From: a virus
DNA length: 64,000 bases
Virus record (IMG/VR): IMGVR_UViG_3300030107_002115
Coordinates: 1-64,000 of that record
Direction: 5' to 3' (one strand)
Shown: positions 1-64,000 of the stretch, piece after piece
How the letters are laid out: the number at the start of each line of letters is the position of its first letter
Position numbering within the stretch: position 1 is the first letter of the stretch
The notes under the pieces: model-generated
Database searches by the model: none
What the model was told of the DNA's origin: nothing
What the model saw: only the letters and a program-made list of their open reading frames with translations
Made by a program: the position numbers and the translations under genes

Positions 1-1583
1 TAAAAACAAATGTAGATGGAGATGAAAATACAGCCATTGGATATGCGGCATTAAATAGTTTTGAAGCTTCAAGTGATGGCGAAGGAAAGAATGTAGCTGT
101 AGGTTCAAATGCTTCTTTTCATCTTGATTCTGGACAATTTAATACAATGGTAGGAACAAGTGCTGGTCTTTCTGCCGCTGGAACAATTACTTATTCTAAT
201 AATACTGGGGTAGGATATAAAGCACTTATGGATTTAACAACTGGAGTTCATAATGCCGCAATAGGCTCAGAAGCCCTAGCTAACCTTACCATAGGAAGAT
301 ATAATATAGCGATAGGTACAAATGCCTTAATTACAGAAGATGTAGGAGATGGTACTACAGCCGTTGGAAATCAAGCTGGTGCTTTTCAAAATTCAAATAC
401 TGATAATGAAGCATCTGCAAATTCTTTATTTGGTTATGAAACTGGATACTATAATGCGACTGGTACAATGAATACTTTTATTGGTTATGAATCTGGTAAA
501 GGGGCAAGTGGACAAAGTAATTCAGCTAATGTAGGCGTTGGATATAGAACTTTAAAAAGCATTACAACTGGTGGATATAATGTAGCGATTGGATACCAAG
601 CTGGAGACGCACTTACTTCTTCTGCTGGGAATGTTTTTATTGGTTCTAGTGCAGGTTCAGCTTGTGTAGATACAGCAAATGCTGTTTTAATTGGTAATGG
701 AGCTGGTGAAGATGCAGATATAGCAAGTGATGGAACAATCGCTATCGGTTATCAAGCGTTAAAGCCTTTACTTGGCGGAACTGATAATATTGCTATGGGC
801 TATCAGAGTTTATTGGCTTGTGTTAGTTCGTCAAACAATCTTGCTATCGGAAAAAACGCTATGGATTCATTAGTCCGATTAGATACTAGAAATATTGCAA
901 TAGGTAACTATAGTATGGATAATCATACTGAAAATGCTTATAATGTAGCTATTGGGTACAATGCTCTAACAGCTATGTCTGCTGGAAATACTGGTACTAT
1001 AAAAGCTACTTATAATACAGCAGTTGGCTATCAAGCTGGTGATGCTTTAGTTGGTGGGTATTCGAGTGGTGGAGGAGACCCTGCAGATGAAGGTATGCAC
1101 AATACATTTATAGGTGCTGAAACTGATGCAAGTGCTACTGGCGGTAATAATCAAACTGTTGTGGGTTATGGAACAACTGGACAAGCAGATAATGCAGTAA
1201 CTCTAGGAAATGCTAGTGTAACTAAAGTTTATATGAGTCAAGATGGCGATGCTGAAATGTATGCCAATGGAACTATTAATACATCAGACAAAAGACTAAA
1301 ACAAGATATTAAAAATACTGATTTAGGTTTGGATTTTATAAATAATCTAAGACCAGTTTCTTATAAACTTAAAAAAGACAAACAAGTAAATAAAATTAAA
1401 TATGGAATTATTGCACAAGAAGTACAAGAAGTATTAAAGAAAACTAATAATCAAAATTTTGCTGGTATAACAAATAAAGGAGATTTTTTAGGTGCTGATT
1501 ATGTTCAGTTTATAGCACCTTTAATGAAGGCAGTACAAGAACTATCAGCAAAAGTAACAGAATTAGAAAACAAACTTAAATAG
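1..1583 (+). CDS. Tail fibre with C-terminal S74 intramolecular chaperone (5' truncated by window)
   Basis: The reading frame is open from base 3 to the stop at 1583, so the gene begins left of the window. Most of it is a run of short beta-helix-type repeats of the pattern (V/A)AIGYxALxxxTTGxxN, typical of trimeric fibre shafts. The last 120 residues read TSDKRLKQDIKNT, LGLDFINNLRPVSY, YGIIAQEVQEV and a coiled-coil ending in AKVTELENKLK. That is the peptidase S74 (endosialidase chaperone) domain, which trimerises the fibre and then autocleaves. Autocleavage is family knowledge, not seen here. It is homologous to the complete fibre at 46212-49139 but clearly diverged in the repeats. Likely role: receptor binding. 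Confidence 0.9.
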   Translation, partial: KTNVDGDENTAIGYAALNSFEASSDGEGKNVAVGSNASFHLDSGQFNTMVGTSAGLSAAGTITYSNNTGVGYKALMDLTTGVHNAAIGSEALANLTIGRYNIAIGTNALITEDVGDGTTAVGNQAGAFQNSNTDNEASANSLFGYETGYYNATGTMNTFIGYESGKGASGQSNSANVGVGYRTLKSITTGGYNVAIGYQAGDALTSSAGNVFIGSSAGSACVDTANAVLIGNGAGEDADIASDGTIAIGYQALKPLLGGTDNIAMGYQSLLACVSSSNNLAIGKNAMDSLVRLDTRNIAIGNYSMDNHTENAYNVAIGYNALTAMSAGNTGTIKATYNTAVGYQAGDALVGGYSSGGGDPADEGMHNTFIGAETDASATGGNNQTVVGYGTTGQADNAVTLGNASVTKVYMSQDGDAEMYANGTINTSDKRLKQDIKNTDLGLDFINNLRPVSYKLKKDKQVNKIKYGIIAQEVQEVLKKTNNQNFAGITNKGDFLGADYVQFIAPLMKAVQELSAKVTELENKLK

Positions 1584-1593
1584 GAGAATCAGA

Positions 1594-1920
1594 ATGAACT
1601 GGTCAGAATACAAGGCAAAAAAAGGCAAAACAGCCAACTTTGCAAAAAAAGAAGTAGTAACTAAAAAAGCTATCAAAGAGGTTAAAGACTCTGATGGTGT
1701 CGTAGTAAGAAAAGCAGAAACAGAAGAAAAAAGAGCCTATGTAGCTATGGTTCAAAAGGCTTGGAATCCATCAACTGGAGAAAAGCTAGATGACCAAGAG
1801 CGTGAATGGTCACTATCTCAGCTTGAATCAGAAAAGAAAAGATATGATGCTGATATGGCTAGAGCTAAAGAGTATAGTGATGGATTAGCAGAGGCGATAG
1901 CAGACTTTAAAAAACTTTAA
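1594..1920 (+). CDS. Small conserved protein downstream of tail fibre
   Basis: A 108-residue, highly charged soluble protein (MNWSEYKAKKG...). It has a central WNPSTGEKLDDQE stretch and a helical C-terminus. It follows the fibre stop by 10 bases with the ribosome site AGGAG in that gap. A nearly identical paralogue sits in the same place behind the second fibre (49150-49476). The constant position suggests a fibre-associated or fibre-assembly function, but I recognise no domain, so this is an inference from context. The fibre/108-aa junction is among the best conserved DNA between the two module copies. Confidence 0.8.
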   Translation: MNWSEYKAKKGKTANFAKKEVVTKKAIKEVKDSDGVVVRKAETEEKRAYVAMVQKAWNPSTGEKLDDQEREWSLSQLESEKKRYDADMARAKEYSDGLAEAIADFKKL

Positions 1921-1939
1921 ATAACAACAGGAGTTAATA

Positions 1940-2185
1940 ATGGCAAAAAAAGAAAAAGAAATGCCTAAAGAACAAGAAGTAACATTATTTGATAAGGCTT
2001 ATAAAGAGTCTGAGTTAAGTGATGAACAAAAGGTAATGATTAATCATGTAGCTGATTTGGACAGAAAGATAGGTTCAAGTGAGTTTAATCTTCAACAACT
2101 TAGATTTGGTAAGCAAGCTTTTTTAGATGCTTTAAAAGCTAGTGTAGAAAAGGAAGATAGTGAAGAAAAAGAAGAAAAAAAATAA
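1940..2185 (+). CDS. Hypothetical small charged protein
   Basis: An 81-residue protein starting MAKKEKEMPKEQEV and ending in a run of Glu/Lys. The middle looks helical and there is no membrane segment. A clear AGGAG lies upstream. The counterpart in the second module is at 49502-49738. The two share the first 12 residues and the FNLxQL region but diverge between them. The 3' end overlaps the start of the next gene by 26 bases in another frame. Function unknown. Confidence 0.7.
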   Translation: MAKKEKEMPKEQEVTLFDKAYKESELSDEQKVMINHVADLDRKIGSSEFNLQQLRFGKQAFLDALKASVEKEDSEEKEEKK

Positions 2186-2423
2186 TCAATCAACATCTTA
2201 TAATATCCCTATAAAGTTTGTCTTTGTGGGGATGTTATTAACTAGTTGTAGTGGTTGGTCTATAATGGGTTACGCACTTGATGAATCTCAAGAAGATAAG
2301 CCCAAGGTATTAAGCACTATTACTGATAAAAAAGGTATTGAACATTTTTATAATGGCAATATAAATAGTGGAGAAAATTGGTGTTATAATCATAATCAGT
2401 ATGAAACTGTGGAGATAAAGTGA
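2160..2423 (+). CDS. Putative lipoprotein of the lysis cassette (o-spanin-like)
   Basis: An 87-residue protein read from a GTG inside the end of the previous gene. A lysine-rich N-terminus (about residues 1-19) is followed by the hydrophobic stretch FVFVGMLLTSC. LTSC fits a lipobox, with Cys as the lipidated residue. The remaining mature part is short and polar. The same layout is found in copy two (49719-49880, lipobox LFSC, conserved GWSxMGYAL after it). It precedes a membrane-anchored coiled-coil gene and lies upstream of the endolysin. Together with the lipobox, this fits an outer-membrane spanin subunit. That role is inference; the sequence is not recognisably Rz1. Confidence 0.6.
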   Translation: MKKKKKKNNQSTSYNIPIKFVFVGMLLTSCSGWSIMGYALDESQEDKPKVLSTITDKKGIEHFYNGNINSGENWCYNHNQYETVEIK

Positions 2424-2746
2424 ATGAAAAACCAAAAACAGCTAGGTCTTATCGCACTAATGTTATTGACGACAACCTCGTTTTATCTTTTAACTTCAAG
2501 TTTTTGGTTAACTGTTTGCTTATTGGCGGTACAATCTTATATGGTTGGTTCAATTTGCAAGAAAGAATTAAAACGATTGAAGATAGCATTGTTATTGCAA
2601 ATGCAGACATTAGGAACTTACTTGCTAAACATGAGTTGGAAGAACGGACTGAACGAGAACAGTTGGCAGAAAAAGTAGCGTTTTACGAAAAAGAATTACA
2701 AATTAATTTAAACCCTATGTCTTGGGGAAAGAGGAAAAAGAAATAA
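2420..2746 (+). CDS. Membrane-anchored coiled-coil protein (i-spanin-like)
   Basis: 108 residues from a GTG that overlaps the preceding stop (GTGA). A polar N-terminus of about 28 residues leads into one membrane segment (FLVNCLLIGGTILYGWF). A heptad-rich helix follows (about 48-95), then a basic end, KRKKK. One TM plus coiled coil beside a lipoprotein resembles an Rz/Rz1 pair, but no family match is claimed. The orthologous gene in the other module is 49873-50193 and starts with ATG at the equivalent codon, supporting this start. A second open frame is nested in it (2424-2678). Confidence 0.7.
   Translation: MNEKPKTARSYRTNVIDDNLVLSFNFKFLVNCLLIGGTILYGWFNLQERIKTIEDSIVIANADIRNLLAKHELEERTEREQLAEKVAFYEKELQINLNPMSWGKRKKK
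2424..2678 (+). CDS. Possible overprinted membrane protein nested in the spanin-like gene
   Basis: An 84-codon frame begins with ATG immediately after the lipoprotein stop (TGA ATG) and four bases after the main frame's GTG. Its product is hydrophobic at the N-terminus (IALMLLTTTSFYLLTSSFW), with a second hydrophobic stretch near 29-42. The second module has an open frame of the same register and length class (49877-50110). It shares LLTT, FW, an Lys-Glu pair and an N(M/I)SWK motif. Part of that similarity may be forced by the overlapping frame. It could be a holin or a nested lysis protein; it could also be chance. Confidence 0.3.
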   Translation: MKNQKQLGLIALMLLTTTSFYLLTSSFWLTVCLLAVQSYMVGSICKKELKRLKIALLLQMQTLGTYLLNMSWKNGLNENSWQKK

Positions 2747-3063
2747 TGGATTTTATGGCTGTATACGGTGAAGCAGGAATGATTGGTGTGGTTGGTGCAA
2801 TGTTTGTTTATTTGGTTATTTCTTTGTCTAATAAATCAGCTAAACAGCAAGAAGTATTAGAAAATTTAAAAGTAGAAAATAAAGGTCAGTCTGAAACATT
2901 AGAAAATATGGAAGGAATGATTATTAAATTAATTAATAGATGGAATACCTCTGATGATAAATTAGATAGAAAATTTGATGCTATAACTAAAGAAATAAAT
3001 GATTTAGACAATCAAGTATCTGAAGTAAAAGGTTCTTTAAGTAGAATTAATGGGAGACATTAA
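2746..3063 (+). CDS. Holin-like membrane protein with coiled coil
   Basis: I place the start at the ATG overlapping the previous stop (TAATG), giving 105 residues. The N-terminus MDFMAVYGEAGMIGVVGAMF runs into VYLVISL, a single membrane segment. A long charged helix follows (KQQEVLENLKVENKGQSETLENM...) ending SLSRINGRH. Copy two (50193-50510) is very similar. One TM segment with a cytoplasmic-type coiled coil, upstream of the endolysin, resembles BhlA-type phage holins. I treat holin as the leading but unproven assignment. The upstream GAGGAAAAAG provides the ribosome site. Confidence 0.65.
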   Translation: MDFMAVYGEAGMIGVVGAMFVYLVISLSNKSAKQQEVLENLKVENKGQSETLENMEGMIIKLINRWNTSDDKLDRKFDAITKEINDLDNQVSEVKGSLSRINGRH

Positions 3064-3137
3064 TGATTATGATTTTAATAATGTTTACTATGTTTGTATG
3101 TATTTTAACAATAACAAATAGAGATATTAATGGATAG
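3063..3137 (+). CDS. Possible 24-aa hydrophobic peptide
   Basis: ATG overlaps the preceding stop (TAATG). The frame encodes a single hydrophobic segment rich in Met, Ile, Leu and Phe, ending NRDING, and overlaps the next ATG. There is no equivalent in the second module, where the next gene follows directly. Translation is possible by coupling, but nothing else supports it. Confidence 0.25.
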   Translation: MIMILIMFTMFVCILTITNRDING

Positions 3138-3276
3138 TTTAAAAGTATCTGGAACAAGTTTTGCAAGTCAAGTAATAGTTTTTATGGATATGTTGCCTTA
3201 TTTTTTAGGAATAGCAATAGCCGTAATGAATATTATTTATTTATACTATAAAATAAAAAAAGTAAAGGAGTTGTAA
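3130..3276 (+). CDS. 48-aa membrane protein of the lysis cassette
   Basis: MDSLKVSGTSFASQ is followed by a long hydrophobic helix (VIVFMDMLPYFLGIAIAVMN) and ends YYKIKKVKEL. There is one clear membrane segment with basic residues after it. The gene is conserved almost residue for residue at 50510-50656, with the same overlap to its right neighbour (TAATG here). Conservation across the two diverged modules shows it is real. A holin, pinholin or antiholin role would suit size and context but is not demonstrated. Confidence 0.7.
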   Translation: MDSLKVSGTSFASQVIVFMDMLPYFLGIAIAVMNIIYLYYKIKKVKEL

Positions 3277-3452
3277 TGTTAGGAAAAGTAGTAGCTCAGT
3301 ATCTATTAGATGAGGAAGTAAAAGCTGATTTAATAGAATCTGTTAATAAATCTGTTAATGTCCCAATGATTAATGAAAAAACAGAAGCTAAAATATTAGA
3401 AGCAATTTGGGAATTATTTGAAATGGCAATTAAAAAAAAGTTGGGGGTATAG
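3276..3452 (+). CDS. 58-aa conserved soluble protein
   Basis: Starts at the ATG overlapping the previous stop and has AAAGGAG upstream. The sequence MLGKVVAQYLLDEEVKADLI continues through a helical middle to EAIWELFEMAIKKKLGV. It has no membrane segment and looks amphipathic and all-alpha. The copy at 50657-50833 differs at only a few positions, making it one of the best conserved small proteins of the cassette. Function unknown. Confidence 0.7.
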   Translation: MLGKVVAQYLLDEEVKADLIESVNKSVNVPMINEKTEAKILEAIWELFEMAIKKKLGV

Positions 3453-3647
3453 ATGACACATTCAATAGTAAGCTTAATCATAGCGTCTTCTTTGCATGGA
3501 CAACCGCTAGAAGAAATTAAACATCAAGAGCAATATGCTATGATGGAAGAAGTAAAAAAGAAAAAGAAAAAAGGTAAGAAGATTGGTGGTTCAAAGGGTA
3601 AAAAATCTAAAAAAGGTTTTTTCTCTAAAGTATTCGGGAGTAAATAA
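3453..3647 (+). CDS. 64-aa protein with hydrophobic start and poly-lysine tail
   Basis: The N-terminal 15-20 residues (MTHSIVSLIIASSLHG) are hydrophobic enough for a signal or short anchor. The middle is acidic, EQYAMMEEV. The end is extremely basic: lysine runs, GGSKGKKSKKGFFSK and FGSK. The second-module gene 50836-51033 keeps the tail almost exactly while the first 25 residues vary. The basic tail could bind nucleic acid or anionic lipid. It starts one base after the preceding stop. Confidence 0.65.
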   Translation: MTHSIVSLIIASSLHGQPLEEIKHQEQYAMMEEVKKKKKKGKKIGGSKGKKSKKGFFSKVFGSK

Positions 3648-3727
3648 TGCCTGCAGGAAAAGGGACTTACGGTAAAAAAAGGGGAAGACCTCCTAAAAAG
3701 AAAACTAAAAAGAAGAAGAAAAAATAA
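3647..3727 (+). CDS. 26-aa AT-hook-like basic peptide
   Basis: Read from an ATG overlapping the upstream stop to a stop overlapping the endolysin start (TAATG at both ends). The peptide MPAGKGTYGKKRGRPPKKKT ends in lysines only. The core KKRGRPPKK matches an AT-hook (minor-groove-binding R-G-R-P). The frame has no equivalent in copy two, where the endolysin follows the previous gene directly. Family knowledge: short peptides of this type occur in other phage genomes. It could bind AT-rich DNA; alternatively it is a packaged basic peptide. Confidence 0.55.
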   Translation: MPAGKGTYGKKRGRPPKKKTKKKKKK

Positions 3728-4107
3728 TGCCAAAATTTGGAAAAAGAAGTAAAGAAAGACTTAAAGGCGTTAACCCTAAATTAGTTAATGTCCTTAATGA
3801 ATTGATTAAAATAATGGATGTTACCATTATAGAAGGATTGCGTAGTGAAGAACGACAGAAAGAGCTGTTGGCTAAGGGGGCTACGAAAGTTAAATATTCG
3901 AAACATATGGAAGGTAAGGCTGTTGATTTAGCTCCCTACCCAATAGATTGGAAGAACAGAGATGGATTTCATTATATGGGTGGCATGATTAGAGGAATTG
4001 CAAAACAACTTGGCATCAATGTAAGATGGGGAGGTGATTGGGATTCTGATGGCGATGTTAAGGATAATGGCTTTGATGATTTAGTCCATATAGAGTTAAG
4101 AGATTAA
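3727..4107 (+). CDS. Endolysin: M15-family L-Ala-D-Glu / D-Ala-D-Ala type peptidase
   Basis: 126 residues and single-domain. The zinc-site pattern of M15 peptidases is visible: SKHMEGKAVDLAP (His and Asp ligands, around residues 59-71) and, near the C-terminus, DDLVHIEL with the final His. Between them lie FHYMGGMIRGIAKQLG and VRWGGDWDSDGD. Family role: cleaves peptide cross-bridges in peptidoglycan at lysis. There is no signal peptide, so export would need the holin-like neighbours. The paralogue is 51033-51431. Adjacent genes overlap by one base at each end, which indicates tight coupling. Confidence 0.9.
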   Translation: MPKFGKRSKERLKGVNPKLVNVLNELIKIMDVTIIEGLRSEERQKELLAKGATKVKYSKHMEGKAVDLAPYPIDWKNRDGFHYMGGMIRGIAKQLGINVRWGGDWDSDGDVKDNGFDDLVHIELRD

Positions 4108-7100
4108 TGCCTAAAAAGTTTTTAAATATTAATGACTTTGGTCGTGGAATCAATACTGTTAAGAATCCAAGAGATTTAAGCGAAGGAGAATATGTTACAT
4201 CAGATAATTTTGATGTTTCCAATAGAGGCGAACTAAGACCAAGGGGCTTATTTAAAACTGCAGTAGATGGTAGTGCTGTAACATTACAAGCTAATACAGT
4301 ACCAAAGCATACAGCATCTATTAACTCTGGCTATGGTTTGTTTTACTTTGAAGCAGATGACCCAGCAACTGCAAGGGGAGTTAGTATAACTGGTAGTGGA
4401 GCTACTGGAGTAGTAGCAGATGGCCCAGATGATAATGGAAAATATGTTTTAATATTTTTTGATAATAATAAAATATTTATTAATGAGGCTGATACTTTTT
4501 GGGCAAGTAATAATTTAGACGGAGGAAATACTAATAATAAAGCTCTTATAAGGATAAGCGGAAGTGTTTCTAATGATGGTATATATAATGTTTCTGGTGG
4601 AGAAAGTTTTTCTGCTCGTGCTGGGGATTTTCAAACATCTGCCGATTTTACACAAATTAACTGCACCACAGATGGAAGTGATACTATTCAATATAGTGGA
4701 AGTACTAATGCAAGTATTGCTGTTGGGCAAGTTGTTACTGGTACTAATATAGCTAATGATACATATATTACACATGTAGTGGGGGGCGATACTGAATTTA
4801 CAATTAATCAAAATGCAACTGGAAGTGGTACTCAGACTTTAACTTTTAAAACACATTTAAATTCAGTTACATTGAATGGTTGTGTATTAACTGTTGAAGA
4901 AACTGGTTTTATTACTGAGCAAGTTGGTAATGGGGTAACTGTTAAAATAGGATTAGAGGGGTTTACTGGAGACAATTTTCTAGCATTAGGGAATATAGAT
5001 GATAATAAAATAGATATATATGCAGATTCTGCAGATGCTTTTACCGCAGATGCTATATCTCAAATGTATTATGATGAAACATATGATATAGATAGTAGTC
5101 CTAAGTTTAATTTTTATTATGCGGCTGGCGTTTTAAGAGTTTCAGATGGTAATTTTCAAAACAGAGCTAGAACTAGGTGGTATGGTAAAATAGACAACAG
5201 ACAACATTTTAGTTATACTGAATCTGGTGCTTCTACTAAAACTATATCAAGAACAATAGAAAGTAAATTCTACGAAGAAGATAATGATTTAGCAGCTCCA
5301 ACTAGTGCTGTTTTTAAAACAGATGGGAACGTAGATGGGACTAATGAATTTCCTACAAATGGAGCTGGGTGGGGTTTAAGCGTAGCAGAAGGCACAGAGG
5401 AAGGTTCTTGGGAAAGTAAAACTTGGGAATTTGCATGTTCTTTTATTTATGATAAAAACCAAGAGTCATTATTAAAAGTTTTTGATACTACTAAAGGTGG
5501 AGGTACGCCAGCTACTGGTTCTACTAATGGTTTTACTAATAGTACTGGGTTTAAGAATCTAATATTTAATGTATATGCAGAGCATAAATTATTAACGTCA
5601 ACTAGTGCATTAGCTACACAAGCTTATGCAGCTGGAGTAACTTCAATTACGACAGACGGAACAAGTGCCGCTAGTACATTGTCAGAAGATTCTGCTGTTT
5701 ATGACCAATATAATAGGCTTATTGGCCATGTAAAAACTATTACAACAGCTGGTACTGTTGTAAATTTCAGAGCTCCTACATTAGTAGGTCTTGGAAATGA
5801 TGATGCATTGTATTATAAAAATGTTTATCCAAATAGAGTTACTGGTGGTAGAATATATATAAGGGAATCTGGAACTACTGAAGATTGGTCTATGATTGCA
5901 GATATAGATATTACACAAGGAGTAAGGGCTAGTTTTTCTGGCGAGTATCTACCTTGGATTCAAGATGATTCTAGCACTCAGCAATTTAGAGTAACAGAAA
6001 GTAGTACAGATAGTGAAAGAGAAAAAGACCATTGGGTACTTTCATTAACAGACCCTAATTTAGATACATATACTAGTAATAATGGTTTTCCACAATCAAC
6101 AACTCAAATAGCATTTGGAAAAGCCGGTTCTGGTTTTAAGACAGCTGTTATATGTAATAGAAGGGCTTTTGTAGCAAATATAAAATATGACGAGGGTAGT
6201 TTTGATACTGAAGCAGAAGAGTTTAAGCATTTTGGCGATAGAATAATGTTTAGTGAAATTGGAAAATATGACACTTTCCCAAATTTAAATTATATAGATA
6301 TGGTTGTAGGAGATGGTGAGGATTATGTTAAATTAGAAACCTACTCAGATAGACTACTTGCTTTTAAACAAAGAACATTACAAATATTAAATGTTTCATC
6401 TCCTTCTCCAGCTAATTGGTTTTTAGAAGATACTGTTGAATTTGCTGGTATTTATAATCCGTATTCTATATGTAAGGGAGAAGATGGTGTTGCTTGGGCA
6501 AATTTAAATGGGTTATTTTTATATAATGGAAGGCAAGTAAGAAATTTAGTAGAGGGTAAAGTAAGTGCAAGTGATTGGTCTAGTTTTTGTGCAGATAGAG
6601 AAATGGTTCTTGGTTATGATTCTAAAGAAGACCAAATTATAATAGTTGATAAAGCATCAGTAGCACTACATGCTTATGTTTTCAATATAAAAACAAATGC
6701 TTTTTCATATGGAAAATACCTAGCTCCTAATTCTAGTGGTTCTTTTACTCCTATTATTACTAATTTTGTTACTACAAGTAAAGGTCAATTAATTTCTGCT
6801 TATGATGTCCAGTCAACTAATTTAGATGGTGGTGGTAATAATACAGTACATATTACAGAATGGGACGAAAGTCCATCTACCTTTGACCATTATAAACTTA
6901 CCACTAAAGATATAAACTTTGGTTCTCCTTCTGTTCTTAAAAAGATTTATAAAATATATATACATTATAGAAGTACTGCAAATGTAACTATTACAGCGGC
7001 TATGGTTTATTATCAAATAGACCAAAATAATACTTGGACAGCTTTTAATTCTGGAACTATGCCTAGGTCTGAATCAAATGGAGCAGGGTATGATATAGCT

Positions 7101-7229
7101 ATCTTTACTCCTTCTAGTACATTTACATGTCAAAGTATGGCTATAAAAATAGAACCAACTGTAACTACTGGTTTATATATAAATGATATACAAATTGAAT
7201 ATAGAGAAGTTCGAAAAAGAGTTAGTTAA
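4107..7229 (+). CDS. Large virion protein, propeller-like (neck/tail)
   Basis: 1040 residues. The N-terminus LNINDFGRGINTVKNPRDL, then EGEYVTSDNFDVSNRGELRPRG, is a pattern seen at the start of many phage structural proteins that bind the neck or tail. The middle is Thr/Ser/Asp-rich beta sequence. Around 740-830 there is GDRIMFSE, YDTFPN, DRLLAFKQRTLQILNVSSP and WFLEDTVEFAG, resembling beta-propeller blades of P22 gp10-like neck proteins. That comparison is by eye. The C-terminus is a beta sandwich. The paralogue at 51431-54001 is shorter (856 aa) because the region after about residue 95 differs. Structural role likely; exact position unknown. Confidence 0.75.
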   Translation: MPKKFLNINDFGRGINTVKNPRDLSEGEYVTSDNFDVSNRGELRPRGLFKTAVDGSAVTLQANTVPKHTASINSGYGLFYFEADDPATARGVSITGSGATGVVADGPDDNGKYVLIFFDNNKIFINEADTFWASNNLDGGNTNNKALIRISGSVSNDGIYNVSGGESFSARAGDFQTSADFTQINCTTDGSDTIQYSGSTNASIAVGQVVTGTNIANDTYITHVVGGDTEFTINQNATGSGTQTLTFKTHLNSVTLNGCVLTVEETGFITEQVGNGVTVKIGLEGFTGDNFLALGNIDDNKIDIYADSADAFTADAISQMYYDETYDIDSSPKFNFYYAAGVLRVSDGNFQNRARTRWYGKIDNRQHFSYTESGASTKTISRTIESKFYEEDNDLAAPTSAVFKTDGNVDGTNEFPTNGAGWGLSVAEGTEEGSWESKTWEFACSFIYDKNQESLLKVFDTTKGGGTPATGSTNGFTNSTGFKNLIFNVYAEHKLLTSTSALATQAYAAGVTSITTDGTSAASTLSEDSAVYDQYNRLIGHVKTITTAGTVVNFRAPTLVGLGNDDALYYKNVYPNRVTGGRIYIRESGTTEDWSMIADIDITQGVRASFSGEYLPWIQDDSSTQQFRVTESSTDSEREKDHWVLSLTDPNLDTYTSNNGFPQSTTQIAFGKAGSGFKTAVICNRRAFVANIKYDEGSFDTEAEEFKHFGDRIMFSEIGKYDTFPNLNYIDMVVGDGEDYVKLETYSDRLLAFKQRTLQILNVSSPSPANWFLEDTVEFAGIYNPYSICKGEDGVAWANLNGLFLYNGRQVRNLVEGKVSASDWSSFCADREMVLGYDSKEDQIIIVDKASVALHAYVFNIKTNAFSYGKYLAPNSSGSFTPIITNFVTTSKGQLISAYDVQSTNLDGGGNNTVHITEWDESPSTFDHYKLTTKDINFGSPSVLKKIYKIYIHYRSTANVTITAAMVYYQIDQNNTWTAFNSGTMPRSESNGAGYDIAIFTPSSTFTCQSMAIKIEPTVTTGLYINDIQIEYREVRKRVS

Positions 7230-7900
7230 TGTCTAGAGATATAAGAAGATTAATAAATTCAGTTGAACCACCTCAATCATTTAGTGAGGGAGCACCAGCA
7301 CAATCTTTACAAGAAGGTGGTACTGTAGTATCATTAGACAAAGGAAGACTTGCAGTTAGGAGAAAGCACAAAGGAATTGTATTTAAATCTATTATGTCTC
7401 GTGATGGTAATGAAATTATTGATAAAAAACTAACTACTAGTGAGTTAGAATATAAAAGAAAGTTTGTAGATTATAGAACATTTAATCATAATTTTGCTAA
7501 AGATTTAGACACAGATGAAACTTACCTTCCTTGGGGCAATAGTGAAGATTTAACTTCTATGAGAAGTGCTCAAGGATATCTAACCCCATTTAAAATGATT
7601 TGCCACAAACTTATCTTTAGACCACCAAATCTAACAGATAATACTGATAATATAACATTTGCAATTAAAAAAATTGATAACGGAGATAACACAGAAGACT
7701 CAGTTTGTAACTATACTTATTCAACTACATTTGTTGATTATACTTCTATTACAATTAATACCTCTGATTGGAGTGCTAGCCCAACTGTTGGAGCTGGCGA
7801 TATTGTTGCAATCACCATTGATGCATCTCATACTGGTATAACGACTTCATCTATGGAGTTTTTTATAACATCAGTTTGGAAAACATTCATAGAAACTTAA
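7229..7900 (+). CDS. Conserved virion protein, 223 aa
   Basis: Overlaps the preceding stop by one base (TAATG). The N-terminal 60 residues are variable and polar. From about residue 65 it contains KGIVFKSIMSRDGNEIIDKKL and DLDTDETYLPW. The C-terminal half, GYLTPFKMICHKLIFRPPNL onward, looks like a beta sandwich. The same C-terminal half in 54001-54705 is almost invariant. That is far more conservation than any other protein of the two modules, pointing to a constrained contact surface within the virion. No named family recognised. Confidence 0.75.
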   Translation: MSRDIRRLINSVEPPQSFSEGAPAQSLQEGGTVVSLDKGRLAVRRKHKGIVFKSIMSRDGNEIIDKKLTTSELEYKRKFVDYRTFNHNFAKDLDTDETYLPWGNSEDLTSMRSAQGYLTPFKMICHKLIFRPPNLTDNTDNITFAIKKIDNGDNTEDSVCNYTYSTTFVDYTSITINTSDWSASPTVGAGDIVAITIDASHTGITTSSMEFFITSVWKTFIET

Positions 7901-7911
7901 AGGATATAATT

Positions 7912-9279
7912 ATGTCATACGATAAAGGAAAAACAATAAGAGAATACATGCAAGGCGGTAATATCCAACCTATGGGCTATGCAGCAGGTGGGTATGCTGA
8001 TGCTTTAAGTAGATTTAAATTAGGTCTAGATAAAGACAAAGCTTTTGGATTACAAGAAGCCCAATCTCGTGTTCTTGGAAAACAATCAAAAGAAAGGGGG
8101 CTATTCGGTGGATTAGGTAGTACCGCATTAGCTGGGCTTACAAAGGTTGCATTACCAGCTCTTTTAACCACTATGAGTGGTGGAGCTATAAATCCCATGA
8201 CCATGAAATTAATAATGGCTGGTGCTGGAGCAGTTGCTTCTGGACTTGGTAAATGGGGTGGAGAAAAACTAGCTGAAAAAAGAACAGATACTAGTGGAGT
8301 AGGCACACAATCTTCTACTGGATTATTTAAGCCGGGATTTAAGCAATTAGGACAAACTAAAAGAGAAATAGAGGGAGGAGCTGCAGAAAGAGCATTGGGA
8401 GCTGGTATTGATAGCTTGGTTAAATCTGGAAGCAAAGAACTAGGTGGTGCTTTACTTGCTAAAGCTCCTAGATTATTCGGTGATGCAGGAGCTAGAAGTA
8501 TTGGATTAGGTGGAGATGCTTTTGCTAAAGATGTAACTGCTAAAGGAATTGCTGATAACCCTTGGTTAGAAACAGCAAGTGATGTAGATGATGCTTGGGC
8601 TGCTGGATTATTAGATTCGCCTGAGGGAGTAGGTGGTCAGTCTCTTAGTCAAGCACAAGGATTAGGTTTAAATGTTGGAATACCTTCAATGACAGACTTT
8701 GATTTAGGTCGTTTTTATGGCAATGTACCATCTTCTGTATCTGATGCATTAACTACTGCGGAAGTCCCACCACCTGCTATGGCATTGGGTTCTACGCCAC
8801 AACAATTTTCTTTATATAGTCCTAACCTTATACGAAATCAAATGTTTAATCAAGGCGGTGTAGTTAGAGGTTATGAAGATGGTGGCTCTGTTAAAAGAAA
8901 AACTTTATATGGTGCTGGTGCTGATTTAGATAAAGCAAATATGGGTACAGAAGGAGACTTTTACAATATGAGAAGAGTTTTATCTATACCAGCAGAACAA
9001 GTTGGAGAAGGAAAAGGGTTGAGATATTATGGAGGGGAAGGTAGAAGCAATAGAATGAGTTTAGCAAGAGATAAGGCTGGCTTTGATGCTACGCAGCAAA
9101 TGGCATTTGCTCCTCAAGACTCAATTCCATTTGATATGATTGAACAATATTTATCAGAAGTTCCTCAAGAAAAACGAGGATTGCGTGGATTATTAGGTTT
9201 TCAACAAGGTGGTCAAACGCAAGGATACGCAGGCGGTGGCTTAATAAACATGCTACCATTTAACAGGAGGGTTATGTAA
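7912..9279 (+). CDS. Glycine-rich virion protein, 455 aa
   Basis: Start taken at the ATG at 7912 (MSYDKGKTIREYMQGGN), with AAAGGATATAATT upstream. An upstream ATG at 7876 lies inside the previous gene. Recurrent short motifs QGG, GYAAGG, GYEDGG and GYAGGG occur near residues 10-30, 320-340 and 440-450. There is an Ala/Gly-rich hydrophobic stretch (about 55-105) with membrane character, IMAGAGAVASGLGKWGG. Such Gly/Ala-rich segments are common in phage proteins ejected with DNA. It occupies the slot filled by an apparently unrelated 367-aa protein at 54753-55856. Confidence 0.7.
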   Translation: MSYDKGKTIREYMQGGNIQPMGYAAGGYADALSRFKLGLDKDKAFGLQEAQSRVLGKQSKERGLFGGLGSTALAGLTKVALPALLTTMSGGAINPMTMKLIMAGAGAVASGLGKWGGEKLAEKRTDTSGVGTQSSTGLFKPGFKQLGQTKREIEGGAAERALGAGIDSLVKSGSKELGGALLAKAPRLFGDAGARSIGLGGDAFAKDVTAKGIADNPWLETASDVDDAWAAGLLDSPEGVGGQSLSQAQGLGLNVGIPSMTDFDLGRFYGNVPSSVSDALTTAEVPPPAMALGSTPQQFSLYSPNLIRNQMFNQGGVVRGYEDGGSVKRKTLYGAGADLDKANMGTEGDFYNMRRVLSIPAEQVGEGKGLRYYGGEGRSNRMSLARDKAGFDATQQMAFAPQDSIPFDMIEQYLSEVPQEKRGLRGLLGFQQGGQTQGYAGGGLINMLPFNRRVM

Positions 9280-10931
9280 TGCCAGATACAGTACCAGCTA
9301 TGCTAGAACCCGGTGAATTTGTTATACGCAAAGATGCTGTTGATGAAATAGGAGTAGATAAATTAAATATGTTAAACAATATAGATAGGTCTAGCCAGAT
9401 GTATATGAATGATGGTGGGTTTGTTCCTCAATTACAACATGGTCATTCAGCTATAGATGAACTATTAGCTATGAATACATTAAACAATCAAGCTAATGTA
9501 GATATTACTAGACAAAGTTCTATGATGAATCAGCATCATAGGCGGTTATTACCAGATGCTCAATTTACCCCAGAAAAAGACATTCTACATTTTTTACAAT
9601 CTTCAATGTCTGAAACAAACCCAATGGACGAACCGAGAAGAGGAAATAGTGAAGATAAAAATACAATTCGTAAATTATCAGACGAAGAATTAAAAAAATT
9701 AATACCGCCAAAAGAAAAAAAATACTTAGTTCCAAGAAAAAATAGAAAATGGGATTGGAGAAATTTTAATCAAGGTGGTCAAGCAAAATCTCCTCCTCCG
9801 GCTGTCGGTATACTTGGAGAAGTTCCATCATCTGAAATAAAAAAATTATTAATGTCTGATGAATTTAATCTTAGTCCTCAAGACCCAGACCCATTACAAA
9901 TAGATGCAAGAATGCGTAGAGAGTTTAATGATATTGGCACTATAGGTATGGTGGATTCTAGTGCATCACTAGCTCAAATGTTAGATAAAATACAACAAGA
10001 TAACGCTATGCGTAAACATCTTGAAAAAAGATATGGGGATAAACCAGAAACTTTAAGAGCACACTTAGAAGTAAGAAAAGATGATTTCATGCCTCAAGAA
10101 GAAATAATGAAGTGGCTTAATTACGCAGCTAAACAAACTCAACCTAAATCAAATACTATTAGAGGGTATGATACTGGTGGTTATGTAGAAGAAGACTTTG
10201 CTAAAGGTTCTGAAAATTATGAATATGATTATTCAAGACCAGCTCAAACTGTAACAGGTGGAGATACTGGTACTGAAACTACGGTAGACCCAATGCTTAC
10301 TGATTTATTAGGTGAAGCTGGTATTGTTATAGACCCAGCTCAAATGGATAAATTTAGACAGTTTGACCCTTCTAAAGACTATAAAGAAGCACAGCAATCA
10401 TATACTGGAACTATGGATACTTTACAAACTACTGGAGCTGATACTCTTGCAAAACTATTAAAACAAACACAAGGAATGGGATTAGGTGAAGTTAGTGGCA
10501 TTAGAGAATCTGCTCAACAATCTGCATCAAAAAGTCTTTATCAAGATTATGCAACTAAAGCTGGAAAAGCAGCAGATATATATGAAAGTGATAAGGAAGC
10601 TGCCGTAGATGCTTGGAAAACTTCTCAATTAGGTATAGCTGGAGATATAATGCAAGCTGGTGGAGGAATGACTGAAGATGCAAGTGAAGCATCTGCTAAT
10701 TTTGATTCTTATTTACAAAATATTATGAGCACAGGTAATGACCATTGGGAAAAGTCTCATTTAGAAGCGTATAGAGATATGCCTAGTGGCCCAGAATTTC
10801 TTAGATGGTTTCAACAATATGCAGGTGAAGGTGCTAAAATAGGAGGAGATAATGTTAGAAGTATGTGGAGTACTGATAAAGGTGAATTAGAAAAAGCATA
10901 TGATTATTTCACAACAAATATAAACACATAA
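9279..10931 (+). CDS. Virion protein with PAMLEPGEFVI motif, 550 aa
   Basis: The first line, MPDTVPAMLEPGEFVIRKDA, matches a motif known at the ends of tape-measure and other phage virion proteins. It overlaps the previous stop by one base. The remainder is polar with scattered GG motifs (NQGGQAK, DTGGYVEE). A C-terminal third (about 330-500) is helical and Ala/Gln-rich. That third weakly resembles the 375-aa protein at 55856-56983 (both have a Y/F-DP start and then long polar helices). Likely an internal or ejected virion component; no enzymatic motif seen. Confidence 0.65.
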   Translation: MPDTVPAMLEPGEFVIRKDAVDEIGVDKLNMLNNIDRSSQMYMNDGGFVPQLQHGHSAIDELLAMNTLNNQANVDITRQSSMMNQHHRRLLPDAQFTPEKDILHFLQSSMSETNPMDEPRRGNSEDKNTIRKLSDEELKKLIPPKEKKYLVPRKNRKWDWRNFNQGGQAKSPPPAVGILGEVPSSEIKKLLMSDEFNLSPQDPDPLQIDARMRREFNDIGTIGMVDSSASLAQMLDKIQQDNAMRKHLEKRYGDKPETLRAHLEVRKDDFMPQEEIMKWLNYAAKQTQPKSNTIRGYDTGGYVEEDFAKGSENYEYDYSRPAQTVTGGDTGTETTVDPMLTDLLGEAGIVIDPAQMDKFRQFDPSKDYKEAQQSYTGTMDTLQTTGADTLAKLLKQTQGMGLGEVSGIRESAQQSASKSLYQDYATKAGKAADIYESDKEAAVDAWKTSQLGIAGDIMQAGGGMTEDASEASANFDSYLQNIMSTGNDHWEKSHLEAYRDMPSGPEFLRWFQQYAGEGAKIGGDNVRSMWSTDKGELEKAYDYFTTNINT

Positions 10932-10941
10932 AGGATTTATA

Positions 10942-12153
10942 ATGGCTAATCAATATGGAGCAGTTCCTAGACCAACTATAAGAATAGAAAGACCAGAAAG
11001 ACCAGATTGGGAAGGAATAATATCAGATTTTCAAAAAAAGTTTTTTCCTAGTGAAGAAGAAAAACAAGAATTACGACTTAGAGAAGATGCAAATGATAGG
11101 GCTAATGCTTTATTGCAACTTAGAAGAAATGAACAGGTTCAAACCAGTATACAAAATTCTAAGGACAATGCTAGGGCTGATAGACTTGCGACAATTAAAG
11201 AAGATGAAAATACTAGGATTGAAGACACACACCAAGAAGCTATAAAAGATAAAGAATTTAAAATTGCAGAAGAAGATTTTAATATTGGCTGGAATGACAG
11301 GATTAAAGATAATGATATAGGTGGAGCATTAGCTTGGGCAAGTGGTTACACAACTTCAAATCCTAGATTATCTAAAAAAATAGCTTCTTTAGAAAAAAAC
11401 TTATCTGGTAAAAATATGATATTAGAAAGTAATGTAACCGCATTAGAAGGTATGCTTCCCGGTATTATAGATAAACTAGGTGGAAGAAGTATTGTAAAAA
11501 GTATCTTATTTAAAGACCCAACCGCTATTGCAAAAGAAATGTTAATATCAGAAGTGGGTAAAATAACTGGAGACAATGAAAAAGAATTTGAAAGACAAGC
11601 TACGCTCATAGGTCTTAAGTTAAAACAAACTGAACAAATGATAGATAGCCCAGAAAAACAAGCTATCATGACTTCTATAACAGAAGACATAAATAAATTT
11701 ACAGAAAAGAGTGGGGTTAATGTAGATAACCTTTTAAACAACGTAGGAGATATTGGAATAGATGTAGAAGAAGAGCCAGAGTATAAAGCGAGTGGAGTTG
11801 TTGGTTTTTTGGAAGATTTAGCACCAACACTTGGTACAGCTGAAAAAATAGGTGCTAAATTAGGCTTTCCTTCTGCAAAAAAAGCAGTAGATAAAAGAAT
11901 ATATAAAAAAAATATTGAACCTTATTTAATTGATAATGATGCTCATGGCTTAATATTTTATAGTGCCCTTGCAAATGTATATGGAAAAAATAAAGATGGA
12001 GAAATAGGGTTCTTAAATGAAAAAGGGGCTAGGCTTTTTAAAAACACAGTCCCAGAAGATAAACAAGAACAAGTATTGTCTGTATTAAAAAGCTATCATA
12101 CAAACCCTAAAAAATGGCTTTTAGATTATTACAGAAAAAACCCAGATAAGTAA
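10942..12153 (+). CDS. Helical virion-module protein, 403 aa
   Basis: Preceded by AAAGGATTTATA. After a short Pro/Arg-rich start (PRPTIRIERPERPDW), residues 30-120 are strongly charged coiled coil (EEEKQELRLREDANDRAN). The middle is helical. Around 280-320 there is a Gly/Ala stretch with a possible amphipathic helix. The C-terminus is globular (IFYSALANVYGKNKDGEIG). It lies immediately before the giant polyvalent-type protein, as does the 601-aa protein at 56993-58798, its positional counterpart. Function unknown; an inner-core or ejection protein is a reasonable inference. Confidence 0.65.
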   Translation: MANQYGAVPRPTIRIERPERPDWEGIISDFQKKFFPSEEEKQELRLREDANDRANALLQLRRNEQVQTSIQNSKDNARADRLATIKEDENTRIEDTHQEAIKDKEFKIAEEDFNIGWNDRIKDNDIGGALAWASGYTTSNPRLSKKIASLEKNLSGKNMILESNVTALEGMLPGIIDKLGGRSIVKSILFKDPTAIAKEMLISEVGKITGDNEKEFERQATLIGLKLKQTEQMIDSPEKQAIMTSITEDINKFTEKSGVNVDNLLNNVGDIGIDVEEEPEYKASGVVGFLEDLAPTLGTAEKIGAKLGFPSAKKAVDKRIYKKNIEPYLIDNDAHGLIFYSALANVYGKNKDGEIGFLNEKGARLFKNTVPEDKQEQVLSVLKSYHTNPKKWLLDYYRKNPDK

Positions 12154-15100
12154 TGGCAATAACAAGAGAAAAATTCCTATCTTCTTTTAGGCAAAAGTAT
12201 CCTCAATTAGAAGACATAGATGATAATGAATTATATGGAAGTTTAATAAAAAAATTCCCTCAATATGAAGGGAAAATAATTAAAGAAAATAATGAGAGTG
12301 TATGGGATTCTATGCCGGATATTATAAAGTCTGGTTATAATAAATCTATACAAGGAATGAGTCATGAAATAGCAACAGGTAAAAAGAGATTTGATTTATC
12401 TGGCTATGAACCTAGTGTTTTAGAGGATATAGGCTCTGAATTATTATCTAATTTTGCTTCTCTTCCAGATGCTGGTGCTACAATAATAAGTGGAGGTATT
12501 GGAGGAGCTGTTGGTAAAAAATTATTTGGTAACTATGTATTTAAAGCATTAGCTAGAAATAAAGTTAAAGAGGGAGTCGCAAGAGAAGTAGCTTCAAAAG
12601 CTATAGCTAAAGGTATAGGAGCTTCTGGTGCTCAATTTGGAACATACCAAGGAGCTAGGGATTACTTAAATCAAAAACTTGAAACAGGAGAGGTTAAACC
12701 CGGTCAAGTAATTAGGTCTACACTTGGTGGGTTTGCTTTGGGGGGTATAACAGGTGGAAGCGGTGGATATTTAACACAAAGAGGGTATAGTACTCTTTCA
12801 AGAATAGGTATAGAAGCTGGAACATTAGGGACTGGAACTCCATTGTTAATGGAAGGAGAACTACCAACTCCTCAAGATTATTTAGATTCTGCTGGCATGG
12901 TGTTAGGAATCAAAGCTGTAGGAGGTTTATTAAAATCACCAAAAGCTTTAAAATCAATGGCTAAACGCTATAAAGAAACAGGTTCTTTTTTAGAAATTAA
13001 TCCAGAATTTGTAACAAGTAAAAATATACCAGCTGATATAAGAAAAAGATATGGTCAAGCAGCTACCGAAACTATTGATAAAGCTAGACAACAATCAGAA
13101 GTATGGATGGGGAAAGACGGAAGTAAAGTCCATATAATGGAAAATAATCCTAATAAAAAATATTACAAAGTATACAACCCAAATAGAAATTTAGATGAAA
13201 AAGAGCAATTTTTTAATATTAGTAAAAATAAATTTCATAAACAATATAATTTACAAAATAAAACTGTAGACCCAAACACACTACCAAGTGATAGAGATGC
13301 AAACTTAAGAAGTATTGAAAAAAGTTTAGGCTTAAATAAAAGCGGTGCTCAACTAAGAAGAATTAAACATATAGGTAAAGAATATAAAGATATATTAGTT
13401 GGAGTTGATAAAAAAGTATTAGAAAGTATAAGAATTCCATTAAAAAGTCTTAGTAATAAATCTGCTAATGAATATAGAAACAGTTTATTAAAAGAAGTTC
13501 AAATTAAAAAATATGAAAATGATTTTAAAAAGAAAGGTTGGGAGACTAGAAGTACTTTTAAACATAAAATATTAGAAGATTTTTTCCCCAAAAAACTAAG
13601 TAATATATTTGAAAAGTTATTGCCAGCAGCTCAAAGAGGTTCAAATGACCCTGCTATGCGTAGGTATATATATGATGTTTCTAGATATCAAGACGCAAAT
13701 AGTACTTTACTTGGTAATTTTATGACTAATTTATATGGTCTATCTGATAATAATTTCAATATAAGTAGAGCAGAGCTAAGACCTTTTTGGAAAGCTGGAA
13801 TGAGCAGAAAAGATGCTGAGATGAAATATTGGGAAAATATGACCAATTTAAAAGAAGCAGGTAAATTAGATATGTGGGACGATTTTACTGATGATATTTT
13901 TAACAGAGCTAGGCAAGCTGGAATAGAAATTCCCGGATATTTTAAACATTACGTTCCACAAATGTTAAAACGAGAATATTCAGAAATTGTATTTAATGAT
14001 TTAATATCTGTTAAAGAAAAACAATCAGCTTTATTTAAGTCTATATTAAAAGATTTAAATATAAAAAACAATACTAAAACCTCTACTGGAATTGATGATT
14101 TATTAGGAGCATTTAACAATGTAGATGACCTTATTGCTAATAATAAAGATGTTGCTAAAGCCGCTAATACATTAATAATGAAGTCTCTTAATTCAATGAG
14201 TAAAGAAACACAATCTGCAATAAGAGCAAATATGAGTAGACAAGGAGAGTTTAGTGCTTTAAAAGCTTACGCTGCTGTTGGAAGACATATTTATAATGAT
14301 ATGTTTAGTACTTTTGGTAATTTAGAAAATACAAGAAAGGCAATTATTCCTCCAGAACTACTTGAAAGACATCTCCCAACTCTTATGTCTCAATATGCAA
14401 GTAAAGCCGCTAGAAGAATAGCACAAGTTGAGACATTTGGATTAAGGGGTGAGAGATATAAAGCCTTAATGAAGGGATTAGAAGCTAGAAACCCAAGAGA
14501 TGCTAGTATTATACATGAATTACAACATCATGTTACTGGTCAAATAAAATACAACACAGAATATGGCTATAGAACAGAGACTAGGAACTTTGTAGATAAT
14601 GTAATGGCTTGGGAAACAGGAACTAAGATAGGCTTAGGTTTTGCAACTATACCAAATGTAACTCAGTCTATGATATCTACAGCTTTAGATGCTGGCTATT
14701 GGAGATTTCTTAGAGGAGTAATGGCTTTAGGTAGTAGAAAAAATAGAGAGTTAATAAAAGCTTCTGGAGCTACTAATTATAGCCAAATAAATGAAATGAT
14801 GGGGCTTAATAATTCAAGTAATTTAACTGGTGGATTTATAAGACCTACAGTAGATTTCCTTGGCAAGTGGAGTGGTTTTAATACCGTAAATAAGATGAAT
14901 CAATATTTAGCAGCTTCTACTGCTAGTGTTTATGTAAAAGATTTACATAAAATGGCCAGAGGGAAAGGATTGTTTAGTAAGTCTAGAAAGGCATGGGCTA
15001 ATAGCAAATTAAAAGAACTAGGAATTGACTCTGAAAAATTTAAAAATTTTAATTTAGATATAGCAAAAGCAGGAGATACTGAGTTAGTTGCTATCCAAAA

Positions 15101-15947
15101 AGCTATGAGAAGATTTGCTAGCAATACTCAGCTACAAAAAGATATATTAAAAGACCCATTGATGTTTAATAACCCAAAGGTTCTACCATTTGTTCAATTT
15201 AAAAGATTTGGATATAGACAAGCTACATATTTAAAAGATATATTAAAGCATGATGCCGCTCATGGAAATTTTATGCCTATGATAAGATTAGGAGTTGCTG
15301 GTTTTGCTGGTGGAGCTGGCGTTAATTGGGCTAGAAATTTTGCTAGAGAATTTCTTAGTGGTAAATTAGCTAGGGGAGAATCTGAATATAATCCAGAAGC
15401 TGGTGTTTTAAGTAGATTAGTAAAAGAAGGGAAGATACCAGACTTAGATGAATTTATAGATGGCTTATCTTCGGTAGGTGCTCTTGGAGTTATAGGTGAT
15501 ATTATAACACCCGTATTAGATAGTGATAAGAATATGGCTAAGGCTATGGAATTTACTATGACCCCTGCGTTTTTATCAGATATAAACAATCTATATACTC
15601 AATTTCTCAACCCACTAGGTAGTGATTTTAAAAATTTTCAAGCAGATGCTTTTAAAAGAATGCCTACTAGATTATTAAGGACTGGAATATTTGGTGGTGC
15701 AACTGTTAAATCATTTAGTCAACTTATAGAAACCGAAGGTCTTAAAACACAAAGAATTAAATCTTTAAAGTCAAGAGAGTTAGGGAAAATACTTAGACTA
15801 TTAGAAGAAAGTGAATATGAAAAAGCATATAGAAATGTAAGACTTTGGAATGAGTCTTATGGTAGCATCTTACCTATTGTGGCATCAGATGTAAATAATA
15901 AAAAACTAATAGCTAGAAAAAGAGCAAGATTAAAAAAGAAAGTATAA
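12153..15947 (+). CDS. Large polyvalent-type virion protein (LPD38-like C-terminus), 1264 aa
   Basis: The N-terminus FRQKYPQLEDIDDNELYGSL then KKFPQYEGKI is a short helical module found at the start of large phage internal proteins. Residues about 95-255 contain Gly/Ala-rich hydrophobic helices (GGIGGAVGKKLFG, GGFALGGITGG). The last 480 residues include WETGTKIGLGFATIPNVTQS, LPFVQFKRFGYRQATYLKDI and VAGFAGGAGVNWARN. This matches the style of the membrane-associating LPD38 domain of large polyvalent proteins (family knowledge, assigned by eye). It is the counterpart of the 1501-aa protein at 58800-63305, with the C-terminal region the more similar. Likely ejected into the cell with DNA. Confidence 0.7.
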   Translation: MAITREKFLSSFRQKYPQLEDIDDNELYGSLIKKFPQYEGKIIKENNESVWDSMPDIIKSGYNKSIQGMSHEIATGKKRFDLSGYEPSVLEDIGSELLSNFASLPDAGATIISGGIGGAVGKKLFGNYVFKALARNKVKEGVAREVASKAIAKGIGASGAQFGTYQGARDYLNQKLETGEVKPGQVIRSTLGGFALGGITGGSGGYLTQRGYSTLSRIGIEAGTLGTGTPLLMEGELPTPQDYLDSAGMVLGIKAVGGLLKSPKALKSMAKRYKETGSFLEINPEFVTSKNIPADIRKRYGQAATETIDKARQQSEVWMGKDGSKVHIMENNPNKKYYKVYNPNRNLDEKEQFFNISKNKFHKQYNLQNKTVDPNTLPSDRDANLRSIEKSLGLNKSGAQLRRIKHIGKEYKDILVGVDKKVLESIRIPLKSLSNKSANEYRNSLLKEVQIKKYENDFKKKGWETRSTFKHKILEDFFPKKLSNIFEKLLPAAQRGSNDPAMRRYIYDVSRYQDANSTLLGNFMTNLYGLSDNNFNISRAELRPFWKAGMSRKDAEMKYWENMTNLKEAGKLDMWDDFTDDIFNRARQAGIEIPGYFKHYVPQMLKREYSEIVFNDLISVKEKQSALFKSILKDLNIKNNTKTSTGIDDLLGAFNNVDDLIANNKDVAKAANTLIMKSLNSMSKETQSAIRANMSRQGEFSALKAYAAVGRHIYNDMFSTFGNLENTRKAIIPPELLERHLPTLMSQYASKAARRIAQVETFGLRGERYKALMKGLEARNPRDASIIHELQHHVTGQIKYNTEYGYRTETRNFVDNVMAWETGTKIGLGFATIPNVTQSMISTALDAGYWRFLRGVMALGSRKNRELIKASGATNYSQINEMMGLNNSSNLTGGFIRPTVDFLGKWSGFNTVNKMNQYLAASTASVYVKDLHKMARGKGLFSKSRKAWANSKLKELGIDSEKFKNFNLDIAKAGDTELVAIQKAMRRFASNTQLQKDILKDPLMFNNPKVLPFVQFKRFGYRQATYLKDILKHDAAHGNFMPMIRLGVAGFAGGAGVNWARNFAREFLSGKLARGESEYNPEAGVLSRLVKEGKIPDLDEFIDGLSSVGALGVIGDIITPVLDSDKNMAKAMEFTMTPAFLSDINNLYTQFLNPLGSDFKNFQADAFKRMPTRLLRTGIFGGATVKSFSQLIETEGLKTQRIKSLKSRELGKILRLLEESEYEKAYRNVRLWNESYGSILPIVASDVNNKKLIARKRARLKKKV

Positions 15948-16939
15948 TGCCTAAACAATCTATGTCAGATTTTCTTAAGCCACAGGCTACTACTCCTGTA
16001 TCTACTAATGTCCATAGTAATATAGATGACTTAATAATACAATCTAAGCTAGATGAGTTTGCACAAACTGGTGTAATGTATACAACACCCCTAGAGTATA
16101 AGGGTGGAGTAGATGATGTAGTAGCTAATATAGCTATGAATCCAATGATGACTTTAAAAAGTTTAGGAAGTATAGGTAAAAAATTACTACAAAAAACTGG
16201 TTTGCGTAATCCAATATATCATTTTACAAGAGGTGAGAAAGCTAGAGATATATTATCAGAAGGCACTATAAGGGGAACAGGGGAAATGTTTCCGGGGAAA
16301 CCTTTTTATAAAGACTCTAGAAAATATATAGATAAATTATTAAGCAAAGATAAAACAGGGTGGCTTGACCAAACAGATTTAAAATTTGTAGAACAATTTC
16401 CTAAGTCTCCTTCCGTTTCTATTACCAGAGACCCTAAATTTTTATCTAGACCTCATAAGCATGTAGGGACAGATGTTAGATTTGTTATGGATAGAGACGA
16501 GATGATAAAAAAGGGATTAAAGATAGAGCCATTTGCTGAAAAAGGTTTTGGAAAAGTCCATAGGACTTGGGATAAAGATAAATTTATAAGAATGAACCCT
16601 ATGTTTGAATTTGAAGAAAGAGTAAGAGGAAATATTCCTACTGAAAATATAAAAATGATAGACCTTATAAGGTTTTCACCAAATAACTTCCTTACAGACA
16701 TAAACAATCAAGATTTAATTAAAACATTAGTAAAATCTAACATTCCAAAAATAAAAAGTCAAACAGCCTACAATCAACTCCTAGATTTAAACAAAAGATT
16801 AACAAGTAAAAATTGGGAAGACAAAGTTAGTAAGCAAGGCGGTGTTCTACATATTGCAGACACTAGGGGGAATTTATTAAAGTATATAGATGAATTATTA
16901 AATACTCCTACTTATAAATTTGACCCATTTAAACGCTAA
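15947..16939 (+). CDS. Putative ADP-ribosyltransferase-fold protein, 330 aa
   Basis: After a disordered Thr/Ser-rich start comes NPIYHFTRGEKARDILSEG (about residue 88). It is followed by SPSVSITRDPKF (147-158), VRFVMDRDEMIKKG (167-180) and FEFEERVRGNIPTENIKMI (214-232). The order H-x-T, S-x-(T/S)RDP, RFVMD and E-x-x-ERV-x-x-x-IP resembles H-S/Y-E-type ADP-ribosyltransferases of the DarT-like group. That is my inference, with no search run. It overlaps the previous gene by one base and closes the virion operon, so the product may be packaged and delivered. The right-hand module lacks it. Its stop overlaps that of the convergent helicase gene. Confidence 0.55.
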   Translation: MPKQSMSDFLKPQATTPVSTNVHSNIDDLIIQSKLDEFAQTGVMYTTPLEYKGGVDDVVANIAMNPMMTLKSLGSIGKKLLQKTGLRNPIYHFTRGEKARDILSEGTIRGTGEMFPGKPFYKDSRKYIDKLLSKDKTGWLDQTDLKFVEQFPKSPSVSITRDPKFLSRPHKHVGTDVRFVMDRDEMIKKGLKIEPFAEKGFGKVHRTWDKDKFIRMNPMFEFEERVRGNIPTENIKMIDLIRFSPNNFLTDINNQDLIKTLVKSNIPKIKSQTAYNQLLDLNKRLTSKNWEDKVSKQGGVLHIADTRGNLLKYIDELLNTPTYKFDPFKR

Positions 16940-18267
16940 AAAGGATTAGGAGTTCCACTAACTGTATCTCCTCTTTTATTTGCCATAGCTACTGCATCCT
17001 GTTCTGTTTCTGTAACCAAACAACTATTACCATGATAACCTACCTCACAAGAATTAGTCTGTCCATATCTATTCTTAGCTACTATAAGTTCTAAGTAGCA
17101 ATCACTATTACCATCATCTCCATACCTAGATACCCAAGGATAATGAGAGAATACTACAATCTCTGCGTCTTGTTCTAAGTTACCAGACTCAGCAAGGTCA
17201 GATAACCTAGGCACTCTATCATTTCTATGTTCCATATTTCTATTCATTTGTGATACTAATACTACAGACATATCCTCAGCTTTAGCCAACCATTTATAAT
17301 TACGACTTACATCTCCTATCTTTAAACGCAGGTCTCTTCTATCTTGAGGTGGGTGTTCTATTAATCCTATATGGTCATCAATAACTACGTCTGGCTTAAT
17401 AGCTTTTATCTCTCTAAACGTATTCTCCATATCTCTTACATCATCAAACATAAACAACCTACCTTCGTATACTTCTTTTATTTTATCCATAGTTTCTTGT
17501 ATACTATCTTGGTCTAAGCTAATATTATTTCTAAGGTTTCTATATTGTAAGCTATCACTTTCCATAGCTAAAAACTTTTTCATCATCTCCGTATTAGGCA
17601 TCTCTCTATTAAACATTATTACTTTCTTACCTTGATGTACTAAATTCCTAGCCATATTTGCAGCTACAGTAGTCTTAGCATTTCCGGGTCTACCAGCTAT
17701 AATAGTTATCTCTCCTCTAGTCATACCTGTTATTACTCTATCTAGTTTAGGCAACCCTGTTTGTATTAATGTGGTTGAATTAAATATAGATTCTTTAGTC
17801 TCTTCAAGTAAAGCATTAACACTAAATATTTTATTAGGTTGTAATTTAATAATATTACCTATGGTAGTATGTGCATCTTCAAGTAACGCTTGAGTCTCTA
17901 CGCTATTATCGTTAATATCTTGAGAGATAGCAGACATTTGTCTATCTAACATTCTTCTAAGGTAATAATTATGCAACATTTTTGCATATGCAACTGCATG
18001 AGAAGGAGAAGTTACTTTCTCTAAAAATCCAGATATTTCATATACAACATGATAGCCTGTATTATTTAAATTAACTTTATCAGAGATAGTATTTAAATCT
18101 ATTTGCTTGTTTTCTTTATGCAGTTTTCTAATTGCAATCCAAACTTTTTTATTAAACTCTGAATAGAAAAAATCATCTGAATCAATCCAAGATAATACTT
18201 TATCTATTTGACTTGGGTCTTGTATAACGCAACCAAGTAATGCTTTTTCTAGTTCTACACTCTTCAT
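16936..18267 (-). CDS. dnaB: Replicative DNA helicase, DnaB family
   Basis: 443 residues, normal length for DnaB. The N-terminal domain starts ELEKALLGCVIQDPSQIDKV. The linker region is followed by the RecA-like core from about 160: TGLPKLDRVITGMTRGEITI. Walker A is GRPGNAKTT (about 190-198) and Walker B-like VVIDDHIGL (about 292-300). The later VVLVSQMNRNMEHR and LAESGNLEQDAE are also classical DnaB motifs. Role: unwinds DNA at the phage fork. It is the last gene of the minus-strand operon. No phage DNA polymerase or primase is visible, so host enzymes probably join it. Confidence 0.92.
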   Translation of the reverse strand: MKSVELEKALLGCVIQDPSQIDKVLSWIDSDDFFYSEFNKKVWIAIRKLHKENKQIDLNTISDKVNLNNTGYHVVYEISGFLEKVTSPSHAVAYAKMLHNYYLRRMLDRQMSAISQDINDNSVETQALLEDAHTTIGNIIKLQPNKIFSVNALLEETKESIFNSTTLIQTGLPKLDRVITGMTRGEITIIAGRPGNAKTTVAANMARNLVHQGKKVIMFNREMPNTEMMKKFLAMESDSLQYRNLRNNISLDQDSIQETMDKIKEVYEGRLFMFDDVRDMENTFREIKAIKPDVVIDDHIGLIEHPPQDRRDLRLKIGDVSRNYKWLAKAEDMSVVLVSQMNRNMEHRNDRVPRLSDLAESGNLEQDAEIVVFSHYPWVSRYGDDGNSDCYLELIVAKNRYGQTNSCEVGYHGNSCLVTETEQDAVAMANKRGDTVSGTPNPF

Positions 18268-18268
18268 T

Positions 18269-18634
18269 TTAATCCTTTAATTTTGGTGGTATTCTGTCTA
18301 AGCGTTTTCTTTCGTATTCATTTTTAAACTTTTGTTGTTTATATTCTTTTTCTATCATGCCACATAGATATGGTATATTATATCCTCTATCAGCGTATCC
18401 TTTATTAATAAAAACCTGTATCATTTTCATCACTATGTTTTCATCTACATTTTCTATCTTAACAAAAAAAGCACACTTATCTGTATCTTTTAAGTTCCAT
18501 TTATCACTTACTAAGTTAAATAATTTTTCAATATTACTTGTAAGTTTTGGAGAAACACTAAGCATAAGATTTTTAAGTTTTGCAGATACTTTTTTCTTAG
18601 GCATAGTGCTATTACACATAGGACATTTAGCCAT
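18269..18634 (-). CDS. Hypothetical zinc-binding protein next to DnaB
   Basis: I start it at MAKCPMCNSTMPKKK, 121 residues. A GTG six codons upstream (MIVECV...) is also possible. It has one CxxC pair at the N-terminus. A helical body follows, with KGYADRGYNIPYLCGMIEKEYK and a basic end. The final part resembles C-termini of phage replisome organisers or helicase-loading proteins, and the gene directly precedes DnaB (one base gap). Loader function is a suggestion only. Only one CxxC pair is obvious, so zinc binding would need dimerisation or distant ligands. Confidence 0.65.
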   Translation of the reverse strand: MAKCPMCNSTMPKKKVSAKLKNLMLSVSPKLTSNIEKLFNLVSDKWNLKDTDKCAFFVKIENVDENIVMKMIQVFINKGYADRGYNIPYLCGMIEKEYKQQKFKNEYERKRLDRIPPKLKD

Positions 18635-18983
18635 TACACATTCCACAATCACCTTTTTCTAAAGGAACACCTGTATAAACTGAAGGTGGTAGATAAATAC
18701 TTTTTCTAGGATTTTTTTGCCTACCAAATATACTTCTTTTAAATGGTGTAAATGCTTTTTTACATTTGCTACATCTTAGAGGTGGATTAGTACTTGCTTC
18801 ATATTTTGGGCTAGATTTTACATATGTCTTGTAATGCTCTGCACCTTCTGATGTTTCTGTTACGCAATCCCAATCAATCCAATCGTTTCCTAAGTAATAT
18901 TTCAATGAATCTACTTTAGCTTTGTTTTTTAAAGCGTATTCAAACTCACGCTGTCTTGTTTTAAACACATAATCTCTACTCAT
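18627..18983 (-). CDS. Hypothetical zinc-motif protein, paralogue A
   Basis: 118 residues. The core LKYYLGNDWIDWDCVTETSEGAEHY is followed by a CSKCKK pair and a terminal CGMC pair about 40 residues later. That makes a likely split four-Cys zinc ribbon. The next upstream gene (19004-19399) has the same architecture, so this is a tandem duplication. The stop overlaps the start region of the downstream gene by eight bases. No family recognised. The acidic WDC motif and the ribbon might suggest a DNA- or protein-recognition role. Confidence 0.65.
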   Translation of the reverse strand: MSRDYVFKTRQREFEYALKNKAKVDSLKYYLGNDWIDWDCVTETSEGAEHYKTYVKSSPKYEASTNPPLRCSKCKKAFTPFKRSIFGRQKNPRKSIYLPPSVYTGVPLEKGDCGMCNG

Positions 18984-19003
18984 TTTTTTTCCTTTTATTT
19001 TAA

Positions 19004-19399
19004 TTAGGTATTACACATTTCACAATCTTTGTATTCTATCCTAATCTTATTAAACACATCATCTGGAAGATACTTATTTGTATTTACCGCTCCAGAGCCA
19101 CTAATAAATCTAGACCAAGCCTTTGTGCATTTCTTACATCTATATGGAGGGTAAAAAGTATGAGCTTTATTTTTCTTTGTTGCGTTATCGCTTATTGTAT
19201 ACTTTAAATAATGTTCTCTTCTTGGGCTTATCTCACTTACACAATCCCAATCAATAAAATCATCTCCAAGGTAATTGACCAAAGAATCTAGCTTGGCTAA
19301 GTTTTGATACACATGATTAAATTCAAACTTACTATTAATCGTATCTGCTCGCTTGCCTTTTTTTATCTCTATTTTAAACATCTCATAGTTGCTCTTCAC
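19004..19399 (-). CDS. Hypothetical zinc-motif protein, paralogue B
   Basis: 131 residues. The core LDSLVNYLGDDFIDWDCVSE...REHYLKY matches the neighbouring 118-aa paralogue. The same pair of CxxC motifs follows (CKKCTK about 105; CEMC at the C-terminal end). The region between them differs completely in sequence but keeps the LPDDVF/LPPSVY pattern. The ATG overlaps the stop of the upstream nuclease gene (ATGA). Function unknown; conservation of IDWDCV between copies marks the functional core. Confidence 0.65.
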   Translation of the reverse strand: MKSNYEMFKIEIKKGKRADTINSKFEFNHVYQNLAKLDSLVNYLGDDFIDWDCVSEISPRREHYLKYTISDNATKKNKAHTFYPPYRCKKCTKAWSRFISGSGAVNTNKYLPDDVFNKIRIEYKDCEMCNT

Positions 19400-19725
19400 T
19401 TCTTACCTTTTTTCTTTATTCTTTTATCTTTTGATTTTAACCTACTAATAATAAATATCTCTCCTCTATCTTCCTTAAATGCAACCCAATCACAAGTCCC
19501 AATAGATAACCATTTAGGTATAGTTTTTCTAACCTTACATTGTATTTTAATAGGCTTTATGTCTTTGCTACCACCAACAAGAATATCTACATCTTCTGCA
19601 CAATCTGGTAGAGAGAGCCCATTTGAACCATAGGCTCTCCTAACATTTTTATATCCCATCTCTTCTAGCTTGGCAACAACCTCATACTCAAATCTATTTC
19701 CTTTTGCTTTGCTTTTTGATGGCAT
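19396..19725 (-). CDS. Holliday-junction-resolvase-like / Mrr-like PD-(D/E)XK nuclease
   Basis: 109 residues, the size of a minimal resolvase. KGNRFEYEVVAKLEEMGYKNVRRAYGS gives the first helix with the conserved Glu and Arg. EDVDILVG then supplies the acidic residue, and IKIQCKVRK the second strand. The expected E-x-K is Q-C-K here, which is seen in Mrr-like members. Family role: resolves branched DNA during recombination and packaging. It belongs with the annealing protein and Cas4-like exonuclease upstream in the same operon. The length fits Hjc-type enzymes; exact family unproven. Confidence 0.7.
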   Translation of the reverse strand: MPSKSKAKGNRFEYEVVAKLEEMGYKNVRRAYGSNGLSLPDCAEDVDILVGGSKDIKPIKIQCKVRKTIPKWLSIGTCDWVAFKEDRGEIFIISRLKSKDKRIKKKGKK

Positions 19726-19982
19726 TACTTTTCCTCTTTCTTGTTTTTCTTTTTTTCTTGAATGGGCTTTCTAGAAATCTCTCTAAGCCTATCTCGACTT
19801 TCTTCCAAAATTCCATCTACTTTCTCCTTCATATATTTTTCGTACTTTTCTTTATCTCCTTTCATATCTAAATAATTATAAAAGAAATCACTAAGTACTT
19901 TTATTGTTGTTTGATTATTCATAGCTACTTGATATAAGTAGTCTATCTTTTTTTGTGTTTTGTTTTTTTTGTTTCTTTTCAT
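19725..19982 (-). CDS. Hypothetical basic helical protein
   Basis: 85 residues from MKRNKKNKTQKKIDYLYQV. A GTG twelve codons further upstream (20018) would give 97. Neither start has a good ribosome site. Very lysine-rich at both ends, all-helical, with the aromatic stretch LSDFFYNYLDMKGDKEKYEKYM. It overlaps the downstream nuclease start by one base (TAATG). Unknown function; possibly nucleic-acid binding because of the charge. Confidence 0.55.
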   Translation of the reverse strand: MKRNKKNKTQKKIDYLYQVAMNNQTTIKVLSDFFYNYLDMKGDKEKYEKYMKEKVDGILEESRDRLREISRKPIQEKKKNKKEEK

Positions 19983-20074
19983 AGCGTAAAGTTTTTGGGG
20001 AACTTGGTAGCCAACCACATTATTTATTTATCATTTATTTCCAAAAATGAACTAATGTTTTCCCCAAAATATAA

Positions 20075-20239
20075 TTATTCTCCAATTAATATTTTTAATA
20101 TATCATTTACTTTCTTTTCAATTCTATGTAATCTAACTATAATACTTATAAACATACAAAGCATAAAGAAAACAAATGCTTCCCACCCAAATATAAAAGT
20201 TAAATTGTCGTTAAATAAACTATCAAAGTAATGTTTCAT
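20075..20239 (-). CDS. 54-aa single-pass membrane protein
   Basis: A well-placed AAGGAG lies six bases before the ATG at 20239. The protein MKHYFDSLFNDNLTFIFGW continues into a hydrophobic helix (EAFVFFMLCMFISIIV) and then a charged, coiled-coil-prone tail, RLHRIEKKVNDILKILIGE. One TM with a cytosolic coiled coil is a common layout for small phage early proteins that act on host membrane complexes. Function unknown. Confidence 0.55.
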   Translation of the reverse strand: MKHYFDSLFNDNLTFIFGWEAFVFFMLCMFISIIVRLHRIEKKVNDILKILIGE

Positions 20240-20368
20240 ATATACTCCTTATTTTAATTAAAGTCTTAAGGCACTTTAGAGGATAAAATACAAAACCTCA
20301 AGGTGTGCCTAAAACCTAACAACCATACCCAAAAGGACAAAAAGGTATAGAGTCACAAGGAAATTTTT

Positions 20369-20388
20369 GGGGTGTTATAGCACACCCC
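20369..20388. terminator. GC-rich hairpin downstream of the HTH gene
   Basis: GGGGTGT (20369-20375) pairs with ACACCCC (20382-20388) around a six-base loop, 12 bases after the HTH gene ends at 20401. On the minus strand it is followed by AAAAATTT rather than a clean T run, so it is a weak intrinsic terminator or a pause/processing site. The rest of 20240-20400 holds no open frame I can support. Another partial GGTGTG copy lies near 20301. Confidence 0.4.
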
Positions 20389-20400
20389 TAGCTATTATTG

Positions 20401-20601
20401 TTAAGAGGTTAAACTATAGGTAGCGTAACCTTTACTGTTATCTGTTGTTATTCTCATGTTAAAAGTAGTTCTAAGAACATGAATGATAGCTGCTAATCTC
20501 ATTGTACCAAAACGAGTTAACGCTGATTTTGGTGTTAGCTTTCTACCAGATAGTAAGTATGTTCTCACTCTTTCTATTTTACTCTTTCTTTTTCTAGCCA
20601 T
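20401..20601 (-). CDS. Small helix-turn-helix DNA-binding protein
   Basis: 66 residues. A basic start (MARKRKSKIERVR) leads to the wHTH body GRKLTPKSALTRFGTMRLAAIIHVLR and the beta wing TTFNMRITTDNSKGYATYSL. This agrees with the HTH_39 type of phage winged-helix domain (LT-x-x-x-A-x-x-x-FG-x-x-RL-A-x-I). Family knowledge: small DNA-binding regulators or Cox-like proteins. It is the only obvious sequence-specific DNA-binding candidate in the early operon, so it is the natural partner for the palindromic repeats at 30,975-31,034. That link is untested. Confidence 0.75.
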   Translation of the reverse strand: MARKRKSKIERVRTYLLSGRKLTPKSALTRFGTMRLAAIIHVLRTTFNMRITTDNSKGYATYSLTS

Positions 20602-20789
20602 TTTGACTCCTTTTCATATGTTTTTCTTAGTGCTCTTATTATTGCTCTGTCTTCCCAAGCGTTCCATTCATAAACGCTTTTTCCTCCAGAGTATTCTTTA
20701 GATGTTCTAATTAGCAATCTTGTGCCAACTTCCCACCCAAACTTATCTATAAATACATCATGTATCTTGTTCCATTCTTTTATTTCCAA
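20574..20789 (-). CDS. Hypothetical 71-aa protein with TTG start
   Basis: A TTG at 20789 sits seven bases after a strong GGAGGT, which supports this start. The product EIKEWNKIHDVFIDKFGWEVGTRLLIR is followed by a Trp-rich segment and a charged helical end. It overlaps both neighbours by about 30 bases in other frames. Small, soluble, mixed alpha. I recognise no family. Confidence 0.55.
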   Translation of the reverse strand: MEIKEWNKIHDVFIDKFGWEVGTRLLIRTSKEYSGGKSVYEWNAWEDRAIIRALRKTYEKESKWLEKERVK

Positions 20790-21015
20790 TAGGATTACCT
20801 CCGTAGTCAGTATCTAGTCTACTAGGGTATAACTCCTCTTCTTCTTTGGTCATTCCTTCTTCTACGTTTTTTTCTGCTATTCTGTTATATTCTTTTATTA
20901 ATTTATCTCTGAATATTTCAGCTTCTTTTATAAAAGAATCTAATTCCAAATGCTGATTAATTGAAGTATTAATAGCCCTAATAATTATATCATATTCGCT
21001 ATTTGTTATCTTCAT
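20758..21015 (-). CDS. Hypothetical 85-aa acidic helical protein
   Basis: MKITNSEYDIIIRAINTSIN is followed by a long Glu/Lys helix (EAEIFRDKLIKEYNRIAEKNVEEG) and a disordered end. Its ATG overlaps the stop region of the SSB-like gene by one base, and its 3' end overlaps the next gene. The position directly after the recombination genes suggests an accessory early protein. Function unknown. Confidence 0.55.
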   Translation of the reverse strand: MKITNSEYDIIIRAINTSINQHLELDSFIKEAEIFRDKLIKEYNRIAEKNVEEGMTKEEEELYPSRLDTDYGGNPIGNKRMEQDT

Positions 21016-21578
21016 TAAAATGGTAAATCAGCTTCTTCACGTTTTCCGTTTGCCCACTTAAAAACACCAACAGCTTGGGGGCTAATAACATCTTCCCCAT
21101 CTCTATTTTTCCAAGTATCGTGACCAACTTTAATAATAGCAGGTAAGCCTTCTACATCAGCAGGGTTAATAGAAGGAAGTGCGTATACAGTTTTTCCATT
21201 TACTTCTTTTTCTTCTACTTTTAAACCTAATGATTCTACCATAGCTTTATACCCACCATTACCACCAGTATTAGGTTCTAAATTAGGGCTATCTGGAGTT
21301 TTAAATCTAAAGAAACCCTTAGACCTAACCTCTTTACCAACAAAACGAGAACCAGATATTCCATTAAACTCTTTATCTGAATTTTCATGTGCTAGTTTAA
21401 AGATAATGTTGTATATATCAGCTAGATATTTACCACGAATTACTACATCTTCCTTAACGGTAACATCTTTGATGTGAGCGTAGTACTCTCCTTCTGGTGT
21501 TATCACATTAGGTGTATCTTCTGATGGGTCATAGAAGGACTCTCCCCCTACCATATCATCTAGTATGTTCTCAACCAT
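21015..21578 (-). CDS. Single-stranded-DNA-binding-like protein
   Basis: 187 residues. The middle is beta-rich and OB-like: ITPEGEYYAHIKDVTVKEDV, YNIIFKLAHE, KGFFRFKT, AIIKVGHDTWKN. The protein ends EEADLPF, the acidic (D/E)-x-P-F tip used by SSB proteins to recruit partners. It follows the Rad52-like gene with an eight-base overlap, the usual pairing in phage recombination cassettes. Role: protects ssDNA and assists annealing. The OB fold and DUF669-type relation are inferred; the tail motif is direct. Confidence 0.65.
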   Translation of the reverse strand: MVENILDDMVGGESFYDPSEDTPNVITPEGEYYAHIKDVTVKEDVVIRGKYLADIYNIIFKLAHENSDKEFNGISGSRFVGKEVRSKGFFRFKTPDSPNLEPNTGGNGGYKAMVESLGLKVEEKEVNGKTVYALPSINPADVEGLPAIIKVGHDTWKNRDGEDVISPQAVGVFKWANGKREEADLPF

Positions 21579-22194
21579 TATTTGACTCCTCTTTTAGTCT
21601 GTTTATTTTACTTATTACTCTAAGTATATCTGTTCTCTCAATGTCTCCATTCTCTATAGAGTTAGATATCTTTGTTTTCCATTCGTCACTTAACCCCTCC
21701 ATTTCACTATGAATATAATCTATATCTTCTTTAGTTAATGCAGGGTCTTCGACTCTATTTCTGTAAACATCATCAGCGATATTCATATACATATTAAATG
21801 CTTTTTTAATACAATCTGTATTAGCAGATTTAATATCATTTCCTATGTCTACAAACTCATTAGAGCCTTTCTTTTTCTGTATTCTATGTGCCGCTGTCAT
21901 ATCTCCTTCTCTCCATATTCCACCTTCATACCATTTTAGTCTTCCGTGTACTACAAACGCTTCACTACCTAATACCTCTGTATTTATAATAGTCCAAGAC
22001 CAACCTGCAAAATATTTATCTGCAAGTTTTTTCATATATGAAACCTCTACATAGTCTTGACCCATCTTCTTTTTTACAAAAGCTCTAGGTGTATTTTCCA
22101 TAGATACTTTATCATGTAATTCAGTAATAGATGTAAGTCGTAATGATGTTAAACTTTGTTCTATTGCTTCGTTACTTACAACAACTTCTTTCAC
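21571..22194 (-). CDS. Single-strand annealing recombinase, Rad52/Sak-like
   Basis: 207 residues. Residues 55-150 carry YMKKLADKYFAGWSWTIINT, VVHGRLKWYEGGIWREGDMT and DIGNDIKSANTDCIKKAFNM. That is the alternating strand/helix pattern of Rad52-type annealing proteins, including the basic DNA-binding helix in KSANTDCIKKAF. Neighbours are SSB-like (downstream) and Cas4-like exonuclease (upstream), completing an exonuclease/annealing/SSB set. Role: anneals ssDNA in recombination-dependent replication. The C-terminal 60 residues look like a separate helical tail. Confidence 0.72.
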   Translation of the reverse strand: MKEVVVSNEAIEQSLTSLRLTSITELHDKVSMENTPRAFVKKKMGQDYVEVSYMKKLADKYFAGWSWTIINTEVLGSEAFVVHGRLKWYEGGIWREGDMTAAHRIQKKKGSNEFVDIGNDIKSANTDCIKKAFNMYMNIADDVYRNRVEDPALTKEDIDYIHSEMEGLSDEWKTKISNSIENGDIERTDILRVISKINRLKEESNNG

Positions 22195-22415
22195 GCTTCT
22201 CCTCCTTCAGTAGTCATTACACTCGACATAACATCTAAAAGTCTAGTTGCATCTTTATCAGCTCTTTTTAAAGACAATTTAAAATCATCTAGTTCTTCAT
22301 CTTGATTAGCAACTACATACATTAGATGTTGCAATGCAATCTCTACTTGTTCTATTCTAAAGTCCAACTTACTTAATTCCTTTCTTATTGGACTTGCTCT
22401 TCTCTTCATTACCAT
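22191..22415 (-). CDS. Small coiled-coil protein, 74 aa
   Basis: AAGGAGAGAAA precedes the ATG. The protein begins MVMKRRASPIRKELSKLDFR and then forms one continuous amphipathic helix with heptads to about residue 60. It has a short acidic tail, TTEGGEA. It overlaps the annealing gene by four bases (ATGA-type) and the upstream gene by 47. Probably a small dimeric partner in the recombination module; function unknown. Confidence 0.6.
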   Translation of the reverse strand: MVMKRRASPIRKELSKLDFRIEQVEIALQHLMYVVANQDEELDDFKLSLKRADKDATRLLDVMSSVMTTEGGEA

Positions 22416-22797
22416 TTTCTCTCCTTATCTTTTTTTTTGGTTTATCATTAGTAACTTCTGTTAACTCACTAATAAATAAACTGCTTTTTTTATCTCTTTC
22501 AATCATAGCAACCATTAATAAAAGATAATTTATTATATCTTTTATTCTTTCTTCAATAGGTTCTGAGTATGTTTTTCTAGTTTTAAAATAACTAAACAAA
22601 CTAGATATATGTTTTGATAAATACACAGATAAAACCTCTATAGGTTCTATGCCTAAGTTGTTAGATATATTATCAAAATTCCATAGAACATTATCATTGT
22701 GGTTGCCTTCTGTATATTCTATTCTTTTATTATCTGATAATTGAAGTGTTTCAGATATAAAAGAGTCTCGCATTTTTTTATATTGTTTTTTATTCAT
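22369..22797 (-). CDS. Hypothetical 142-aa helical protein
   Basis: MNKKQYKKMRDSFISETLQL starts a helical protein with LSVYLSKHISSLFSYFKTRK in the middle and a long hydrophobic-patterned helix, RIKDIINYLLLMVAMIE. It ends in a strongly basic, probably disordered tail (about 25 residues of Lys, Arg, Asn, Glu). The hydrophobic patch is too short and interrupted to be a certain TM segment. No family recognised. Confidence 0.55.
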   Translation of the reverse strand: MNKKQYKKMRDSFISETLQLSDNKRIEYTEGNHNDNVLWNFDNISNNLGIEPIEVLSVYLSKHISSLFSYFKTRKTYSEPIEERIKDIINYLLLMVAMIERDKKSSLFISELTEVTNDKPKKKIRRENGNEEKSKSNKKGIK

Positions 22798-22808
22798 TTT
22801 TACTCCTC

Positions 22809-23030
22809 TTATATAAGACTCATAGCTTTTGAATATGTCTTACCTACTATACCAGATTGAATAAGACGTTGGCTATGTAGGTAATATGCTCTCTTATAAG
22901 ATATTTCTCCGTCTTGATAATAATTTTCTGGTGCTATAATTGGTACAGAAATTGCATATAATTGCTTTTTAGTTAATTTAGTATAGTCAATACCAGCTTT
23001 TTTTATTTCTTTTAATGTATATTTGTCCAT
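22809..23030 (-). CDS. Hypothetical 73-aa protein
   Basis: MDKYTLKEIKKAGIDYTKLT is followed by KKQLYAISVPIIAPENYYQDG and a tyrosine-rich helix (YKRAYYLHSQRLIQSGIV). Small and soluble, mixed alpha/beta, no Cys. It begins two bases from the stop of its upstream neighbour. Unknown early protein. Confidence 0.55.
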   Translation of the reverse strand: MDKYTLKEIKKAGIDYTKLTKKQLYAISVPIIAPENYYQDGEISYKRAYYLHSQRLIQSGIVGKTYSKAMSLI

Positions 23031-23031
23031 T

Positions 23032-23160
23032 CTATACCTTCCTATTTTTAACCCAATAATATGTTAATAATAATAAAAATACCCCCATACTAAAACATAG
23101 AAATGCAAGACTTAATACAAAAGCATTACATACCCAAGTTGCTAAATCAAATACTATCAT
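23032..23160 (-). CDS. 42-aa single-pass membrane protein
   Basis: Start chosen at the ATG at 23160 with AAGGAGAATAAA directly upstream. A longer reading inside the exonuclease gene is unlikely. MIVFDLATWVCNAFVLSLAF is followed by LCFSMGVFLLLLTYYW and KNRKV. Nearly the whole protein is hydrophobic, with one or two membrane passes and a basic C-terminus. Function unknown. Confidence 0.5.
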   Translation of the reverse strand: MIVFDLATWVCNAFVLSLAFLCFSMGVFLLLLTYYWVKNRKV

Positions 23161-23161
23161 T

Positions 23162-24037
23162 TTATTCTCCTTCGTAATATATACACGATTCACTAACAGA
23201 ACAATAACGTTCACATTTTACACCATTCCAACGCTCTTCCTCACTACACATCTCTGGCATATCTCCAGTAGATAATGCGTGTTCTAAGGATTCTTTTTTA
23301 GATGTAAACTTATTAATCAAATGTTCATTATGTATCTTAGGTACTTCAAGCAAATAGATATTTCTATCTAAACCTCTTTCTCTTGCTATCTGTACACCAC
23401 CATCTCTAACTGTAAGTTGCATAAGCATTTTATCTACAGGATAATTATTCTTTTCTAATAAAAATCTATAAAAGTTTAATTGCCAAGCCCAATCTCCAAA
23501 GTCTACAGCATTCTTATCTATATAAAACTGCTTCATTCTTTTTGGACTTCCTTTCTTACCCCACTTACTATTTCTTTTATACTTTTCTGTTGGGTGGTCT
23601 ACATATCTAAACTTTATACCTAGACATTGAGCAACCTTATATGAACCTGTAAGTTTATAGTCTATAATAGTTCTAGTCTTTTCATCATATAAATCTATCA
23701 CACCTGTTATTCCAAGATGTTCTAATGGTAATTCTGAATGTAGCCTAGATAAAACTTCTGCAGAATTTTCTAGTTTTTCGTGATGTAATGTACCAGCTAA
23801 AGAGAAAGCACTATTTTGAGGGTTTATGTAATAGTCTGTAGTTCTCTCTAAATATGCTTGACAAGTTCCATTAATTAACTCTGTTGTAGATGGCTTTCTA
23901 TTCGGGTCTCTCTCTTGAGTCATATGTATTAAAGAAGGTAATGCTATACCCATTTTCTCTACGTCTACATCTCCACTAATTACTTTATCTACGCCAATCT
24001 TCTCTCCGTCTGGATATATAAATCCTTTTATCGGCAT
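23162..24037 (-). CDS. Cas4/RecB-like PD-(D/E)XK exonuclease with Fe-S cysteines
   Basis: 291 residues. STTELINGTCQAYLERT (about 48-64) holds the first Cys and AGTLHHEKLE (about 80) the conserved His. GITGVIDLYDEKTRTIIDYKLTG (107-129) gives the D and the second acidic-x-Lys of the nuclease site (D-Y-K). Three more Cys cluster at the end (KCERYCSVSESC). One N-terminal plus three C-terminal Cys is the 4Fe-4S arrangement of Cas4/AddB-type nucleases. Role: generates ssDNA for the annealing protein encoded downstream. There is no helicase domain. Confidence 0.78.
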   Translation of the reverse strand: MPIKGFIYPDGEKIGVDKVISGDVDVEKMGIALPSLIHMTQERDPNRKPSTTELINGTCQAYLERTTDYYINPQNSAFSLAGTLHHEKLENSAEVLSRLHSELPLEHLGITGVIDLYDEKTRTIIDYKLTGSYKVAQCLGIKFRYVDHPTEKYKRNSKWGKKGSPKRMKQFYIDKNAVDFGDWAWQLNFYRFLLEKNNYPVDKMLMQLTVRDGGVQIARERGLDRNIYLLEVPKIHNEHLINKFTSKKESLEHALSTGDMPEMCSEEERWNGVKCERYCSVSESCIYYEGE

Positions 24038-24186
24038 CTAATCTCTCCCTTTTTAGTGGTTGAATTTACAATTTCACCCTTGCACTCACAAGAACTTTTT
24101 ACTTTTTTATTATGTTTTATTTGAGCAAGTATTTGACCTGCTTTTTTCCAACCATAGTCTGTAACTAATCCCTTTATTTTTCCCAT
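24028..24186 (-). CDS. Possible 52-aa basic protein
   Basis: The ATG overlaps the end of the upstream gene and the stop overlaps the exonuclease start by ten bases, so it fills the gap exactly. MGKIKGLVTDYGWKKAGQIL, a Lys-rich stretch, and a short CEC...C group make a small basic, perhaps zinc-binding, protein. GAGGG lies ten bases upstream of the ATG. Supported by tiling and ribosome site only. Confidence 0.45.
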   Translation of the reverse strand: MGKIKGLVTDYGWKKAGQILAQIKHNKKVKSSCECKGEIVNSTTKKGEIRCR

Positions 24187-24407
24187 TCTAATCCCTCTTC
24201 TTCTTTGTTTTTATCCATAGCTTCTACTACTATATCTCTATCTTCTACTATCTTTTGTAGATATATACCACTTTCTTCTAGCAAACCAAGTTCATCTTCT
24301 ATAAATCCGTAAGTATCTCTACGAACTCCTCTAGAATCTGGATATACTGCTAGCTCTACAAGTATAGTTTCGTAGTCTGCATCTATATCAAACGATTTAT
24401 TATTCAT
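24174..24407 (-). CDS. Hypothetical 77-aa acidic protein
   Basis: MNNKSFDIDADYETILVELA then YPDSRGVRRDTYGFIEDELG and a Glu-rich helical end. Strongly acidic and soluble, no Cys. The start overlaps the stop of the first amidoligase by eight bases, so it is probably co-translated with it. It could be an accessory of the amidoligase cluster, but nothing in the sequence says so directly. Confidence 0.55.
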   Translation of the reverse strand: MNNKSFDIDADYETILVELAVYPDSRGVRRDTYGFIEDELGLLEESGIYLQKIVEDRDIVVEAMDKNKEEEGLEWEK

Positions 24408-25590
24408 TATTACTTCCTTCTATTGTGAACTTTTCAGTTCGTTTATTTACATATTCTAATAACTCAGAACCTATAACATATTTTAATTGTCTTTGAATAT
24501 TAGAATCTTTATACATAAATTTATTTAGTTTTGTTGGAGTTTTTTCTTTACTTAAATATATTCCTTTTTCTATAATAGCATTACATATTTTAATCCAATT
24601 TAAAATTTTAGTTTTATTAAGTGTACCACTATGATGCCTAAACTCTATAGTTCCGTGATAATACCTAGCGTGTAAGTTTAGACCATAATATCTACAATCA
24701 TTATATTTTTCTGTACTAGGATAATAACCATCATAGTAATAATCTACTAATGATTGTTCACAATTATCTTTTGCTATGCTTTTTAAATTATCCATACTAA
24801 TAGGAAACTTTTTACACCAATTAGATTTTCTTCTAGAAGGTGGCATCATATTAAATATAGCAGGTTCTAATACTTTATAAACAATACCTATAAATGCTAT
24901 TTCTCTAGCAGATAAATCTAGAGAATTAAAATGTATATGTAAACCACAAGACCTATTGACTCTAGCTTTATAGTCAAATGCCCAATGTGTTAAGTTTGTA
25001 ATGTTATTATATAGAGAATCTCCATTTGCAGGAGTAGAGACCATCTCTGTTCCACTATATCCTTCGTCTGAATGTATAGAACCATCGTGGCAATGAGTCC
25101 AACCACTTGGATTATCTATAGTTTGTAAATCGCTAGGATATTGACACTCTGATTCTATACCTACATATCTTTTAATATCTAATTTGTTAAAAGTTGTAGA
25201 GGTTCTAGTGTTAGAAGGTAATGATAAATTATTATTAAAATTATCTACGCAATTACCTTGACATTCTGAATCGCAATTTTCACATAGAAGCTCTTCTCTA
25301 TCGTCATTCCAATACATATAATCTCTATCTCCAAGATGGTCGCATCTCTCACAATGAGAATAATACTCACCAAAACAACCATCGCAATATGGTGTATCAC
25401 TAGGACTCCAATATACTTCATCTATATATATTTCATCTGTACAAGCATCACATACATAATAATCATCTTGACATACATCACATCTATCACTATCATTTAG
25501 TTCTGCTACCTCTTCTCCACAATCATTACAACAAAGAAGCTCTACTGGAGGTGGTTCTAGGTTATTGTTTACTTGTCTTGTTTCTGGCAT
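24400..25590 (-). CDS. Amidoligase (COOH-NH2 ligase) with N-terminal zinc-finger array
   Basis: 396 residues. Residues 19-112 hold about eight CxxC units (CNDC, CDVC, CDAC, CDGC, CERC, CENC). From about 140 comes the amidoligase core: VGIESECQYP, SGWTHCHDGSI, GTEMVSTP, CGLHIHFNS, LNLHARYYHGTIEFRHHSGT. The Glu, His and Arg placement (E-x-E; H-x-H-F-N; E-F-R-H-H) matches the Amidoligase_2 family, related in fold to glutamine synthetase and gamma-glutamyl-cysteine ligase. Family role: ATP-dependent formation of an amide or isopeptide bond. Substrate unknown. It lies two genes from a glutamine amidotransferase and the larger paralogue at 27017-28966. Confidence 0.82.
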   Translation of the reverse strand: MPETRQVNNNLEPPPVELLCCNDCGEEVAELNDSDRCDVCQDDYYVCDACTDEIYIDEVYWSPSDTPYCDGCFGEYYSHCERCDHLGDRDYMYWNDDREELLCENCDSECQGNCVDNFNNNLSLPSNTRTSTTFNKLDIKRYVGIESECQYPSDLQTIDNPSGWTHCHDGSIHSDEGYSGTEMVSTPANGDSLYNNITNLTHWAFDYKARVNRSCGLHIHFNSLDLSAREIAFIGIVYKVLEPAIFNMMPPSRRKSNWCKKFPISMDNLKSIAKDNCEQSLVDYYYDGYYPSTEKYNDCRYYGLNLHARYYHGTIEFRHHSGTLNKTKILNWIKICNAIIEKGIYLSKEKTPTKLNKFMYKDSNIQRQLKYVIGSELLEYVNKRTEKFTIEGSNNE

Positions 25591-25592
25591 AA

Positions 25593-25892
25593 TTATACTC
25601 CTATATTAGTAGTTATAACTCCTACAATTAATCCATTAATTACCTTTAGCCAATTAAGTTTCTTTAAAGCATTATATATATCTACTTCTAAAGTATCACT
25701 ATTTTTATCTATGTCTACTTTAATAGATGATAAATTATCTACTTGATTTATAAGAAAATCTAAGTATTCATCATAAGAATAATTAGCTAGAAAAGGATTT
25801 TTCTTTGCTCTTTTATATAAAGTCTCAATTACATATTTCTTAGACTTTAACATTATAGAGTTAGGAAATCCTACTAGAATTACCTTTTTCAT
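25593..25892 (-). CDS. Hypothetical protein inside the amidoligase cluster, 99 aa
   Basis: MKKVILVGFPNSIMLKSKKY is followed by a tyrosine-rich helical segment (LANYSYDEYLDFLINQVDNL) and a hydrophobic C-terminus, LKVINGLIVGVITTNIGV. It overlaps the amidotransferase 3' end by 32 bases and ends two bases before the amidoligase, so all three are one transcription unit. No domain recognised. Its fixed position between the two enzymes makes it a candidate subunit or substrate carrier, though it lacks an obvious carrier-protein Ser or C-terminal Gly-Gly. Confidence 0.6.
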   Translation of the reverse strand: MKKVILVGFPNSIMLKSKKYVIETLYKRAKKNPFLANYSYDEYLDFLINQVDNLSSIKVDIDKNSDTLEVDIYNALKKLNWLKVINGLIVGVITTNIGV

Positions 25893-26997
25893 TTTTATCT
25901 CCTTCTGTTAATAGTTTAGGGGGTTCAATACCTAAAGAATTAAAATCACATTGTATACATATCCATTTATTTATATCATCATCATAATCTAATTCATCAT
26001 CTCTAGTCTCTTCGTAACAAACCTCACAATAGTTTACATTATCTTCTAATAACATCTTACTAGCAGGACTCATAGAAGAATAATCCTCATCTGGCATATG
26101 CTCTGCACAATAATTGTCTACATAAGTATAGTCTCCACAAACTTGACAATAGTTTTTTGTGTAGCTATCATTATATGATTGAGTATCTCTATCACAACTA
26201 CCATAGTTATTATAATATCCATAATGCCCACCATAATAACTACCAGATATATAGTTGTTTGTTTGACTAATAGTTTCAAACTTCTCTATATCAAATATAG
26301 GACACCTAGCAAACTTATTAGTATTATAACTATATATTTTATCTTTAGAGACATTCTTTATTTTCAATACTAGACCTGCGTCTATCATAGCATCTTCCAT
26401 TATACTTCTTGTACTAGCAAAGAATAATACCTTAGCTTTTTTCCAATAGGAAACTACCATAGGTCTACCACTTTCCCTAGCTAGATGTAGAGTAGTATTA
26501 TTCTCTTTTGCCCAAGCTACTGCAAAGTCTCCATTTATATTTTCAAACGCTTTAGATTTATCTAATCTATTAAGAGATTGAAATATAACTTCTGAGTCTA
26601 CTTGAGGAATAGTCTTACCTAAACTTCTAGCTACTTGATTATAATTATATATAACTCCATTATGTATACCTACAACTTCACCTATTGTAAATGGGTGTGC
26701 ATTATTTACTACTTTTGCTCCCGTAGTTGCAAATCTAGTATGCCCTAGTACAATAGATGTTTTTCTATCTATTTTATCTATAACATTTTGCCATTCATTT
26801 GTTCTAGTTAATGTTACAGAATCAGTTAGTGTCTTGTAGGTATATCTATCTACAGGATTCATAATAGAGAAGCCTGTACTATCAGTACCTCTCCTAGATG
26901 ATTCTTCTGTAAGATATGTAAATGTACGCTTAAGAATTTCTAGCTGATGGTCTGACTGACTATTGCTAGTCTTAGCGAATCCAAATATACCACACAT
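25861..26997 (-). CDS. Class-II glutamine amidotransferase with C-terminal zinc fingers
   Basis: 378 residues. Catalytic Cys2 is exposed after Met removal in MCGIFGFAKT. LGHTRFATTG (about 94), NAHPFTIGEVVGIHNGVIYN (about 106-126), VDSEVIFQSL and NGDFAVAW are the N-terminal-nucleophile glutaminase signatures. After about residue 270 come two CxxC blocks (CQVCGD...C, CEVCYEE...CIQC). They resemble the fingers of the adjacent amidoligases. There is no synthase domain, so the released ammonia must be used by a partner. The amidoligases on both sides are the obvious acceptors (inference). Role in the cell unknown. Confidence 0.85.
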   Translation of the reverse strand: MCGIFGFAKTSNSQSDHQLEILKRTFTYLTEESSRRGTDSTGFSIMNPVDRYTYKTLTDSVTLTRTNEWQNVIDKIDRKTSIVLGHTRFATTGAKVVNNAHPFTIGEVVGIHNGVIYNYNQVARSLGKTIPQVDSEVIFQSLNRLDKSKAFENINGDFAVAWAKENNTTLHLARESGRPMVVSYWKKAKVLFFASTRSIMEDAMIDAGLVLKIKNVSKDKIYSYNTNKFARCPIFDIEKFETISQTNNYISGSYYGGHYGYYNNYGSCDRDTQSYNDSYTKNYCQVCGDYTYVDNYCAEHMPDEDYSSMSPASKMLLEDNVNYCEVCYEETRDDELDYDDDINKWICIQCDFNSLGIEPPKLLTEGDKNEKGNSSRIS

Positions 26998-27016
26998 ATA
27001 CTATATCTCCTTTTGT

Positions 27017-28966
27017 TTATTGGTTGTCTATTTGTCTATTTGTTATATACTCACAGGCTTCACTACCACCTATTATATTTATTAATTTAATAGGTTCTAT
27101 TTTAAAGAACCTGCCTTCATTGTATATAATTCTATTTATTTTCTTACCTCTATTTGTAGATAAGTTCGCAGTCTCTTTTGTAGACTGCATTATATTATAT
27201 AAAAATTCTATCCATTTCATTATAGGTCTTGATTCTTCTGTACCTTCGTGGTGTCTAAATTCTATTGTGCCGTGATAAAATCTAGCGTGTATATTTGTAC
27301 CTATATATCTAGCCGTATTGTATCTATTTGTATTTATATCTGTTTCATTCCAATTTATATAATAAAATTTAGAGAAATCTACTATGTCTTTACATTTTAT
27401 TATATTATTATAATTAGCTATAAATCTTTTAGCATAACTAGAATCTCTCCTGTCTCTAGGTAATGACCTTGTTAATTCACTATCTATCTTAGACATAATT
27501 AAAGATATAGCTTGTAATTCTTTAAACTTAAAGTCTCTAGCATTAAAATGTATATGTACTCCACAAGTACTATCAACAAAATTACCTAAATCGTTATGAT
27601 GGTCTTCTAATTCATCTACACTTCTTTTTATACTATCTCCTACAAGTGGTGCAACGTGTTTAAATTCTACTCCTCCGTCACTTAGAGAGCCATCTGATAC
27701 AGCTTTCCAAGCTGTAGGGATATCAACATTGTCTAAATAGTGTTCACAATCATCATAATCTGTAATCACTTCACTCTCTACAGAACAATGTCTATTAATT
27801 GTATCATTTTTATTTACTTCTATAACATAAGGTGCTCTATATCTATTTTGTGTACTATACAATAAATTATTTAATTTTTGCTTACTACAACTATTGCATA
27901 GACACATATCAAAACAATATAGATATTCATTATCTAGTTTTTTCCTACAAGATGAAATATATTTCATTCTATTGTCTTTTGACTTAGATAAACATATTTC
28001 TAAGTCTAATATTGTATAATTACCACAATGATTACAAGATTTATATAATGCACTTGTGCATTCAGTACAAATATTTTTTATACCACTATCTTTCACATAA
28101 TTTAATACTTCTGAACGTATTCTATTTTCTCCGTCTACATTATTTATATATTTAAAGTTATATTCCTCTAAGCACATATCACAATCTACTTTTAATTTAT
28201 CATAACAAGTATTACAATATGTATGCTCATTAACTCTACGAGATGTCATTTCCCTAGGGACATATAATAGATTACATTTATCACAACAATACATCTCTCT
28301 TATTCTTCCATAAGAGAATGAACCTTTCATTTCTTTTTCTATCATTTTAATTCTTGTATGACTTAAACTAAAGAATCTAGAATAACTATAATTAGAATTA
28401 ATAGGCTTTACCCATTCTATTTTAGCTAAATTCTCTACAAGTGGCTTAGACTCATATTTCCAACTTAGACAGAAACTAGCTATACTATATGCACCTGTTG
28501 TATCTATAGCGTTTTTATTAATATTTTGTAGAATCTCACCCATCTCTGGGTTATCTTTATAATTAGGATATCTTTTATGTAGTGGATTATAGAACAATAC
28601 ATTATTACCATTAATTTTCGTAGAAAATATAGGTATATAAGATTGAAATAATATATCTTGACTTCTTGCTACATATATTCTCTTAGTAATTTTATGTTGT
28701 AGAATAAATCTATGTGGTGCAACATCTCTCCCATATCCTTCTATAAAGAAATCTGATATTACTTTTTTAATTGTAAACATTCTACCATATACACTATAAT
28801 AATTCTCTATTTCACTATATAGATAATTATATAAAGTTTTAGTATAATCTTTATTTATAAGTTTTGCTAGATTATTTTTATCTATATCCTCCCAAGAAAT
28901 ATGTGTATAACTTACATCAAAACACATTCTAGGATTTAAAACTAGAACTTCATTTGAATATCGCAT
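27017..28966 (-). CDS. Large amidoligase paralogue with long zinc-rich N-terminal region
   Basis: 649 residues. The first 210 have no Cys pairs and look like a separate beta/alpha domain. Residues 224-370 hold four to five zinc groups (CCDKC, CNTCY, CDMC, CTEC, CNHCG, CNSC). The amidoligase core follows: CSVESEVITDYDDC, AWKAVSDGSLSDGG, VEFKHVAP, CGVHIHFNARDF, RRDSSYAKRF, TNIHARFYHGTIEFRHHEGT. Every motif of the 396-aa paralogue is kept, so both should be catalytic. It is first of the four-gene amidoligase segment. Two ligases plus a glutaminase imply either two steps or a heteromer. Confidence 0.82.
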   Translation of the reverse strand: MRYSNEVLVLNPRMCFDVSYTHISWEDIDKNNLAKLINKDYTKTLYNYLYSEIENYYSVYGRMFTIKKVISDFFIEGYGRDVAPHRFILQHKITKRIYVARSQDILFQSYIPIFSTKINGNNVLFYNPLHKRYPNYKDNPEMGEILQNINKNAIDTTGAYSIASFCLSWKYESKPLVENLAKIEWVKPINSNYSYSRFFSLSHTRIKMIEKEMKGSFSYGRIREMYCCDKCNLLYVPREMTSRRVNEHTYCNTCYDKLKVDCDMCLEEYNFKYINNVDGENRIRSEVLNYVKDSGIKNICTECTSALYKSCNHCGNYTILDLEICLSKSKDNRMKYISSCRKKLDNEYLYCFDMCLCNSCSKQKLNNLLYSTQNRYRAPYVIEVNKNDTINRHCSVESEVITDYDDCEHYLDNVDIPTAWKAVSDGSLSDGGVEFKHVAPLVGDSIKRSVDELEDHHNDLGNFVDSTCGVHIHFNARDFKFKELQAISLIMSKIDSELTRSLPRDRRDSSYAKRFIANYNNIIKCKDIVDFSKFYYINWNETDINTNRYNTARYIGTNIHARFYHGTIEFRHHEGTEESRPIMKWIEFLYNIMQSTKETANLSTNRGKKINRIIYNEGRFFKIEPIKLINIIGGSEACEYITNRQIDNQ

Positions 28967-29096
28967 CTCTAACCTCTTTAGCTATATAAATTATATAATC
29001 TTTATATATATAGACAACACCACTAGATATTATACTTAATATACTAAGGTGTGTCTCTCCACAAGAGCCTAGTAGATGATGTATTATCTCTTTCAT
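28950..29096 (-). CDS. Possible 48-aa protein upstream of the large amidoligase
   Basis: GGAGTAGAAA precedes the ATG, and the stop overlaps the amidoligase start by 17 bases. MKEIIHHLLGSCGETHLSIL is followed by a hydrophobic helix (SIISSGVVYIYKDYIIYIA) and a charged end. The ribosome site has the same form (AGGAGTAGAAAATG) as its neighbours at 29350 and 29488. That argues it is a true gene of this micro-gene series. Confidence 0.5.
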   Translation of the reverse strand: MKEIIHHLLGSCGETHLSILSIISSGVVYIYKDYIIYIAKEVRDAIFK

Positions 29097-29113
29097 TTTC
29101 TACTCCTTATTTA

Positions 29114-29350
29114 TTATCCTGCACTCCAATATACATTCCCTTTATATTCTACAAATTCTTTCATCTCTATATCTGAATTTACTGCTTTTATAACTCCCAT
29201 TCTAACAAGTGTCTCTCTAGAATTTTTAAATTTCTTAGGTTTATAGAATTGAAAATTACCATAGTCTTTAGGTAGGTAATAAGCAACTACCCATTTTTTA
29301 TCATCTATATACATTTGCTTTATACTATAATTCCAATCTACATTACTCAT
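29114..29350 (-). CDS. Hypothetical 78-aa protein
   Basis: MSNVDWNYSIKQMYIDDKKW is followed by VVAYYLPKDYGNFQFYKPKK and a helical part ending FVEYKGNVYWSAG. Aromatic-rich and mixed alpha/beta, without Cys. A clear AGGAGTAGAAA ribosome site lies upstream. Unknown early protein. Confidence 0.6.
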   Translation of the reverse strand: MSNVDWNYSIKQMYIDDKKWVVAYYLPKDYGNFQFYKPKKFKNSRETLVRMGVIKAVNSDIEMKEFVEYKGNVYWSAG

Positions 29351-29353
29351 TTT

Positions 29354-29488
29354 CTACTCCTTATATCCAGAATCTATTTTTTCTTTTATTATTTCTTTGC
29401 AGAAATCTTTAATTTCTACAATCTCTCCATAGTATAATATATCTCTAATTAGATACATAATAGCTTTTATTAAAGCATTTCTATCCAT
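29354..29488 (-). CDS. 44-aa early micro-protein
   Basis: AGGAGTAGAGA precedes the ATG at 29488. MDRNALIKAIMYLIRDILYY continues through GEIVEIKDFCKEIIKEKIDS to GYKE. It is a single amphipathic helix or helix pair. Its stop (TAG) lies within the ribosome site of the next gene (AAGGAGTAG), a compact arrangement that suggests translational coupling. Function unknown. Confidence 0.5.
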   Translation of the reverse strand: MDRNALIKAIMYLIRDILYYGEIVEIKDFCKEIIKEKIDSGYKE

Positions 29489-29508
29489 TCTCTACTCCTT
29501 TTATTATT

Positions 29509-29634
29509 CTATAAATTTTTCATTATATAAAATACAAAGTATATTAACATCATTACAATCCATAATGCTATAAATGTTTCTTGTACTTTCTCTAAAAAGT
29601 CTATCATTCTATCTATTCTATTTTTATCTAACAT
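29509..29634 (-). CDS. 41-aa single-pass membrane micro-protein
   Basis: GGGGTGG lies upstream of the ATG at 29634. MLDKNRIDRMIDFLEKVQET is a charged helix. FIALWIVMMLIYFVFYIM is a clear membrane segment, and NL ends the chain. N-in/C-out would be expected from charge. It is the first gene after the terminator hairpin at 29651-29692. Function unknown. Confidence 0.5.
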   Translation of the reverse strand: MLDKNRIDRMIDFLEKVQETFIALWIVMMLIYFVFYIMKNL

Positions 29635-29650
29635 AACCACCCCTATATAT

Positions 29651-29692
29651 AAAAAAAGTAGTAGAATATAAAATCTCTACTACTCTTTTTTT
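29651..29692 (-). terminator. Intrinsic terminator hairpin inside the early operon
   Basis: AGTAGTAG (29657-29664) pairs with CTACTACT (29677-29684) around a 12-base loop. It is flanked by seven A on the left and seven T on the right, so it can act in both directions. On the minus strand the hairpin ends in TTTTTTT. It follows the 67-aa gene and separates the promoter-proximal early genes from the amidoligase and recombination genes, so read-through or a second promoter must feed the latter. Confidence 0.7.
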
Positions 29693-29707
29693 GTTAATAA
29701 ATATTTT

Positions 29708-29911
29708 TTAGTATTCGTAAATACCTTCTATTTCCTCAAGTTCTATCTTTTTAGATAGAGGTTTTAAATCTTTATCATATTTTAAGCTAGGGAACAAATC
29801 TTTTGTAGCTTGTTGAATTGTACGCAATTTGTGCCAGACTCTTATTTTATCTTTAAATTTGTCTAATGTGTCATTTTTTCTACGCATTTGCAAACTATAT
29901 ATATATTTCAT
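29708..29911 (-). CDS. Hypothetical 67-aa basic protein
   Basis: MKYIYSLQMRRKNDTLDKFK may start at either the first or the ninth residue (MRRKND). The body KIRVWHKLRTIQQATKDLFP is helical and basic; the C-terminus is acidic. Helix followed by an acidic tail might be a small nucleic-acid or RNA-polymerase binder, but nothing specific is seen. It is the last gene before the hairpin at 29651-29692. Confidence 0.55.
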   Translation of the reverse strand: MKYIYSLQMRRKNDTLDKFKDKIRVWHKLRTIQQATKDLFPSLKYDKDLKPLSKKIELEEIEGIYEY

Positions 29912-29931
29912 ATATTATCCTTTTTCTATTA

Positions 29932-30423
29932 TTACCAAGTTCTTTTGTCGATACCTCGTCTAAATCCAATTTTCTTAGTAGGTAAGTTTCTTAGAACAAA
30001 TCTCGCTCTATCTCGTTTATGTCTACGCTTGTCTAGTTCTATTTCTTTAGCTTGTTCTATCTCTGTAAGCGTTTGCCCTATGGTTAATTTTTTGTAGATT
30101 GTTTTCGTGTCTAAGTCTCTAACTTCTATTATGTATCCTAATTTATTTTCCTTAGAGCGTACAATTTCTATAATGTTCCAAAGCTCTATCTGCGTACTAG
30201 GTTCTAGTCTTATATTTTTCTTATCTTTTATAATCTCTAGTATATAATTATTAGACTCTATATTTTTTATATATCTAATTATTATAGTACCCTTTAATTT
30301 TATATTGCCGTATCTGTAGAGATTAAAAGGATTACTATCTTTATAATTATGTAGAAAAATATCTCTCCTAGAAGGAAGCCCGTTAGAACTTCCTTCTATT
30401 CTATGGTTTTTATTCTCTATCAT
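29932..30423 (-). CDS. Hypothetical 163-aa protein
   Basis: MIENKNHRIEGSSNGLPSRR starts a polar N-terminus. A beta-rich middle follows (IKLKGTIIIRYIKNIESNNY; IIEVRDLDTKTIYKKLTIGQ). The C-terminal helix is very Arg/Lys-rich (EIELDKRRHKRDRARFVLRN). The basic tail suggests nucleic-acid contact. The ATG overlaps the preceding stop. No family recognised. Confidence 0.55.
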   Translation of the reverse strand: MIENKNHRIEGSSNGLPSRRDIFLHNYKDSNPFNLYRYGNIKLKGTIIIRYIKNIESNNYILEIIKDKKNIRLEPSTQIELWNIIEIVRSKENKLGYIIEVRDLDTKTIYKKLTIGQTLTEIEQAKEIELDKRRHKRDRARFVLRNLPTKKIGFRRGIDKRTW

Positions 30424-30671
30424 TACTTACTTATATTAATCGTAACTTTTCCGATTGTTTGACCTAGTGGTAAATTATCCTCCCAAGCTATTTTGTTTTC
30501 TTTAACTACAGATTCGAACTTCTCCCAAGCCTTTTTTATTTCATTTGGTGCATAATGCATTTTAGGAGGCGTAGATATTTTTCCTTCTGCAATCATTTTG
30601 CTTTGAGCTTCTTTAGTTAGATAACCAGCCTCTACCATTTTATTTGAATTTTCAAAAGATAATAATTTCAT
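30423..30671 (-). CDS. Hypothetical 82-aa protein, first of its early segment
   Basis: MKLLSFENSNKMVEAGYLTK continues to a helical middle with KMHYAPNEIKKAWEKFESVV and a short beta end, GQTIGKVTINISK. Ribosome site AAAAGGACATAATAA. It starts just below the 450-bp non-coding stretch containing the palindromic repeats, so its expression may be controlled from there. Function unknown. Confidence 0.6.
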   Translation of the reverse strand: MKLLSFENSNKMVEAGYLTKEAQSKMIAEGKISTPPKMHYAPNEIKKAWEKFESVVKENKIAWEDNLPLGQTIGKVTINISK

Positions 30672-30862
30672 TTTATTATGTCCTTTTTTTCTATGCTTTG
30701 AACTTCTACAGAGACATTTTTTCTATATTTGAAGTTCTCTACATGGTTGTTTTTTTTATGTCTCATGCTGACAATTTACAAATAAAAAGTAATATGAGTC
30801 AATAAAAAAATACATATATATTAAGATAAATGTTAATGATAGGTCTATACGAAATAATAATG

Positions 30863-30939
30863 AATAAAGCAAGTGTTATTTTTAAGATATGTATAAAATG
30901 TGCTGTACATCACACTTAAAAATTTAGTGCTTGTTTATT
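30863..30939. repeat. Imperfect inverted repeat
   Basis: AATAAAGCAAGTGTTATTTTTAAG-type left arm (starting 30863) faces a right arm, CTTAAAAATTTAGTGCTTGTTTATT (30915-30939), with several mismatches. The 29-base centre contains a smaller GTG...CAC pairing. It could form a long stem in RNA from either strand or mark a protein-binding site. No promoter is obvious inside it. Confidence 0.35.
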
Positions 30940-30974
30940 AACTTGAACGGCGTTAAATTTCGGGCTTTTTAATA

Positions 30975-31045
30975 TTTTCGACTGCTTAGTCGAGTTTTCG
31001 ACTACTAATTCGAATTTTCAACTGAATAGTCGAATTTCAACTAGG
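30975..31045. repeat. Three 20-bp palindromic iterons plus a partial fourth
   Basis: Units at 30975-30994, 30995-31014 and 31015-31034 abut with an exact 20-bp period. Each reads TTTTC(G/A)ACT, a four-to-six base centre, then (T/A)(G/T)TCGA(A/G), so each is itself an inverted repeat (CGACT...AGTCG). A fourth begins TTTCAACT at 31035 and decays after 31045. A 20-bp period puts successive sites on one face of the helix (about two turns). Such arrays bind initiator, partition or repressor proteins. Confidence 0.7.
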
Positions 31046-31123
31046 AACGGGGGGGCGACCAATTCGCGAATATAAGACTACACACATTGTAGCCCTATTT
31101 TTTTAGAATGGTATGTTTATTTA

Positions 31124-31354
31124 CTAAGTCCTAATGGCTGCTATACTACTTACTGGGCCAAACATCTCGCATAATTTGTGTATATCTTTGAAATGGTAGT
31201 GTGGTTGCTTAATATGGTGTTCTGCTTTGTCACTAAAGTATACTGCTTGTTCAGCTATATAGAATGTTCCTTCCTCTACATAATGCCATTCTTTTGAATT
31301 TACTAACAATACGCTCTTTACCTCACCTACAGGCAATAATATACTCGGTCTCAC
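31124..31354 (-). CDS. Hypothetical 76-aa protein, early operon
   Basis: MRPSILLPVGEVKSVLLVNS is followed by KEWHYVEEGTFYIAEQAVYF and a His-rich part (KAEHHIKQPHYHFKDIHKLC). Six His and one Cys within 25 residues might bind a metal, though no known motif fits. The ATG overlaps the upstream stop (ATGA). Unknown. Confidence 0.55.
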   Translation of the reverse strand: MRPSILLPVGEVKSVLLVNSKEWHYVEEGTFYIAEQAVYFSDKAEHHIKQPHYHFKDIHKLCEMFGPVSSIAAIRT

Positions 31355-31557
31355 TTCTTTTTCCCCTTTTTCTCTTTCAATTTTACAATTTCCACTACTC
31401 TATCCGTAAACAGATTGATGTGATTTGCACAAACTTCAGCGTCTTTTCGCTCAATAAACCGTTTTATTGGGTAATCTGGGTGTTTTCGATTGATAAATGC
31501 TCTTCCCCTAATCATATACCAAACTTCTTCCCGATTAGTTTGTATTATTCCGTACAA
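31351..31557 (-). CDS. Hypothetical 68-aa protein, first gene of the minus operon
   Basis: MYGIIQTNREEVWYMIRGRA; an internal start at MIRGRAF is possible. The body FINRKHPDYPIKRFIERKDA and AEVCANHINLFTDRVVEIVK is alpha/beta, with a Lys-rich end. It is the promoter-proximal gene of the minus-strand operon, immediately downstream of the divergent control region. Early host-takeover function is likely by position only. Confidence 0.55.
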   Translation of the reverse strand: MYGIIQTNREEVWYMIRGRAFINRKHPDYPIKRFIERKDAEVCANHINLFTDRVVEIVKLKEKKGKKK

Positions 31558-31652
31558 ATCTTAACCTTTTTCATATAATGAAGTTACATATTATCACATA
31601 AGCTTGCAAGGCTTTTTTATATTTTTATTAGTAGAATTTTTTTTCTTTTTGT

Positions 31653-31672
31653 TATAATACGCTAGTATTATA
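31653..31672. promoter_or_regulatory. Divergent palindromic promoter/operator
   Basis: TATAATAC, a four-base GCTA spacer, and GTATTATA form an exact 8-bp inverted repeat. It places a consensus -10 hexamer TATAAT on each strand within the gap between the minus operon (first gene 31557) and the plus operon (31822). No good TTGACA box accompanies either, so it may need an activator. A protein bound to the palindrome would cover both -10 boxes. Confidence 0.5.
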
Positions 31673-31785
31673 TTTTTTCTTTTTTTATTTGTTTAAACTC
31701 TGGGGCTAAAAAGGCCCTATAACTTACAAACAAAACTAATAAATTGCAAGATAAAAATAAAAATCAATAAAAAAAAATTTTTTTC

Positions 31786-31815
31786 TTGTGAAAGTACCTA
31801 TTTTACTAGTATATT
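31786..31815 (+). promoter_or_regulatory. Candidate promoter for the late/plus operon
   Basis: TTGTGA (31786-31791), 18-bp spacer, TATATT (31810-31815), preceded by an A/T-rich upstream run. The predicted transcript start, six to seven bases downstream, coincides with the ATG at 31822, where no ribosome site is visible. The first mRNA could therefore be leaderless. Similar boxes occur at 36091-36119. Confidence 0.4.
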
Positions 31816-31821
31816 TTGGGC

Positions 31822-32064
31822 ATGAATAGAGGGAATATAAAGACAATAGCGAGAAATTACTGTGCTAATTACAATGTGGGAAAGTGTTTAGGGTGTATGT
31901 TTACCAGAGAGACAGGTGTTTTAAGCATGAAATTAGATAGTAAGCTTGCTGGGAAAGAATGTTCAGTAGAAAAGGGTTGTGACTACTTTGATGCAATAGT
32001 AGTACCCGGTATATTGGATATTAGGGATAGAAACTCAATAAATAAAAACATAGGAGAGAAATAA
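31822..32064 (+). CDS. Cys-rich putative zinc protein, first gene of plus operon
   Basis: 80 residues from ATG at 31822 (an in-frame TTG at 31816 is possible). NYCANYNVGKCLGCMFTRET gives three Cys in a C-x(7)-C-x2-C pattern, and later KECSVEKGCDYF adds two, enough for one zinc or Fe-S site. It overlaps the next ATG by one base (TAATG). Function unknown; a small metal-binding protein next to a metalloprotease-like gene. Confidence 0.6.
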   Translation: MNRGNIKTIARNYCANYNVGKCLGCMFTRETGVLSMKLDSKLAGKECSVEKGCDYFDAIVVPGILDIRDRNSINKNIGEK

Positions 32065-32354
32065 TGAAAATAGCTATAGGTGGACACGACTATACGGTTA
32101 ATTTAGTTGATAGCAAGACAACAAGTGATGGTAAAATGTTACTTGGTAATCACGATGCTAGGACTTGTACTATTAATTTAGATAGGGAAATGTCTACAAC
32201 TAGAACGAGAGAGACCTTTTTACATGAAGTTATTCATGTTATACTAACTAATGCAGGTATGCAGAACCATGATGAAGTGGTTATTGATGCTACCGCAAAT
32301 GGATTATTACAACTAGGAGTAGGTGAATTTTTGTGGAAGAAATTAAAAAAGTAA
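32064..32354 (+). CDS. Small zinc metalloprotease-like protein (HExxH)
   Basis: 96 residues. A beta-rich N-terminal part (MKIAIGGHDYTVNLVDSK) is followed by FLHEVIHVILTNAG, the HExxH zincin motif, at about 54-58. A helix containing HDEVVIDATANGLLQL follows, with a distal Glu/Asp that could be the third ligand. This layout is like minimal ImmA/IrrE or SprT-type domains. Substrate unknown; it may process a phage or host regulator. The motif is direct evidence, the role is inference. Confidence 0.7.
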   Translation: MKIAIGGHDYTVNLVDSKTTSDGKMLLGNHDARTCTINLDREMSTTRTRETFLHEVIHVILTNAGMQNHDEVVIDATANGLLQLGVGEFLWKKLKK

Positions 32355-32440
32355 TAAAGTTAATTTATTACTACATAGAGGCAAAGTTTATATTATTTGT
32401 GATATATCTACTCTCCATGCGTAAGGGGGTATCTAAATGA
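32333..32440 (+). CDS. Possible 35-aa membrane micro-protein
   Basis: GTG at 32333 inside the protease 3' end, with GGAGTAGG upstream. The product MEEIKKVIKLIYYYIEAKFI runs into a hydrophobic helix, LFVIYLLSM, and ends RKGVSK. The stop overlaps the following ATG (ATGA). It exactly bridges the gap between two confident genes, the main support. Confidence 0.4.
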   Translation: MEEIKKVIKLIYYYIEAKFILFVIYLLSMRKGVSK

Positions 32441-33195
32441 AGCGTGCTATTGTTACCCCCGATAAGCATTTCCCATTTGAAGACAAAAAAGCTATAAAGG
32501 TTTTATGTAAGGCGATTGAATTAGTAAAACCAGACATATATATAGATTTAGGTGATGTTGGAGAATGGGAATCAGTTTCGCATTGGCAATGGAAGAAAAA
32601 GAAGCGTCCTCCCCTTGAATATCAGCTTCCTTTTGTCCATAAAGATATAAAAGATGTGAATAAAGGTATGGATACCATTGACGCTTCGTTAAATAGGGCA
32701 AAAACGAAGGAAAAACATTTTGTCGAAGGTAACCATGACGATTGGTTAAATCGCTTTGTAGACGAAAATCCATACCTTAGTGATACAATGCGAGTTGAAA
32801 AGGCTTTAAAGCTTAAGGAGCGTGGTTATAAATATCATAAAATAGGTAAATATTTAAAAATTGGTAAGATTAATTTTTATCATGGTCATCATTTTGCTGG
32901 GGTTACCCATACAAGAAACCATTTATTAAGATTAGGTGGTAATGTAATGTATGGACATCATCACGACATACAACAATCTTCCATTACTCATATAGATGGA
33001 GTTAAAAGTGCTTGGAGTATTGGTTGTTTAAAGGATATGTCTGACGAAGCTAATGAATGGTTAGGAAATAGAAGACATAATTGGCAGCATGCTTTTGCTA
33101 TTGTAGACTTTCATAAGAATGGAAACTTCAATGTTACTGTTCATCAGATAGTAAATGGAGTTAGTACAGTAGACGGAAAGGTATTAAAGGCATAG
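32437..33195 (+). CDS. Calcineurin-like metallophosphoesterase
   Basis: 252 residues. Motifs in order: TPDKH (residues 7-11, the D-x-H box), YIDLGDVGEWE (G-D), FVEGNHDDWL (G-N-H-D), FYHGHHFAG and MYGHHHDIQQ (G-H-x-H). That is the full metal-binding set of the calcineurin-like superfamily. It hydrolyses phosphodiesters or phosphomonoesters; in phages often found near terminase genes, as here. Exact substrate unknown (nucleic acid ends or a nucleotide second messenger are options). Complete, no truncation. Confidence 0.88.
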   Translation: MKRAIVTPDKHFPFEDKKAIKVLCKAIELVKPDIYIDLGDVGEWESVSHWQWKKKKRPPLEYQLPFVHKDIKDVNKGMDTIDASLNRAKTKEKHFVEGNHDDWLNRFVDENPYLSDTMRVEKALKLKERGYKYHKIGKYLKIGKINFYHGHHFAGVTHTRNHLLRLGGNVMYGHHHDIQQSSITHIDGVKSAWSIGCLKDMSDEANEWLGNRRHNWQHAFAIVDFHKNGNFNVTVHQIVNGVSTVDGKVLKA

Positions 33196-33959
33196 TGAAG
33201 ACCAGAAAAATAAAAAAAATAGAATACCCATTATTTAAAGATGAAAAAGAGTTTAAATACTATATGCCAAATAAGTATCTTACTAAGAATTGGCGTGATG
33301 GAGAAGAAGGAGATTGGGTATTAACAGATGATGGTCAAGTTTGTATGGTTATTAAAAGGGGTTCGCTTTCTCACGGTACTTCTAAAACAATTAAACAAGA
33401 CTATGTTAGAACAGTTATAGGTTCTTTTTTATGTAAACCTTCTGTAAAGATGGGAGGTAGAATGAGAAAGAATATGTATTCTTTTGGTAGTAGGGATATA
33501 ACTCCAAAAGAAAGACAAAAAGAAAGGAAAAAGCCTACTAATTCAGAATTTCTTTTTGCTAAGTATGTAGCAAAAGGAGATGATATAGTAGATGCGTTTA
33601 TTAAGGCTTTTCCAACAAACAATAGAAAGTATGCTAAAAGAGAAGCTGGTGTACTTTTAAGGACGAATAGGGTAAAAAGTTTGGTAAGAGAAGAAATAGA
33701 TAAGCTCATGAATGAAGCAGAGATAACTCCTCTGTACATTTTAGAGAAAATGAAAGATATCATTGAGTCAGAAGGTTCTAGGGATAGTGATAAAGTTTCC
33801 TTACTTAAAGAACTTGTTAGTATAGCAGGTATGAAAGATACAGAAAAGAAGTCGGAATCTGTTACTGTGTTCCAAGGATTTTCACCAGAACAGCTCAATG
33901 CTATAGGTGGAAACAATGTTAAGAAGCTTGCAAAAGCTGAAAGAGAAATAAAAAAATGA
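33195..33959 (+). CDS. terS: Terminase small subunit (putative)
   Basis: 254 residues from a GTG overlapping the preceding stop (TAGTG). An N-terminal 100-residue extension (WVLTDDGQVCMVIKRG...) precedes the small-terminase core. The core is FAKYVAKGDDIVDAFIKAFP, then AGVLLRTNRVKSLVREEIDK and a helical oligomerisation segment (ITPLYILEKMKDIIE). The pattern of an HTH-like domain followed by long helices is that of phage TerS. Role: recognises the packaging site and recruits the large subunit. The large subunit follows after two short genes. Confidence 0.78.
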   Translation: MKTRKIKKIEYPLFKDEKEFKYYMPNKYLTKNWRDGEEGDWVLTDDGQVCMVIKRGSLSHGTSKTIKQDYVRTVIGSFLCKPSVKMGGRMRKNMYSFGSRDITPKERQKERKKPTNSEFLFAKYVAKGDDIVDAFIKAFPTNNRKYAKREAGVLLRTNRVKSLVREEIDKLMNEAEITPLYILEKMKDIIESEGSRDSDKVSLLKELVSIAGMKDTEKKSESVTVFQGFSPEQLNAIGGNNVKKLAKAEREIKK

Positions 33960-34159
33960 ACCTCTATGAAATAGTAATGGAAGTTCTCAAAGCAGCTAAG
34001 GAAAAAGGAGTATCCCTTGAAAATGATTGGGAAATAGAAGATATAGCTACTGAAATATATGATATGTTTTACAGTAGTGAGATTATTGGAAGTTATATAA
34101 GTAATGGATACATAGAAGACCTTAAAGACTATTGGGAAGATAATAATTTAAATGATTAA
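33956..34159 (+). CDS. Hypothetical 67-aa acidic protein
   Basis: MNLYEIVMEVLKAAKEKGVS then LENDWEIEDIATEIYDMFYS and an acidic end. An all-helical, strongly negative protein. The start overlaps the TerS stop (ATGA) and the end overlaps the next gene by eight bases. Sitting between the two terminase genes, it may be a packaging accessory, but no family is recognised. Confidence 0.6.
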   Translation: MNLYEIVMEVLKAAKEKGVSLENDWEIEDIATEIYDMFYSSEIIGSYISNGYIEDLKDYWEDNNLND

Positions 34160-34526
34160 TAAGTTAGCCGTATACGGAACATTAAGAAATGGTAAAAGAA
34201 AAACATATAAGATTAATGGTTTTAGCCTTGTTTACCCCGGGCATTATCGTTACCCTGCTGCTATTATCAACAATAATTCTACTGGAATGGTTATTGAGTT
34301 GTTAGATGTAGAGCAAGAAGATATAAATGGATATGATATATATGAAAGTGTTGATTCTGGATTGTACGATAGAAGAAAAGTAACCGTTTATGAAAATGAT
34401 AAAGAAATTAACGCTTGGATGTATACAGCTGGGCCACTATTATTACAACATAAAACAGTATTTGAGTTAGTTCCAGAGCAGGATTGGTTATCAAAAAAGT
34501 CGAAGAAAAAAAGAATTTTAACATAA
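34152..34526 (+). CDS. Gamma-glutamylcyclotransferase-like (GGCT/AIG2) protein
   Basis: 124 residues. LAVYGTLRNGKRKTYKING is the diagnostic Y-G-T-L-R-x-G loop. It is followed by VYPGHYRYPAAI, GMVIELLDVEQEDINGYDIY and a Tyr-rich stretch (GLYDRRKVTVYEND), then AWMYTAG, all typical of the GGCT fold. The family releases or rearranges gamma-glutamyl-amines to 5-oxoproline plus amine. Described amidoligase systems often include GGCT-like partners, making this a likely fourth member of the amidoligase system at 24.4-29 kb. The catalytic Glu is most likely in VIELLD. Confidence 0.75.
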   Translation: MINKLAVYGTLRNGKRKTYKINGFSLVYPGHYRYPAAIINNNSTGMVIELLDVEQEDINGYDIYESVDSGLYDRRKVTVYENDKEINAWMYTAGPLLLQHKTVFELVPEQDWLSKKSKKKRILT

Positions 34527-36082
34527 ACAAAAACAATGTTTCTGAAAAAGAACAAGTTCTTGAATTAGCTAGAAAAGATGTCATATCTTTTGGCCAATTA
34601 TTTATGCCAGAAGATTTTATGAAATCAACCCCAGCTCCATATCATTATGAATTAAGTGACTTATTATTAGATGATACAAAAAAACGCAACTGCATTATAT
34701 TACCTCGTGGTCATAGCAAGTCTACTCTTGCTAAAGCAGCTCTTATGTATTATTTATACTTTAATCCAGAAGGTAAAAAGGAGTTTATAGCTTGGGTAGC
34801 AGAGGAACAATCTCAAGCAATAGACCATATTAAATATATACAAAACCATATAGAGATGAACCCTGCTTTAAATTACTACTTTGGTAATTTACAAGGCAAT
34901 AAGTGGACTGAAAAAGAATTCACCACATCTAAAGGAGATAGAGTAATAGCAAAGGGAACATCGCAAAGGCTTCGTGGTAGGTCTCAACTTGGATTAAGAT
35001 ATACAAAAATTATATTAGATGATTTTGAATCTGAGTTAAATACTAAAACCCCAGATAGAAGAAGAGAGATTAAAGAGTGGGTTATGTCTACTGTAGAACC
35101 TGCCTTAGAAAATTCAAAAGGAAATGAGGGTTCTGTATGGTTAATAGGTACTATAGTTCACTTTGATTCTTTTTTACAAAGTATATATGATGGATATACA
35201 GAAGCTAAAAGAGATAAAAGAAGATATGCTTGGAATGTGTTATATAAGAAAGCTATTACTCCAGATGGTGATGTTCTTTGGCCTAGTTATTTCTCAAAAG
35301 AAAAACTAAAAGATATAAGAAGAAGATTTGAAGATGTAGGTTTAATTCATAAATTTGCACAAGAATATTTAAATGAAGCTCGTGATTTAGCTAATGCTAA
35401 ATTTAAAACAGATAAAATAAATTATTATAACCATGAGTTTCACAGTAGAGATAATTATGCTTATATTGTAGATAAAGATGATGCTATTCCTATAAATGTG
35501 TATATAGGTGTTGATTTAGCATATGAATCTAATAGTCATAATGATTATCAGATTATAATGATTATAGGTATAGATAGCGATAGAAATTTTTATGTATTAG
35601 ATTATTTTAGAGAACATATTCCATTATATGATATGCCTATAGAAATATTTAATTATGCTAAGGAATTTTCTCCAGTTAAGCGTGTTAATGTAGAAATGGT
35701 TGGAGCACAGGGAATTATTAAAGATGCAGTTAATCAAATGTCTGGAAAAGATAGAAAAGTAGCTCCCGGAATTGCATTAGGCGTTAGACCTCCTACAGGT
35801 ATAAAAAAAGAAGATAGGCTTGAATCTTTATTAGCTCCTATTGTTAATAGAGGGAAATTATTTATAAAAAGAAAACATGTAGAACTTGTAGATGAAATGT
35901 TTCAATTTCCAAAAGGAAGACATGATGATGTATTAGATGGGCTTTGGTATGCAATAAATAACGCTAGACCACCAAGAAGTAAAAAGTTTGAAGCGGCTGA
36001 GTTTTTAGATGAAAATTCAAAAAGAATGAAAAAAACTAAGACAAAAAAGATAATATCTTGGGTTACTGGACTAAAAATTTAA
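34484..36082 (+). CDS. terL: Terminase large subunit
   Basis: 532 residues from a TTG at 34484. The first in-frame ATG is far inside, and the TTG overlaps the GGCT gene. ATPase: IILPRGHSKSTLAKA (Walker A, about 78-87), FIAWVAEEQSQ, GTSQRLRGRS and KIILDDFESE (Walker B, about 188-193). Nuclease: YIGVDLAYESNSHND (about 345), VEMVGAQGIIKD, and a C-terminal GRHDDVLDGLWYA with the final metal-binding Asp. It drives ATP-dependent packaging and cuts concatemers. Complete. Confidence 0.93.
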   Translation: MVIKKVEEKKNFNINKNNVSEKEQVLELARKDVISFGQLFMPEDFMKSTPAPYHYELSDLLLDDTKKRNCIILPRGHSKSTLAKAALMYYLYFNPEGKKEFIAWVAEEQSQAIDHIKYIQNHIEMNPALNYYFGNLQGNKWTEKEFTTSKGDRVIAKGTSQRLRGRSQLGLRYTKIILDDFESELNTKTPDRRREIKEWVMSTVEPALENSKGNEGSVWLIGTIVHFDSFLQSIYDGYTEAKRDKRRYAWNVLYKKAITPDGDVLWPSYFSKEKLKDIRRRFEDVGLIHKFAQEYLNEARDLANAKFKTDKINYYNHEFHSRDNYAYIVDKDDAIPINVYIGVDLAYESNSHNDYQIIMIIGIDSDRNFYVLDYFREHIPLYDMPIEIFNYAKEFSPVKRVNVEMVGAQGIIKDAVNQMSGKDRKVAPGIALGVRPPTGIKKEDRLESLLAPIVNRGKLFIKRKHVELVDEMFQFPKGRHDDVLDGLWYAINNARPPRSKKFEAAEFLDENSKRMKKTKTKKIISWVTGLKI

Positions 36083-36090
36083 AATAATAC

Positions 36091-36119
36091 TTGCGTATAT
36101 AGAAATATTTTATTATATT
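36091..36119 (+). promoter_or_regulatory. Candidate promoter upstream of portal
   Basis: TTGCGT (36091-36096), 17-bp spacer, TATATT (36114-36119). It falls in the 138-base gap between terminase and the first ATG of the portal gene, the widest gap of the plus operon. It could boost virion gene expression. Confidence 0.45.
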
Positions 36120-36220
36120 ATGTGCAATTATTTAAATGAAGAGGTGTACCTATTTCTAGTATAAGAGAACTAGAGCAGAACGAAGCTCAACACTCTGAAG
36201 TTAACAAAGAGCTTTGGAGA

Positions 36221-38125
36221 ATGTGGAGAGACGCTAGAGCTGATTGGGATACAGAGGCTAGAGAGTCTGTAGATTTTTTCCTTGGCAATCATTATTCACA
36301 AGAAGAATCAGATGCGTTAAGAGCAGTTGGGCAGGGAGACTTTGTCATTGATAGAGTTTATGCTGCTATAGAAAAATTAAAATCATTATTAACTTCTAGG
36401 TCTCCAAAATATAGTGCTGTTGGTAGAGAAGATTCAGATAGTAGAATGGCAAATGTTTGGAGAACATTATTAGAATATGTTTGGGATATATCAGATGGAG
36501 ATACTCAATTTAAGCAGGCTGTACATGATTATGCAACTGCTGGAATGGGTTACTTTTATGCTTATATAGACCCAGAAGCAGATTTTGGAAGAGGTGAAGT
36601 AAAGTTTACATATGTAGACCCATTTAGAGTCTATGTAGACCCAGCCTCTAGAAATCGTTATATGGACGACGCATCTGGTGTTATTTTGTCTACCATCTTA
36701 ACAGAAGACCAGTTGGTTAATTTATACCCTCAAGTTGAGCCATTCCTAAAAGATATTGAGTCTTATTATGAAGAAGAGGATTATCCTGCTTCTAACAAAC
36801 GTAATAGTTCAGTTTCTTTTACACCAGATACCACTTACGACTTAGAGTTTAGTAGAGTTAGTAAGTATAGAATACTAGAAAGGTTTTCTAAAATAAAAGT
36901 TCCTTTCTATAGAGTATTCAACAAACAGGATGGCTCTGAGGTGATATTAGATGAGCAAAAATATACAGAGTTTATAAATCAAGACCAAGTAAAATTGTTG
37001 ATGGAAGCTGGCTTGATTGAAATTATAGAAGTTAAGCAAACAAGAATTAAAATCACAGCTACGGCTGGTGAAATATTATTATATGAGACTATTTTAAATA
37101 CAGATATATACCCATTAGTTCCAGTTCCTAATATATGGACAGGTACTCCTTATCCGAAATCTGATATATCTAAAATAAAAGACTCTCAAAGATTATTAAA
37201 TAAACTTTTCTCTCTCACTCTCTCCCACGCACAAGCCTCTGCTGGATTAAAGCTTTTAGTTCCAGAGGGGAGTGTGGATGATTTGGGGCAGTTGGAACAG
37301 GATTGGGCAAACCCCAATGCTGTAATATCATATAATCCAGAATTTGGAGCACCTCATTTCCCTGCCCCCCAATCATTGTCAAATGAATTTTATAATTTAA
37401 TTAGTAGAATAGAGCATTATATAGATTTAAGTTTAGGAATACCAGAGCTTATGCAAGGCTTTAAAGAAAGTGCCCCAGAAACTGTTCGTGGAACAGCTAT
37501 GCTTGCAGAAATGGGAGAAACTCGTGGTAAATCAAAATTAAGAGATATTGAAGGTAGTTTAAATAGATTAGGCAAAAGCATATATAATCTAGCTAAAAAT
37601 CATTATACCTACCAAAAAACTTTTAGAATTGTACAGCCAAATAATGATATTACTGAATTTACAGTAAATATGTACGATGATAAACAACAGGAAATTAATG
37701 CCATAGTAAATGATATCACCATTGGGCATTATGATGTAAGAATAATATCCGGTTCAACATTACCGTCAAATAGGATTGCAGAATATAATATGTACCTAGA
37801 GGCGTTTAAAATGAATCTGGTAGACGATGTCGAGGTTTTAAAGAAAACTGAAATCTTTGACAAAGAAGGTGTATTGCAACGAAAGGGTCAAATGGCTCAA
37901 TTACAATCATATGTTAAACAATTAGAAGAACAAGTTAAGAAACTTAGTGGAGACTTACAAACAGCAGAGCGTGAATCAGTCAACTCTAGGAAGAGAGTCG
38001 AAACTGAGAAGTTCAAAACTAAACTTCATGAAATCTCTAACGATACCAAGTTTAAAAGCAAGGTACAGGTAGATGATTTAAAAAGAATTGTTGATAATGA
38101 AAAAGAAATTGCAGTACAGAATTAA
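36221..38125 (+). CDS. Portal protein
   Basis: 634 residues from the first ATG. The clear ribosome site is further up (GAGGTG at about 36141), five bases before an in-frame ATT at 36152. That would add ISSIRELEQNEAQHSEVNKE and may be the true N-terminus. Features: YVDPFRVYVDPASRN and LVPVPNIWTGTPYPKSDISK. There is a helical stem with YIDLSLGIPELMQGFKESAPE and GTAMLAEMGETRGKSK, and a C-terminal coiled coil (QLEEQVKKLSGDLQTAERES). This is the portal architecture of DUF4355/P22-like lineages (by eye). Forms the dodecameric channel through which DNA is packaged. Confidence 0.88.
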   Translation: MWRDARADWDTEARESVDFFLGNHYSQEESDALRAVGQGDFVIDRVYAAIEKLKSLLTSRSPKYSAVGREDSDSRMANVWRTLLEYVWDISDGDTQFKQAVHDYATAGMGYFYAYIDPEADFGRGEVKFTYVDPFRVYVDPASRNRYMDDASGVILSTILTEDQLVNLYPQVEPFLKDIESYYEEEDYPASNKRNSSVSFTPDTTYDLEFSRVSKYRILERFSKIKVPFYRVFNKQDGSEVILDEQKYTEFINQDQVKLLMEAGLIEIIEVKQTRIKITATAGEILLYETILNTDIYPLVPVPNIWTGTPYPKSDISKIKDSQRLLNKLFSLTLSHAQASAGLKLLVPEGSVDDLGQLEQDWANPNAVISYNPEFGAPHFPAPQSLSNEFYNLISRIEHYIDLSLGIPELMQGFKESAPETVRGTAMLAEMGETRGKSKLRDIEGSLNRLGKSIYNLAKNHYTYQKTFRIVQPNNDITEFTVNMYDDKQQEINAIVNDITIGHYDVRIISGSTLPSNRIAEYNMYLEAFKMNLVDDVEVLKKTEIFDKEGVLQRKGQMAQLQSYVKQLEEQVKKLSGDLQTAERESVNSRKRVETEKFKTKLHEISNDTKFKSKVQVDDLKRIVDNEKEIAVQN

Positions 38126-38138
38126 AACAGATTATAGT

Positions 38139-38152
38139 GGGGACTATGCCCC
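38139..38152 (+). promoter_or_regulatory. Small GC hairpin between portal and scaffold
   Basis: GGGG (38139-38142), six-base loop ACTATG, CCCC (38149-38152), then GGTTCTGCTTTTAAG. A short four-pair stem with a weak T run; a pause or mRNA processing signal rather than a strong terminator. The remaining gap to 38214 holds no gene. Confidence 0.3.
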
Positions 38153-38213
38153 GGTTCTGCTTTTAAGACATCTTTAATAGGTGATGCTAATAACAAAAGA
38201 AATCGAGGAATAA

Positions 38214-38981
38214 ATGGAAAACGCTATACACGAGGATACCACAAAAATAGATGGTGTTGAAGGCGAAGTTTTAGAACGAGTTGTTGAACCACAAGTAGTA
38301 GAAGAAGCTCCTGCTCCAGAGCAAGTAGAGGAGCAACCAATAGATGAAGCTAAAAAGTTTCAATCTATGTATGATAAAAAAAGTGCTGAATACGACAGGT
38401 TAAATAACGAAGTTGAAGAATTACGCAAATACCAACAACTAGGTGAGGTTTTAAATAACAGACCAGATGTTGTTGAGGCAATGAGAAACACGCTAAGTGG
38501 TAACAATAATAACCAACCAGTTAAAGAGAATAATCAATTAACTGAGGATTCTTTTGACCCTTGGGAGGCTTATTATAAACCCGGCTCACCTTCTTATGAG
38601 ATGAGGGTGGGTCAAGAAAAAGCTCTAGTAAATGAAGCTGTTCAACAACAGTTTTCTGGATTACAAGAGCAGATGGCACTTAATAACTTAAAACAAGAAT
38701 TGACAAATAAATATGGTTTTGAAGACCCTAAAATGGCTAATGACTTTATACAGTTTGCAACACAACCAAGAGAAGATATTCCTTTGGATATGTTAGTAGA
38801 TGTTTATAGAAAGCATAGAGGTGGAGAAGAAAAAGTATCTCCAAATTTACAAGCTGTTCAAAAGGCTCAAAATACTGCACCTACAGCTGGTGTCGTACAA
38901 GGTGGTACTCCACAAAAACCAAATGAGTTTGAAGATGTTTGGAATGGTGTTATGAGTGCATCAAGAAACACAAAAATATAA
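38214..38981 (+). CDS. Capsid scaffolding protein (putative)
   Basis: 255 residues, acidic and mostly disordered or helical. A Glu/Pro-rich start (VEEAPAPEQVEEQPIDEAKK) leads to a coiled coil (YDRLNNEVEELRKYQQLGEV) and a Gln/Asn-rich linker. A helical segment (MALNNLKQELTNKYGFEDPK) and a short terminal module, NEFEDVWNGVMSASRNTK, follow. Size, composition and position directly between portal and major capsid are those of phage scaffolds, which bind the coat through a C-terminal helix. GAGGAATAA gives the ribosome site. Confidence 0.8.
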   Translation: MENAIHEDTTKIDGVEGEVLERVVEPQVVEEAPAPEQVEEQPIDEAKKFQSMYDKKSAEYDRLNNEVEELRKYQQLGEVLNNRPDVVEAMRNTLSGNNNNQPVKENNQLTEDSFDPWEAYYKPGSPSYEMRVGQEKALVNEAVQQQFSGLQEQMALNNLKQELTNKYGFEDPKMANDFIQFATQPREDIPLDMLVDVYRKHRGGEEKVSPNLQAVQKAQNTAPTAGVVQGGTPQKPNEFEDVWNGVMSASRNTKI

Positions 38982-38997
38982 ACTCAAGGAGTCCTAA

Positions 38998-40329
38998 ATG
39001 GCAACTTACAATCAAGGTATTGTGAATGTTGGTGACCCGGGTTCAGCCGCTTCTGGCTATCATACTCGTCGGTTATTTAACTTCTCAGACCGTGTGGCCG
39101 AGCTAGCTCCAGAGGAATCACCATTCTTCGTGTATCTCTCTAAGGTAGCAAAAGTCCCTACGGATGACCCACAATTCCGATTTTTAGAAGATAGAACTAA
39201 GGTTTCTATGACAGACAGAGGGTTTTTACTTTCTGGTTCTCATAGTATTCCTGCTGCTGGTTCTACTTATTCATACACAGTTGACACTTCTGGCGGTGCG
39301 TCAGTAGATTGGCTAGTAAAAGGTATGGTGTTTGCTGTAGATTATACAGAAAATAATTCACCAGAAACAATAATAGTAAGAGTGGAAAGTGCTCCAGTTG
39401 ATGCTGGTTCTACAACGACTTTTACTGGAAAAACAATTTCAGCTATTGATGGTGCTGAAACTGGTGCAGATAATGCTAAATGTCAAGTAATTGGTACTTC
39501 ATATGCTGAAGGTACTGGTGCTCCAGATGTATGGTCTGAAGAGCTTGATAATGATTATGGGTATACCCAAATCTTTAAAACAGCTTGTGAAATGTCTAAT
39601 ACAGCAAGAGCAACTAGGTATCGTGGATACTCAGACGAATTCCAAAGAATTTGGAATCTTAAATTGCGTGAGCATAAAATAGATATCGAAAGAGCTATGT
39701 TATTTGGTCAGCGAGCAAGTACTGGCGGTATTCAATATACTGAAGGTATCTGCGGACATGTTATTAAAAATGGAACAGCAGTAGTAAATGACGGTGCATT
39801 AAGTTATAGTTCTGGTGCTCCATATTTTAGAAGTTCAACTACAGCAGAATTAACATACGACAGAATCTTATCTGATTTTGAAATTGTATATGACCCTGCT
39901 CGTGGAGGAACTGATTCTAAATTAGCCCTTGCTAGTTTACCAGTATTGACATTCTTTAACAAACTAGGAGATGGTTTATTTATTGATTCATCTGTTGGTT
40001 ATTCTAATAGTGCAATGCGTTATAACGTAGACCAGAAAGATGGAAGATTCGGACATAAAGTATTGGCTGTGGAAACTATTCACGGAACAATGAATATGGT
40101 TAAAGAACCTCTTTTCCGTAATTTTGCATCTGGTTTCTTAATGATGGTTGACTTAGACCATGTAGCTTATCGTCCATTAGTTGGTAACGGTGTTAATCGT
40201 GACACTCAAGTTCAGACTAATGTTCAATCTGCTGATGAAGACCTTCGTAAGGATATGATTCTTACTGAAGCTGGTTTAGAAGTATCTCTTCCAGAAACTC
40301 ATTATCTACTTAACTTAGAAGGAGTATAA
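38998..40329 (+). CDS. Major capsid protein, SU10/DUF5309-like
   Basis: 443 residues. N-terminal arm MATYNQGIVNVGDPGSAASG; then LFNFSDRVAELAPEESPFFV; a central insertion of about 80 Thr/Gly-rich residues. IDIERAMLFGQRASTGGIQY (about 220-240) is the characteristic helix of this capsid family. P-loop-like VDLDHVAYRPLVGNG and a C-terminal ELGLEVSLPETHYLL-type strand (here EAGLEVSLPETH) follow. HK97 fold expected. Codon choice is more GC-ending than its neighbours at the start (GACCCGGGTTC, GCCGCTTCT), consistent with high expression. AAGGAG ribosome site. Confidence 0.88.
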   Translation: MATYNQGIVNVGDPGSAASGYHTRRLFNFSDRVAELAPEESPFFVYLSKVAKVPTDDPQFRFLEDRTKVSMTDRGFLLSGSHSIPAAGSTYSYTVDTSGGASVDWLVKGMVFAVDYTENNSPETIIVRVESAPVDAGSTTTFTGKTISAIDGAETGADNAKCQVIGTSYAEGTGAPDVWSEELDNDYGYTQIFKTACEMSNTARATRYRGYSDEFQRIWNLKLREHKIDIERAMLFGQRASTGGIQYTEGICGHVIKNGTAVVNDGALSYSSGAPYFRSSTTAELTYDRILSDFEIVYDPARGGTDSKLALASLPVLTFFNKLGDGLFIDSSVGYSNSAMRYNVDQKDGRFGHKVLAVETIHGTMNMVKEPLFRNFASGFLMMVDLDHVAYRPLVGNGVNRDTQVQTNVQSADEDLRKDMILTEAGLEVSLPETHYLLNLEGV

Positions 40330-40331
40330 TA

Positions 40332-40760
40332 ATGCGAAGTGATTATCTAAATGTAAATAGTGGACATACAGGTAGCTATGTAAAAAAGATAGAAGAAGTT
40401 GGAGCAGCAAGAACATTAACTACTGAAGATAGTGGTAAAGTTTTTACTTGTGAATCTTCTGGTGGAGCTTTCTCAATCACACTACCTACTACTTTAGTAG
40501 ATGGTGTTCATTACAAATTCATTGTATGGGAAGAAACTCCAACTGCTGATATAACTATTGCCGCTGGTAGTGCAATCGTTAGTATGGTTCAAAAAGATGC
40601 TGGTAATGACGCTGCATCATCAACCGCAGGTACTCAAATTTCAAACATTATACTAGACACAACAGCACAGCGTGGTGATTATGTAAAGATAATGGCTTGG
40701 AACGGTGAGTGGTTAGCTGAATCAATGAGTAGCATAAATGCTGGTATACATACATCATAA
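40332..40760 (+). CDS. Putative capsid decoration / head protein
   Basis: 142 residues directly after the capsid gene (two-base gap). Beta-rich: YVKKIEEVGAARTLTTEDSG, KVFTCESSGGAFSITLPTTL, HYKFIVWEETPTADITIAAG, GDYVKIMAWNGEWLAESMSS. The pattern of short strands, with SITLPTT and WNGEW, is common in phage head or tail decoration modules. It is followed by a strong hairpin (40797-40823), which sets off capsid and decoration gene from later genes. Assignment by position and fold style. Confidence 0.65.
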   Translation: MRSDYLNVNSGHTGSYVKKIEEVGAARTLTTEDSGKVFTCESSGGAFSITLPTTLVDGVHYKFIVWEETPTADITIAAGSAIVSMVQKDAGNDAASSTAGTQISNIILDTTAQRGDYVKIMAWNGEWLAESMSSINAGIHTS

Positions 40761-40796
40761 ACTTAATACATAGAGTTTAGCAGTAATTAGAACTGT

Positions 40797-40823
40797 GGGG
40801 GTTATCAATAAAAGGTAACCCCC
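40797..40823 (+). terminator. GC-rich hairpin after the capsid/decoration genes
   Basis: GGGGGTTA (40797-40804) pairs with TAACCCCC (40816-40823), 11-base loop. It is followed on the plus strand by AAATCTAAAAAAAAA and not by T, so it is not a textbook terminator for plus transcripts. An mRNA 3'-end protector or processing site, or a minus-strand terminator, would fit better. Confidence 0.45.
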
Positions 40824-40848
40824 AAATCTAAAAAAAAAGGAAAATAAA

Positions 40849-41166
40849 ATGTCTACTGGATTATATAAATACTCAGCAAAAGAAGCATCTAATTTATTAA
40901 TAGGTCAAAATGGATTTGATGTAATAGCCGAACACGATACAAGCACATCAGAGCCAGATACTGGTTCTTGGATAGCTATTCAAGCACTTGGTAAAGGTGG
41001 TGGTGATGCTGCTGTTGAATTTTTAAAATTAAAAGTAACAGCAAATGTTGGAGATAGTATTTCAAGTTGGTTTTATATGATTCCCGGTGAGATATTATAT
41101 GGTAATTTTAGCGGTATTATTAATCATACAGATTCTACAGCAACTTGCATAGCTTACAGAGGATAA
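40849..41166 (+). CDS. Small head/virion protein, 105 aa
   Basis: MSTGLYKYSAKEASNLLIGQ then FDVIAEHDTSTSEPDTGSWI and a beta-rich rest (ISSWFYMIPGEILYGNFSGI). Ribosome site AAAAAGGAAAATAAA. Compact beta-barrel-like pattern and position between capsid and connector genes suggest a second decoration or head-completion protein. Not recognised as a named family. Confidence 0.6.
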   Translation: MSTGLYKYSAKEASNLLIGQNGFDVIAEHDTSTSEPDTGSWIAIQALGKGGGDAAVEFLKLKVTANVGDSISSWFYMIPGEILYGNFSGIINHTDSTATCIAYRG

Positions 41167-41279
41167 GAAGAACAAAGAGATTAGAGAGAAGATTTGGCTT
41201 TGTTGAAGAACAAAAAACACCAAATCTAATTAAAAGAATTTTAAACTGGATTAAAGAAAAAATATTAAGAATAAAATGA
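41145..41279 (+). CDS. Possible 44-aa basic micro-protein
   Basis: A TTG at 41145 opens a frame that ends in ATGA overlap with the zinc-ribbon gene at 41276. MHSLQRIRRTKRLERRFGFV continues EEQKTPNLIKRILNWIKEKI and LRIK, a basic amphipathic helical peptide. It fills a 110-base gap otherwise empty. Start codon uncertain; no ribosome site is clear. Confidence 0.35.
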   Translation: MHSLQRIRRTKRLERRFGFVEEQKTPNLIKRILNWIKEKILRIK

Positions 41280-41521
41280 ATTGTAAACATTGTGAATACC
41301 CAAATAATGAGAATTGGTTTTATTGTAAAAGTTGTGGAAAAAGAGCATCTACGCCTAAATTTACAAGTACTATGTTTATGAGAAAAGAATCTAGTAAAAG
41401 AACAGATATTGAATTTTCAACAACAACTTTAGATGCACATATTGCTAAAGTAAAAAAAGATAAACAATTAAAAGATAGTAATATGTGGAAAAAAAGAATT
41501 AAACAAGCGAGTATGAATTAA
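41276..41521 (+). CDS. Zinc-ribbon protein, 81 aa
   Basis: MNCKHCEYPNNENWFYCKSC carries a perfect C-x2-C-x11-C-x2-C zinc ribbon in residues 3-20. The remaining 60 residues are basic and helical (IAKVKKDKQLKDSNMWKKRI). Ribbon plus basic helix suggests nucleic-acid or protein binding. It lies within the head-gene cluster and overlaps both neighbours by a base or a few. Its job in virion assembly is unknown. Confidence 0.7.
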   Translation: MNCKHCEYPNNENWFYCKSCGKRASTPKFTSTMFMRKESSKRTDIEFSTTTLDAHIAKVKKDKQLKDSNMWKKRIKQASMN

Positions 41522-44253
41522 TGGCTACATTTGAAGCACAGGTAGAAGGACTTACTAGCTTATCAATAGATGGAAGTAGTGCCCCTACTCAAACAGAATT
41601 AACTCAGTTTCTTACTGATGGTGCAAAAGAAATTTTAAATACATTACCAAAATCTAAAAAAAGTTTATATACAACTGCAAATGAATTAAATGGTAGTAGT
41701 ACAAATTTAACAATAGGTGGCTCTGAAATATTTACAGTAACTAGAGATGATGGAACAATTAATCAACCATGTAGATTAATACCTCCTAATATGAGTGGAA
41801 GGGCAAGTGACTCAGACGATATGAATGCAGCTTCAACTACAGACCCGGTATATTATGTTACTAACAATATTTTAACCGTTATACCAGAACCAACTAATTC
41901 TAATAATGCACATGTACAAACCTTAGCATATCCATCTGTTGCTTATGGAGATAGTTCTATAACAAAGTTTCCAGATGAAGCTGAATATTTAGTCCCATTA
42001 TATGCGTCTATAAAATCTTTACAAAATGTTTTAGGAAATAGAGTTTCTAATTCAGATATCACAACTGCTTTAACTGCTGTTAATACAGAACTAGATGAAA
42101 CGTTATCTATTGCAGATAATATGCATACAGAAATTGGTATCATAAATTCATCATCTGATAGTGCTTTAACTGAAATTGCATTAGCCAATACAGAAGTAGA
42201 TAAAATGGCAACAGAAGCTGGATTAGATAATGCTGAATTAGATAAAGCAACTGCCGAATTAGCAGAAGCTGTAACATTGGTAGATAGCGGAATAGATACC
42301 GCAACAGCGGCTATAGCTACTGCAGCTGGTAGAATAAATACAGCTGTTGCCTTAGCTAATGATGAGTTTGACGAAGTAGCAGCTGAGGTAAGTTCTACTA
42401 CGACATCTCCAATAACACAAGCTAGAGCAGCTGTTCCTAGTGCTATATCATTAAATGATTTAACGATAACTGCAGTACCACCTAATGCTCCATCATTGGG
42501 AACTGTTTCTTATACTGATGCTTCTAATTCAGATGCTTCTGCTCAAGCTGTTGGGGCTATAACAGTAGCAACTGTTTCTAAGGCTGATATAAGTGGAGAT
42601 GTTCCAACTTACAGTAAACCAAGTTTAACAACTAGAGTTTCTTTTAAAGCTTTTTACGCAGATACAAGCAATGCAAATCCATTTGGAGACAATGACCCGG
42701 ATGATTTTTCAATAAGTGCAAAAATACCAGCAGTTCCTGCGATTAATATTATATCATATACAGATGCTACTAATGCTGATGCTAGTGCAGCAGCTATAAC
42801 AACAGCTATTATGTCAAGTTCTCCTATATCTTATGGTAGCGGTGGGGACGCTGATGCTGCTTTAGATGTTTCTTCTAATGCTCCAACATTTACAAAGCCT
42901 TCTGTTGCATTAGATTTTGCTAAGGTTGATAGCCATTTAGATGATAATGAAGATATGGAATTAGCTCAAGTTAAAATAGCACAAATACAAGCACAAATAT
43001 CAGAATATAACGCTAATATATCTAATGAACAAAATGAATTTAACAAAGAAAATATTAGATATCAAATGGAATTTAAAGAGGCTACAGAAAAAGCAAATAG
43101 AGATTTGCAAGTAGCTATTAATAATCTTAATTCTGTAACTCAAGAATTAAGTCAAGAGTCTAGGCAAACAACAGATATAGATAAATTTAATAAAGCTCAA
43201 GACCAAGCACTTGAATTAACAAATAAAGCTAAAGGAATGGAGAAGTTAATTGCTGATAATAACAATAAACTTCAAAAATATTCAAATGAATTACAAAGTT
43301 ATCAAGCAGAAGTTAATACGGAAATACAAGAGTATACAAGAAAATTAGATAAATATAAAACTGAAATGAATCAAGTTTTTCAAGCTTGGGCAAAATCAGA
43401 AGCAGACTCGCTACAGCAATTTTCATTAGATATGACAAATGAATTAAATGAATATAATAAAGAAAACGCTAGATATCAAGCAAATATTCAAGCTGAATTA
43501 GCAAAACATAATAGCGATTTACAAAAAGCTCTTAATCAAGCTAGGATAGATGCAGATGACGCCAAACAAGAAGCAGCTCAAACTACAGATGTTGACAAAT
43601 TTAATAAACAACAAGACCAAGTGCTATCTTTACAAAATAAAGCAAAAGCTATGGAAGCTACAATATCTAACAATGATGATTTAATTCAAAAATTTAATTC
43701 TGAATTAGGAAAATATTCAGCTGAAGTAAACAAAGAAGTACAGCAATATCAAAATAATATACAGCAAAAAGTTCAAGAAGTAGAATCAAGTACAAAAATA
43801 CAATCTTCTTATTATCAAGAAGCTCAAGCAAGAGTAAATGTTGGAAATGCTTATTTAGCAGAAGCAAATGCATCTGCATCAGAAGCTCAAACATATATAG
43901 GTGAAGTTTCTGCTAGAGTTCAACAGGTACAAGCTCAAATAGCTGTAGCACAAGGATATATAGCAAATGGAGCTGGATACTCAAGAGTGGCGGCAACATA
44001 CGGACAAACTGCTCAAGGATACCTTGGTACTGCTAATGCTTATCTACAATCTGCTCAAGGTTATGTAGCCTCAGCACAAGCATATGCGTCTGAAATACAA
44101 TCTAAAATAGCAATATCTCAAGGTTATATAAATGAAACACAGGCTAGATTAGCCGTAGATACCAGCTATTATACTTGGTATGAAAAACAACAGGCAAAAT
44201 TACAAGCCGATTACGATAAAGGCTTACAACTATTAATAGGACAGGGAGGATAA
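41521..44253 (+). CDS. Long coiled-coil virion protein (connector domain plus rod), 910 aa
   Basis: Residues 1-170 look like a head-tail adaptor domain (TQTELTQFLTDGAKEILNTL; EAEYLVPLYASIKSLQNVLG). Residues 180-480 are Ala/Thr/Asp-rich helices and loops. From about 480 to 740 there is an almost unbroken coiled coil, including two near-copies of a segment with TTDxDKFNKxQDQxLxLxNKAKxME. The C-terminal 150 residues repeat Q-A-Q-x-Y-(I/L)-x-x-A (QGYLGTANAYLQSAQGYVAS), ending YEKQQAKLQADYDKGLQLL. A rod-shaped connector or fibre-attachment protein is plausible. Confidence 0.7.
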   Translation: MATFEAQVEGLTSLSIDGSSAPTQTELTQFLTDGAKEILNTLPKSKKSLYTTANELNGSSTNLTIGGSEIFTVTRDDGTINQPCRLIPPNMSGRASDSDDMNAASTTDPVYYVTNNILTVIPEPTNSNNAHVQTLAYPSVAYGDSSITKFPDEAEYLVPLYASIKSLQNVLGNRVSNSDITTALTAVNTELDETLSIADNMHTEIGIINSSSDSALTEIALANTEVDKMATEAGLDNAELDKATAELAEAVTLVDSGIDTATAAIATAAGRINTAVALANDEFDEVAAEVSSTTTSPITQARAAVPSAISLNDLTITAVPPNAPSLGTVSYTDASNSDASAQAVGAITVATVSKADISGDVPTYSKPSLTTRVSFKAFYADTSNANPFGDNDPDDFSISAKIPAVPAINIISYTDATNADASAAAITTAIMSSSPISYGSGGDADAALDVSSNAPTFTKPSVALDFAKVDSHLDDNEDMELAQVKIAQIQAQISEYNANISNEQNEFNKENIRYQMEFKEATEKANRDLQVAINNLNSVTQELSQESRQTTDIDKFNKAQDQALELTNKAKGMEKLIADNNNKLQKYSNELQSYQAEVNTEIQEYTRKLDKYKTEMNQVFQAWAKSEADSLQQFSLDMTNELNEYNKENARYQANIQAELAKHNSDLQKALNQARIDADDAKQEAAQTTDVDKFNKQQDQVLSLQNKAKAMEATISNNDDLIQKFNSELGKYSAEVNKEVQQYQNNIQQKVQEVESSTKIQSSYYQEAQARVNVGNAYLAEANASASEAQTYIGEVSARVQQVQAQIAVAQGYIANGAGYSRVAATYGQTAQGYLGTANAYLQSAQGYVASAQAYASEIQSKIAISQGYINETQARLAVDTSYYTWYEKQQAKLQADYDKGLQLLIGQGG

Positions 44254-44254
44254 T

Positions 44255-44746
44255 ATGGCAGCTGATAAAGCAACAGTAAGTGTTTCAGCTTCGCTTTTAC
44301 CAGATGAAATAAAAACATCAGTAGGCGGTACTACTATATATGATATAAATGATGTTGGAGATAACAATAAATGGCTTTATGGACTTACTATTGTAGGCAA
44401 TAGTAATGAAGATGCTTTTTTAAGTAGCTTACATTATATAGGACAAGGAACTGCAGAAGAAGGTGGGTCTAGTATAACAAATGGAACTGATGATGTGGTA
44501 TTTCTTTTTATAAAACACACAGGAACTTCTGATGGTAGCACAGCAAATACAAGTAAACTTTTTTTAAATTTAAGTGGTGCTGACCCATCTGGTGGTGGCT
44601 CTGTTGGAGATATAATTCTTGAAGCAAATGAATGTTTTTACGCAAGGCTTTCTAATACAGAAATAAATGATATAAATGTAGAAGCTGATGGCTCTTCAAA
44701 TATACAGATTATGGCTTTTGCAATTTGTGATGATGGTGGTGTATAA
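44255..44746 (+). CDS. Beta-rich tail/virion protein, 163 aa
   Basis: MAADKATVSVSASLLPDEIK then a beta sandwich with WLYGLTIVGNSNEDAFLSSL, GTDDVVFLFIKHTGTSDGST and ANECFYARLSNTEINDINVE. It ends in acidic GG (CDDGGV). One base separates it from the coiled-coil gene and it overlaps the next gene. Probably a minor tail component; no family recognised. Confidence 0.6.
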   Translation: MAADKATVSVSASLLPDEIKTSVGGTTIYDINDVGDNNKWLYGLTIVGNSNEDAFLSSLHYIGQGTAEEGGSSITNGTDDVVFLFIKHTGTSDGSTANTSKLFLNLSGADPSGGGSVGDIILEANECFYARLSNTEINDINVEADGSSNIQIMAFAICDDGGV

Positions 44747-44997
44747 TGTCTAAAACTGCAGTATCTTTAGGAACTTCTTCTTCTTTTTCTAGTAGTGTGC
44801 TTAATACTTCCCCGTCTTTTAGTGCGAATACATTAAACACATCTCCGTCTTTTAGTTCTTCTACGTTGAATACTTCTCCTTCGTTTTCTGCAGTTACATT
44901 ACCAACTTCTATTACTTGGTTACTTGAAGGAGCTTGGGAAGCATTTAATGTTCAAAATTGGGAAGATAAAATTTTAATGTGGGAAGAGGCAGGATAA
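44746..44997 (+). CDS. Repeat protein with LNTSPSF units and W-E-D tail, 83 aa
   Basis: Three near-perfect nine- to ten-residue units (S-S-x-L-N-T-S-P-S-F-S) occupy residues 12-48, encoded by related but not identical DNA. They are followed by LPTSITWLLEGAWEAFNVQN and the tail WEDKILMWEEAG. A similar W-E-D...W-E-D ending occurs in the 43-aa protein at 46076-46207. The repeat part is Ser/Thr-rich and likely extended. Possibly a tail-fibre adaptor or spacer; unique in the window. Confidence 0.6.
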   Translation: MSKTAVSLGTSSSFSSSVLNTSPSFSANTLNTSPSFSSSTLNTSPSFSAVTLPTSITWLLEGAWEAFNVQNWEDKILMWEEAG

Positions 44998-45305
44998 TGG
45001 CAGTACATAGTTTAACAGTAAAAAAAATAATATCAAGAGTAAGGCAATCTTTTCCAGATGCACCAGAAAATTATATTATGAATTTAATTAATGAAGCTTT
45101 GGTAGAATTAGGTAAGTATTCTAGTAAAATAGAATATGCTAAAACAACTACAGTTGCAGACCAACAATGGTATACATTAAGTGATAGTAATTCTGGATTA
45201 GAAATTAATAAAGTATTTAGAGTAGATTTTATGGATTCTAGTGGCGAGTATGTAAAAATACCAAGATTGCTAGATGGTGAAATCTTAACAATGGACATAG
45301 ACTAA
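44997..45305 (+). CDS. Head-tail connector-like protein, 102 aa
   Basis: The ATG overlaps the preceding stop (TAATG). MAVHSLTVKKIISRVRQSFP then DAPENYIMNLINEALVELGK is a helical N-terminus of the type seen in phage connector/stopper proteins. YAKTTTVADQQWYTLSDSNS, then IPRLLDGEI are the strands. The pattern is close to the N-terminal part of the 910-aa protein (helix with INEAL...LP, then QWYTL-type strand). Assignment by motif style and position. Confidence 0.6.
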   Translation: MAVHSLTVKKIISRVRQSFPDAPENYIMNLINEALVELGKYSSKIEYAKTTTVADQQWYTLSDSNSGLEINKVFRVDFMDSSGEYVKIPRLLDGEILTMDID

Positions 45306-45736
45306 TGGCAAGTAGTTATAAATATCCAGAAAAATATATAGCTTGGTTTATTAAAGGAAATCATATAGCTATTGTTACAACAAAAGGTGAAACAGATGGT
45401 ACTACTCATTCTCAGTTAGGTCAATATAAACCTATTGACGAAGCTGTAACAAATGGAGTATTATTACATTATCAAGGAGAACCTAATGCAGTTAGTGCAA
45501 TTACAGATACTCCAGATATAGATAATGTATTTCATAGTTCTTTAATAGACTATGTTAAATCAAAATTATATCAAGACAAAGCTGGTATTACATCAGACCC
45601 TAATATTGCTAGTGTTAGTTTAAACCTTTCACAGGTTCACGAAGCTAAATGGGTAGAAGCTACAAAAAAACATGGAGCAAATAAAAGAGACAAAACTGGT
45701 GGCTCTAGAATGATAAGATTACCAGACTTAACTTAA
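45305..45736 (+). CDS. Neck/adaptor protein, 143 aa (putative)
   Basis: MASSYKYPEKYIAWFIKGNH begins a beta-rich half (IAIVTTKGETDGTTHSQLGQ; YKPIDEAVTNGVLLHYQGEP). A helical half follows with FHSSLIDYVKSKLYQDKAGI and EAKWVEATKKHGANKRDKTG and a basic end. The pair 44997-45305 plus 45305-45736 (one-base overlap) is a typical connector pair layout. Not recognised as a named family. Confidence 0.6.
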   Translation: MASSYKYPEKYIAWFIKGNHIAIVTTKGETDGTTHSQLGQYKPIDEAVTNGVLLHYQGEPNAVSAITDTPDIDNVFHSSLIDYVKSKLYQDKAGITSDPNIASVSLNLSQVHEAKWVEATKKHGANKRDKTGGSRMIRLPDLT

Positions 45737-45794
45737 CAACCAATATGCCCATGAGAAATGTCAAGCTCGGTAAGGCATAGCAAGGAGAAACAAG

Positions 45795-46076
45795 ATGGCA
45801 GAATCAATTAATAAATATACAGTAGTAGAGTCATTAAATCAAATGCTCTATGAAAGTGCAACCACCGTTACAGCAGTTCATGGTGGCTCTGACCAAACAC
45901 TAGATGATTCACATACAGCTTTATATGTGGGTACTGGTGGAAATGTGGTACTTACACTTCAATCTGGTAGCGATGCAACTTTTACAAATTTAGCAAGTGG
46001 TCAAATATTACCTGTTAAGTTTTCAGCAATCAAAGCAACAAATACAACAGCAACTAATATGCTGGCATTGAAATAA
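45795..46076 (+). CDS. Small beta-rich virion protein, 93 aa
   Basis: MAESINKYTVVESLNQMLYE then TALYVGTGGNVVLTLQSGSD and LASGQILPVKFSAIKATNTT. It has the same strand pattern as the decoration-like protein at 40332-40760 (thread-like LTLQSGSDATF versus ITLPTTL). AAGGAGAAACAAG gives the ribosome site. Probably a tail-spike base or decoration protein. The 58-base gap before it contains only a short ATGCC...GGCAT pairing. Confidence 0.6.
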   Translation: MAESINKYTVVESLNQMLYESATTVTAVHGGSDQTLDDSHTALYVGTGGNVVLTLQSGSDATFTNLASGQILPVKFSAIKATNTTATNMLALK

Positions 46077-46207
46077 TGATAGGCGGTATTAGGGCTAACA
46101 TAGTCAACTTTGTACAAACAATACTTGATGTTGGTTGGAACGGAGCAGAAGCTGTACAGCTTAAATGGGAAGATACAACCAGTAAATGGGAAGATTTAGA
46201 AGGATAA
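46076..46207 (+). CDS. 43-aa protein with W-E-D repeats
   Basis: ATG overlaps the previous stop (TAATG). MIGGIRANIVNFVQTILDVG is an amphipathic or weakly hydrophobic helix. WNGAEAVQLKWEDTTSKWED then ends LEG. The C-terminal W-E-D pattern matches the 83-aa repeat protein at 44746. It sits just before the tail fibre, four bases from its ribosome region. Likely a small baseplate or adaptor piece. Confidence 0.6.
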   Translation: MIGGIRANIVNFVQTILDVGWNGAEAVQLKWEDTTSKWEDLEG

Positions 46208-46211
46208 AATT

Positions 46212-49139
46212 ATGGCAACTTTAACAGGGCAAACAATAGCATCATCTTATGAACAATTACTTCATGTAGATAGAGATGGTGGGGGAAATACAACAACTTT
46301 AGTAGATGTAAAAGATGGAGACAATGGAACTACATTTGCATTAAAACTAGCAACAGATAAAGTAAGAATAGAAAAATTAGGAATCTTAACAGATTCTCCA
46401 GAAGCATCTTTAGATGTAAACACAAGTATTACTGCTGGGGGTGGAATCGCCTATGGTGCAATTATAAGAGGTTCTGAAGCAGCCGATGGGGATAACTTAG
46501 ATACTGGAGATGGTATTGGTTTAAAATTTGAGATTCCAATAGATACAGCAACGAGTAACATTGGTGCAAGTATTGAAGCTATTAAATCAAGTAATTTAGA
46601 TAGTAATTCTGAAACCAAAATGATTTTGAAAACATCTGGCAATGATGAAACATTAGATACAGCATTTACTATATTCTCAAATCAAAATACTGCGATTGAA
46701 GCAACTAAAGGATTTTATTTAGATGGTGGTGGCAATACTTTTATATCAGAAGTATCAGCAGATACAATTCAATTTACTACTGGAGGCTCTGAAAGGATTA
46801 GAATAGATAGTTCTGGAAATATAGGTGTGGGAACAGATTCTCCAGACACCTATTTACATATTCATAAAGCAACTGCTGGTTCTGTAGATACTAATGCTAA
46901 CGCTCAATTAACCATTGAAAATAGCGACCATAATGCTATACAATTTTTAACACCAAATGATAAAAATAATATTATTTATTTTGGTGATGTAGATGATGAT
47001 GATGTCGGATATATCAATTATGCTCATGGTACAAATACTATGAATTTTCAAACCAATGCTGCTATTAGAATGTCTATAAATAGTCTTGGTAATGTAGGAA
47101 TTGGAGTCACTCCAGAATCTACTAATTCTAATGCATCAGCATTACAAGTAGGAGGAAATGCTTATTTACTTAGCACCAAAACTCAAGGAGCATCTGGAGA
47201 AATGGACTTTGGTCATAATTTTTATTGGGCGGCTGATGGAAACCAAAAACATATAAGCACAGATGAAGCGAGTCAATATCGTCAAGGTGGTGGAAATCAC
47301 GAATTTAAAAGTGTAGCAAGTGGTTCTGCTGACGCAACAATTACTTGGACTAGAATGATGAAACTTGATATTAATTCAAGAGTTTCATTAAGTAATAATG
47401 ATGGTGGTGCTAATAACACAACTTTTGGAAATTTAGCTGGAGCTGCCTTAACAACTAATGGAGATAGGAATTCTCTTTTTGGTCATTTAGCTGGAAATGA
47501 TATTAGTAGTGGTCAAGAAAATACTTTAATGGGTTATCTTGCTGGTGAAAAAATCACAACAGGGTTGTATAATACAGCGATAGGTAGTCAAGCTTTTGCA
47601 ACAAATGTAGATGGAGATGAAAATACAGCACTTGGATATGCAAGTTTATACAATTTTGAAGCTGGAAGTGATGGCGAAGGAAAGAATGTATCTATAGGTG
47701 CAAACGCATCTTTCCATCTTGATTCTGGTCAATATAATACAATAGTCGGAACTAGTGCTGGATTTGGAACTCATGCCGAAACAATTACTTATTCTGAAAA
47801 TACAGCAGTTGGTTATAAAGCAATGATGGATATGGTAAGTGGTACTGCAAATGTAGCCATAGGGAATAATGCTTTAGAAAATGCAACTACTGCTACTGTC
47901 AACACAGCCGTTGGTGGCGAAGCTATGGCTGGAATAACAACTAATGCTGTTCAAGATGCTGTAGCTATTGGGCATAGTGCTTTTAAAGGTTCTAGCTCAA
48001 CAACTACTGGAGCAAATGGAACTGTAGCCGTTGGACACGATGCCTTAAAAGTTCTTACAACTGGAGCATCTAACCTTGCCGTAGGTTTTCAAGCTGGGCT
48101 AACAATAACAACAACAAGTGGAAATACTATTGTAGGTTCTGGTACAGCTACTGCTGGTACTATTGGTGCAAATAATACAGTAGTAGGACACGATGCTTTT
48201 AATGCTAATATAGATGGAGCGGCTAGTTGTGTTGTTGTAGGAAAATCTGCTTTAGCTGCAGCTCATACTCAAACTGGAACTATAGCTATTGGAGCAGCTA
48301 CACTTGGAAATTGTACAAGTGGAATTGGTAATACTGGCGTAGGATATGAAGCGTTAGCATTATGTACAGATGGAAAGCGAAATACAGCAATTGGTTATCA
48401 AACATTACACTCAGCTATGAATGTAGGAGATAGTAATACTGCTGTTGGGTTTAAATCTTTATATGCAGTTGACCCAGACGCAGATGACGAAGGGGCAAAT
48501 TCGGCTCTAGGTTCTTTATCTGGTTCTACAATTACTAGTGGGGAAGCAAATACTTTTTTAGGGTTTGCAACAGGAGCAAGTGGTTCAAATGATACAACTA
48601 CAGGTGATGGAAATACCTTTGTGGGTTCTTTGGCTGGAGGTTCTGGTGCTGGTGTAAACGATGAGATTGTTTTAAAAGCTGGTGTAGATGCATTAGCTGG
48701 TGGTGGAACTGAAACAATAAGAATAGGTGTTGACTCAGATTATATTACTAATGATTTTGGAGAAAACGCTACTTGGACTCATTCTTCTGATAAGAGAATT
48801 AAGAAAAATATTAAGCCTTTAGATTTAGGTTTACAATTTGTAAATGATTTAAAGCCAGTTACTTTTAATAAAAAAGCTCCAAGTGAATATCCAAAAGAAT
48901 TTGAACAATATAATCCTAAAAAAACAAAAAGGATAAATCCAGATGCAGTTAATTATGGGTTTATTGCTCAAGAAGTTAAGGAGTCTATGGATAAAGCTGG
49001 ACATTCAAAATTTCCAATGTGGAAAGAAAATAAGGATGGTATGCAAATGCTGGGAGAAACAGCGTTAATTCCTACTTTAGTAAAAGCAATACAAGAGTTA
49101 TCAGCAAAAGTAACGGAATTAGAAAACAAACTTAAATAG
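46212..49139 (+). CDS. Complete tail fibre with S74 chaperone domain, 975 aa
   Basis: The N-terminal virion-attachment part (MATLTGQTIASSYEQLLHVD; LATDKVRIEKLGILTDSPEA) is followed by several SERIRIDSSGNIGVGTDSP-type collagen-like/beta-helix units. About 400 residues of (V/A)AIGYxAL repeats come next. It ends with SDKRIKKNIKPLDLGLQFVN, YGFIAQEVKESM and AIQELSAKVTELENKLK, the S74 intramolecular chaperone, which self-cleaves in known examples. Homologous to the fragment at 1-1583. The last about 25 codons are almost identical in DNA between the two. No GATC in the whole gene. Confidence 0.93.
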   Translation: MATLTGQTIASSYEQLLHVDRDGGGNTTTLVDVKDGDNGTTFALKLATDKVRIEKLGILTDSPEASLDVNTSITAGGGIAYGAIIRGSEAADGDNLDTGDGIGLKFEIPIDTATSNIGASIEAIKSSNLDSNSETKMILKTSGNDETLDTAFTIFSNQNTAIEATKGFYLDGGGNTFISEVSADTIQFTTGGSERIRIDSSGNIGVGTDSPDTYLHIHKATAGSVDTNANAQLTIENSDHNAIQFLTPNDKNNIIYFGDVDDDDVGYINYAHGTNTMNFQTNAAIRMSINSLGNVGIGVTPESTNSNASALQVGGNAYLLSTKTQGASGEMDFGHNFYWAADGNQKHISTDEASQYRQGGGNHEFKSVASGSADATITWTRMMKLDINSRVSLSNNDGGANNTTFGNLAGAALTTNGDRNSLFGHLAGNDISSGQENTLMGYLAGEKITTGLYNTAIGSQAFATNVDGDENTALGYASLYNFEAGSDGEGKNVSIGANASFHLDSGQYNTIVGTSAGFGTHAETITYSENTAVGYKAMMDMVSGTANVAIGNNALENATTATVNTAVGGEAMAGITTNAVQDAVAIGHSAFKGSSSTTTGANGTVAVGHDALKVLTTGASNLAVGFQAGLTITTTSGNTIVGSGTATAGTIGANNTVVGHDAFNANIDGAASCVVVGKSALAAAHTQTGTIAIGAATLGNCTSGIGNTGVGYEALALCTDGKRNTAIGYQTLHSAMNVGDSNTAVGFKSLYAVDPDADDEGANSALGSLSGSTITSGEANTFLGFATGASGSNDTTTGDGNTFVGSLAGGSGAGVNDEIVLKAGVDALAGGGTETIRIGVDSDYITNDFGENATWTHSSDKRIKKNIKPLDLGLQFVNDLKPVTFNKKAPSEYPKEFEQYNPKKTKRINPDAVNYGFIAQEVKESMDKAGHSKFPMWKENKDGMQMLGETALIPTLVKAIQELSAKVTELENKLK

Positions 49140-49149
49140 GAGAATCAGA

Positions 49150-49476
49150 ATGAACTGGTCAGAATACAAAGCAAAGAAAGGTAAAACAGCCGACTTTGCA
49201 AAAAAAGAAGTAGTAACTAAAAAAGCTGTTAAAGAGGTTAAAGACTCTGATGGCGTAGTAGTAAAAAAAGCAGAAGCAGAAGAAAAAAGAGCATACATAG
49301 CTATGGTTCAAAAGGCTTGGAATTCATCAACTGGAGAACAGCTAGATGACCGAGAGCAAGAATGGTCACTATCTGAACTTGAAAATGAAAAGAAAAGATA
49401 TGATGATAATATGACTAGAGCAAAAGCACAAAGCGATGGATTAGCAGAGGCGATTGCAGACTTTAAAAAACTTTAA
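49150..49476 (+). CDS. Conserved protein downstream of tail fibre (second copy)
   Basis: 108 residues, paralogue of 1594-1920 and nearly identical in protein and DNA over the first 40 codons, with later substitutions. Same ten-base spacing and ribosome site after the fibre stop. The high DNA identity here makes this segment the most likely place for homologous recombination or assembly switching between the two module types. Possible fibre-assembly role by position. Confidence 0.8.
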   Translation: MNWSEYKAKKGKTADFAKKEVVTKKAVKEVKDSDGVVVKKAEAEEKRAYIAMVQKAWNSSTGEQLDDREQEWSLSELENEKKRYDDNMTRAKAQSDGLAEAIADFKKL

Positions 49477-49501
49477 ATAACAAACAACACAGGAGTTAAT
49501 A

Positions 49502-49738
49502 ATGGCAAAAAAAGAAAAAGAAATGCCTAAAGAACAGACAATTAGTTACGAAGGAAAAGAATATAAAGTGTCTGTATTTAACGAGCAAGAAATTGATGAT
49601 TTTAATCATTCTTTAGATTTGCAAAATAAAATTCAAAGAGCAGCTTTTAATTTAAGGCAACTTAATGGCTCTGCTGAATATTATAAATCTAAAAATAATA
49701 AAGCAATAAAACGTGTAAATGAGGAAAAAGAAAAGTAA
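49502..49738 (+). CDS. Hypothetical small charged protein (second copy)
   Basis: 78 residues. The first 12 (MAKKEKEMPKEQ) match 1940-2185 exactly and then diverge (ISYEGKEYKVSVFNEQEIDD), with similarity returning at FNLRQL. It ends in a Lys/Glu run and overlaps the lipoprotein gene. Function unknown, as for its paralogue. Confidence 0.7.
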   Translation: MAKKEKEMPKEQTISYEGKEYKVSVFNEQEIDDFNHSLDLQNKIQRAAFNLRQLNGSAEYYKSKNNKAIKRVNEEKEK

Positions 49739-49880
49739 TCAATTTACAAATTATAACATCCTCATAAAGCTTGTTTTTATGGGGTTGTTATTATTTAGTT
49801 GTGAAGGTTGGTCTGTAATGGGATATGCTTTAGACAAATCACAAGAAAATAAAATTGATAGTACAGAGATAAATGAATGA
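49719..49880 (+). CDS. Putative lipoprotein (o-spanin-like), second copy
   Basis: 53 residues from ATG at 49719 inside the previous gene. A basic start MRKKKSNQF leads to LIKLVFMGLLLFSCEGW, with LFSC as lipobox. The mature part WSVMGYALDKSQENKIDSTE is shorter than in 2160-2423 (87 aa), which carries an extra C-terminal 35 residues. The stop overlaps the start of the next frames (ATGAATGA). Same spanin reasoning as for the first copy. Confidence 0.55.
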   Translation: MRKKKSNQFTNYNILIKLVFMGLLLFSCEGWSVMGYALDKSQENKIDSTEINE

Positions 49881-50193
49881 AGAGTTTAAAACTGCTAAGT
49901 CATATCGTACTGGCATTATTGACGACAATGCTTATATCACTATTAACTGGAAACTTTTGGTACAGTTTGGGGTATTTATTTTTGGCATCGGTTATACTTG
50001 GATGGATTTACAAGGTCGAATTTCAAGTCTTGAAGATGAAGTTGTGGAGGCTCATTCTGAAATACGGATGCTCGTTAGTAAACATCAGCTGGAAGAAACT
50101 GCACAATTAGAAGAACTTGAAGATAAACTCAAGTTTTATGAAAAAGAACTCAATATTAATCCTCTATCTTGGAGGAAAAGGAAAAAGAAATAA
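49873..50193 (+). CDS. Membrane-anchored coiled-coil protein (i-spanin-like), second copy
   Basis: 106 residues, ATG start. KSYRTGIIDDNAYITINWKL is followed by a TM segment (LVQFGVFIFGIGYTWM) and a coiled coil (LQGRISSLEDEVVEAHSEIR ... EKELNINP), ending RKRKKK. It aligns end to end with 2420-2746 at moderate identity. SYRT-x-x-IDDN, FYEKEL and the basic end are conserved. Confidence 0.7.
   Translation: MNEEFKTAKSYRTGIIDDNAYITINWKLLVQFGVFIFGIGYTWMDLQGRISSLEDEVVEAHSEIRMLVSKHQLEETAQLEELEDKLKFYEKELNINPLSWRKRKKK
49877..50110 (+). CDS. Possible overprinted membrane protein (second copy)
   Basis: 77 codons nested in the spanin-like gene in the +1 register. The ATG overlaps the lipoprotein stop (ATGA). 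It encodes MKSLKLLSHIVLALLTTMLI then SLLTGNFWYSLGYLFLASVI. Same register, same relative start and similar hydrophobicity as 2424-2678, with LLTT, LLT-x-x-FW and N-I-SWK shared. Low confidence individually; the pair is what makes it worth listing. Confidence 0.3.
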   Translation: MKSLKLLSHIVLALLTTMLISLLTGNFWYSLGYLFLASVILGWIYKVEFQVLKMKLWRLILKYGCSLVNISWKKLHN

Positions 50194-50510
50194 TGGACTT
50201 TATGGCTGTTTACGGAGAAGCAGGAATGATTGGGGTTGTTGGTGCTATGTTTGTATACCTAGTTATTTCTTTATCTAATAAATCAGCCAAACAACAAGAA
50301 GTATTAAAAGAATTAGAAGTTGAAAATAAAGGACAAAGCGAAACATTGGAAAATATGGAAGGAATGATCATAAAGTTAATTAATAGATGGAATCAATCAG
50401 ATGATAAACTTGATAGAAAGTTTGATGCTCTTACTAAAGAAGTAAATGATTTAGATAATCAAGTATCAAGAATAGATGGTTCTCTTTCAAGAATAAACGG
50501 AAAGCATTAA
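50193..50510 (+). CDS. Holin-like membrane protein with coiled coil (second copy)
   Basis: 105 residues from the ATG overlapping the preceding stop. MDFMAVYGEAGMIGVVGAMF and VYLVISLSNKSAKQQEVL are identical to 2746-3063. Later positions differ (KELEVENKGQ; VSRIDGSLSRINGKH). Very strong conservation of the membrane part compared with the rest. It contains the first GATC of the window (about 50366), where the paralogue has GATT. Confidence 0.65.
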   Translation: MDFMAVYGEAGMIGVVGAMFVYLVISLSNKSAKQQEVLKELEVENKGQSETLENMEGMIIKLINRWNQSDDKLDRKFDALTKEVNDLDNQVSRIDGSLSRINGKH

Positions 50511-50656
50511 TGGATAGTTTAAAAGTAACTGGAGCAAGTTTCACAAGTCAAGTAATAGTCTTTATGGATATGTTACCTTATTTTTTAGGAATTATAATAG
50601 CTATAATGAATATAGTCTATCTTTATTATAAAATAAAAAAAGCAAAGGAGTTGTAA
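50510..50656 (+). CDS. 48-aa membrane protein (second copy)
   Basis: MDSLKVTGASFTSQ, then VIVFMDMLPYFLGIIIAIMN and YLYYKIKKAKEL. Only about six residues differ from 3130-3276. The 24-aa peptide that precedes the first copy is missing here, so this gene directly overlaps the holin-like gene (TAATG). Confidence 0.7.
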   Translation: MDSLKVTGASFTSQVIVFMDMLPYFLGIIIAIMNIVYLYYKIKKAKEL

Positions 50657-50833
50657 ATGTTAGGAAAAGTAGTAGCTCAGTATTTATTAGATGATGAGGT
50701 TAAAGCTGATTTAATTGCGTCTGTTAATAAATCTGTTAACGTACCAATGATTAATGAAAAGACAGAAGCTAAGATTTTAGAAGCTATCTGGGAATTATTT
50801 GAAATGGCAATTAAAAAGAAATTAGGAGTATAA
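50657..50833 (+). CDS. 58-aa conserved soluble protein (second copy)
   Basis: MLGKVVAQYLLDDEVKADLI and ending EAIWELFEMAIKKKLGV. Differs from 3276-3452 at about three positions. AAAGGAG upstream. Conservation between otherwise diverged modules indicates strong selection. Unknown function; helical. Confidence 0.7.
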   Translation: MLGKVVAQYLLDDEVKADLIASVNKSVNVPMINEKTEAKILEAIWELFEMAIKKKLGV

Positions 50834-50835
50834 TA

Positions 50836-51033
50836 ATGACACATTCAATAATAGTTATTTTAACAATGGCAACACTTAATACTGAACCTTTAGATTCTAA
50901 TGGTAAACATTTAGAACAATATGCTATGATGGAAGATGTGAAAAAGAAAAAAAAGAAAGGCAAAAAGATTGGTGGTAGCAAAGGAAAGAAATCAAAAAAA
51001 GGATTTTTTTCTAAGATATTTGGCTCTAAGTAA
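50836..51033 (+). CDS. 65-aa protein with hydrophobic start and lysine-rich tail (second copy)
   Basis: MTHSIIVILTMATLNTEPLD then LEQYAMMEDV and the conserved KGKKIGGSKGKKSKKGFFSK tail. The N-terminal 25 residues differ from 3453-3647 while the tail is nearly invariant. It overlaps the endolysin ATG directly; the 26-aa AT-hook peptide present in the first module is absent. Confidence 0.65.
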   Translation: MTHSIIVILTMATLNTEPLDSNGKHLEQYAMMEDVKKKKKKGKKIGGSKGKKSKKGFFSKIFGSK

Positions 51034-51431
51034 TGCCACGTTTTAGTAGAAAGTCTAGGGAAAAATTAGAAGGCGTAGATGCACGTTTAGTTTTATTATT
51101 AGAAGAGGTTGTTAAATATTTTGATATTACCATTATTGAAGGTAAGCGTAGTCAAGAAAGGCAAAATCAATTAGTAAAAGAAGGTAAAAGTAAAACTAAA
51201 TTCGGTAAACACGTACAAGGAATGGCTGTTGATATTGCTCCTTATCCTATTGATTGGAACGCTAGAGATGATTTTCACTATTTAGGTGGCTTTGTTTTAG
51301 GGATTGCTTGTAAGATGGGCGTTAATGTTCGTTGGGGTGGCGACTGGTCGTCATCATCTTTAGCAAAAGAACAACGCACAACTAAAGATAATTCTTTTGA
51401 TGATTTAGTACACTTTGAAATAAAAGAATAA
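51033..51431 (+). CDS. Endolysin: M15-family peptidase (second copy)
   Basis: 132 residues. FGKHVQGMAVDIAPYPIDW holds the first His and Asp ligands, VRWGGDWSSSS the loop, and FDDLVHFEI the last His. It aligns with 3727-4107 over its length with an insertion (KEQRTTKD) in the loop before the final motif. Expected to cut the peptide stem of peptidoglycan. Two diverged endolysins in one genome would be unusual. Confidence 0.9.
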   Translation: MPRFSRKSREKLEGVDARLVLLLEEVVKYFDITIIEGKRSQERQNQLVKEGKSKTKFGKHVQGMAVDIAPYPIDWNARDDFHYLGGFVLGIACKMGVNVRWGGDWSSSSLAKEQRTTKDNSFDDLVHFEIKE

Positions 51432-54001
51432 TGCCTAAGAATCAAATACTTCTTAATGATTTTTCAGGTGGCTTAAACGATTATCAAGTTCCTAGGGATT
51501 TACAATTTAATGAATTACAAGCTTGTAATAACTTTACATTTCAACAAGGTAAAACTTTAAGAACTAGAGGGTCTTTTGTAGCTCACGGAGATGCACCAGC
51601 TCAAGCAGCTACTATAATTGGTGGTTATGGTTTTACATCTTTTGAGTCTGATTATTCTCCATCTTCTTATGAAGCTGTAAATACAAGTGTTAGTACTAAT
51701 TTAGTTTTTACAAATGATACTGGTGAAGGTTTAAATTCAGCTACAGTAGCTGGTGCGTATTTTGGCAGTTTTCAAGAAGGTGGACACGCTGTTTATAGCG
51801 TTCATAGTAGTTCTGGTTTACAAGATACCATTGATACAAGTATAGAACCCGGTATGCAAATAAAAATATCTGGGACAGCTAAAAATAATGGAATATATAC
51901 TGTTTTAGGTGTTGGAGATAGTATAAATACAGAGGATGATACCGCTGTAAATGCTATAGAAATAGATAGTTCTTTAAACACTTTTGCTAGTGAAACCGTA
52001 GCTGCTAATAGTACAACAACTGGAACAAAATCTATATTAACTCACACGTTAGGTGAGAATTGTTTAGTTGTTTCTGATATAGCTACTGGTAATCTTGATG
52101 TATATACTAAATCATCTGATGCTTTTATAGCTAGTGCTATTAGAACAAAATCAACTGCTGCTTCAGTAGATCAAAGCTCATCTTTTACATCTGAATATTC
52201 TTTTTATGTTATAGATAATGCTTTAAGAGTTTCTGATGGAACAACAAGTCCTTTTATGCAACCTAAATGGTATGGTTATATTGAAAGACATCATTTTAAA
52301 GATGTTCAATATAGTTCTACAGATATTGTTGGTTCTGCAACAACTTTTAAAGGTTGGTATCAAGACATTAATAAATTAAACATACCAATTTCTGCTAGAA
52401 CAGATACTAGTGATACATATCCTTCAACTGCAAATATAAGTTCAACTTCCTTTTCAAATAGAGGTGGTTTTACTATTAATTACGATAGTACTAATACAAA
52501 TGATAATAGTTTATGGGATTCAGAAACTTGGAAAATAGCCTTATCTTTAGTTTATGATGGAAATCAAGAATCTTTATTATACGTACCCACTTCAAATAAT
52601 ACGTTTACAACTGTACTAGGTAATGATTTACGTTTACGTGTTATGGCTGCAATAAGTGCTAGTAATTTAGGATATGGAACTAGAGTAACAGGCGGTAGAA
52701 TGTATTATAAAACTTCTGATTCAGAAACAGACGATTGGATATTGTTATGTAATATAGATTTAACTCACGGAGTTTCTCCTACGTTAGAAGGAGATAAAAC
52801 TGGATGGACTGCTGCAAGTGCAACTACGTTTTATTCTGATGTAACATTACTATCCCCTAATACGGATTCTTACAAATCAATAAATGGATATTCTCCCGAT
52901 ATACATTCTAATTCTATAGGTAGACTTGGAGAAGGGTGGAAAACTGGTTTAATTTGTAATAGAAGAGCTTTTGTTGCAAATGTAAGAACTAAAAATGAAT
53001 ATGATAATAACGTAACAATTCACGGAGATAGAATTATGTATTCTATGCCTAATAAATTTGATACGTTTCCATCTTTTAATTATATAGACGTAGTAAAAGG
53101 TGACGCAGAACATTATTTAAAATTAGAATCATTTGCAGATAGATTATTAGCTTTTAAACACCATTCTGTTCAAATTATAAACGTTTCATCTCCCAGTGAT
53201 GACAGTTGGTTTTTAGAAGAAGATATAAAAAATAACGGAGTAGAACATTCAGCGTCTGTTTTTAGATCAAACAAAGGAATTATTTGGGCAAATAATGAAG
53301 GTTGTTTTTTATATAACGGTTCTGAGATATTAAATTTAACAGAAAATAAAATAGATCAAAGTACTTGGAGTAGTTTTGTTACCACTTCTTCTTGTGTTGG
53401 TTATGATGCTCATTCAGATATGATTTTAGTTAGTAGACAATCTGATACTGGAGCTTCCAATATGGGAGATTGCTATGTTTTTGATTTTAAAACAGGAGCT
53501 TGGTCTTATGTTTCTACTTTAATAAATGTTAGTTCTTTATATACAAATTTTATAACTGATTATAATGGAGATTTATGTGTTGCTGTTAAAAATAGTAGTA
53601 ACATTGAAATAAAAAAGTTTTCTCATACAACGATTGAAGATATAAGTACTGGAAAAGCTTTAATAAAAACAAAAGATATAGATTTTGATTTACCCTCTAT
53701 AAAAAAGAAAATATATTCTGTAACAGTAACTTATAAAAGCGATAATGCACAAACAGCACCTATATCTTATTCTACTAATGGAGGTACTAGCTATACTAAT
53801 CTTACAGGTAATTTTATAGCAACAGGAGCTACTTGGAAAAAACTTAAAGCAACTGCCTCTTCTCCAATAACGTGTCAGTCCGTAGCTATACAAATTAAAA
53901 ACGCATCAGCATCAACTGGAAGTACTAGGGGAATACAAATTGGAGATATAAGTATAGAATATAGAATACTTAACGTTGCTAATGTTACTAGTGATACGTA
54001 A
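51431..54001 (+). CDS. Large virion protein, propeller-like (second copy)
   Basis: 856 residues, shorter than the 1040-aa paralogue at 4107-7229. Shared landmarks: LLNDFSGGLNDYQVPRDLQF at the start, WKIALSLVYDGNQESLLYVP, RVTGGRMYYKTSD, GWKTGLICNRRAFVANVRT, DRLLAFKHHSVQIINVSSPS and WFLEEDIKNNGVEHS. These keep the propeller-like core. The differences lie in the N-terminal 300 residues. From here on ACGT and GATC are frequent, unlike the first copy. Confidence 0.75.
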   Translation: MPKNQILLNDFSGGLNDYQVPRDLQFNELQACNNFTFQQGKTLRTRGSFVAHGDAPAQAATIIGGYGFTSFESDYSPSSYEAVNTSVSTNLVFTNDTGEGLNSATVAGAYFGSFQEGGHAVYSVHSSSGLQDTIDTSIEPGMQIKISGTAKNNGIYTVLGVGDSINTEDDTAVNAIEIDSSLNTFASETVAANSTTTGTKSILTHTLGENCLVVSDIATGNLDVYTKSSDAFIASAIRTKSTAASVDQSSSFTSEYSFYVIDNALRVSDGTTSPFMQPKWYGYIERHHFKDVQYSSTDIVGSATTFKGWYQDINKLNIPISARTDTSDTYPSTANISSTSFSNRGGFTINYDSTNTNDNSLWDSETWKIALSLVYDGNQESLLYVPTSNNTFTTVLGNDLRLRVMAAISASNLGYGTRVTGGRMYYKTSDSETDDWILLCNIDLTHGVSPTLEGDKTGWTAASATTFYSDVTLLSPNTDSYKSINGYSPDIHSNSIGRLGEGWKTGLICNRRAFVANVRTKNEYDNNVTIHGDRIMYSMPNKFDTFPSFNYIDVVKGDAEHYLKLESFADRLLAFKHHSVQIINVSSPSDDSWFLEEDIKNNGVEHSASVFRSNKGIIWANNEGCFLYNGSEILNLTENKIDQSTWSSFVTTSSCVGYDAHSDMILVSRQSDTGASNMGDCYVFDFKTGAWSYVSTLINVSSLYTNFITDYNGDLCVAVKNSSNIEIKKFSHTTIEDISTGKALIKTKDIDFDLPSIKKKIYSVTVTYKSDNAQTAPISYSTNGGTSYTNLTGNFIATGATWKKLKATASSPITCQSVAIQIKNASASTGSTRGIQIGDISIEYRILNVANVTSDT

Positions 54002-54705
54002 TGCCTAGATTAGAGCGACAATTAAGAAAAACAATTAATTCAAAAGGTAACGCATTACCTAATAGTAATTCAAAATCCGTTATTGATTACACTCCATCTA
54101 GCTCTAATATGAAAGAAGGTGAGCAAATTTTTGCAAAAGAAGGTAATAAACCACTTGCTTTATATAAAAAAAATAAAGGTATATTAAATAAAGTTTATTT
54201 ATCAGCTGATGGAAATCAAATTGTAGATAAAAAATTAATAACTAATTCACTACAATATAAAAAACGTTTTATAGATTATAGAATATTTATTCACAATTTT
54301 CAAAAAGACCTTGATACTGATGAACTTTATCTACCTTGGACTGGAGTTGTAGATACTACATCTTTTAAATCTTCAACTGGTTATTTAACTCCTTTTAAAA
54401 TGACGTGTCATAAACTTATATTTAGACCACCAAATTTAACAGACAATACAGATAATATTGTATTTGCAATAAAAAAAATAGACAATGGAGATAATACAGA
54501 AGATGCTGTTTGTAATTATACTTACTCAACTACATTTGTTGACTATACTTCAATAACTATAAAACAATCTGATTGGAGTGCTACTCCAATAATAAATGCT
54601 GGTAATATAGCTATATTAACTATTGACGCTTCAGATACCGGAATAACAACTTCTGCTATGGATTTTTTTGTAACGTCAGTATGGAGAGTAGAGGTAGAAA
54701 TTTAA
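54001..54705 (+). CDS. Conserved virion protein, 234 aa (second copy)
   Basis: Overlaps the preceding stop (TAATG). The first 65 residues do not match 7229-7900, but from about residue 70 on they are almost the same protein. LTPFKMTCHKLIFRPPNLTD, IKKIDNGDNTEDAVCNYTYS and TTFVDYTSITIKQSDWSATP are all kept. It is the most constrained protein of the duplicated module, and the last before the non-homologous segment. Confidence 0.75.
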   Translation: MPRLERQLRKTINSKGNALPNSNSKSVIDYTPSSSNMKEGEQIFAKEGNKPLALYKKNKGILNKVYLSADGNQIVDKKLITNSLQYKKRFIDYRIFIHNFQKDLDTDELYLPWTGVVDTTSFKSSTGYLTPFKMTCHKLIFRPPNLTDNTDNIVFAIKKIDNGDNTEDAVCNYTYSTTFVDYTSITIKQSDWSATPIINAGNIAILTIDASDTGITTSAMDFFVTSVWRVEVEI

Positions 54706-54739
54706 GTAAATAAATATGTATATTCTAACTACAAAAAAG

Positions 54740-54752
54740 TATATTATATAAT
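54740..54752 (+). promoter_or_regulatory. AT-rich -10-like boxes before the 367-aa gene
   Basis: TATATT (54740-54745) and TATAAT (54747-54752) sit directly before the ATG at 54753. No ribosome site is seen. A transcript from the first box would start about at the ATG. No convincing -35. This is the only gap in the second module. Confidence 0.25.
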
Positions 54753-55856
54753 ATGGCAAGACAATCTAAGAAAATTTTATCTACAAGAGCTAGGTCTTTA
54801 GCTGGAACAACTAGAGTTTCTACTAGTGAACGTAAACGTTTACAAAATGCCGTTAATAAGATGCAAAAAGAAATTGATGATTTTAACGCTTCCATAGAAA
54901 AACGTAAAAAAGAAAAAGGTAGATGGGGTTGGGTTAGCGAGATTGGCGGTGTTCTTACTACTGTTGGAGCTGCGACTGGAAATCCAATAATTGCTGGTAT
55001 TGGTTTAGGTGCTACCGCTATTGGATCAGCTAAAGAATATCAAAAAACAAAAGATTACGTTAGAGCTGCCGATAGGATAGAAACAGATCAAGCTAAAAAA
55101 TTTGAAAAAAAATTATTTGTAGGTCAATCAGCTAAAGACGCAACTGCTGGTATGGAATCATATAAAGATGATGCTGCACAATCTGCTGAAGATCAAAGAA
55201 AACTAGCATTTAAAGAAGGTTTGATGGATGTAGGTGCTGGTGTACTTCAAGCTGGACAAGCTGGAACATTTGGTGGTAAAATGTCTAATTTTTTAAATAA
55301 ACCTATTGCTTCATTTGAATCAACTGAAGGTATGTCTGATACAGGTAAGTTTTTAGTGCAACAAGCAAATCAAAATATGGGTTCTATTGGTAGTATTGGA
55401 ACAGAAGCTTTAGGTGGTTATGGAGTAACTCCTTCAATACAACAAGGAATAGGTGCTAGGTTTGGAGAGAAAATACCGGGATCAGCTAATTATACTGGTA
55501 AATCATTTAAATCTTTTGACTCTATTAAAATACCAAGAAATGATAGAAATATAGATAGAATGTTTAATCAAACTTTTACTGAAGAAAGTTTTAATACAGT
55601 TCCTAACGTTAATTTAAATATGCCAACTCAAGCAAGTTTAAATCGTATAAACAATCCAACATTTCAAACACTTACAGGTGGTGGAATTGAAAGTGCTGGT
55701 TCTTTTAAAAATGAACTTTTGAGAGATAAATATAAACAAAAAGCTTTAAGATCTGGCAATATTATAAAAAATTTCAATCCAGATGATGATGAATTTTTAG
55801 TGAAAAATTTATTAAACTGGAGAGATCGTGGGATAAGTTATGGGGGAAGTTATTAA
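54753..55856 (+). CDS. Ala/Gly-rich virion protein, 367 aa
   Basis: A basic start (MARQSKKILSTRARSLAGTT) is followed by a coiled coil (LQNAVNKMQKEIDDFNASIE) and a hydrophobic Gly/Ala stretch (GGVLTTVGAATGNPIIAGIG, then LGATAIGSAKE) at about 65-95. The remainder is polar, with GG motifs. It replaces the 455-aa protein of the first module and shows no obvious similarity beyond the Gly/Ala hydrophobic helix. Such helices are typical for ejection proteins that insert in membranes. Ends in YGGSY. Confidence 0.65.
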   Translation: MARQSKKILSTRARSLAGTTRVSTSERKRLQNAVNKMQKEIDDFNASIEKRKKEKGRWGWVSEIGGVLTTVGAATGNPIIAGIGLGATAIGSAKEYQKTKDYVRAADRIETDQAKKFEKKLFVGQSAKDATAGMESYKDDAAQSAEDQRKLAFKEGLMDVGAGVLQAGQAGTFGGKMSNFLNKPIASFESTEGMSDTGKFLVQQANQNMGSIGSIGTEALGGYGVTPSIQQGIGARFGEKIPGSANYTGKSFKSFDSIKIPRNDRNIDRMFNQTFTEESFNTVPNVNLNMPTQASLNRINNPTFQTLTGGGIESAGSFKNELLRDKYKQKALRSGNIIKNFNPDDDEFLVKNLLNWRDRGISYGGSY

Positions 55857-56983
55857 TGCCTGATAATAATGGATTAGAAGAATATAATCCTTATGATTAT
55901 ATAGATGCTATTACAGATGATTATGATAGTGATCAAGCTACACGTGATTTATACGGTCAAGATTTAAGTGAAAGTTTTTTAAATACAACTGATCCTTCAA
56001 CTGGATTAACATATCGTGATTTAGTATTGCAATATGATCCTACTGGAGAACAAGAATTATATTCATCTTTTAAAGCTGGTGCTAAATCAGCATTATCTAG
56101 TACTATAGGAAGTATGGCTAACGTTAGAGGTCAAGAAAGAATACGTAGTGCTGGTACTGGTTTTGCTAAAGTTGGTGCAGGTTCTCAAATGTTAGAAGAA
56201 ACAAGTCAAGACACTTCTAGTTTATACGGAGATGCTTTTTCAGGTGCTTTAATGGATTTAACTAGAGGTGTAACAAGACAAAGAGAAACGTATCAAGAAG
56301 ATTTAGCTAGACAATTAGATGAATGGTCACAATCTCAAGATATATTTGCTGATAGTGGAGATGGAGACGGAACATTACCACAAAATCAATGGTATGATGG
56401 AGATACATTAGAAGGTTCAGATGTTGAATTTCCCGTAGGTGTAGAAGATGGTGAACAATGGACACATCCCGAAACTGGAGATACTTATGTTTGGAATGAT
56501 GGTGGTGGCATAGATGGATACTGGTCTTTTTTAGATATTGACGATAGTCAAGATTTGTCTGTAAATGAATTTCCAACATATACTTTTGATAATCCACCAC
56601 CAGTAAATGAATTGGAAATATTATACGAGGGAGAAACATATACTTGGGATGGAACACAGTATGTAGATGACAATGGGAATCCTTGGAGTGGTTATGGAGA
56701 CATAGGTCAAGGTACTGGAGAAACTGGATCATACGAAGGTAATATTACACAAGGTGGTGAAGTTGGTAGTGATCCAACCGGACAACAACAATATCAAAAT
56801 TTTCCAACTGGTCAAATGACAAATGTAGGAGAACCTTTTGATCCTTATACAAATATAGGAACTGTTATAGTTGTAGAGTCAGAACCTCCACGTACATTTA
56901 TGTGGGATAATGAAAATAATATATATGTAGAGTATGATACAGAAGGAGCTGGACAACTTGGACAAACCGCACCAAATCAATAG
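55856..56983 (+). CDS. Virion-module protein with repeated T-Y-x-W motifs, 375 aa
   Basis: An acidic N-terminus (EYNPYDYIDAITDDYDSDQA) is followed by YDPTGEQELYSSFKAGAKSA and a helical Gln/Ser-rich region to about 155. The C-terminal half contains three short beta units: GDTYVWNDGGGIDGYW, GETYTWDGTQYVDDNG and PRTFMWDNENNIYVEY. The helical part may be a remote relative of the C-terminus of 9279-10931. The W-units could be carbohydrate- or wall-binding-like; unproven. Overlaps the previous stop. Confidence 0.6.
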   Translation: MPDNNGLEEYNPYDYIDAITDDYDSDQATRDLYGQDLSESFLNTTDPSTGLTYRDLVLQYDPTGEQELYSSFKAGAKSALSSTIGSMANVRGQERIRSAGTGFAKVGAGSQMLEETSQDTSSLYGDAFSGALMDLTRGVTRQRETYQEDLARQLDEWSQSQDIFADSGDGDGTLPQNQWYDGDTLEGSDVEFPVGVEDGEQWTHPETGDTYVWNDGGGIDGYWSFLDIDDSQDLSVNEFPTYTFDNPPPVNELEILYEGETYTWDGTQYVDDNGNPWSGYGDIGQGTGETGSYEGNITQGGEVGSDPTGQQQYQNFPTGQMTNVGEPFDPYTNIGTVIVVESEPPRTFMWDNENNIYVEYDTEGAGQLGQTAPNQ

Positions 56984-56992
56984 GAATAAATA

Positions 56993-58798
56993 ATGGCTAG
57001 ACCACAACCAAGAAGAACGTTATTAGATTTTGCAAACATAGAACGTGCAGATTATTCTCCTACAACAGCTGAAATAATACAAGATACGTTAGGTACTGCT
57101 TTAGAAACAGCATCTAACGCTTATGTAAAATCAGTAGAAATAAAAAATCAATACGCATTAAAAGCAGCACAAGTTCAATTAGAAAGAGAAAGATTTAATG
57201 AATTAAAATTACAAAATGATGAAGCTAATAAATTCGCACAAGATAAAGTTATAAGGGGTTATGTAACTGGTGTTGTTGCTAGTAATGACGGTAAAAAAGC
57301 TTTTTTTGATAGTATAGACACTCTTCCTGAAGAAGAACAAAGTATATTAATAAATAAATACGATAAAGCAATACCAATTAATAATCAATTGACAACATTA
57401 GAAACTGCGTTATCAACTTCTGGGAAAAATTTAAGTAATGCTGATTTAGAATATTTAAGTAATTTAAGAAAATACAATCAAATAAAACCAAGTGCTTTGT
57501 TTAGTGAGAAAAAAAATTCTATTTTAACAGATACATTTAAAGAATATAATAAAAATAAATCTTATTATGATTTAGTAAATGATAAAGAAAAATTTGAAGC
57601 TATTTTTCCAAATGTTGATCACAATAAACTTGCTACAATAGAACCGGGGCAATTTAGTCAATATGTAATTACTGCATTAAGAGATGAGAATAAAGCAAAA
57701 ATAGAAGCTGGACAAATAAATTTAAATAATTATTATAAATATGCAACTACATTAATAAATCAAATTCAAGCAAGAAATGATATTGCAACTGATGATATGT
57801 CAAGTGATGCAATTAGAAAAGAAGCTCTTAAAGATATAAAAAAATATAATGAGGAACTTGATAAATTAAGAAAAACAATATCTGATAAAATAAAACCATT
57901 AGGTAAACCAAGTGATGAAACAGGTGCTGGTGATGAAACAGGTGCTGGTGATGAAACAGGAACTTCTATTAAAACTGGTAATAAAATATTAGACGATTTA
58001 AATATTTCAAAAAGTGAATTTGATTCGTTTTTTAAATACAGAGAAGATAATAATTTAACAAACAAATATAATCAAAATGATGTAGTTAACTTTATAAAAA
58101 ATCTTAGAGAAGAAAATGAAAATAATTTAATAAAAAAAGAAGATGCTTTTCCAGTTCCGTTTGGTAAAGATTCTATTCAATATGATATTACTACCCCTGA
58201 CTCTACTGTTGTTTCATCCCTTAGAGTTAAACAGCCTTCATTAGATAGGGAAGAAGAAAAAAAACAAATAAATAATGCACTTGATGGAGTAAGTCCACTT
58301 GATGATAGTGTTAATAAAGCTGAAGCAGAATTTGTTACTGATCCACTTGCTAATCAAGACATTAATTTATTTCCATCTACAAATGAAAGATTACTTAAAA
58401 GGCAAAATAAAATAAAACAACAATCAAATATAGTAGAAGAACCAACAAAACAAAATATTTTAGACGAGTGGGATGTTAAAGAAGCTCCTCAACAATTTAA
58501 GCAAAACACATCAAGAGTTTATAAGACTAGAGAAATATTATCTCAAATAAACACATTTAAAAACACTATTGAAAATCAAAATTTAAGTCCTGAAAATTCT
58601 ATAAGGATGCAAAAAGTATTAGCTAATAAACAAACTGAATTAAAACAATTACTTGTTCCTTATATATCTAGTGAAAACGGTTCTTTTAAAGATTCTAAAT
58701 TTGACAAACAATTTTATTCATTACTTTCAAGACAAACAAAAATACCCGTAAACGAATTAAAGCAATTAATTTTATCAAACGTTTCTTATAATATATAA
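56993..58798 (+). CDS. Helical virion-module protein, 601 aa
   Basis: Starts MARPQPRRTLLDFANIERAD and continues with long coiled coils (QVQLERERFNELKLQNDEAN). It has a Gly-rich hinge with three copies of G-D-E-T-G at about 307-324, encoded by an 18-bp DNA repeat. The C-terminal region is polar with DEWDVKEAPQQF and a helical end. Positional counterpart of the 403-aa protein 10942-12153 but larger and without obvious sequence match. Probably part of the ejected core. Confidence 0.65.
   Translation: MARPQPRRTLLDFANIERADYSPTTAEIIQDTLGTALETASNAYVKSVEIKNQYALKAAQVQLERERFNELKLQNDEANKFAQDKVIRGYVTGVVASNDGKKAFFDSIDTLPEEEQSILINKYDKAIPINNQLTTLETALSTSGKNLSNADLEYLSNLRKYNQIKPSALFSEKKNSILTDTFKEYNKNKSYYDLVNDKEKFEAIFPNVDHNKLATIEPGQFSQYVITALRDENKAKIEAGQINLNNYYKYATTLINQIQARNDIATDDMSSDAIRKEALKDIKKYNEELDKLRKTISDKIKPLGKPSDETGAGDETGAGDETGTSIKTGNKILDDLNISKSEFDSFFKYREDNNLTNKYNQNDVVNFIKNLREENENNLIKKEDAFPVPFGKDSIQYDITTPDSTVVSSLRVKQPSLDREEEKKQINNALDGVSPLDDSVNKAEAEFVTDPLANQDINLFPSTNERLLKRQNKIKQQSNIVEEPTKQNILDEWDVKEAPQQFKQNTSRVYKTREILSQINTFKNTIENQNLSPENSIRMQKVLANKQTELKQLLVPYISSENGSFKDSKFDKQFYSLLSRQTKIPVNELKQLILSNVSYNI
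57914..57960 (+). repeat. 18-bp tandem repeat, about 2.6 units
   Basis: GATGAAACAGGTGCTGGT at 57914-57931 and 57932-57949, then a partial third from 57950. In frame, encoding the G-D-E-T-G-A linker of the 601-aa protein. Units one and two are identical, which suggests recent slippage. Confidence 0.75.
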
Positions 58799-58799
58799 A

Positions 58800-61700
58800 A
58801 TGTCAGAAAAAGTTGATTATAGTAGATTATTTAATGATCCCAACTTTGAATCTTTAAATAGCATAGATGTTAATAAGGTTGATTATAGTAGATTATTTAA
58901 TGATCCTAATTTTGAATCTTTAAACGAACCAACTCAATTAGATGTTATTCCTTATGATGAAATTACAAGACAAGAAGAAATATTAGAAGAAGAATTAAAA
59001 CGTGATGCTGGTATTGTTGAAAGATTTTCTAGGAATTTTGTTGAGGGAATTTCCCCTATTCCTGTTGACATAACATCTAATATTGCAGAATCAGATAGTT
59101 TTTCTGATAGAGCTGCTGCTATCTCAGGTCAAGTTTTAGGTTTCGGTACTGGATTATTTGCTACTGGTGGATTTTTAGGTGGTTTAAAAATTGTAGGTAC
59201 TGGTGCAAAAGCTACATCAGCATTAGGTAAAGCGTCTAAAGGTTACAATACTGTAAGTAAACTACAAAAACAAGCAAAAGCAACTACTAACGTAAAAAGA
59301 AAAACAGATTTATTAAATAGAGCAAAAAAAATAGAAGATTATACTGATAAACAATTATCGGTAGCTGGAGTTGTAAAAGATAATTCTTTACTTGGTAGAT
59401 CAACTAATTATAGAAAACTTATTTCAAAAACTGGTGCTGGTGAATTTGAATTTACCAAGTTTATAGCTAAAAATAAATTAATAAAAAAAATAGCTCCTAT
59501 GACTGAGGGAGAATCAGCAATACGTACTGCTAACGCATTAGATACAGGTCTTACGAATATGGCAGCTTCAAGTATTATGTTTCAAAAAACAATACCTTTA
59601 CGTGATGAAGATGGAGATTTTATAATAGGACAAAGAATTACTAAACCTTTATTAGATGGTATGTTAATGACAGCGGCTGGATTACCACGTGTTTTTGGTA
59701 TGGCTGGTTTAAATACGTTAAAAGGTTCAAGTTCAAAAGCGTTAGCAACTGAAGCTGGTTTAGTTTTTGCAACTGGAATGGGTGCAACGCAAATGGGTTT
59801 AGGTATTAACCAAGAAAATAAAGTAGGCTTTGCAGATAACTTAATGGATGGTGCAATATTTACAGCAGCTCATTACATTGGAGTTGGTGCTGATAAACTT
59901 AGAATAAAACAAGCAATACGTGAAGGTGTTGAATTTGCAGTAGAAGATAAAACTGTTGTTAATAAAATTGTAAAATCTATGAAAGATAAAGAAATTGACG
60001 AAATTAGAGGTCTTATTAATACAAAAAGACCTCAATATTTACGTAATAGATTTATAAATAAAAAAGATAAAAATCAATTAGTTCAATTAAAAACAGTTAA
60101 GCAACAAAAATCTGGAAATCATACATTATCTTATATAGTATTAGATGATTCAAAAGGATTAGCGGATAATACATTTACAATTACAGCAAAGACAAGACAA
60201 GATGCTTTAAATCAATTTTTTAGTAAATACAATTCTGTACTACCTAATGAAAAACTAATAGAAGCAGATTATTTAAAAAAGAATCCTAATATTTTAGATA
60301 TAGGTAAAAAATTAAAAACAAGTAATCCTTCGCTTTATGCAGAACACGAAAAATTAGTTAAAACTATTAGAAGAAAAGAAGCTCTTTTTAATATATCTAA
60401 AAACGATTCTAGGAAATTAAGAACCGGAACTTTTAAATATTCACGTGGTTCTTTTGATAATATGAACGTAGAGCAATTAACAACATATAATAATATGTTG
60501 AATAAGACTTCTAAATATAAATCATTAGAAAAAGCTACAAAGCAAAATCCTATTGCTCCTAAATTACCAGAAGAAAATTTTTTCACCAAGGGATTAACTG
60601 AAACAAAAGATAGAACAAATGAAAAAGCTTACTCATTTGAAAATGTTTTAATGACTTTTGGTAAACTAGGTCAAGAATTAGCAGCTAAAGTATTAGATCA
60701 CGTAGGTACAAAAGCAGTAGTTAGAGGTCACTTTGGTAAGTTTTTTGAGGACTTAAGAAAAGATTTTAAAATTAAAAATAAAGATTTTGATGCAATAACA
60801 GGCGTACTTGGAGATAATAGAATTAAGTTACTTGTAAATGAAGATAAAATAAAGAATATTGCAGATGCTAAATTAATAGCAAAAAAAGCTAGGCGTTTTT
60901 TTGATGAGTCTTTTATAGAATCTGCAAGAGATGGCGTAGAAATAAAAACAAAGAAAAAAGAATTTGAACCTATATTAAGTATTTTTGATACAAAAGGAAA
61001 TCTTGTTAAAGTTTCTGATAAGTCTTTTGATAATGGTGATGTTTTAAAAATATTAAATAAAAAGAAAAGTTCAGTTATTAATTCTAATGGTAAAAAAATA
61101 AACGTAGATGTAGATAAAAGTATAGAGAAGTCATTTTATATTAAAAATTATGTACCTAATTATTTATCTGAAGATGGTAAAAAGTTTTTTTCAATACCAA
61201 AAAATAAAAATTTAATTATAGCATCTTTAATTAAAAAAAATCCAGATTTAGATGAAGCAGAAATTAATTTTTTAGTAAGAAATATAACAAGATATTCTGA
61301 TCCAAATCAAACTATAGGAATATTAGGTAAACGTAAACTTGATATACCTCCTTACGTATTAGTAGAAAAAAATACAAACAATTTAATAGATTTATCTGAT
61401 ACTGTTAATGTATCTAACTTTAAACCTAATCAAGTTGTTACAGATATAGATGGTAGGCAAAAAGTTATTGGAAATATAATTGAACTATATGAAAAAGATT
61501 TTTCAAAAATTTTAAATACGTACTCTAATCAAATTGCAAACGCAAGAGCTTTAGCTAGAAATTTTGATACTCTTGGAGCTAGAGGTGTTGTTGCTTCTGA
61601 TTATTTAGAAAAAATAGAAGCTAAATACGGAAAAGATAACTCCCTTTATGTACAGAAAGGTTTAGATTTATCTTTAGGTGGTGAAAAAAGTTCAACTATA

Positions 61701-63305
61701 GGTACGTATGGAAATAAAGTTTCAAAAACTATAGCTAACTTATATCTATCTGGACCTAGTGCTGCTCTTAAAAACTTATTAACTGGTCAAACTCAAAACG
61801 TAATGACATTTGGAGTAAGGAAAACAGTTGCTGGACTTGTCAACTCTCTATATAATAATAAATTTTATGATAAATTATCAAAGCAATCCGGTGCTTTAAG
61901 TGATGAATACGTTGATGAATTAGCTTTAGGAATGAAAGGTAGAATTGGTAAAGCTGTTAACTGGCTTTCAGCACCATTTAGAGCTATTGAAAGATTAAAT
62001 AGACGTGCATCAGTTGCTATTGGAGATTCCCAATTAAGAGATTCTTTTGACGTATTATTAAATAAAAAAGGAAACTTTTTTAATAATAAAAAAGATGCAA
62101 CAAGAATGTTAAAAGGAGTGATGAAGTTAGATGATGAAAGTATAGACTATATGTTAAAACAACTAAGGGAAAACTCTTCATATAAATCAGAAGCATTTAA
62201 TCAACTAGTAAATACAAATAAAAGATTTAATTTTATGTATGAAAAAGCTCTTTTCCAAGCTCAGGGACAAACTCAGGGAGTAACCCAACTGCCATTTCTA
62301 CCTCTTTGGATGTCGGAAAATAATAAAAAGTTCCTTACGTTATTTTATAGAACAGCTTATCGTGTAACTGAAAATACGTATAATAGAGCAGTAGTTCCAT
62401 TTATTAGAGATGGTAATCCTTTCCCTGCTATGAAATTTATAACAGCATCTGGTTTATCTGGAGCTGCTGTATATGATTTGTATTATAGAGGTGCAGTAGG
62501 TAAAGATTTAATAGATAAAAAATTTCAAGATACACCAGCAAGATTATTTGATTACGCAGTTAGAGGAGAAACCTTTGGTGTTTTCAGTAACTTACTTGAT
62601 GATTATGGTGGTGGGGCAACATCATTAGCACCTGTACCTGTTCAATTTGGAATAGAATTTAAAAATTATATATTAAATAATGTTGAAATGTTTGGTGACG
62701 CAGAAGCACATAAAAAGCTTGGAGTTGATTACGCTAGAAAAAACGTATCAGTAGCTAATCAAGTATATGAAATATATAGAAATTTAAATAACGATATAAA
62801 TAAAAGATTTGAAAAACAAAAAAACTTACAATATAAGTTTGTAGATACCTATAAACAATTTGGAACAAAAAAAGAAAGAGATAATCTTTTACAGTTATTA
62901 AACTCTGGAAAAACAAGCGAACAATTATTTTGGAATAAATTACTTTCAGAATCTTTAATAACTGGAGATAAAGAAAGGTTTAAAAAAGACTTTATAAAAA
63001 CACGTGGTTATTTAGAACAAGATTTAGTAAAAGATTTAAACTTAAAAGGAAAAGAAGTAACATTAAGGCAATTAAGAAGTGAAACACATAAACGTATAAA
63101 AACTGCGTTAAAAAATAGAATAAGACCTTATCCCGAATCTTGGGATAAGTTTTATGCGGGTAAAAGACCTTCGGATAAATTTAAAAAATTTTTAAACGCT
63201 GAAGATAAAAAAGAATTAGATTTTTTAATGAATAAATATAAAAGTTTAAACGATATTTTAGTTATCGTTATGAACGAAGAAGTAGATACGTTTTCTCCTT
63301 TCTAA
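58800..63305 (+). CDS. Giant polyvalent-type virion protein, 1501 aa
   Basis: The N-terminus contains KVDYSRLFNDPNFESLN twice (residues 4-20 and 26-42). Residues about 90-130 and 270-300 are Gly/Ala hydrophobic helices (SGQVLGFGTGLFATGGFLGG). The middle 600 residues are charged. The C-terminal 500 include TIANLYLSGPSAALKNLLTG, MSENNKKFLTLFYRTAYRVT, FITASGLSGAAVYDLYYRGA and ASVAIGDSQ, again LPD38-like. Similar in architecture to 12153-15947, with recognisable likeness in the C-terminal half. Likely ejected. Confidence 0.7.
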   Translation: MSEKVDYSRLFNDPNFESLNSIDVNKVDYSRLFNDPNFESLNEPTQLDVIPYDEITRQEEILEEELKRDAGIVERFSRNFVEGISPIPVDITSNIAESDSFSDRAAAISGQVLGFGTGLFATGGFLGGLKIVGTGAKATSALGKASKGYNTVSKLQKQAKATTNVKRKTDLLNRAKKIEDYTDKQLSVAGVVKDNSLLGRSTNYRKLISKTGAGEFEFTKFIAKNKLIKKIAPMTEGESAIRTANALDTGLTNMAASSIMFQKTIPLRDEDGDFIIGQRITKPLLDGMLMTAAGLPRVFGMAGLNTLKGSSSKALATEAGLVFATGMGATQMGLGINQENKVGFADNLMDGAIFTAAHYIGVGADKLRIKQAIREGVEFAVEDKTVVNKIVKSMKDKEIDEIRGLINTKRPQYLRNRFINKKDKNQLVQLKTVKQQKSGNHTLSYIVLDDSKGLADNTFTITAKTRQDALNQFFSKYNSVLPNEKLIEADYLKKNPNILDIGKKLKTSNPSLYAEHEKLVKTIRRKEALFNISKNDSRKLRTGTFKYSRGSFDNMNVEQLTTYNNMLNKTSKYKSLEKATKQNPIAPKLPEENFFTKGLTETKDRTNEKAYSFENVLMTFGKLGQELAAKVLDHVGTKAVVRGHFGKFFEDLRKDFKIKNKDFDAITGVLGDNRIKLLVNEDKIKNIADAKLIAKKARRFFDESFIESARDGVEIKTKKKEFEPILSIFDTKGNLVKVSDKSFDNGDVLKILNKKKSSVINSNGKKINVDVDKSIEKSFYIKNYVPNYLSEDGKKFFSIPKNKNLIIASLIKKNPDLDEAEINFLVRNITRYSDPNQTIGILGKRKLDIPPYVLVEKNTNNLIDLSDTVNVSNFKPNQVVTDIDGRQKVIGNIIELYEKDFSKILNTYSNQIANARALARNFDTLGARGVVASDYLEKIEAKYGKDNSLYVQKGLDLSLGGEKSSTIGTYGNKVSKTIANLYLSGPSAALKNLLTGQTQNVMTFGVRKTVAGLVNSLYNNKFYDKLSKQSGALSDEYVDELALGMKGRIGKAVNWLSAPFRAIERLNRRASVAIGDSQLRDSFDVLLNKKGNFFNNKKDATRMLKGVMKLDDESIDYMLKQLRENSSYKSEAFNQLVNTNKRFNFMYEKALFQAQGQTQGVTQLPFLPLWMSENNKKFLTLFYRTAYRVTENTYNRAVVPFIRDGNPFPAMKFITASGLSGAAVYDLYYRGAVGKDLIDKKFQDTPARLFDYAVRGETFGVFSNLLDDYGGGATSLAPVPVQFGIEFKNYILNNVEMFGDAEAHKKLGVDYARKNVSVANQVYEIYRNLNNDINKRFEKQKNLQYKFVDTYKQFGTKKERDNLLQLLNSGKTSEQLFWNKLLSESLITGDKERFKKDFIKTRGYLEQDLVKDLNLKGKEVTLRQLRSETHKRIKTALKNRIRPYPESWDKFYAGKRPSDKFKKFLNAEDKKELDFLMNKYKSLNDILVIVMNEEVDTFSPF
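58809..58925 (+). repeat. 51-bp in-frame duplication at the start of the giant protein
   Basis: 58809-58859 and 58875-58925 are the same sequence apart from a few synonymous changes (AACTTT versus AATTTT; CCC versus CCT), separated by 15 bases. They encode two identical 17-residue units. The silent differences mean the protein sequence is kept by selection and the duplication is not brand new. Confidence 0.85.
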
Positions 63306-63315
63306 TTTTTATTTT

Positions 63316-63369
63316 AGCCCACCCCCCAGCAGGTTTCCCAGCAGCAGCGGCAATCTGGTGAACGGGAAA
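63316..63369. other. GC-rich patch between convergent genes
   Basis: AGCCCACCCCCCAGCAGG and following bases to 63369 are strikingly GC-rich in a genome that is otherwise about two-thirds A/T. CCCAGCAG occurs twice with 12-bp spacing (63325-63332, 63337-63344). TTTCCC (63334-63339) can pair with GGGAAA (63364-63369) before a run of A. It separates the plus virion operon from the minus-strand genes. Candidates: bidirectional terminator, packaging (cos/pac) site or attachment site. It does not fold as a tRNA. Confidence 0.4.
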
Positions 63370-63384
63370 AAAAATAATAAAAAA

Positions 63385-63804
63385 TTACGTAATATTAATA
63401 GTTTTTGATGCGTCTTTTAAATTTATATAACCAACAGTTTTATATATTAATTTTTTCTTTTCATTTAACATAGTACTTTTTGGGAGTTTTCTTTTTTCCC
63501 ATTTAAAATCGTATTTTTCTTTTGTTAAATTGGTTATGTTAAATATAGCTATGCTTTTATTAAAACATACTACGTATATAAAATATTTACCTAATTGCTC
63601 TGCTTTCTTTAAATTTTTAAGTAATTTGTCTTTTTCTATGATACAATTTAAATATTTAAAGTCTCTTATTTTTATTTCATATAAATAATTTTTATCTTCT
63701 GCATCATATCTTGAAAATTTATTAGAAGCTAATTTAGCTTCTCTTTTAAACTTTTTATTTATACAATCTATAATATCTTGTTCTGTTTTACGTTTAACTT
63801 TCAT
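63385..63804 (-). CDS. Putative PD-(D/E)XK-fold nuclease-like protein, 139 aa
   Basis: MKVKRKTEQDIIDCINKKFK and SRYDAEDKNYLYEIKIRDFK give a first helix, an Asp group and the E-I-K of a PD-(D/E)XK core (about residues 33-46). KLLKNLKKAEQLGKYFIYVV supplies the following helix and strand, and a further strand reads IAIFNIT. The assignment is by pattern. It overlaps the HNH gene upstream by 11 bases in another frame. A defence-evasion, packaging or host-DNA-degradation role is possible. Confidence 0.6.
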   Translation of the reverse strand: MKVKRKTEQDIIDCINKKFKREAKLASNKFSRYDAEDKNYLYEIKIRDFKYLNCIIEKDKLLKNLKKAEQLGKYFIYVVCFNKSIAIFNITNLTKEKYDFKWEKRKLPKSTMLNEKKKLIYKTVGYINLKDASKTINIT

Positions 63805-64000
63805 CTTTATTTCCGTGTTGTTCTCTATGACATAAACAGCATAAAACTCTACATTTACTTACCTCTTTCATAATAGTTTTCCAACAATATGTTGCTTGAC
63901 CAATCATATTACCTATTGTATATTTTTTAGTACTACTTAGTATGTGATGAAATTCTAAAGCATTAACAGAAAAATTTTTATGTGTTTTTTTTGAATATCC
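63794..64000 (-). CDS. HNH endonuclease (C-terminal part, runs off window)
   Basis: The frame is open from the window's right edge to its stop at 63794. The visible 68 residues contain ALEFHHILSS, KCRVLCCLCHREQHGNKDES. That is the H-H of the beta strand, then C-x2-C and the C-x-x-(C)H-R-x-x-H end of HNH nucleases. The first CxxC and any N-terminal domain lie outside. It starts the next minus-strand operon. A homing-type or packaging-associated HNH nuclease are both possible. Confidence 0.75.
   Translation of the reverse strand, partial: GYSKKTHKNFSVNALEFHHILSSTKKYTIGNMIGQATYCWKTIMKEVSKCRVLCCLCHREQHGNKDES

Follow-up and report, generated by a model that had tools for sequence, protein, structure and literature searches.

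A predicted phage amide synthase block combining LIM-like amidoligases, a class-II glutaminase and an obligate small partner

The four-gene block and its proteins

The window analyzed here, a stretch of 64,000 nucleotides, comes from a 71,480-base virus record. Its minus strand carries, at positions 24400-28966, a compact four-gene operon encoding, in this order, the amidoligase AmL2, the class-II glutamine amidotransferase (GATase) GAT, the 99-residue protein p99, and the amidoligase AmL1, and a gamma-glutamylcyclotransferase-like (GGCT) gene lies farther along on the plus strand. The five ORFs singled out by a first-pass annotation were all found, with identical coordinates. A gap of 19 nt separates AmL2 from GAT, GAT and p99 overlap by 32 nt, and p99 and AmL1 are at most 2 nt apart. 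Exonuclease-like and DnaB helicase genes follow downstream on the same strand, and since the block is placed among replication and recombination genes, its expression probably precedes that of the virion genes. A promoter scan gave a result no better than shuffles, and Rfam and tRNA scans returned no matches. The helicase and recombination neighbors, together with the ability of zinc modules to bind DNA, could indicate that an amide synthase modifies the phage bases, but the scans of window proteins and of genes next to bacterial relatives recognized no known hypermodification enzyme, and we give this reading very little credence.

The Amidoligase_2 profile (PF12224) matches both AmL1 (24400-25590, minus strand, 396 residues; E=1.4e-26, 94.3 bits) and AmL2, the first gene of the block (27017-28966, minus strand, 649 residues; E=1.8e-18, 67.7 bits), above the curated cut-off of 22, and PHROGs agree. 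In AmL1, the match covers a predicted glutamine-synthetase (GS)-like catalytic domain (24574-25179, minus strand) in which E146, E148, D169, E182, H218, H220, R253, E316, R318, and H320 are invariant. The corresponding AmL2 segment (about residues 391-605; 27152-27796, minus strand), recognized by PF12224 and phrog_2443, is likewise predicted to be GS-like, with E397, E399, H471, H473, R506, E569, R571, and H573 invariant. For each protein, the putative catalytic acidic, His, Arg, and Asn residues are invariant in 30 sequences, as read from alignments rather than from a residue-level mapping onto a solved active site. The C-terminal two thirds of the AmL1 model (pLDDT 86.7) resemble YbdK (Z 12.4 over 232 residues, rmsd 4.4, 13% identity), glutamine synthetase (Z 11.9), and glutamate-cysteine ligase (Z 11.6, 10% identity), with PafA among the weaker matches. 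The predicted fold of the catalytic domain is glutamine-synthetase/GCS-like, the same in the model as that of YbdK and the glutamate-cysteine ligases of the GCS family, from which AmL1 differs by its finger array and its obligate GATase partner.

Both ligases also carry Cys-rich arrays. The array of AmL1 (about residues 20-120; 25231-25533, minus strand) has eight invariant cysteines (C47, C50, C69, C72, C80, C83, C103, and C106) and is LIM-like, the AmL1 profile hitting in the PDB the LIM domains of PINCH (E=6e-5) with this N-terminal segment. In AmL2, the array spans residues 228-360 (27887-28285, minus strand), with C228, C251, C262, C311, C314, C357, and C360 invariant in 30 sequences; the AmL2 profile returned no match among PDB sequences. 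Seven CxxC/H pairs are present in each ligase and four in GAT, as compared with none or one in the other phage amidoligases sampled, which bears out the large zinc-finger arrays reported earlier. Our literature search found no paper on amidoligases with LIM domains.

GAT (25861-26997, minus strand, 378 residues) is a stand-alone class-II GATase, matching GATase_6 (PF13522, E=8.6e-20) and GATase_7 (E=9.5e-13) and aligning with GlmS, PurF, and AsnB; PHROGs agree here too. Class-II GATases use a cysteine at their N-terminus, and this nucleophile, Cys2 following Met1, is kept in 26/26 sequences along with the R, N-G, and D motifs (R88, N113-G114, D134). A C-terminal zinc-binding region (residues 302-350; 25948-26094, minus strand) has C324, C327, C347, and C350 invariant in the 26 sequences.

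The p99 protein (25593-25892, minus strand) returned no Pfam family and no match among PDB sequences. In its model (pLDDT 81.7), three helices lie between two strands, and a hydrophobic C-terminal helix of low confidence follows; fold searches gave no usable match (top scores: Z 2.5 in VIA, E 0.042 in BFVD). The conserved tail is the most hydrophobic stretch of the protein in 32 of 33 members and is borderline as a membrane helix. Neither 84,980 species genomes, searched with profile-derived patterns, nor GenBank phages, searched by plain tblastn, contained a p99, so that no relative was detected outside these phages. Being small and always beside the ligases, p99 might itself be what the ligases modify or conjugate, as a Pup-like tag or peptide produced by the ribosome; the closest p99 pairs are 83-85% identical, more alike than their enzymes, and the PafA match of the AmL1 model points the same way. 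However, p99 is predicted to be folded, and its last residues vary (GV, GIA, AIS, NIT) with neither a diglycine end nor the GGQ or GGE with which the small tag of the Pup/PafA system terminates. We regard this possibility as highly unlikely.

A p99 profile search of IMG/VR yielded 61 loci. AmL1 directly follows p99 in all 61, and GAT directly precedes it in 59/59 testable loci, two contigs beginning within p99. AmL2 occurs in 55/58 testable loci; in the remaining three (L192, L198, and L199) a search of the upstream region found no AmL2-like gene. As AmL2 is missing from these three, the core consists of GAT, p99, and AmL1, and AmL2 is a duplicate amidoligase, paralogous to AmL1, that can be lost. 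A separate viral search with GAT gave 57 loci, and the order AmL2-GAT-p99-AmL1 is kept in the 55 close loci, for every part lying within the contig and down to 36% GAT identity. Conservation in about 55 further contigs excludes a chance arrangement.

A cyclotransferase-like gene in the packaging module

The GGCT gene (34152-34526, plus strand) lies 5.2 kb from the block on the opposite strand, outside the operon, between the genes of the terminase subunits TerS and TerL, and overlaps the listed start of TerL. The same position between TerS and TerL is found in TerL relatives whose contigs extend there. The protein matches GGACT (PF06094, E=7.2e-11, 43.1 bits with a cut-off of 22.8), in agreement with PHROGs, and its Y8-G9-T10-L11-R12 loop and catalytic glutamate E65 are conserved in 64 sequences. 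Residue conservation suggests that GGCT, like GAT, AmL1, and AmL2, is enzymatically active. The three outcomes that the first-pass annotation had set against its own proposal, namely missing profile matches, absent catalytic residues, and genes never found together, were looked for in profiles, conservation, and neighborhoods, and none was observed; the observation is real and more strongly founded than first put forward.

GGCT is present in 18/18 cassette-bearing records of at least 36 kb and in 27/32 overall, every miss falling in contigs below 34 kb. The five genes do occur together, as first proposed, and a functional link between GGCT and the block is likely; the inclusion of GGCT in one system stands as far as the gene is real and co-occurring, but not as a member of the operon. 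Co-occurrence may reflect plain co-inheritance, from which a functional link is inseparable here, since these phages share ancestry and those that are testable have the block as well as GGCT. Independent support for the link comes from other phages in which an amidoligase and a GGCT are near neighbors (oyster Zobellviridae, Bacillus 031MP004, Vibrio 172P1, and Geobacillus GR1).

GGCT and the gamma-glutamylcysteine-ligase-like folds could also speak for small-molecule metabolism, in which gamma-glutamyl amides or nitrogen compounds are made or salvaged, as claimed for Phage-ZRK32. According to the available part of that report, Phage-ZRK32 carries a GATase, an amidoligase, a glutathione synthase, and a GGCT, and a Pseudomonas to which it was added showed increased growth with nitrate or ammonium, but the experiments described there address no single gene (PMC10945688). 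Finger arrays and p99 would moreover be unusual for such enzymes, and a metabolic role appears quite unlikely to us.

Relatives in phages and bacteria

The kind of gene set described here is already known. A phage "peptidoglycan modification cassette" made up of GGCT, GATase, two ligases, and an ATP-grasp enzyme has been reported (PMC5498523, PMC11945000), the two ligases being a PF14395 ligase and a PF12224 amidoligase in phiEco32, LUZ24, tf, CW02, RIO-1, and PSA-HP1 (PMC5498523, PMC3890496), with cassette enzymes also in UFV-P2 (PMC3890496). The prediction of phage amidoligase/GATase cassettes goes back to 2009, and Iyer et al. (2009), as cited in PMC10580990, proposed a role in superinfection exclusion. 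The view of the combination as a predicted modification system was incomplete in the first-pass annotation, GATase/amidoligase/GGCT sets having been published as putative peptidoglycan-modification or superinfection-exclusion cassettes (PMC5498523; PMC10580990; PMC11945000). For the known cassettes, too, a role in the cell wall is a prediction, and we found no paper on which bond phage amidoligase/GATase cassettes make, or where.

The phiEco32/LUZ24/CW02-type cassette, represented in our set by three loci (L200, L202, and L203), shares with the present block a class-II GATase adjoining a PF12224 amidoligase, a GGCT in the genome, and a place among replication genes. A tree was built from 128 catalytic domains, omitting 28 remote rows whose domain could not be excised, most of the finger-bearing Firmicutes ones among them. 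In this tree, AmL1 and AmL2 cluster with each other and with the seven amidoligases of published-type cassettes (87/91), indicating that the block is related to this cassette by descent. Nine AmL2 genes of more distant phages group with AmL1 instead of the other AmL2 with modest support, which leaves the date and number of the duplications unsure. The differences are several. The PF14395 COOH-NH2 ligase of the known cassette (3/3 controls) is absent from 23 cassette records here, and a search for its ATP-grasp enzyme with PF14243 (R2K_3) found none here, with one of two control phages positive. Conversely, the present amidoligase is duplicated and finger-armed, whereas the sister cassettes are devoid of arrays, p99 is added, and GGCT sits in the packaging module, 5 kb off and on the other strand. 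A comparison of p99 with the 180-220 residue protein of the known cassette gave an hhalign probability of 0.3%, and the two were rejected as counterparts. The variant itself, with p99, a duplicated finger-armed amidoligase, and a GGCT outside the operon, is new. The earlier reading had seen its special features only by half: p99 is an obligate core part, AmL2 a losable duplicate, GGCT stands apart from the operon, and the fingers resemble LIM domains.

A profile scan of species genomes returned 80 loci. A GATase lies directly downstream of zinc-array amidoligases in 28 of 33 testable cases and of array-less ones in 2 of 39, these being related sequences and not independent events. Most finger-bearing bacterial amidoligases occur in gut Firmicutes, where DUF960 and resolvase genes are frequent companions: L259 has DUF960 on the upstream side and a resolvase on the downstream side, and L286 likewise has a confirmed DUF960. 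The best full-length AmL1 matches are Omnitrophota contigs (28-30% identity), and because the annotated one, L214, encodes a type IV coupling protein, a TrbC pilin, a Replic_Relax protein, and RadC, conjugative elements seem to be another vehicle of the amidoligase/GATase pair. These bacterial pairs (L214-L216, L259, L273, and L286) share with the phage block a zinc array, a PF12224 domain, and an adjacent class-II GATase, and the LIM family PF00412 was found in the array of two bacterial relatives. They differ by having no p99 and no AmL2, and by their order, the ligase preceding the GATase, whereas GAT comes before p99 and AmL1 in the phages. At one locus, L257, a zinc-finger amidoligase and a GATase share a single-frame ORF; a natural fusion would make the GATase cysteine internal, and a lost stop or a MAG sequence error is equally likely. 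Plasmid searches gave three remote amidoligase matches, and GATases mostly annotated as GlmS.

LIM domains are known for protein-protein contacts, and both ligases bear such arrays. Together with the occurrence on conjugative elements, this makes a protein target the main rival explanation: the arrays would recognize a host or virion protein, the ligases amidate carboxyl side chains or add amino acids, and GGCT edit the product, resulting in host takeover or in the neutralization of a defence. The closest full-length relatives reside on Omnitrophota conjugative elements, for which the benefit of altering a wall is less obvious, and modification of host proteins has been suggested for phage peptide ligases (PMC4431377). 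Nevertheless, no protein target is encoded nearby, PADLOC, whose library covers defence but not counter-defence proteins, returned no match, and the sister cassettes lack arrays. Protein modification is possible in our view, but rather doubtful.

A proposed glutamine-dependent amide synthase

An amide-forming system is the natural reading of the families, residues, and co-occurrence, and this part of the originally suggested amide-linked modification stands; any product or substrate is hypothetical. Since a glutaminase encoded on its own is here obligately combined with a GS-fold ligase, a glutamine-dependent, ATP-driven amide synthase is the simplest reading. We favor such a synthase with a cell-envelope peptide, e.g. 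a peptidoglycan precursor, as its likeliest target, and give this explanation as a whole somewhat less than an even chance. The envelope target is speculative, being preferred because of kinship with the published cassette. In favor, we counted the intact glutaminase residues of GAT, the invariant putative ligase residues of both paralogues, the GS/GCS-like fold of the AmL1 model, the inseparability of GAT, p99, and AmL1 in 61 loci with overlapping or near-abutting genes, the bacterial finger/GATase pairing (28/33 versus 2/39), and the descent shared with published cassettes. Against it, we counted that GATase and amidoligase could act sequentially and not jointly, that the p99 tail is borderline hydrophobic, and that bacterial pairs do without p99.

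In the proposed mechanism, the proteins of the block would form a complex in which GAT hydrolyzes glutamine and presumably passes ammonia to AmL1, which would activate a carboxylate with ATP to yield an amide. AmL2, as a diverged paralogue, might act on a second carboxylate or use a different amine for the ligation. For the LIM-like arrays, the most likely roles are to keep the enzymes associated or to bind the target, and p99, with its hydrophobic tail, would most likely be the obligate adaptor that recruits the complex to its substrate, perhaps at the membrane. GGCT might remove or edit gamma-glutamyl by-products, and the infected cell would acquire an altered wall or surface, as proposed for related cassettes. 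The two-subunit GatD/MurT enzyme, which amidates the wall precursor lipid II in a glutamine-dependent manner, provides an experimental precedent (PMC3266927). There too, glutaminase and ATP-dependent ligase are separate subunits and the working principle is alike, although GatD belongs to the class-I GATases and MurT is homologous to Mur ligases, whereas the phage block has a class-II GATase and a GS-like ligase. In a bolder and unlikely version, GAT-p99-AmL1 would be a three-component amidating complex in which p99 is the subunit essential for recruitment, and mobile elements in general (phages, conjugative elements, and resolvase-linked islands) would use the finger-armed amidoligase/GATase pair for the covalent amidation of one host target.

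Amidoligase/GATase cassettes recur in many phages, and the three-gene core, with an extra subunit and chromosomal relatives, offers a small set for reconstitution. If the target is a wall precursor, the block would represent a phage-made wall modification; if it is a protein, it would represent a new kind of host takeover.

Composition of the viral record

The virus record from which the window is taken (G000, 71,480 bases) carries its tail genes in duplicate, at 1-7900 and 46212-54705, and early genes are also present twice, as illustrated by DnaB at 16936-18267 and 65484-66923. Protein identity between the copies of these tail and early genes ranges from 29 to 88%. Judged from its sequence, the record seems to comprise ~1.5 genome units derived from two related phages. 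Comparison of its two late/early junctions did not reveal a long common sequence, and the double content reflects either a chimeric assembly or a genuine joined molecule. The amidoligase/GATase cassette lies well within one genome unit.

A second viral contig, IMGVR_UViG_3300030101_002855 (63,940 bases), likewise exceeds one genome in length. It contains two cassettes (L009 and L010) of unequal divergence, separated by 43.6 kb, together with two GGCT genes, and presents the same oddity as the window's record.

Other ORFs of the window

Two adjacent minus-strand ORFs (18627-18983 and 19004-19399) share 44% mutual identity and constitute a tandem duplication. The 252-aa protein adjoining TerS (32437-33195) resembles a metallophosphoesterase by eye; a Pfam search returned no match for it, and the TerL relatives also keep it.

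Amidoligase loci in bacterial genomes

One open frame of 723 aa in a Clostridia MAG (L257:1674-3845) spans both a zinc-finger amidoligase and a GATase, and may represent a natural fusion or the loss of a stop codon. In a Brachyspira MAG, three amidoligase-like genes are followed by a GGCT-like ORF (L285:2610-7926), an array devoid of GATase. Three gut Firmicutes loci (L259, L273, and L286) harbor a ~95-119-aa protein, a zinc-finger amidoligase, and a GATase as a unit. The small protein is DUF960 in L259 and L286, and a resolvase follows the amidoligase/GATase unit in L259 and others. This three-gene Firmicutes unit is apparently a small chromosomal island.
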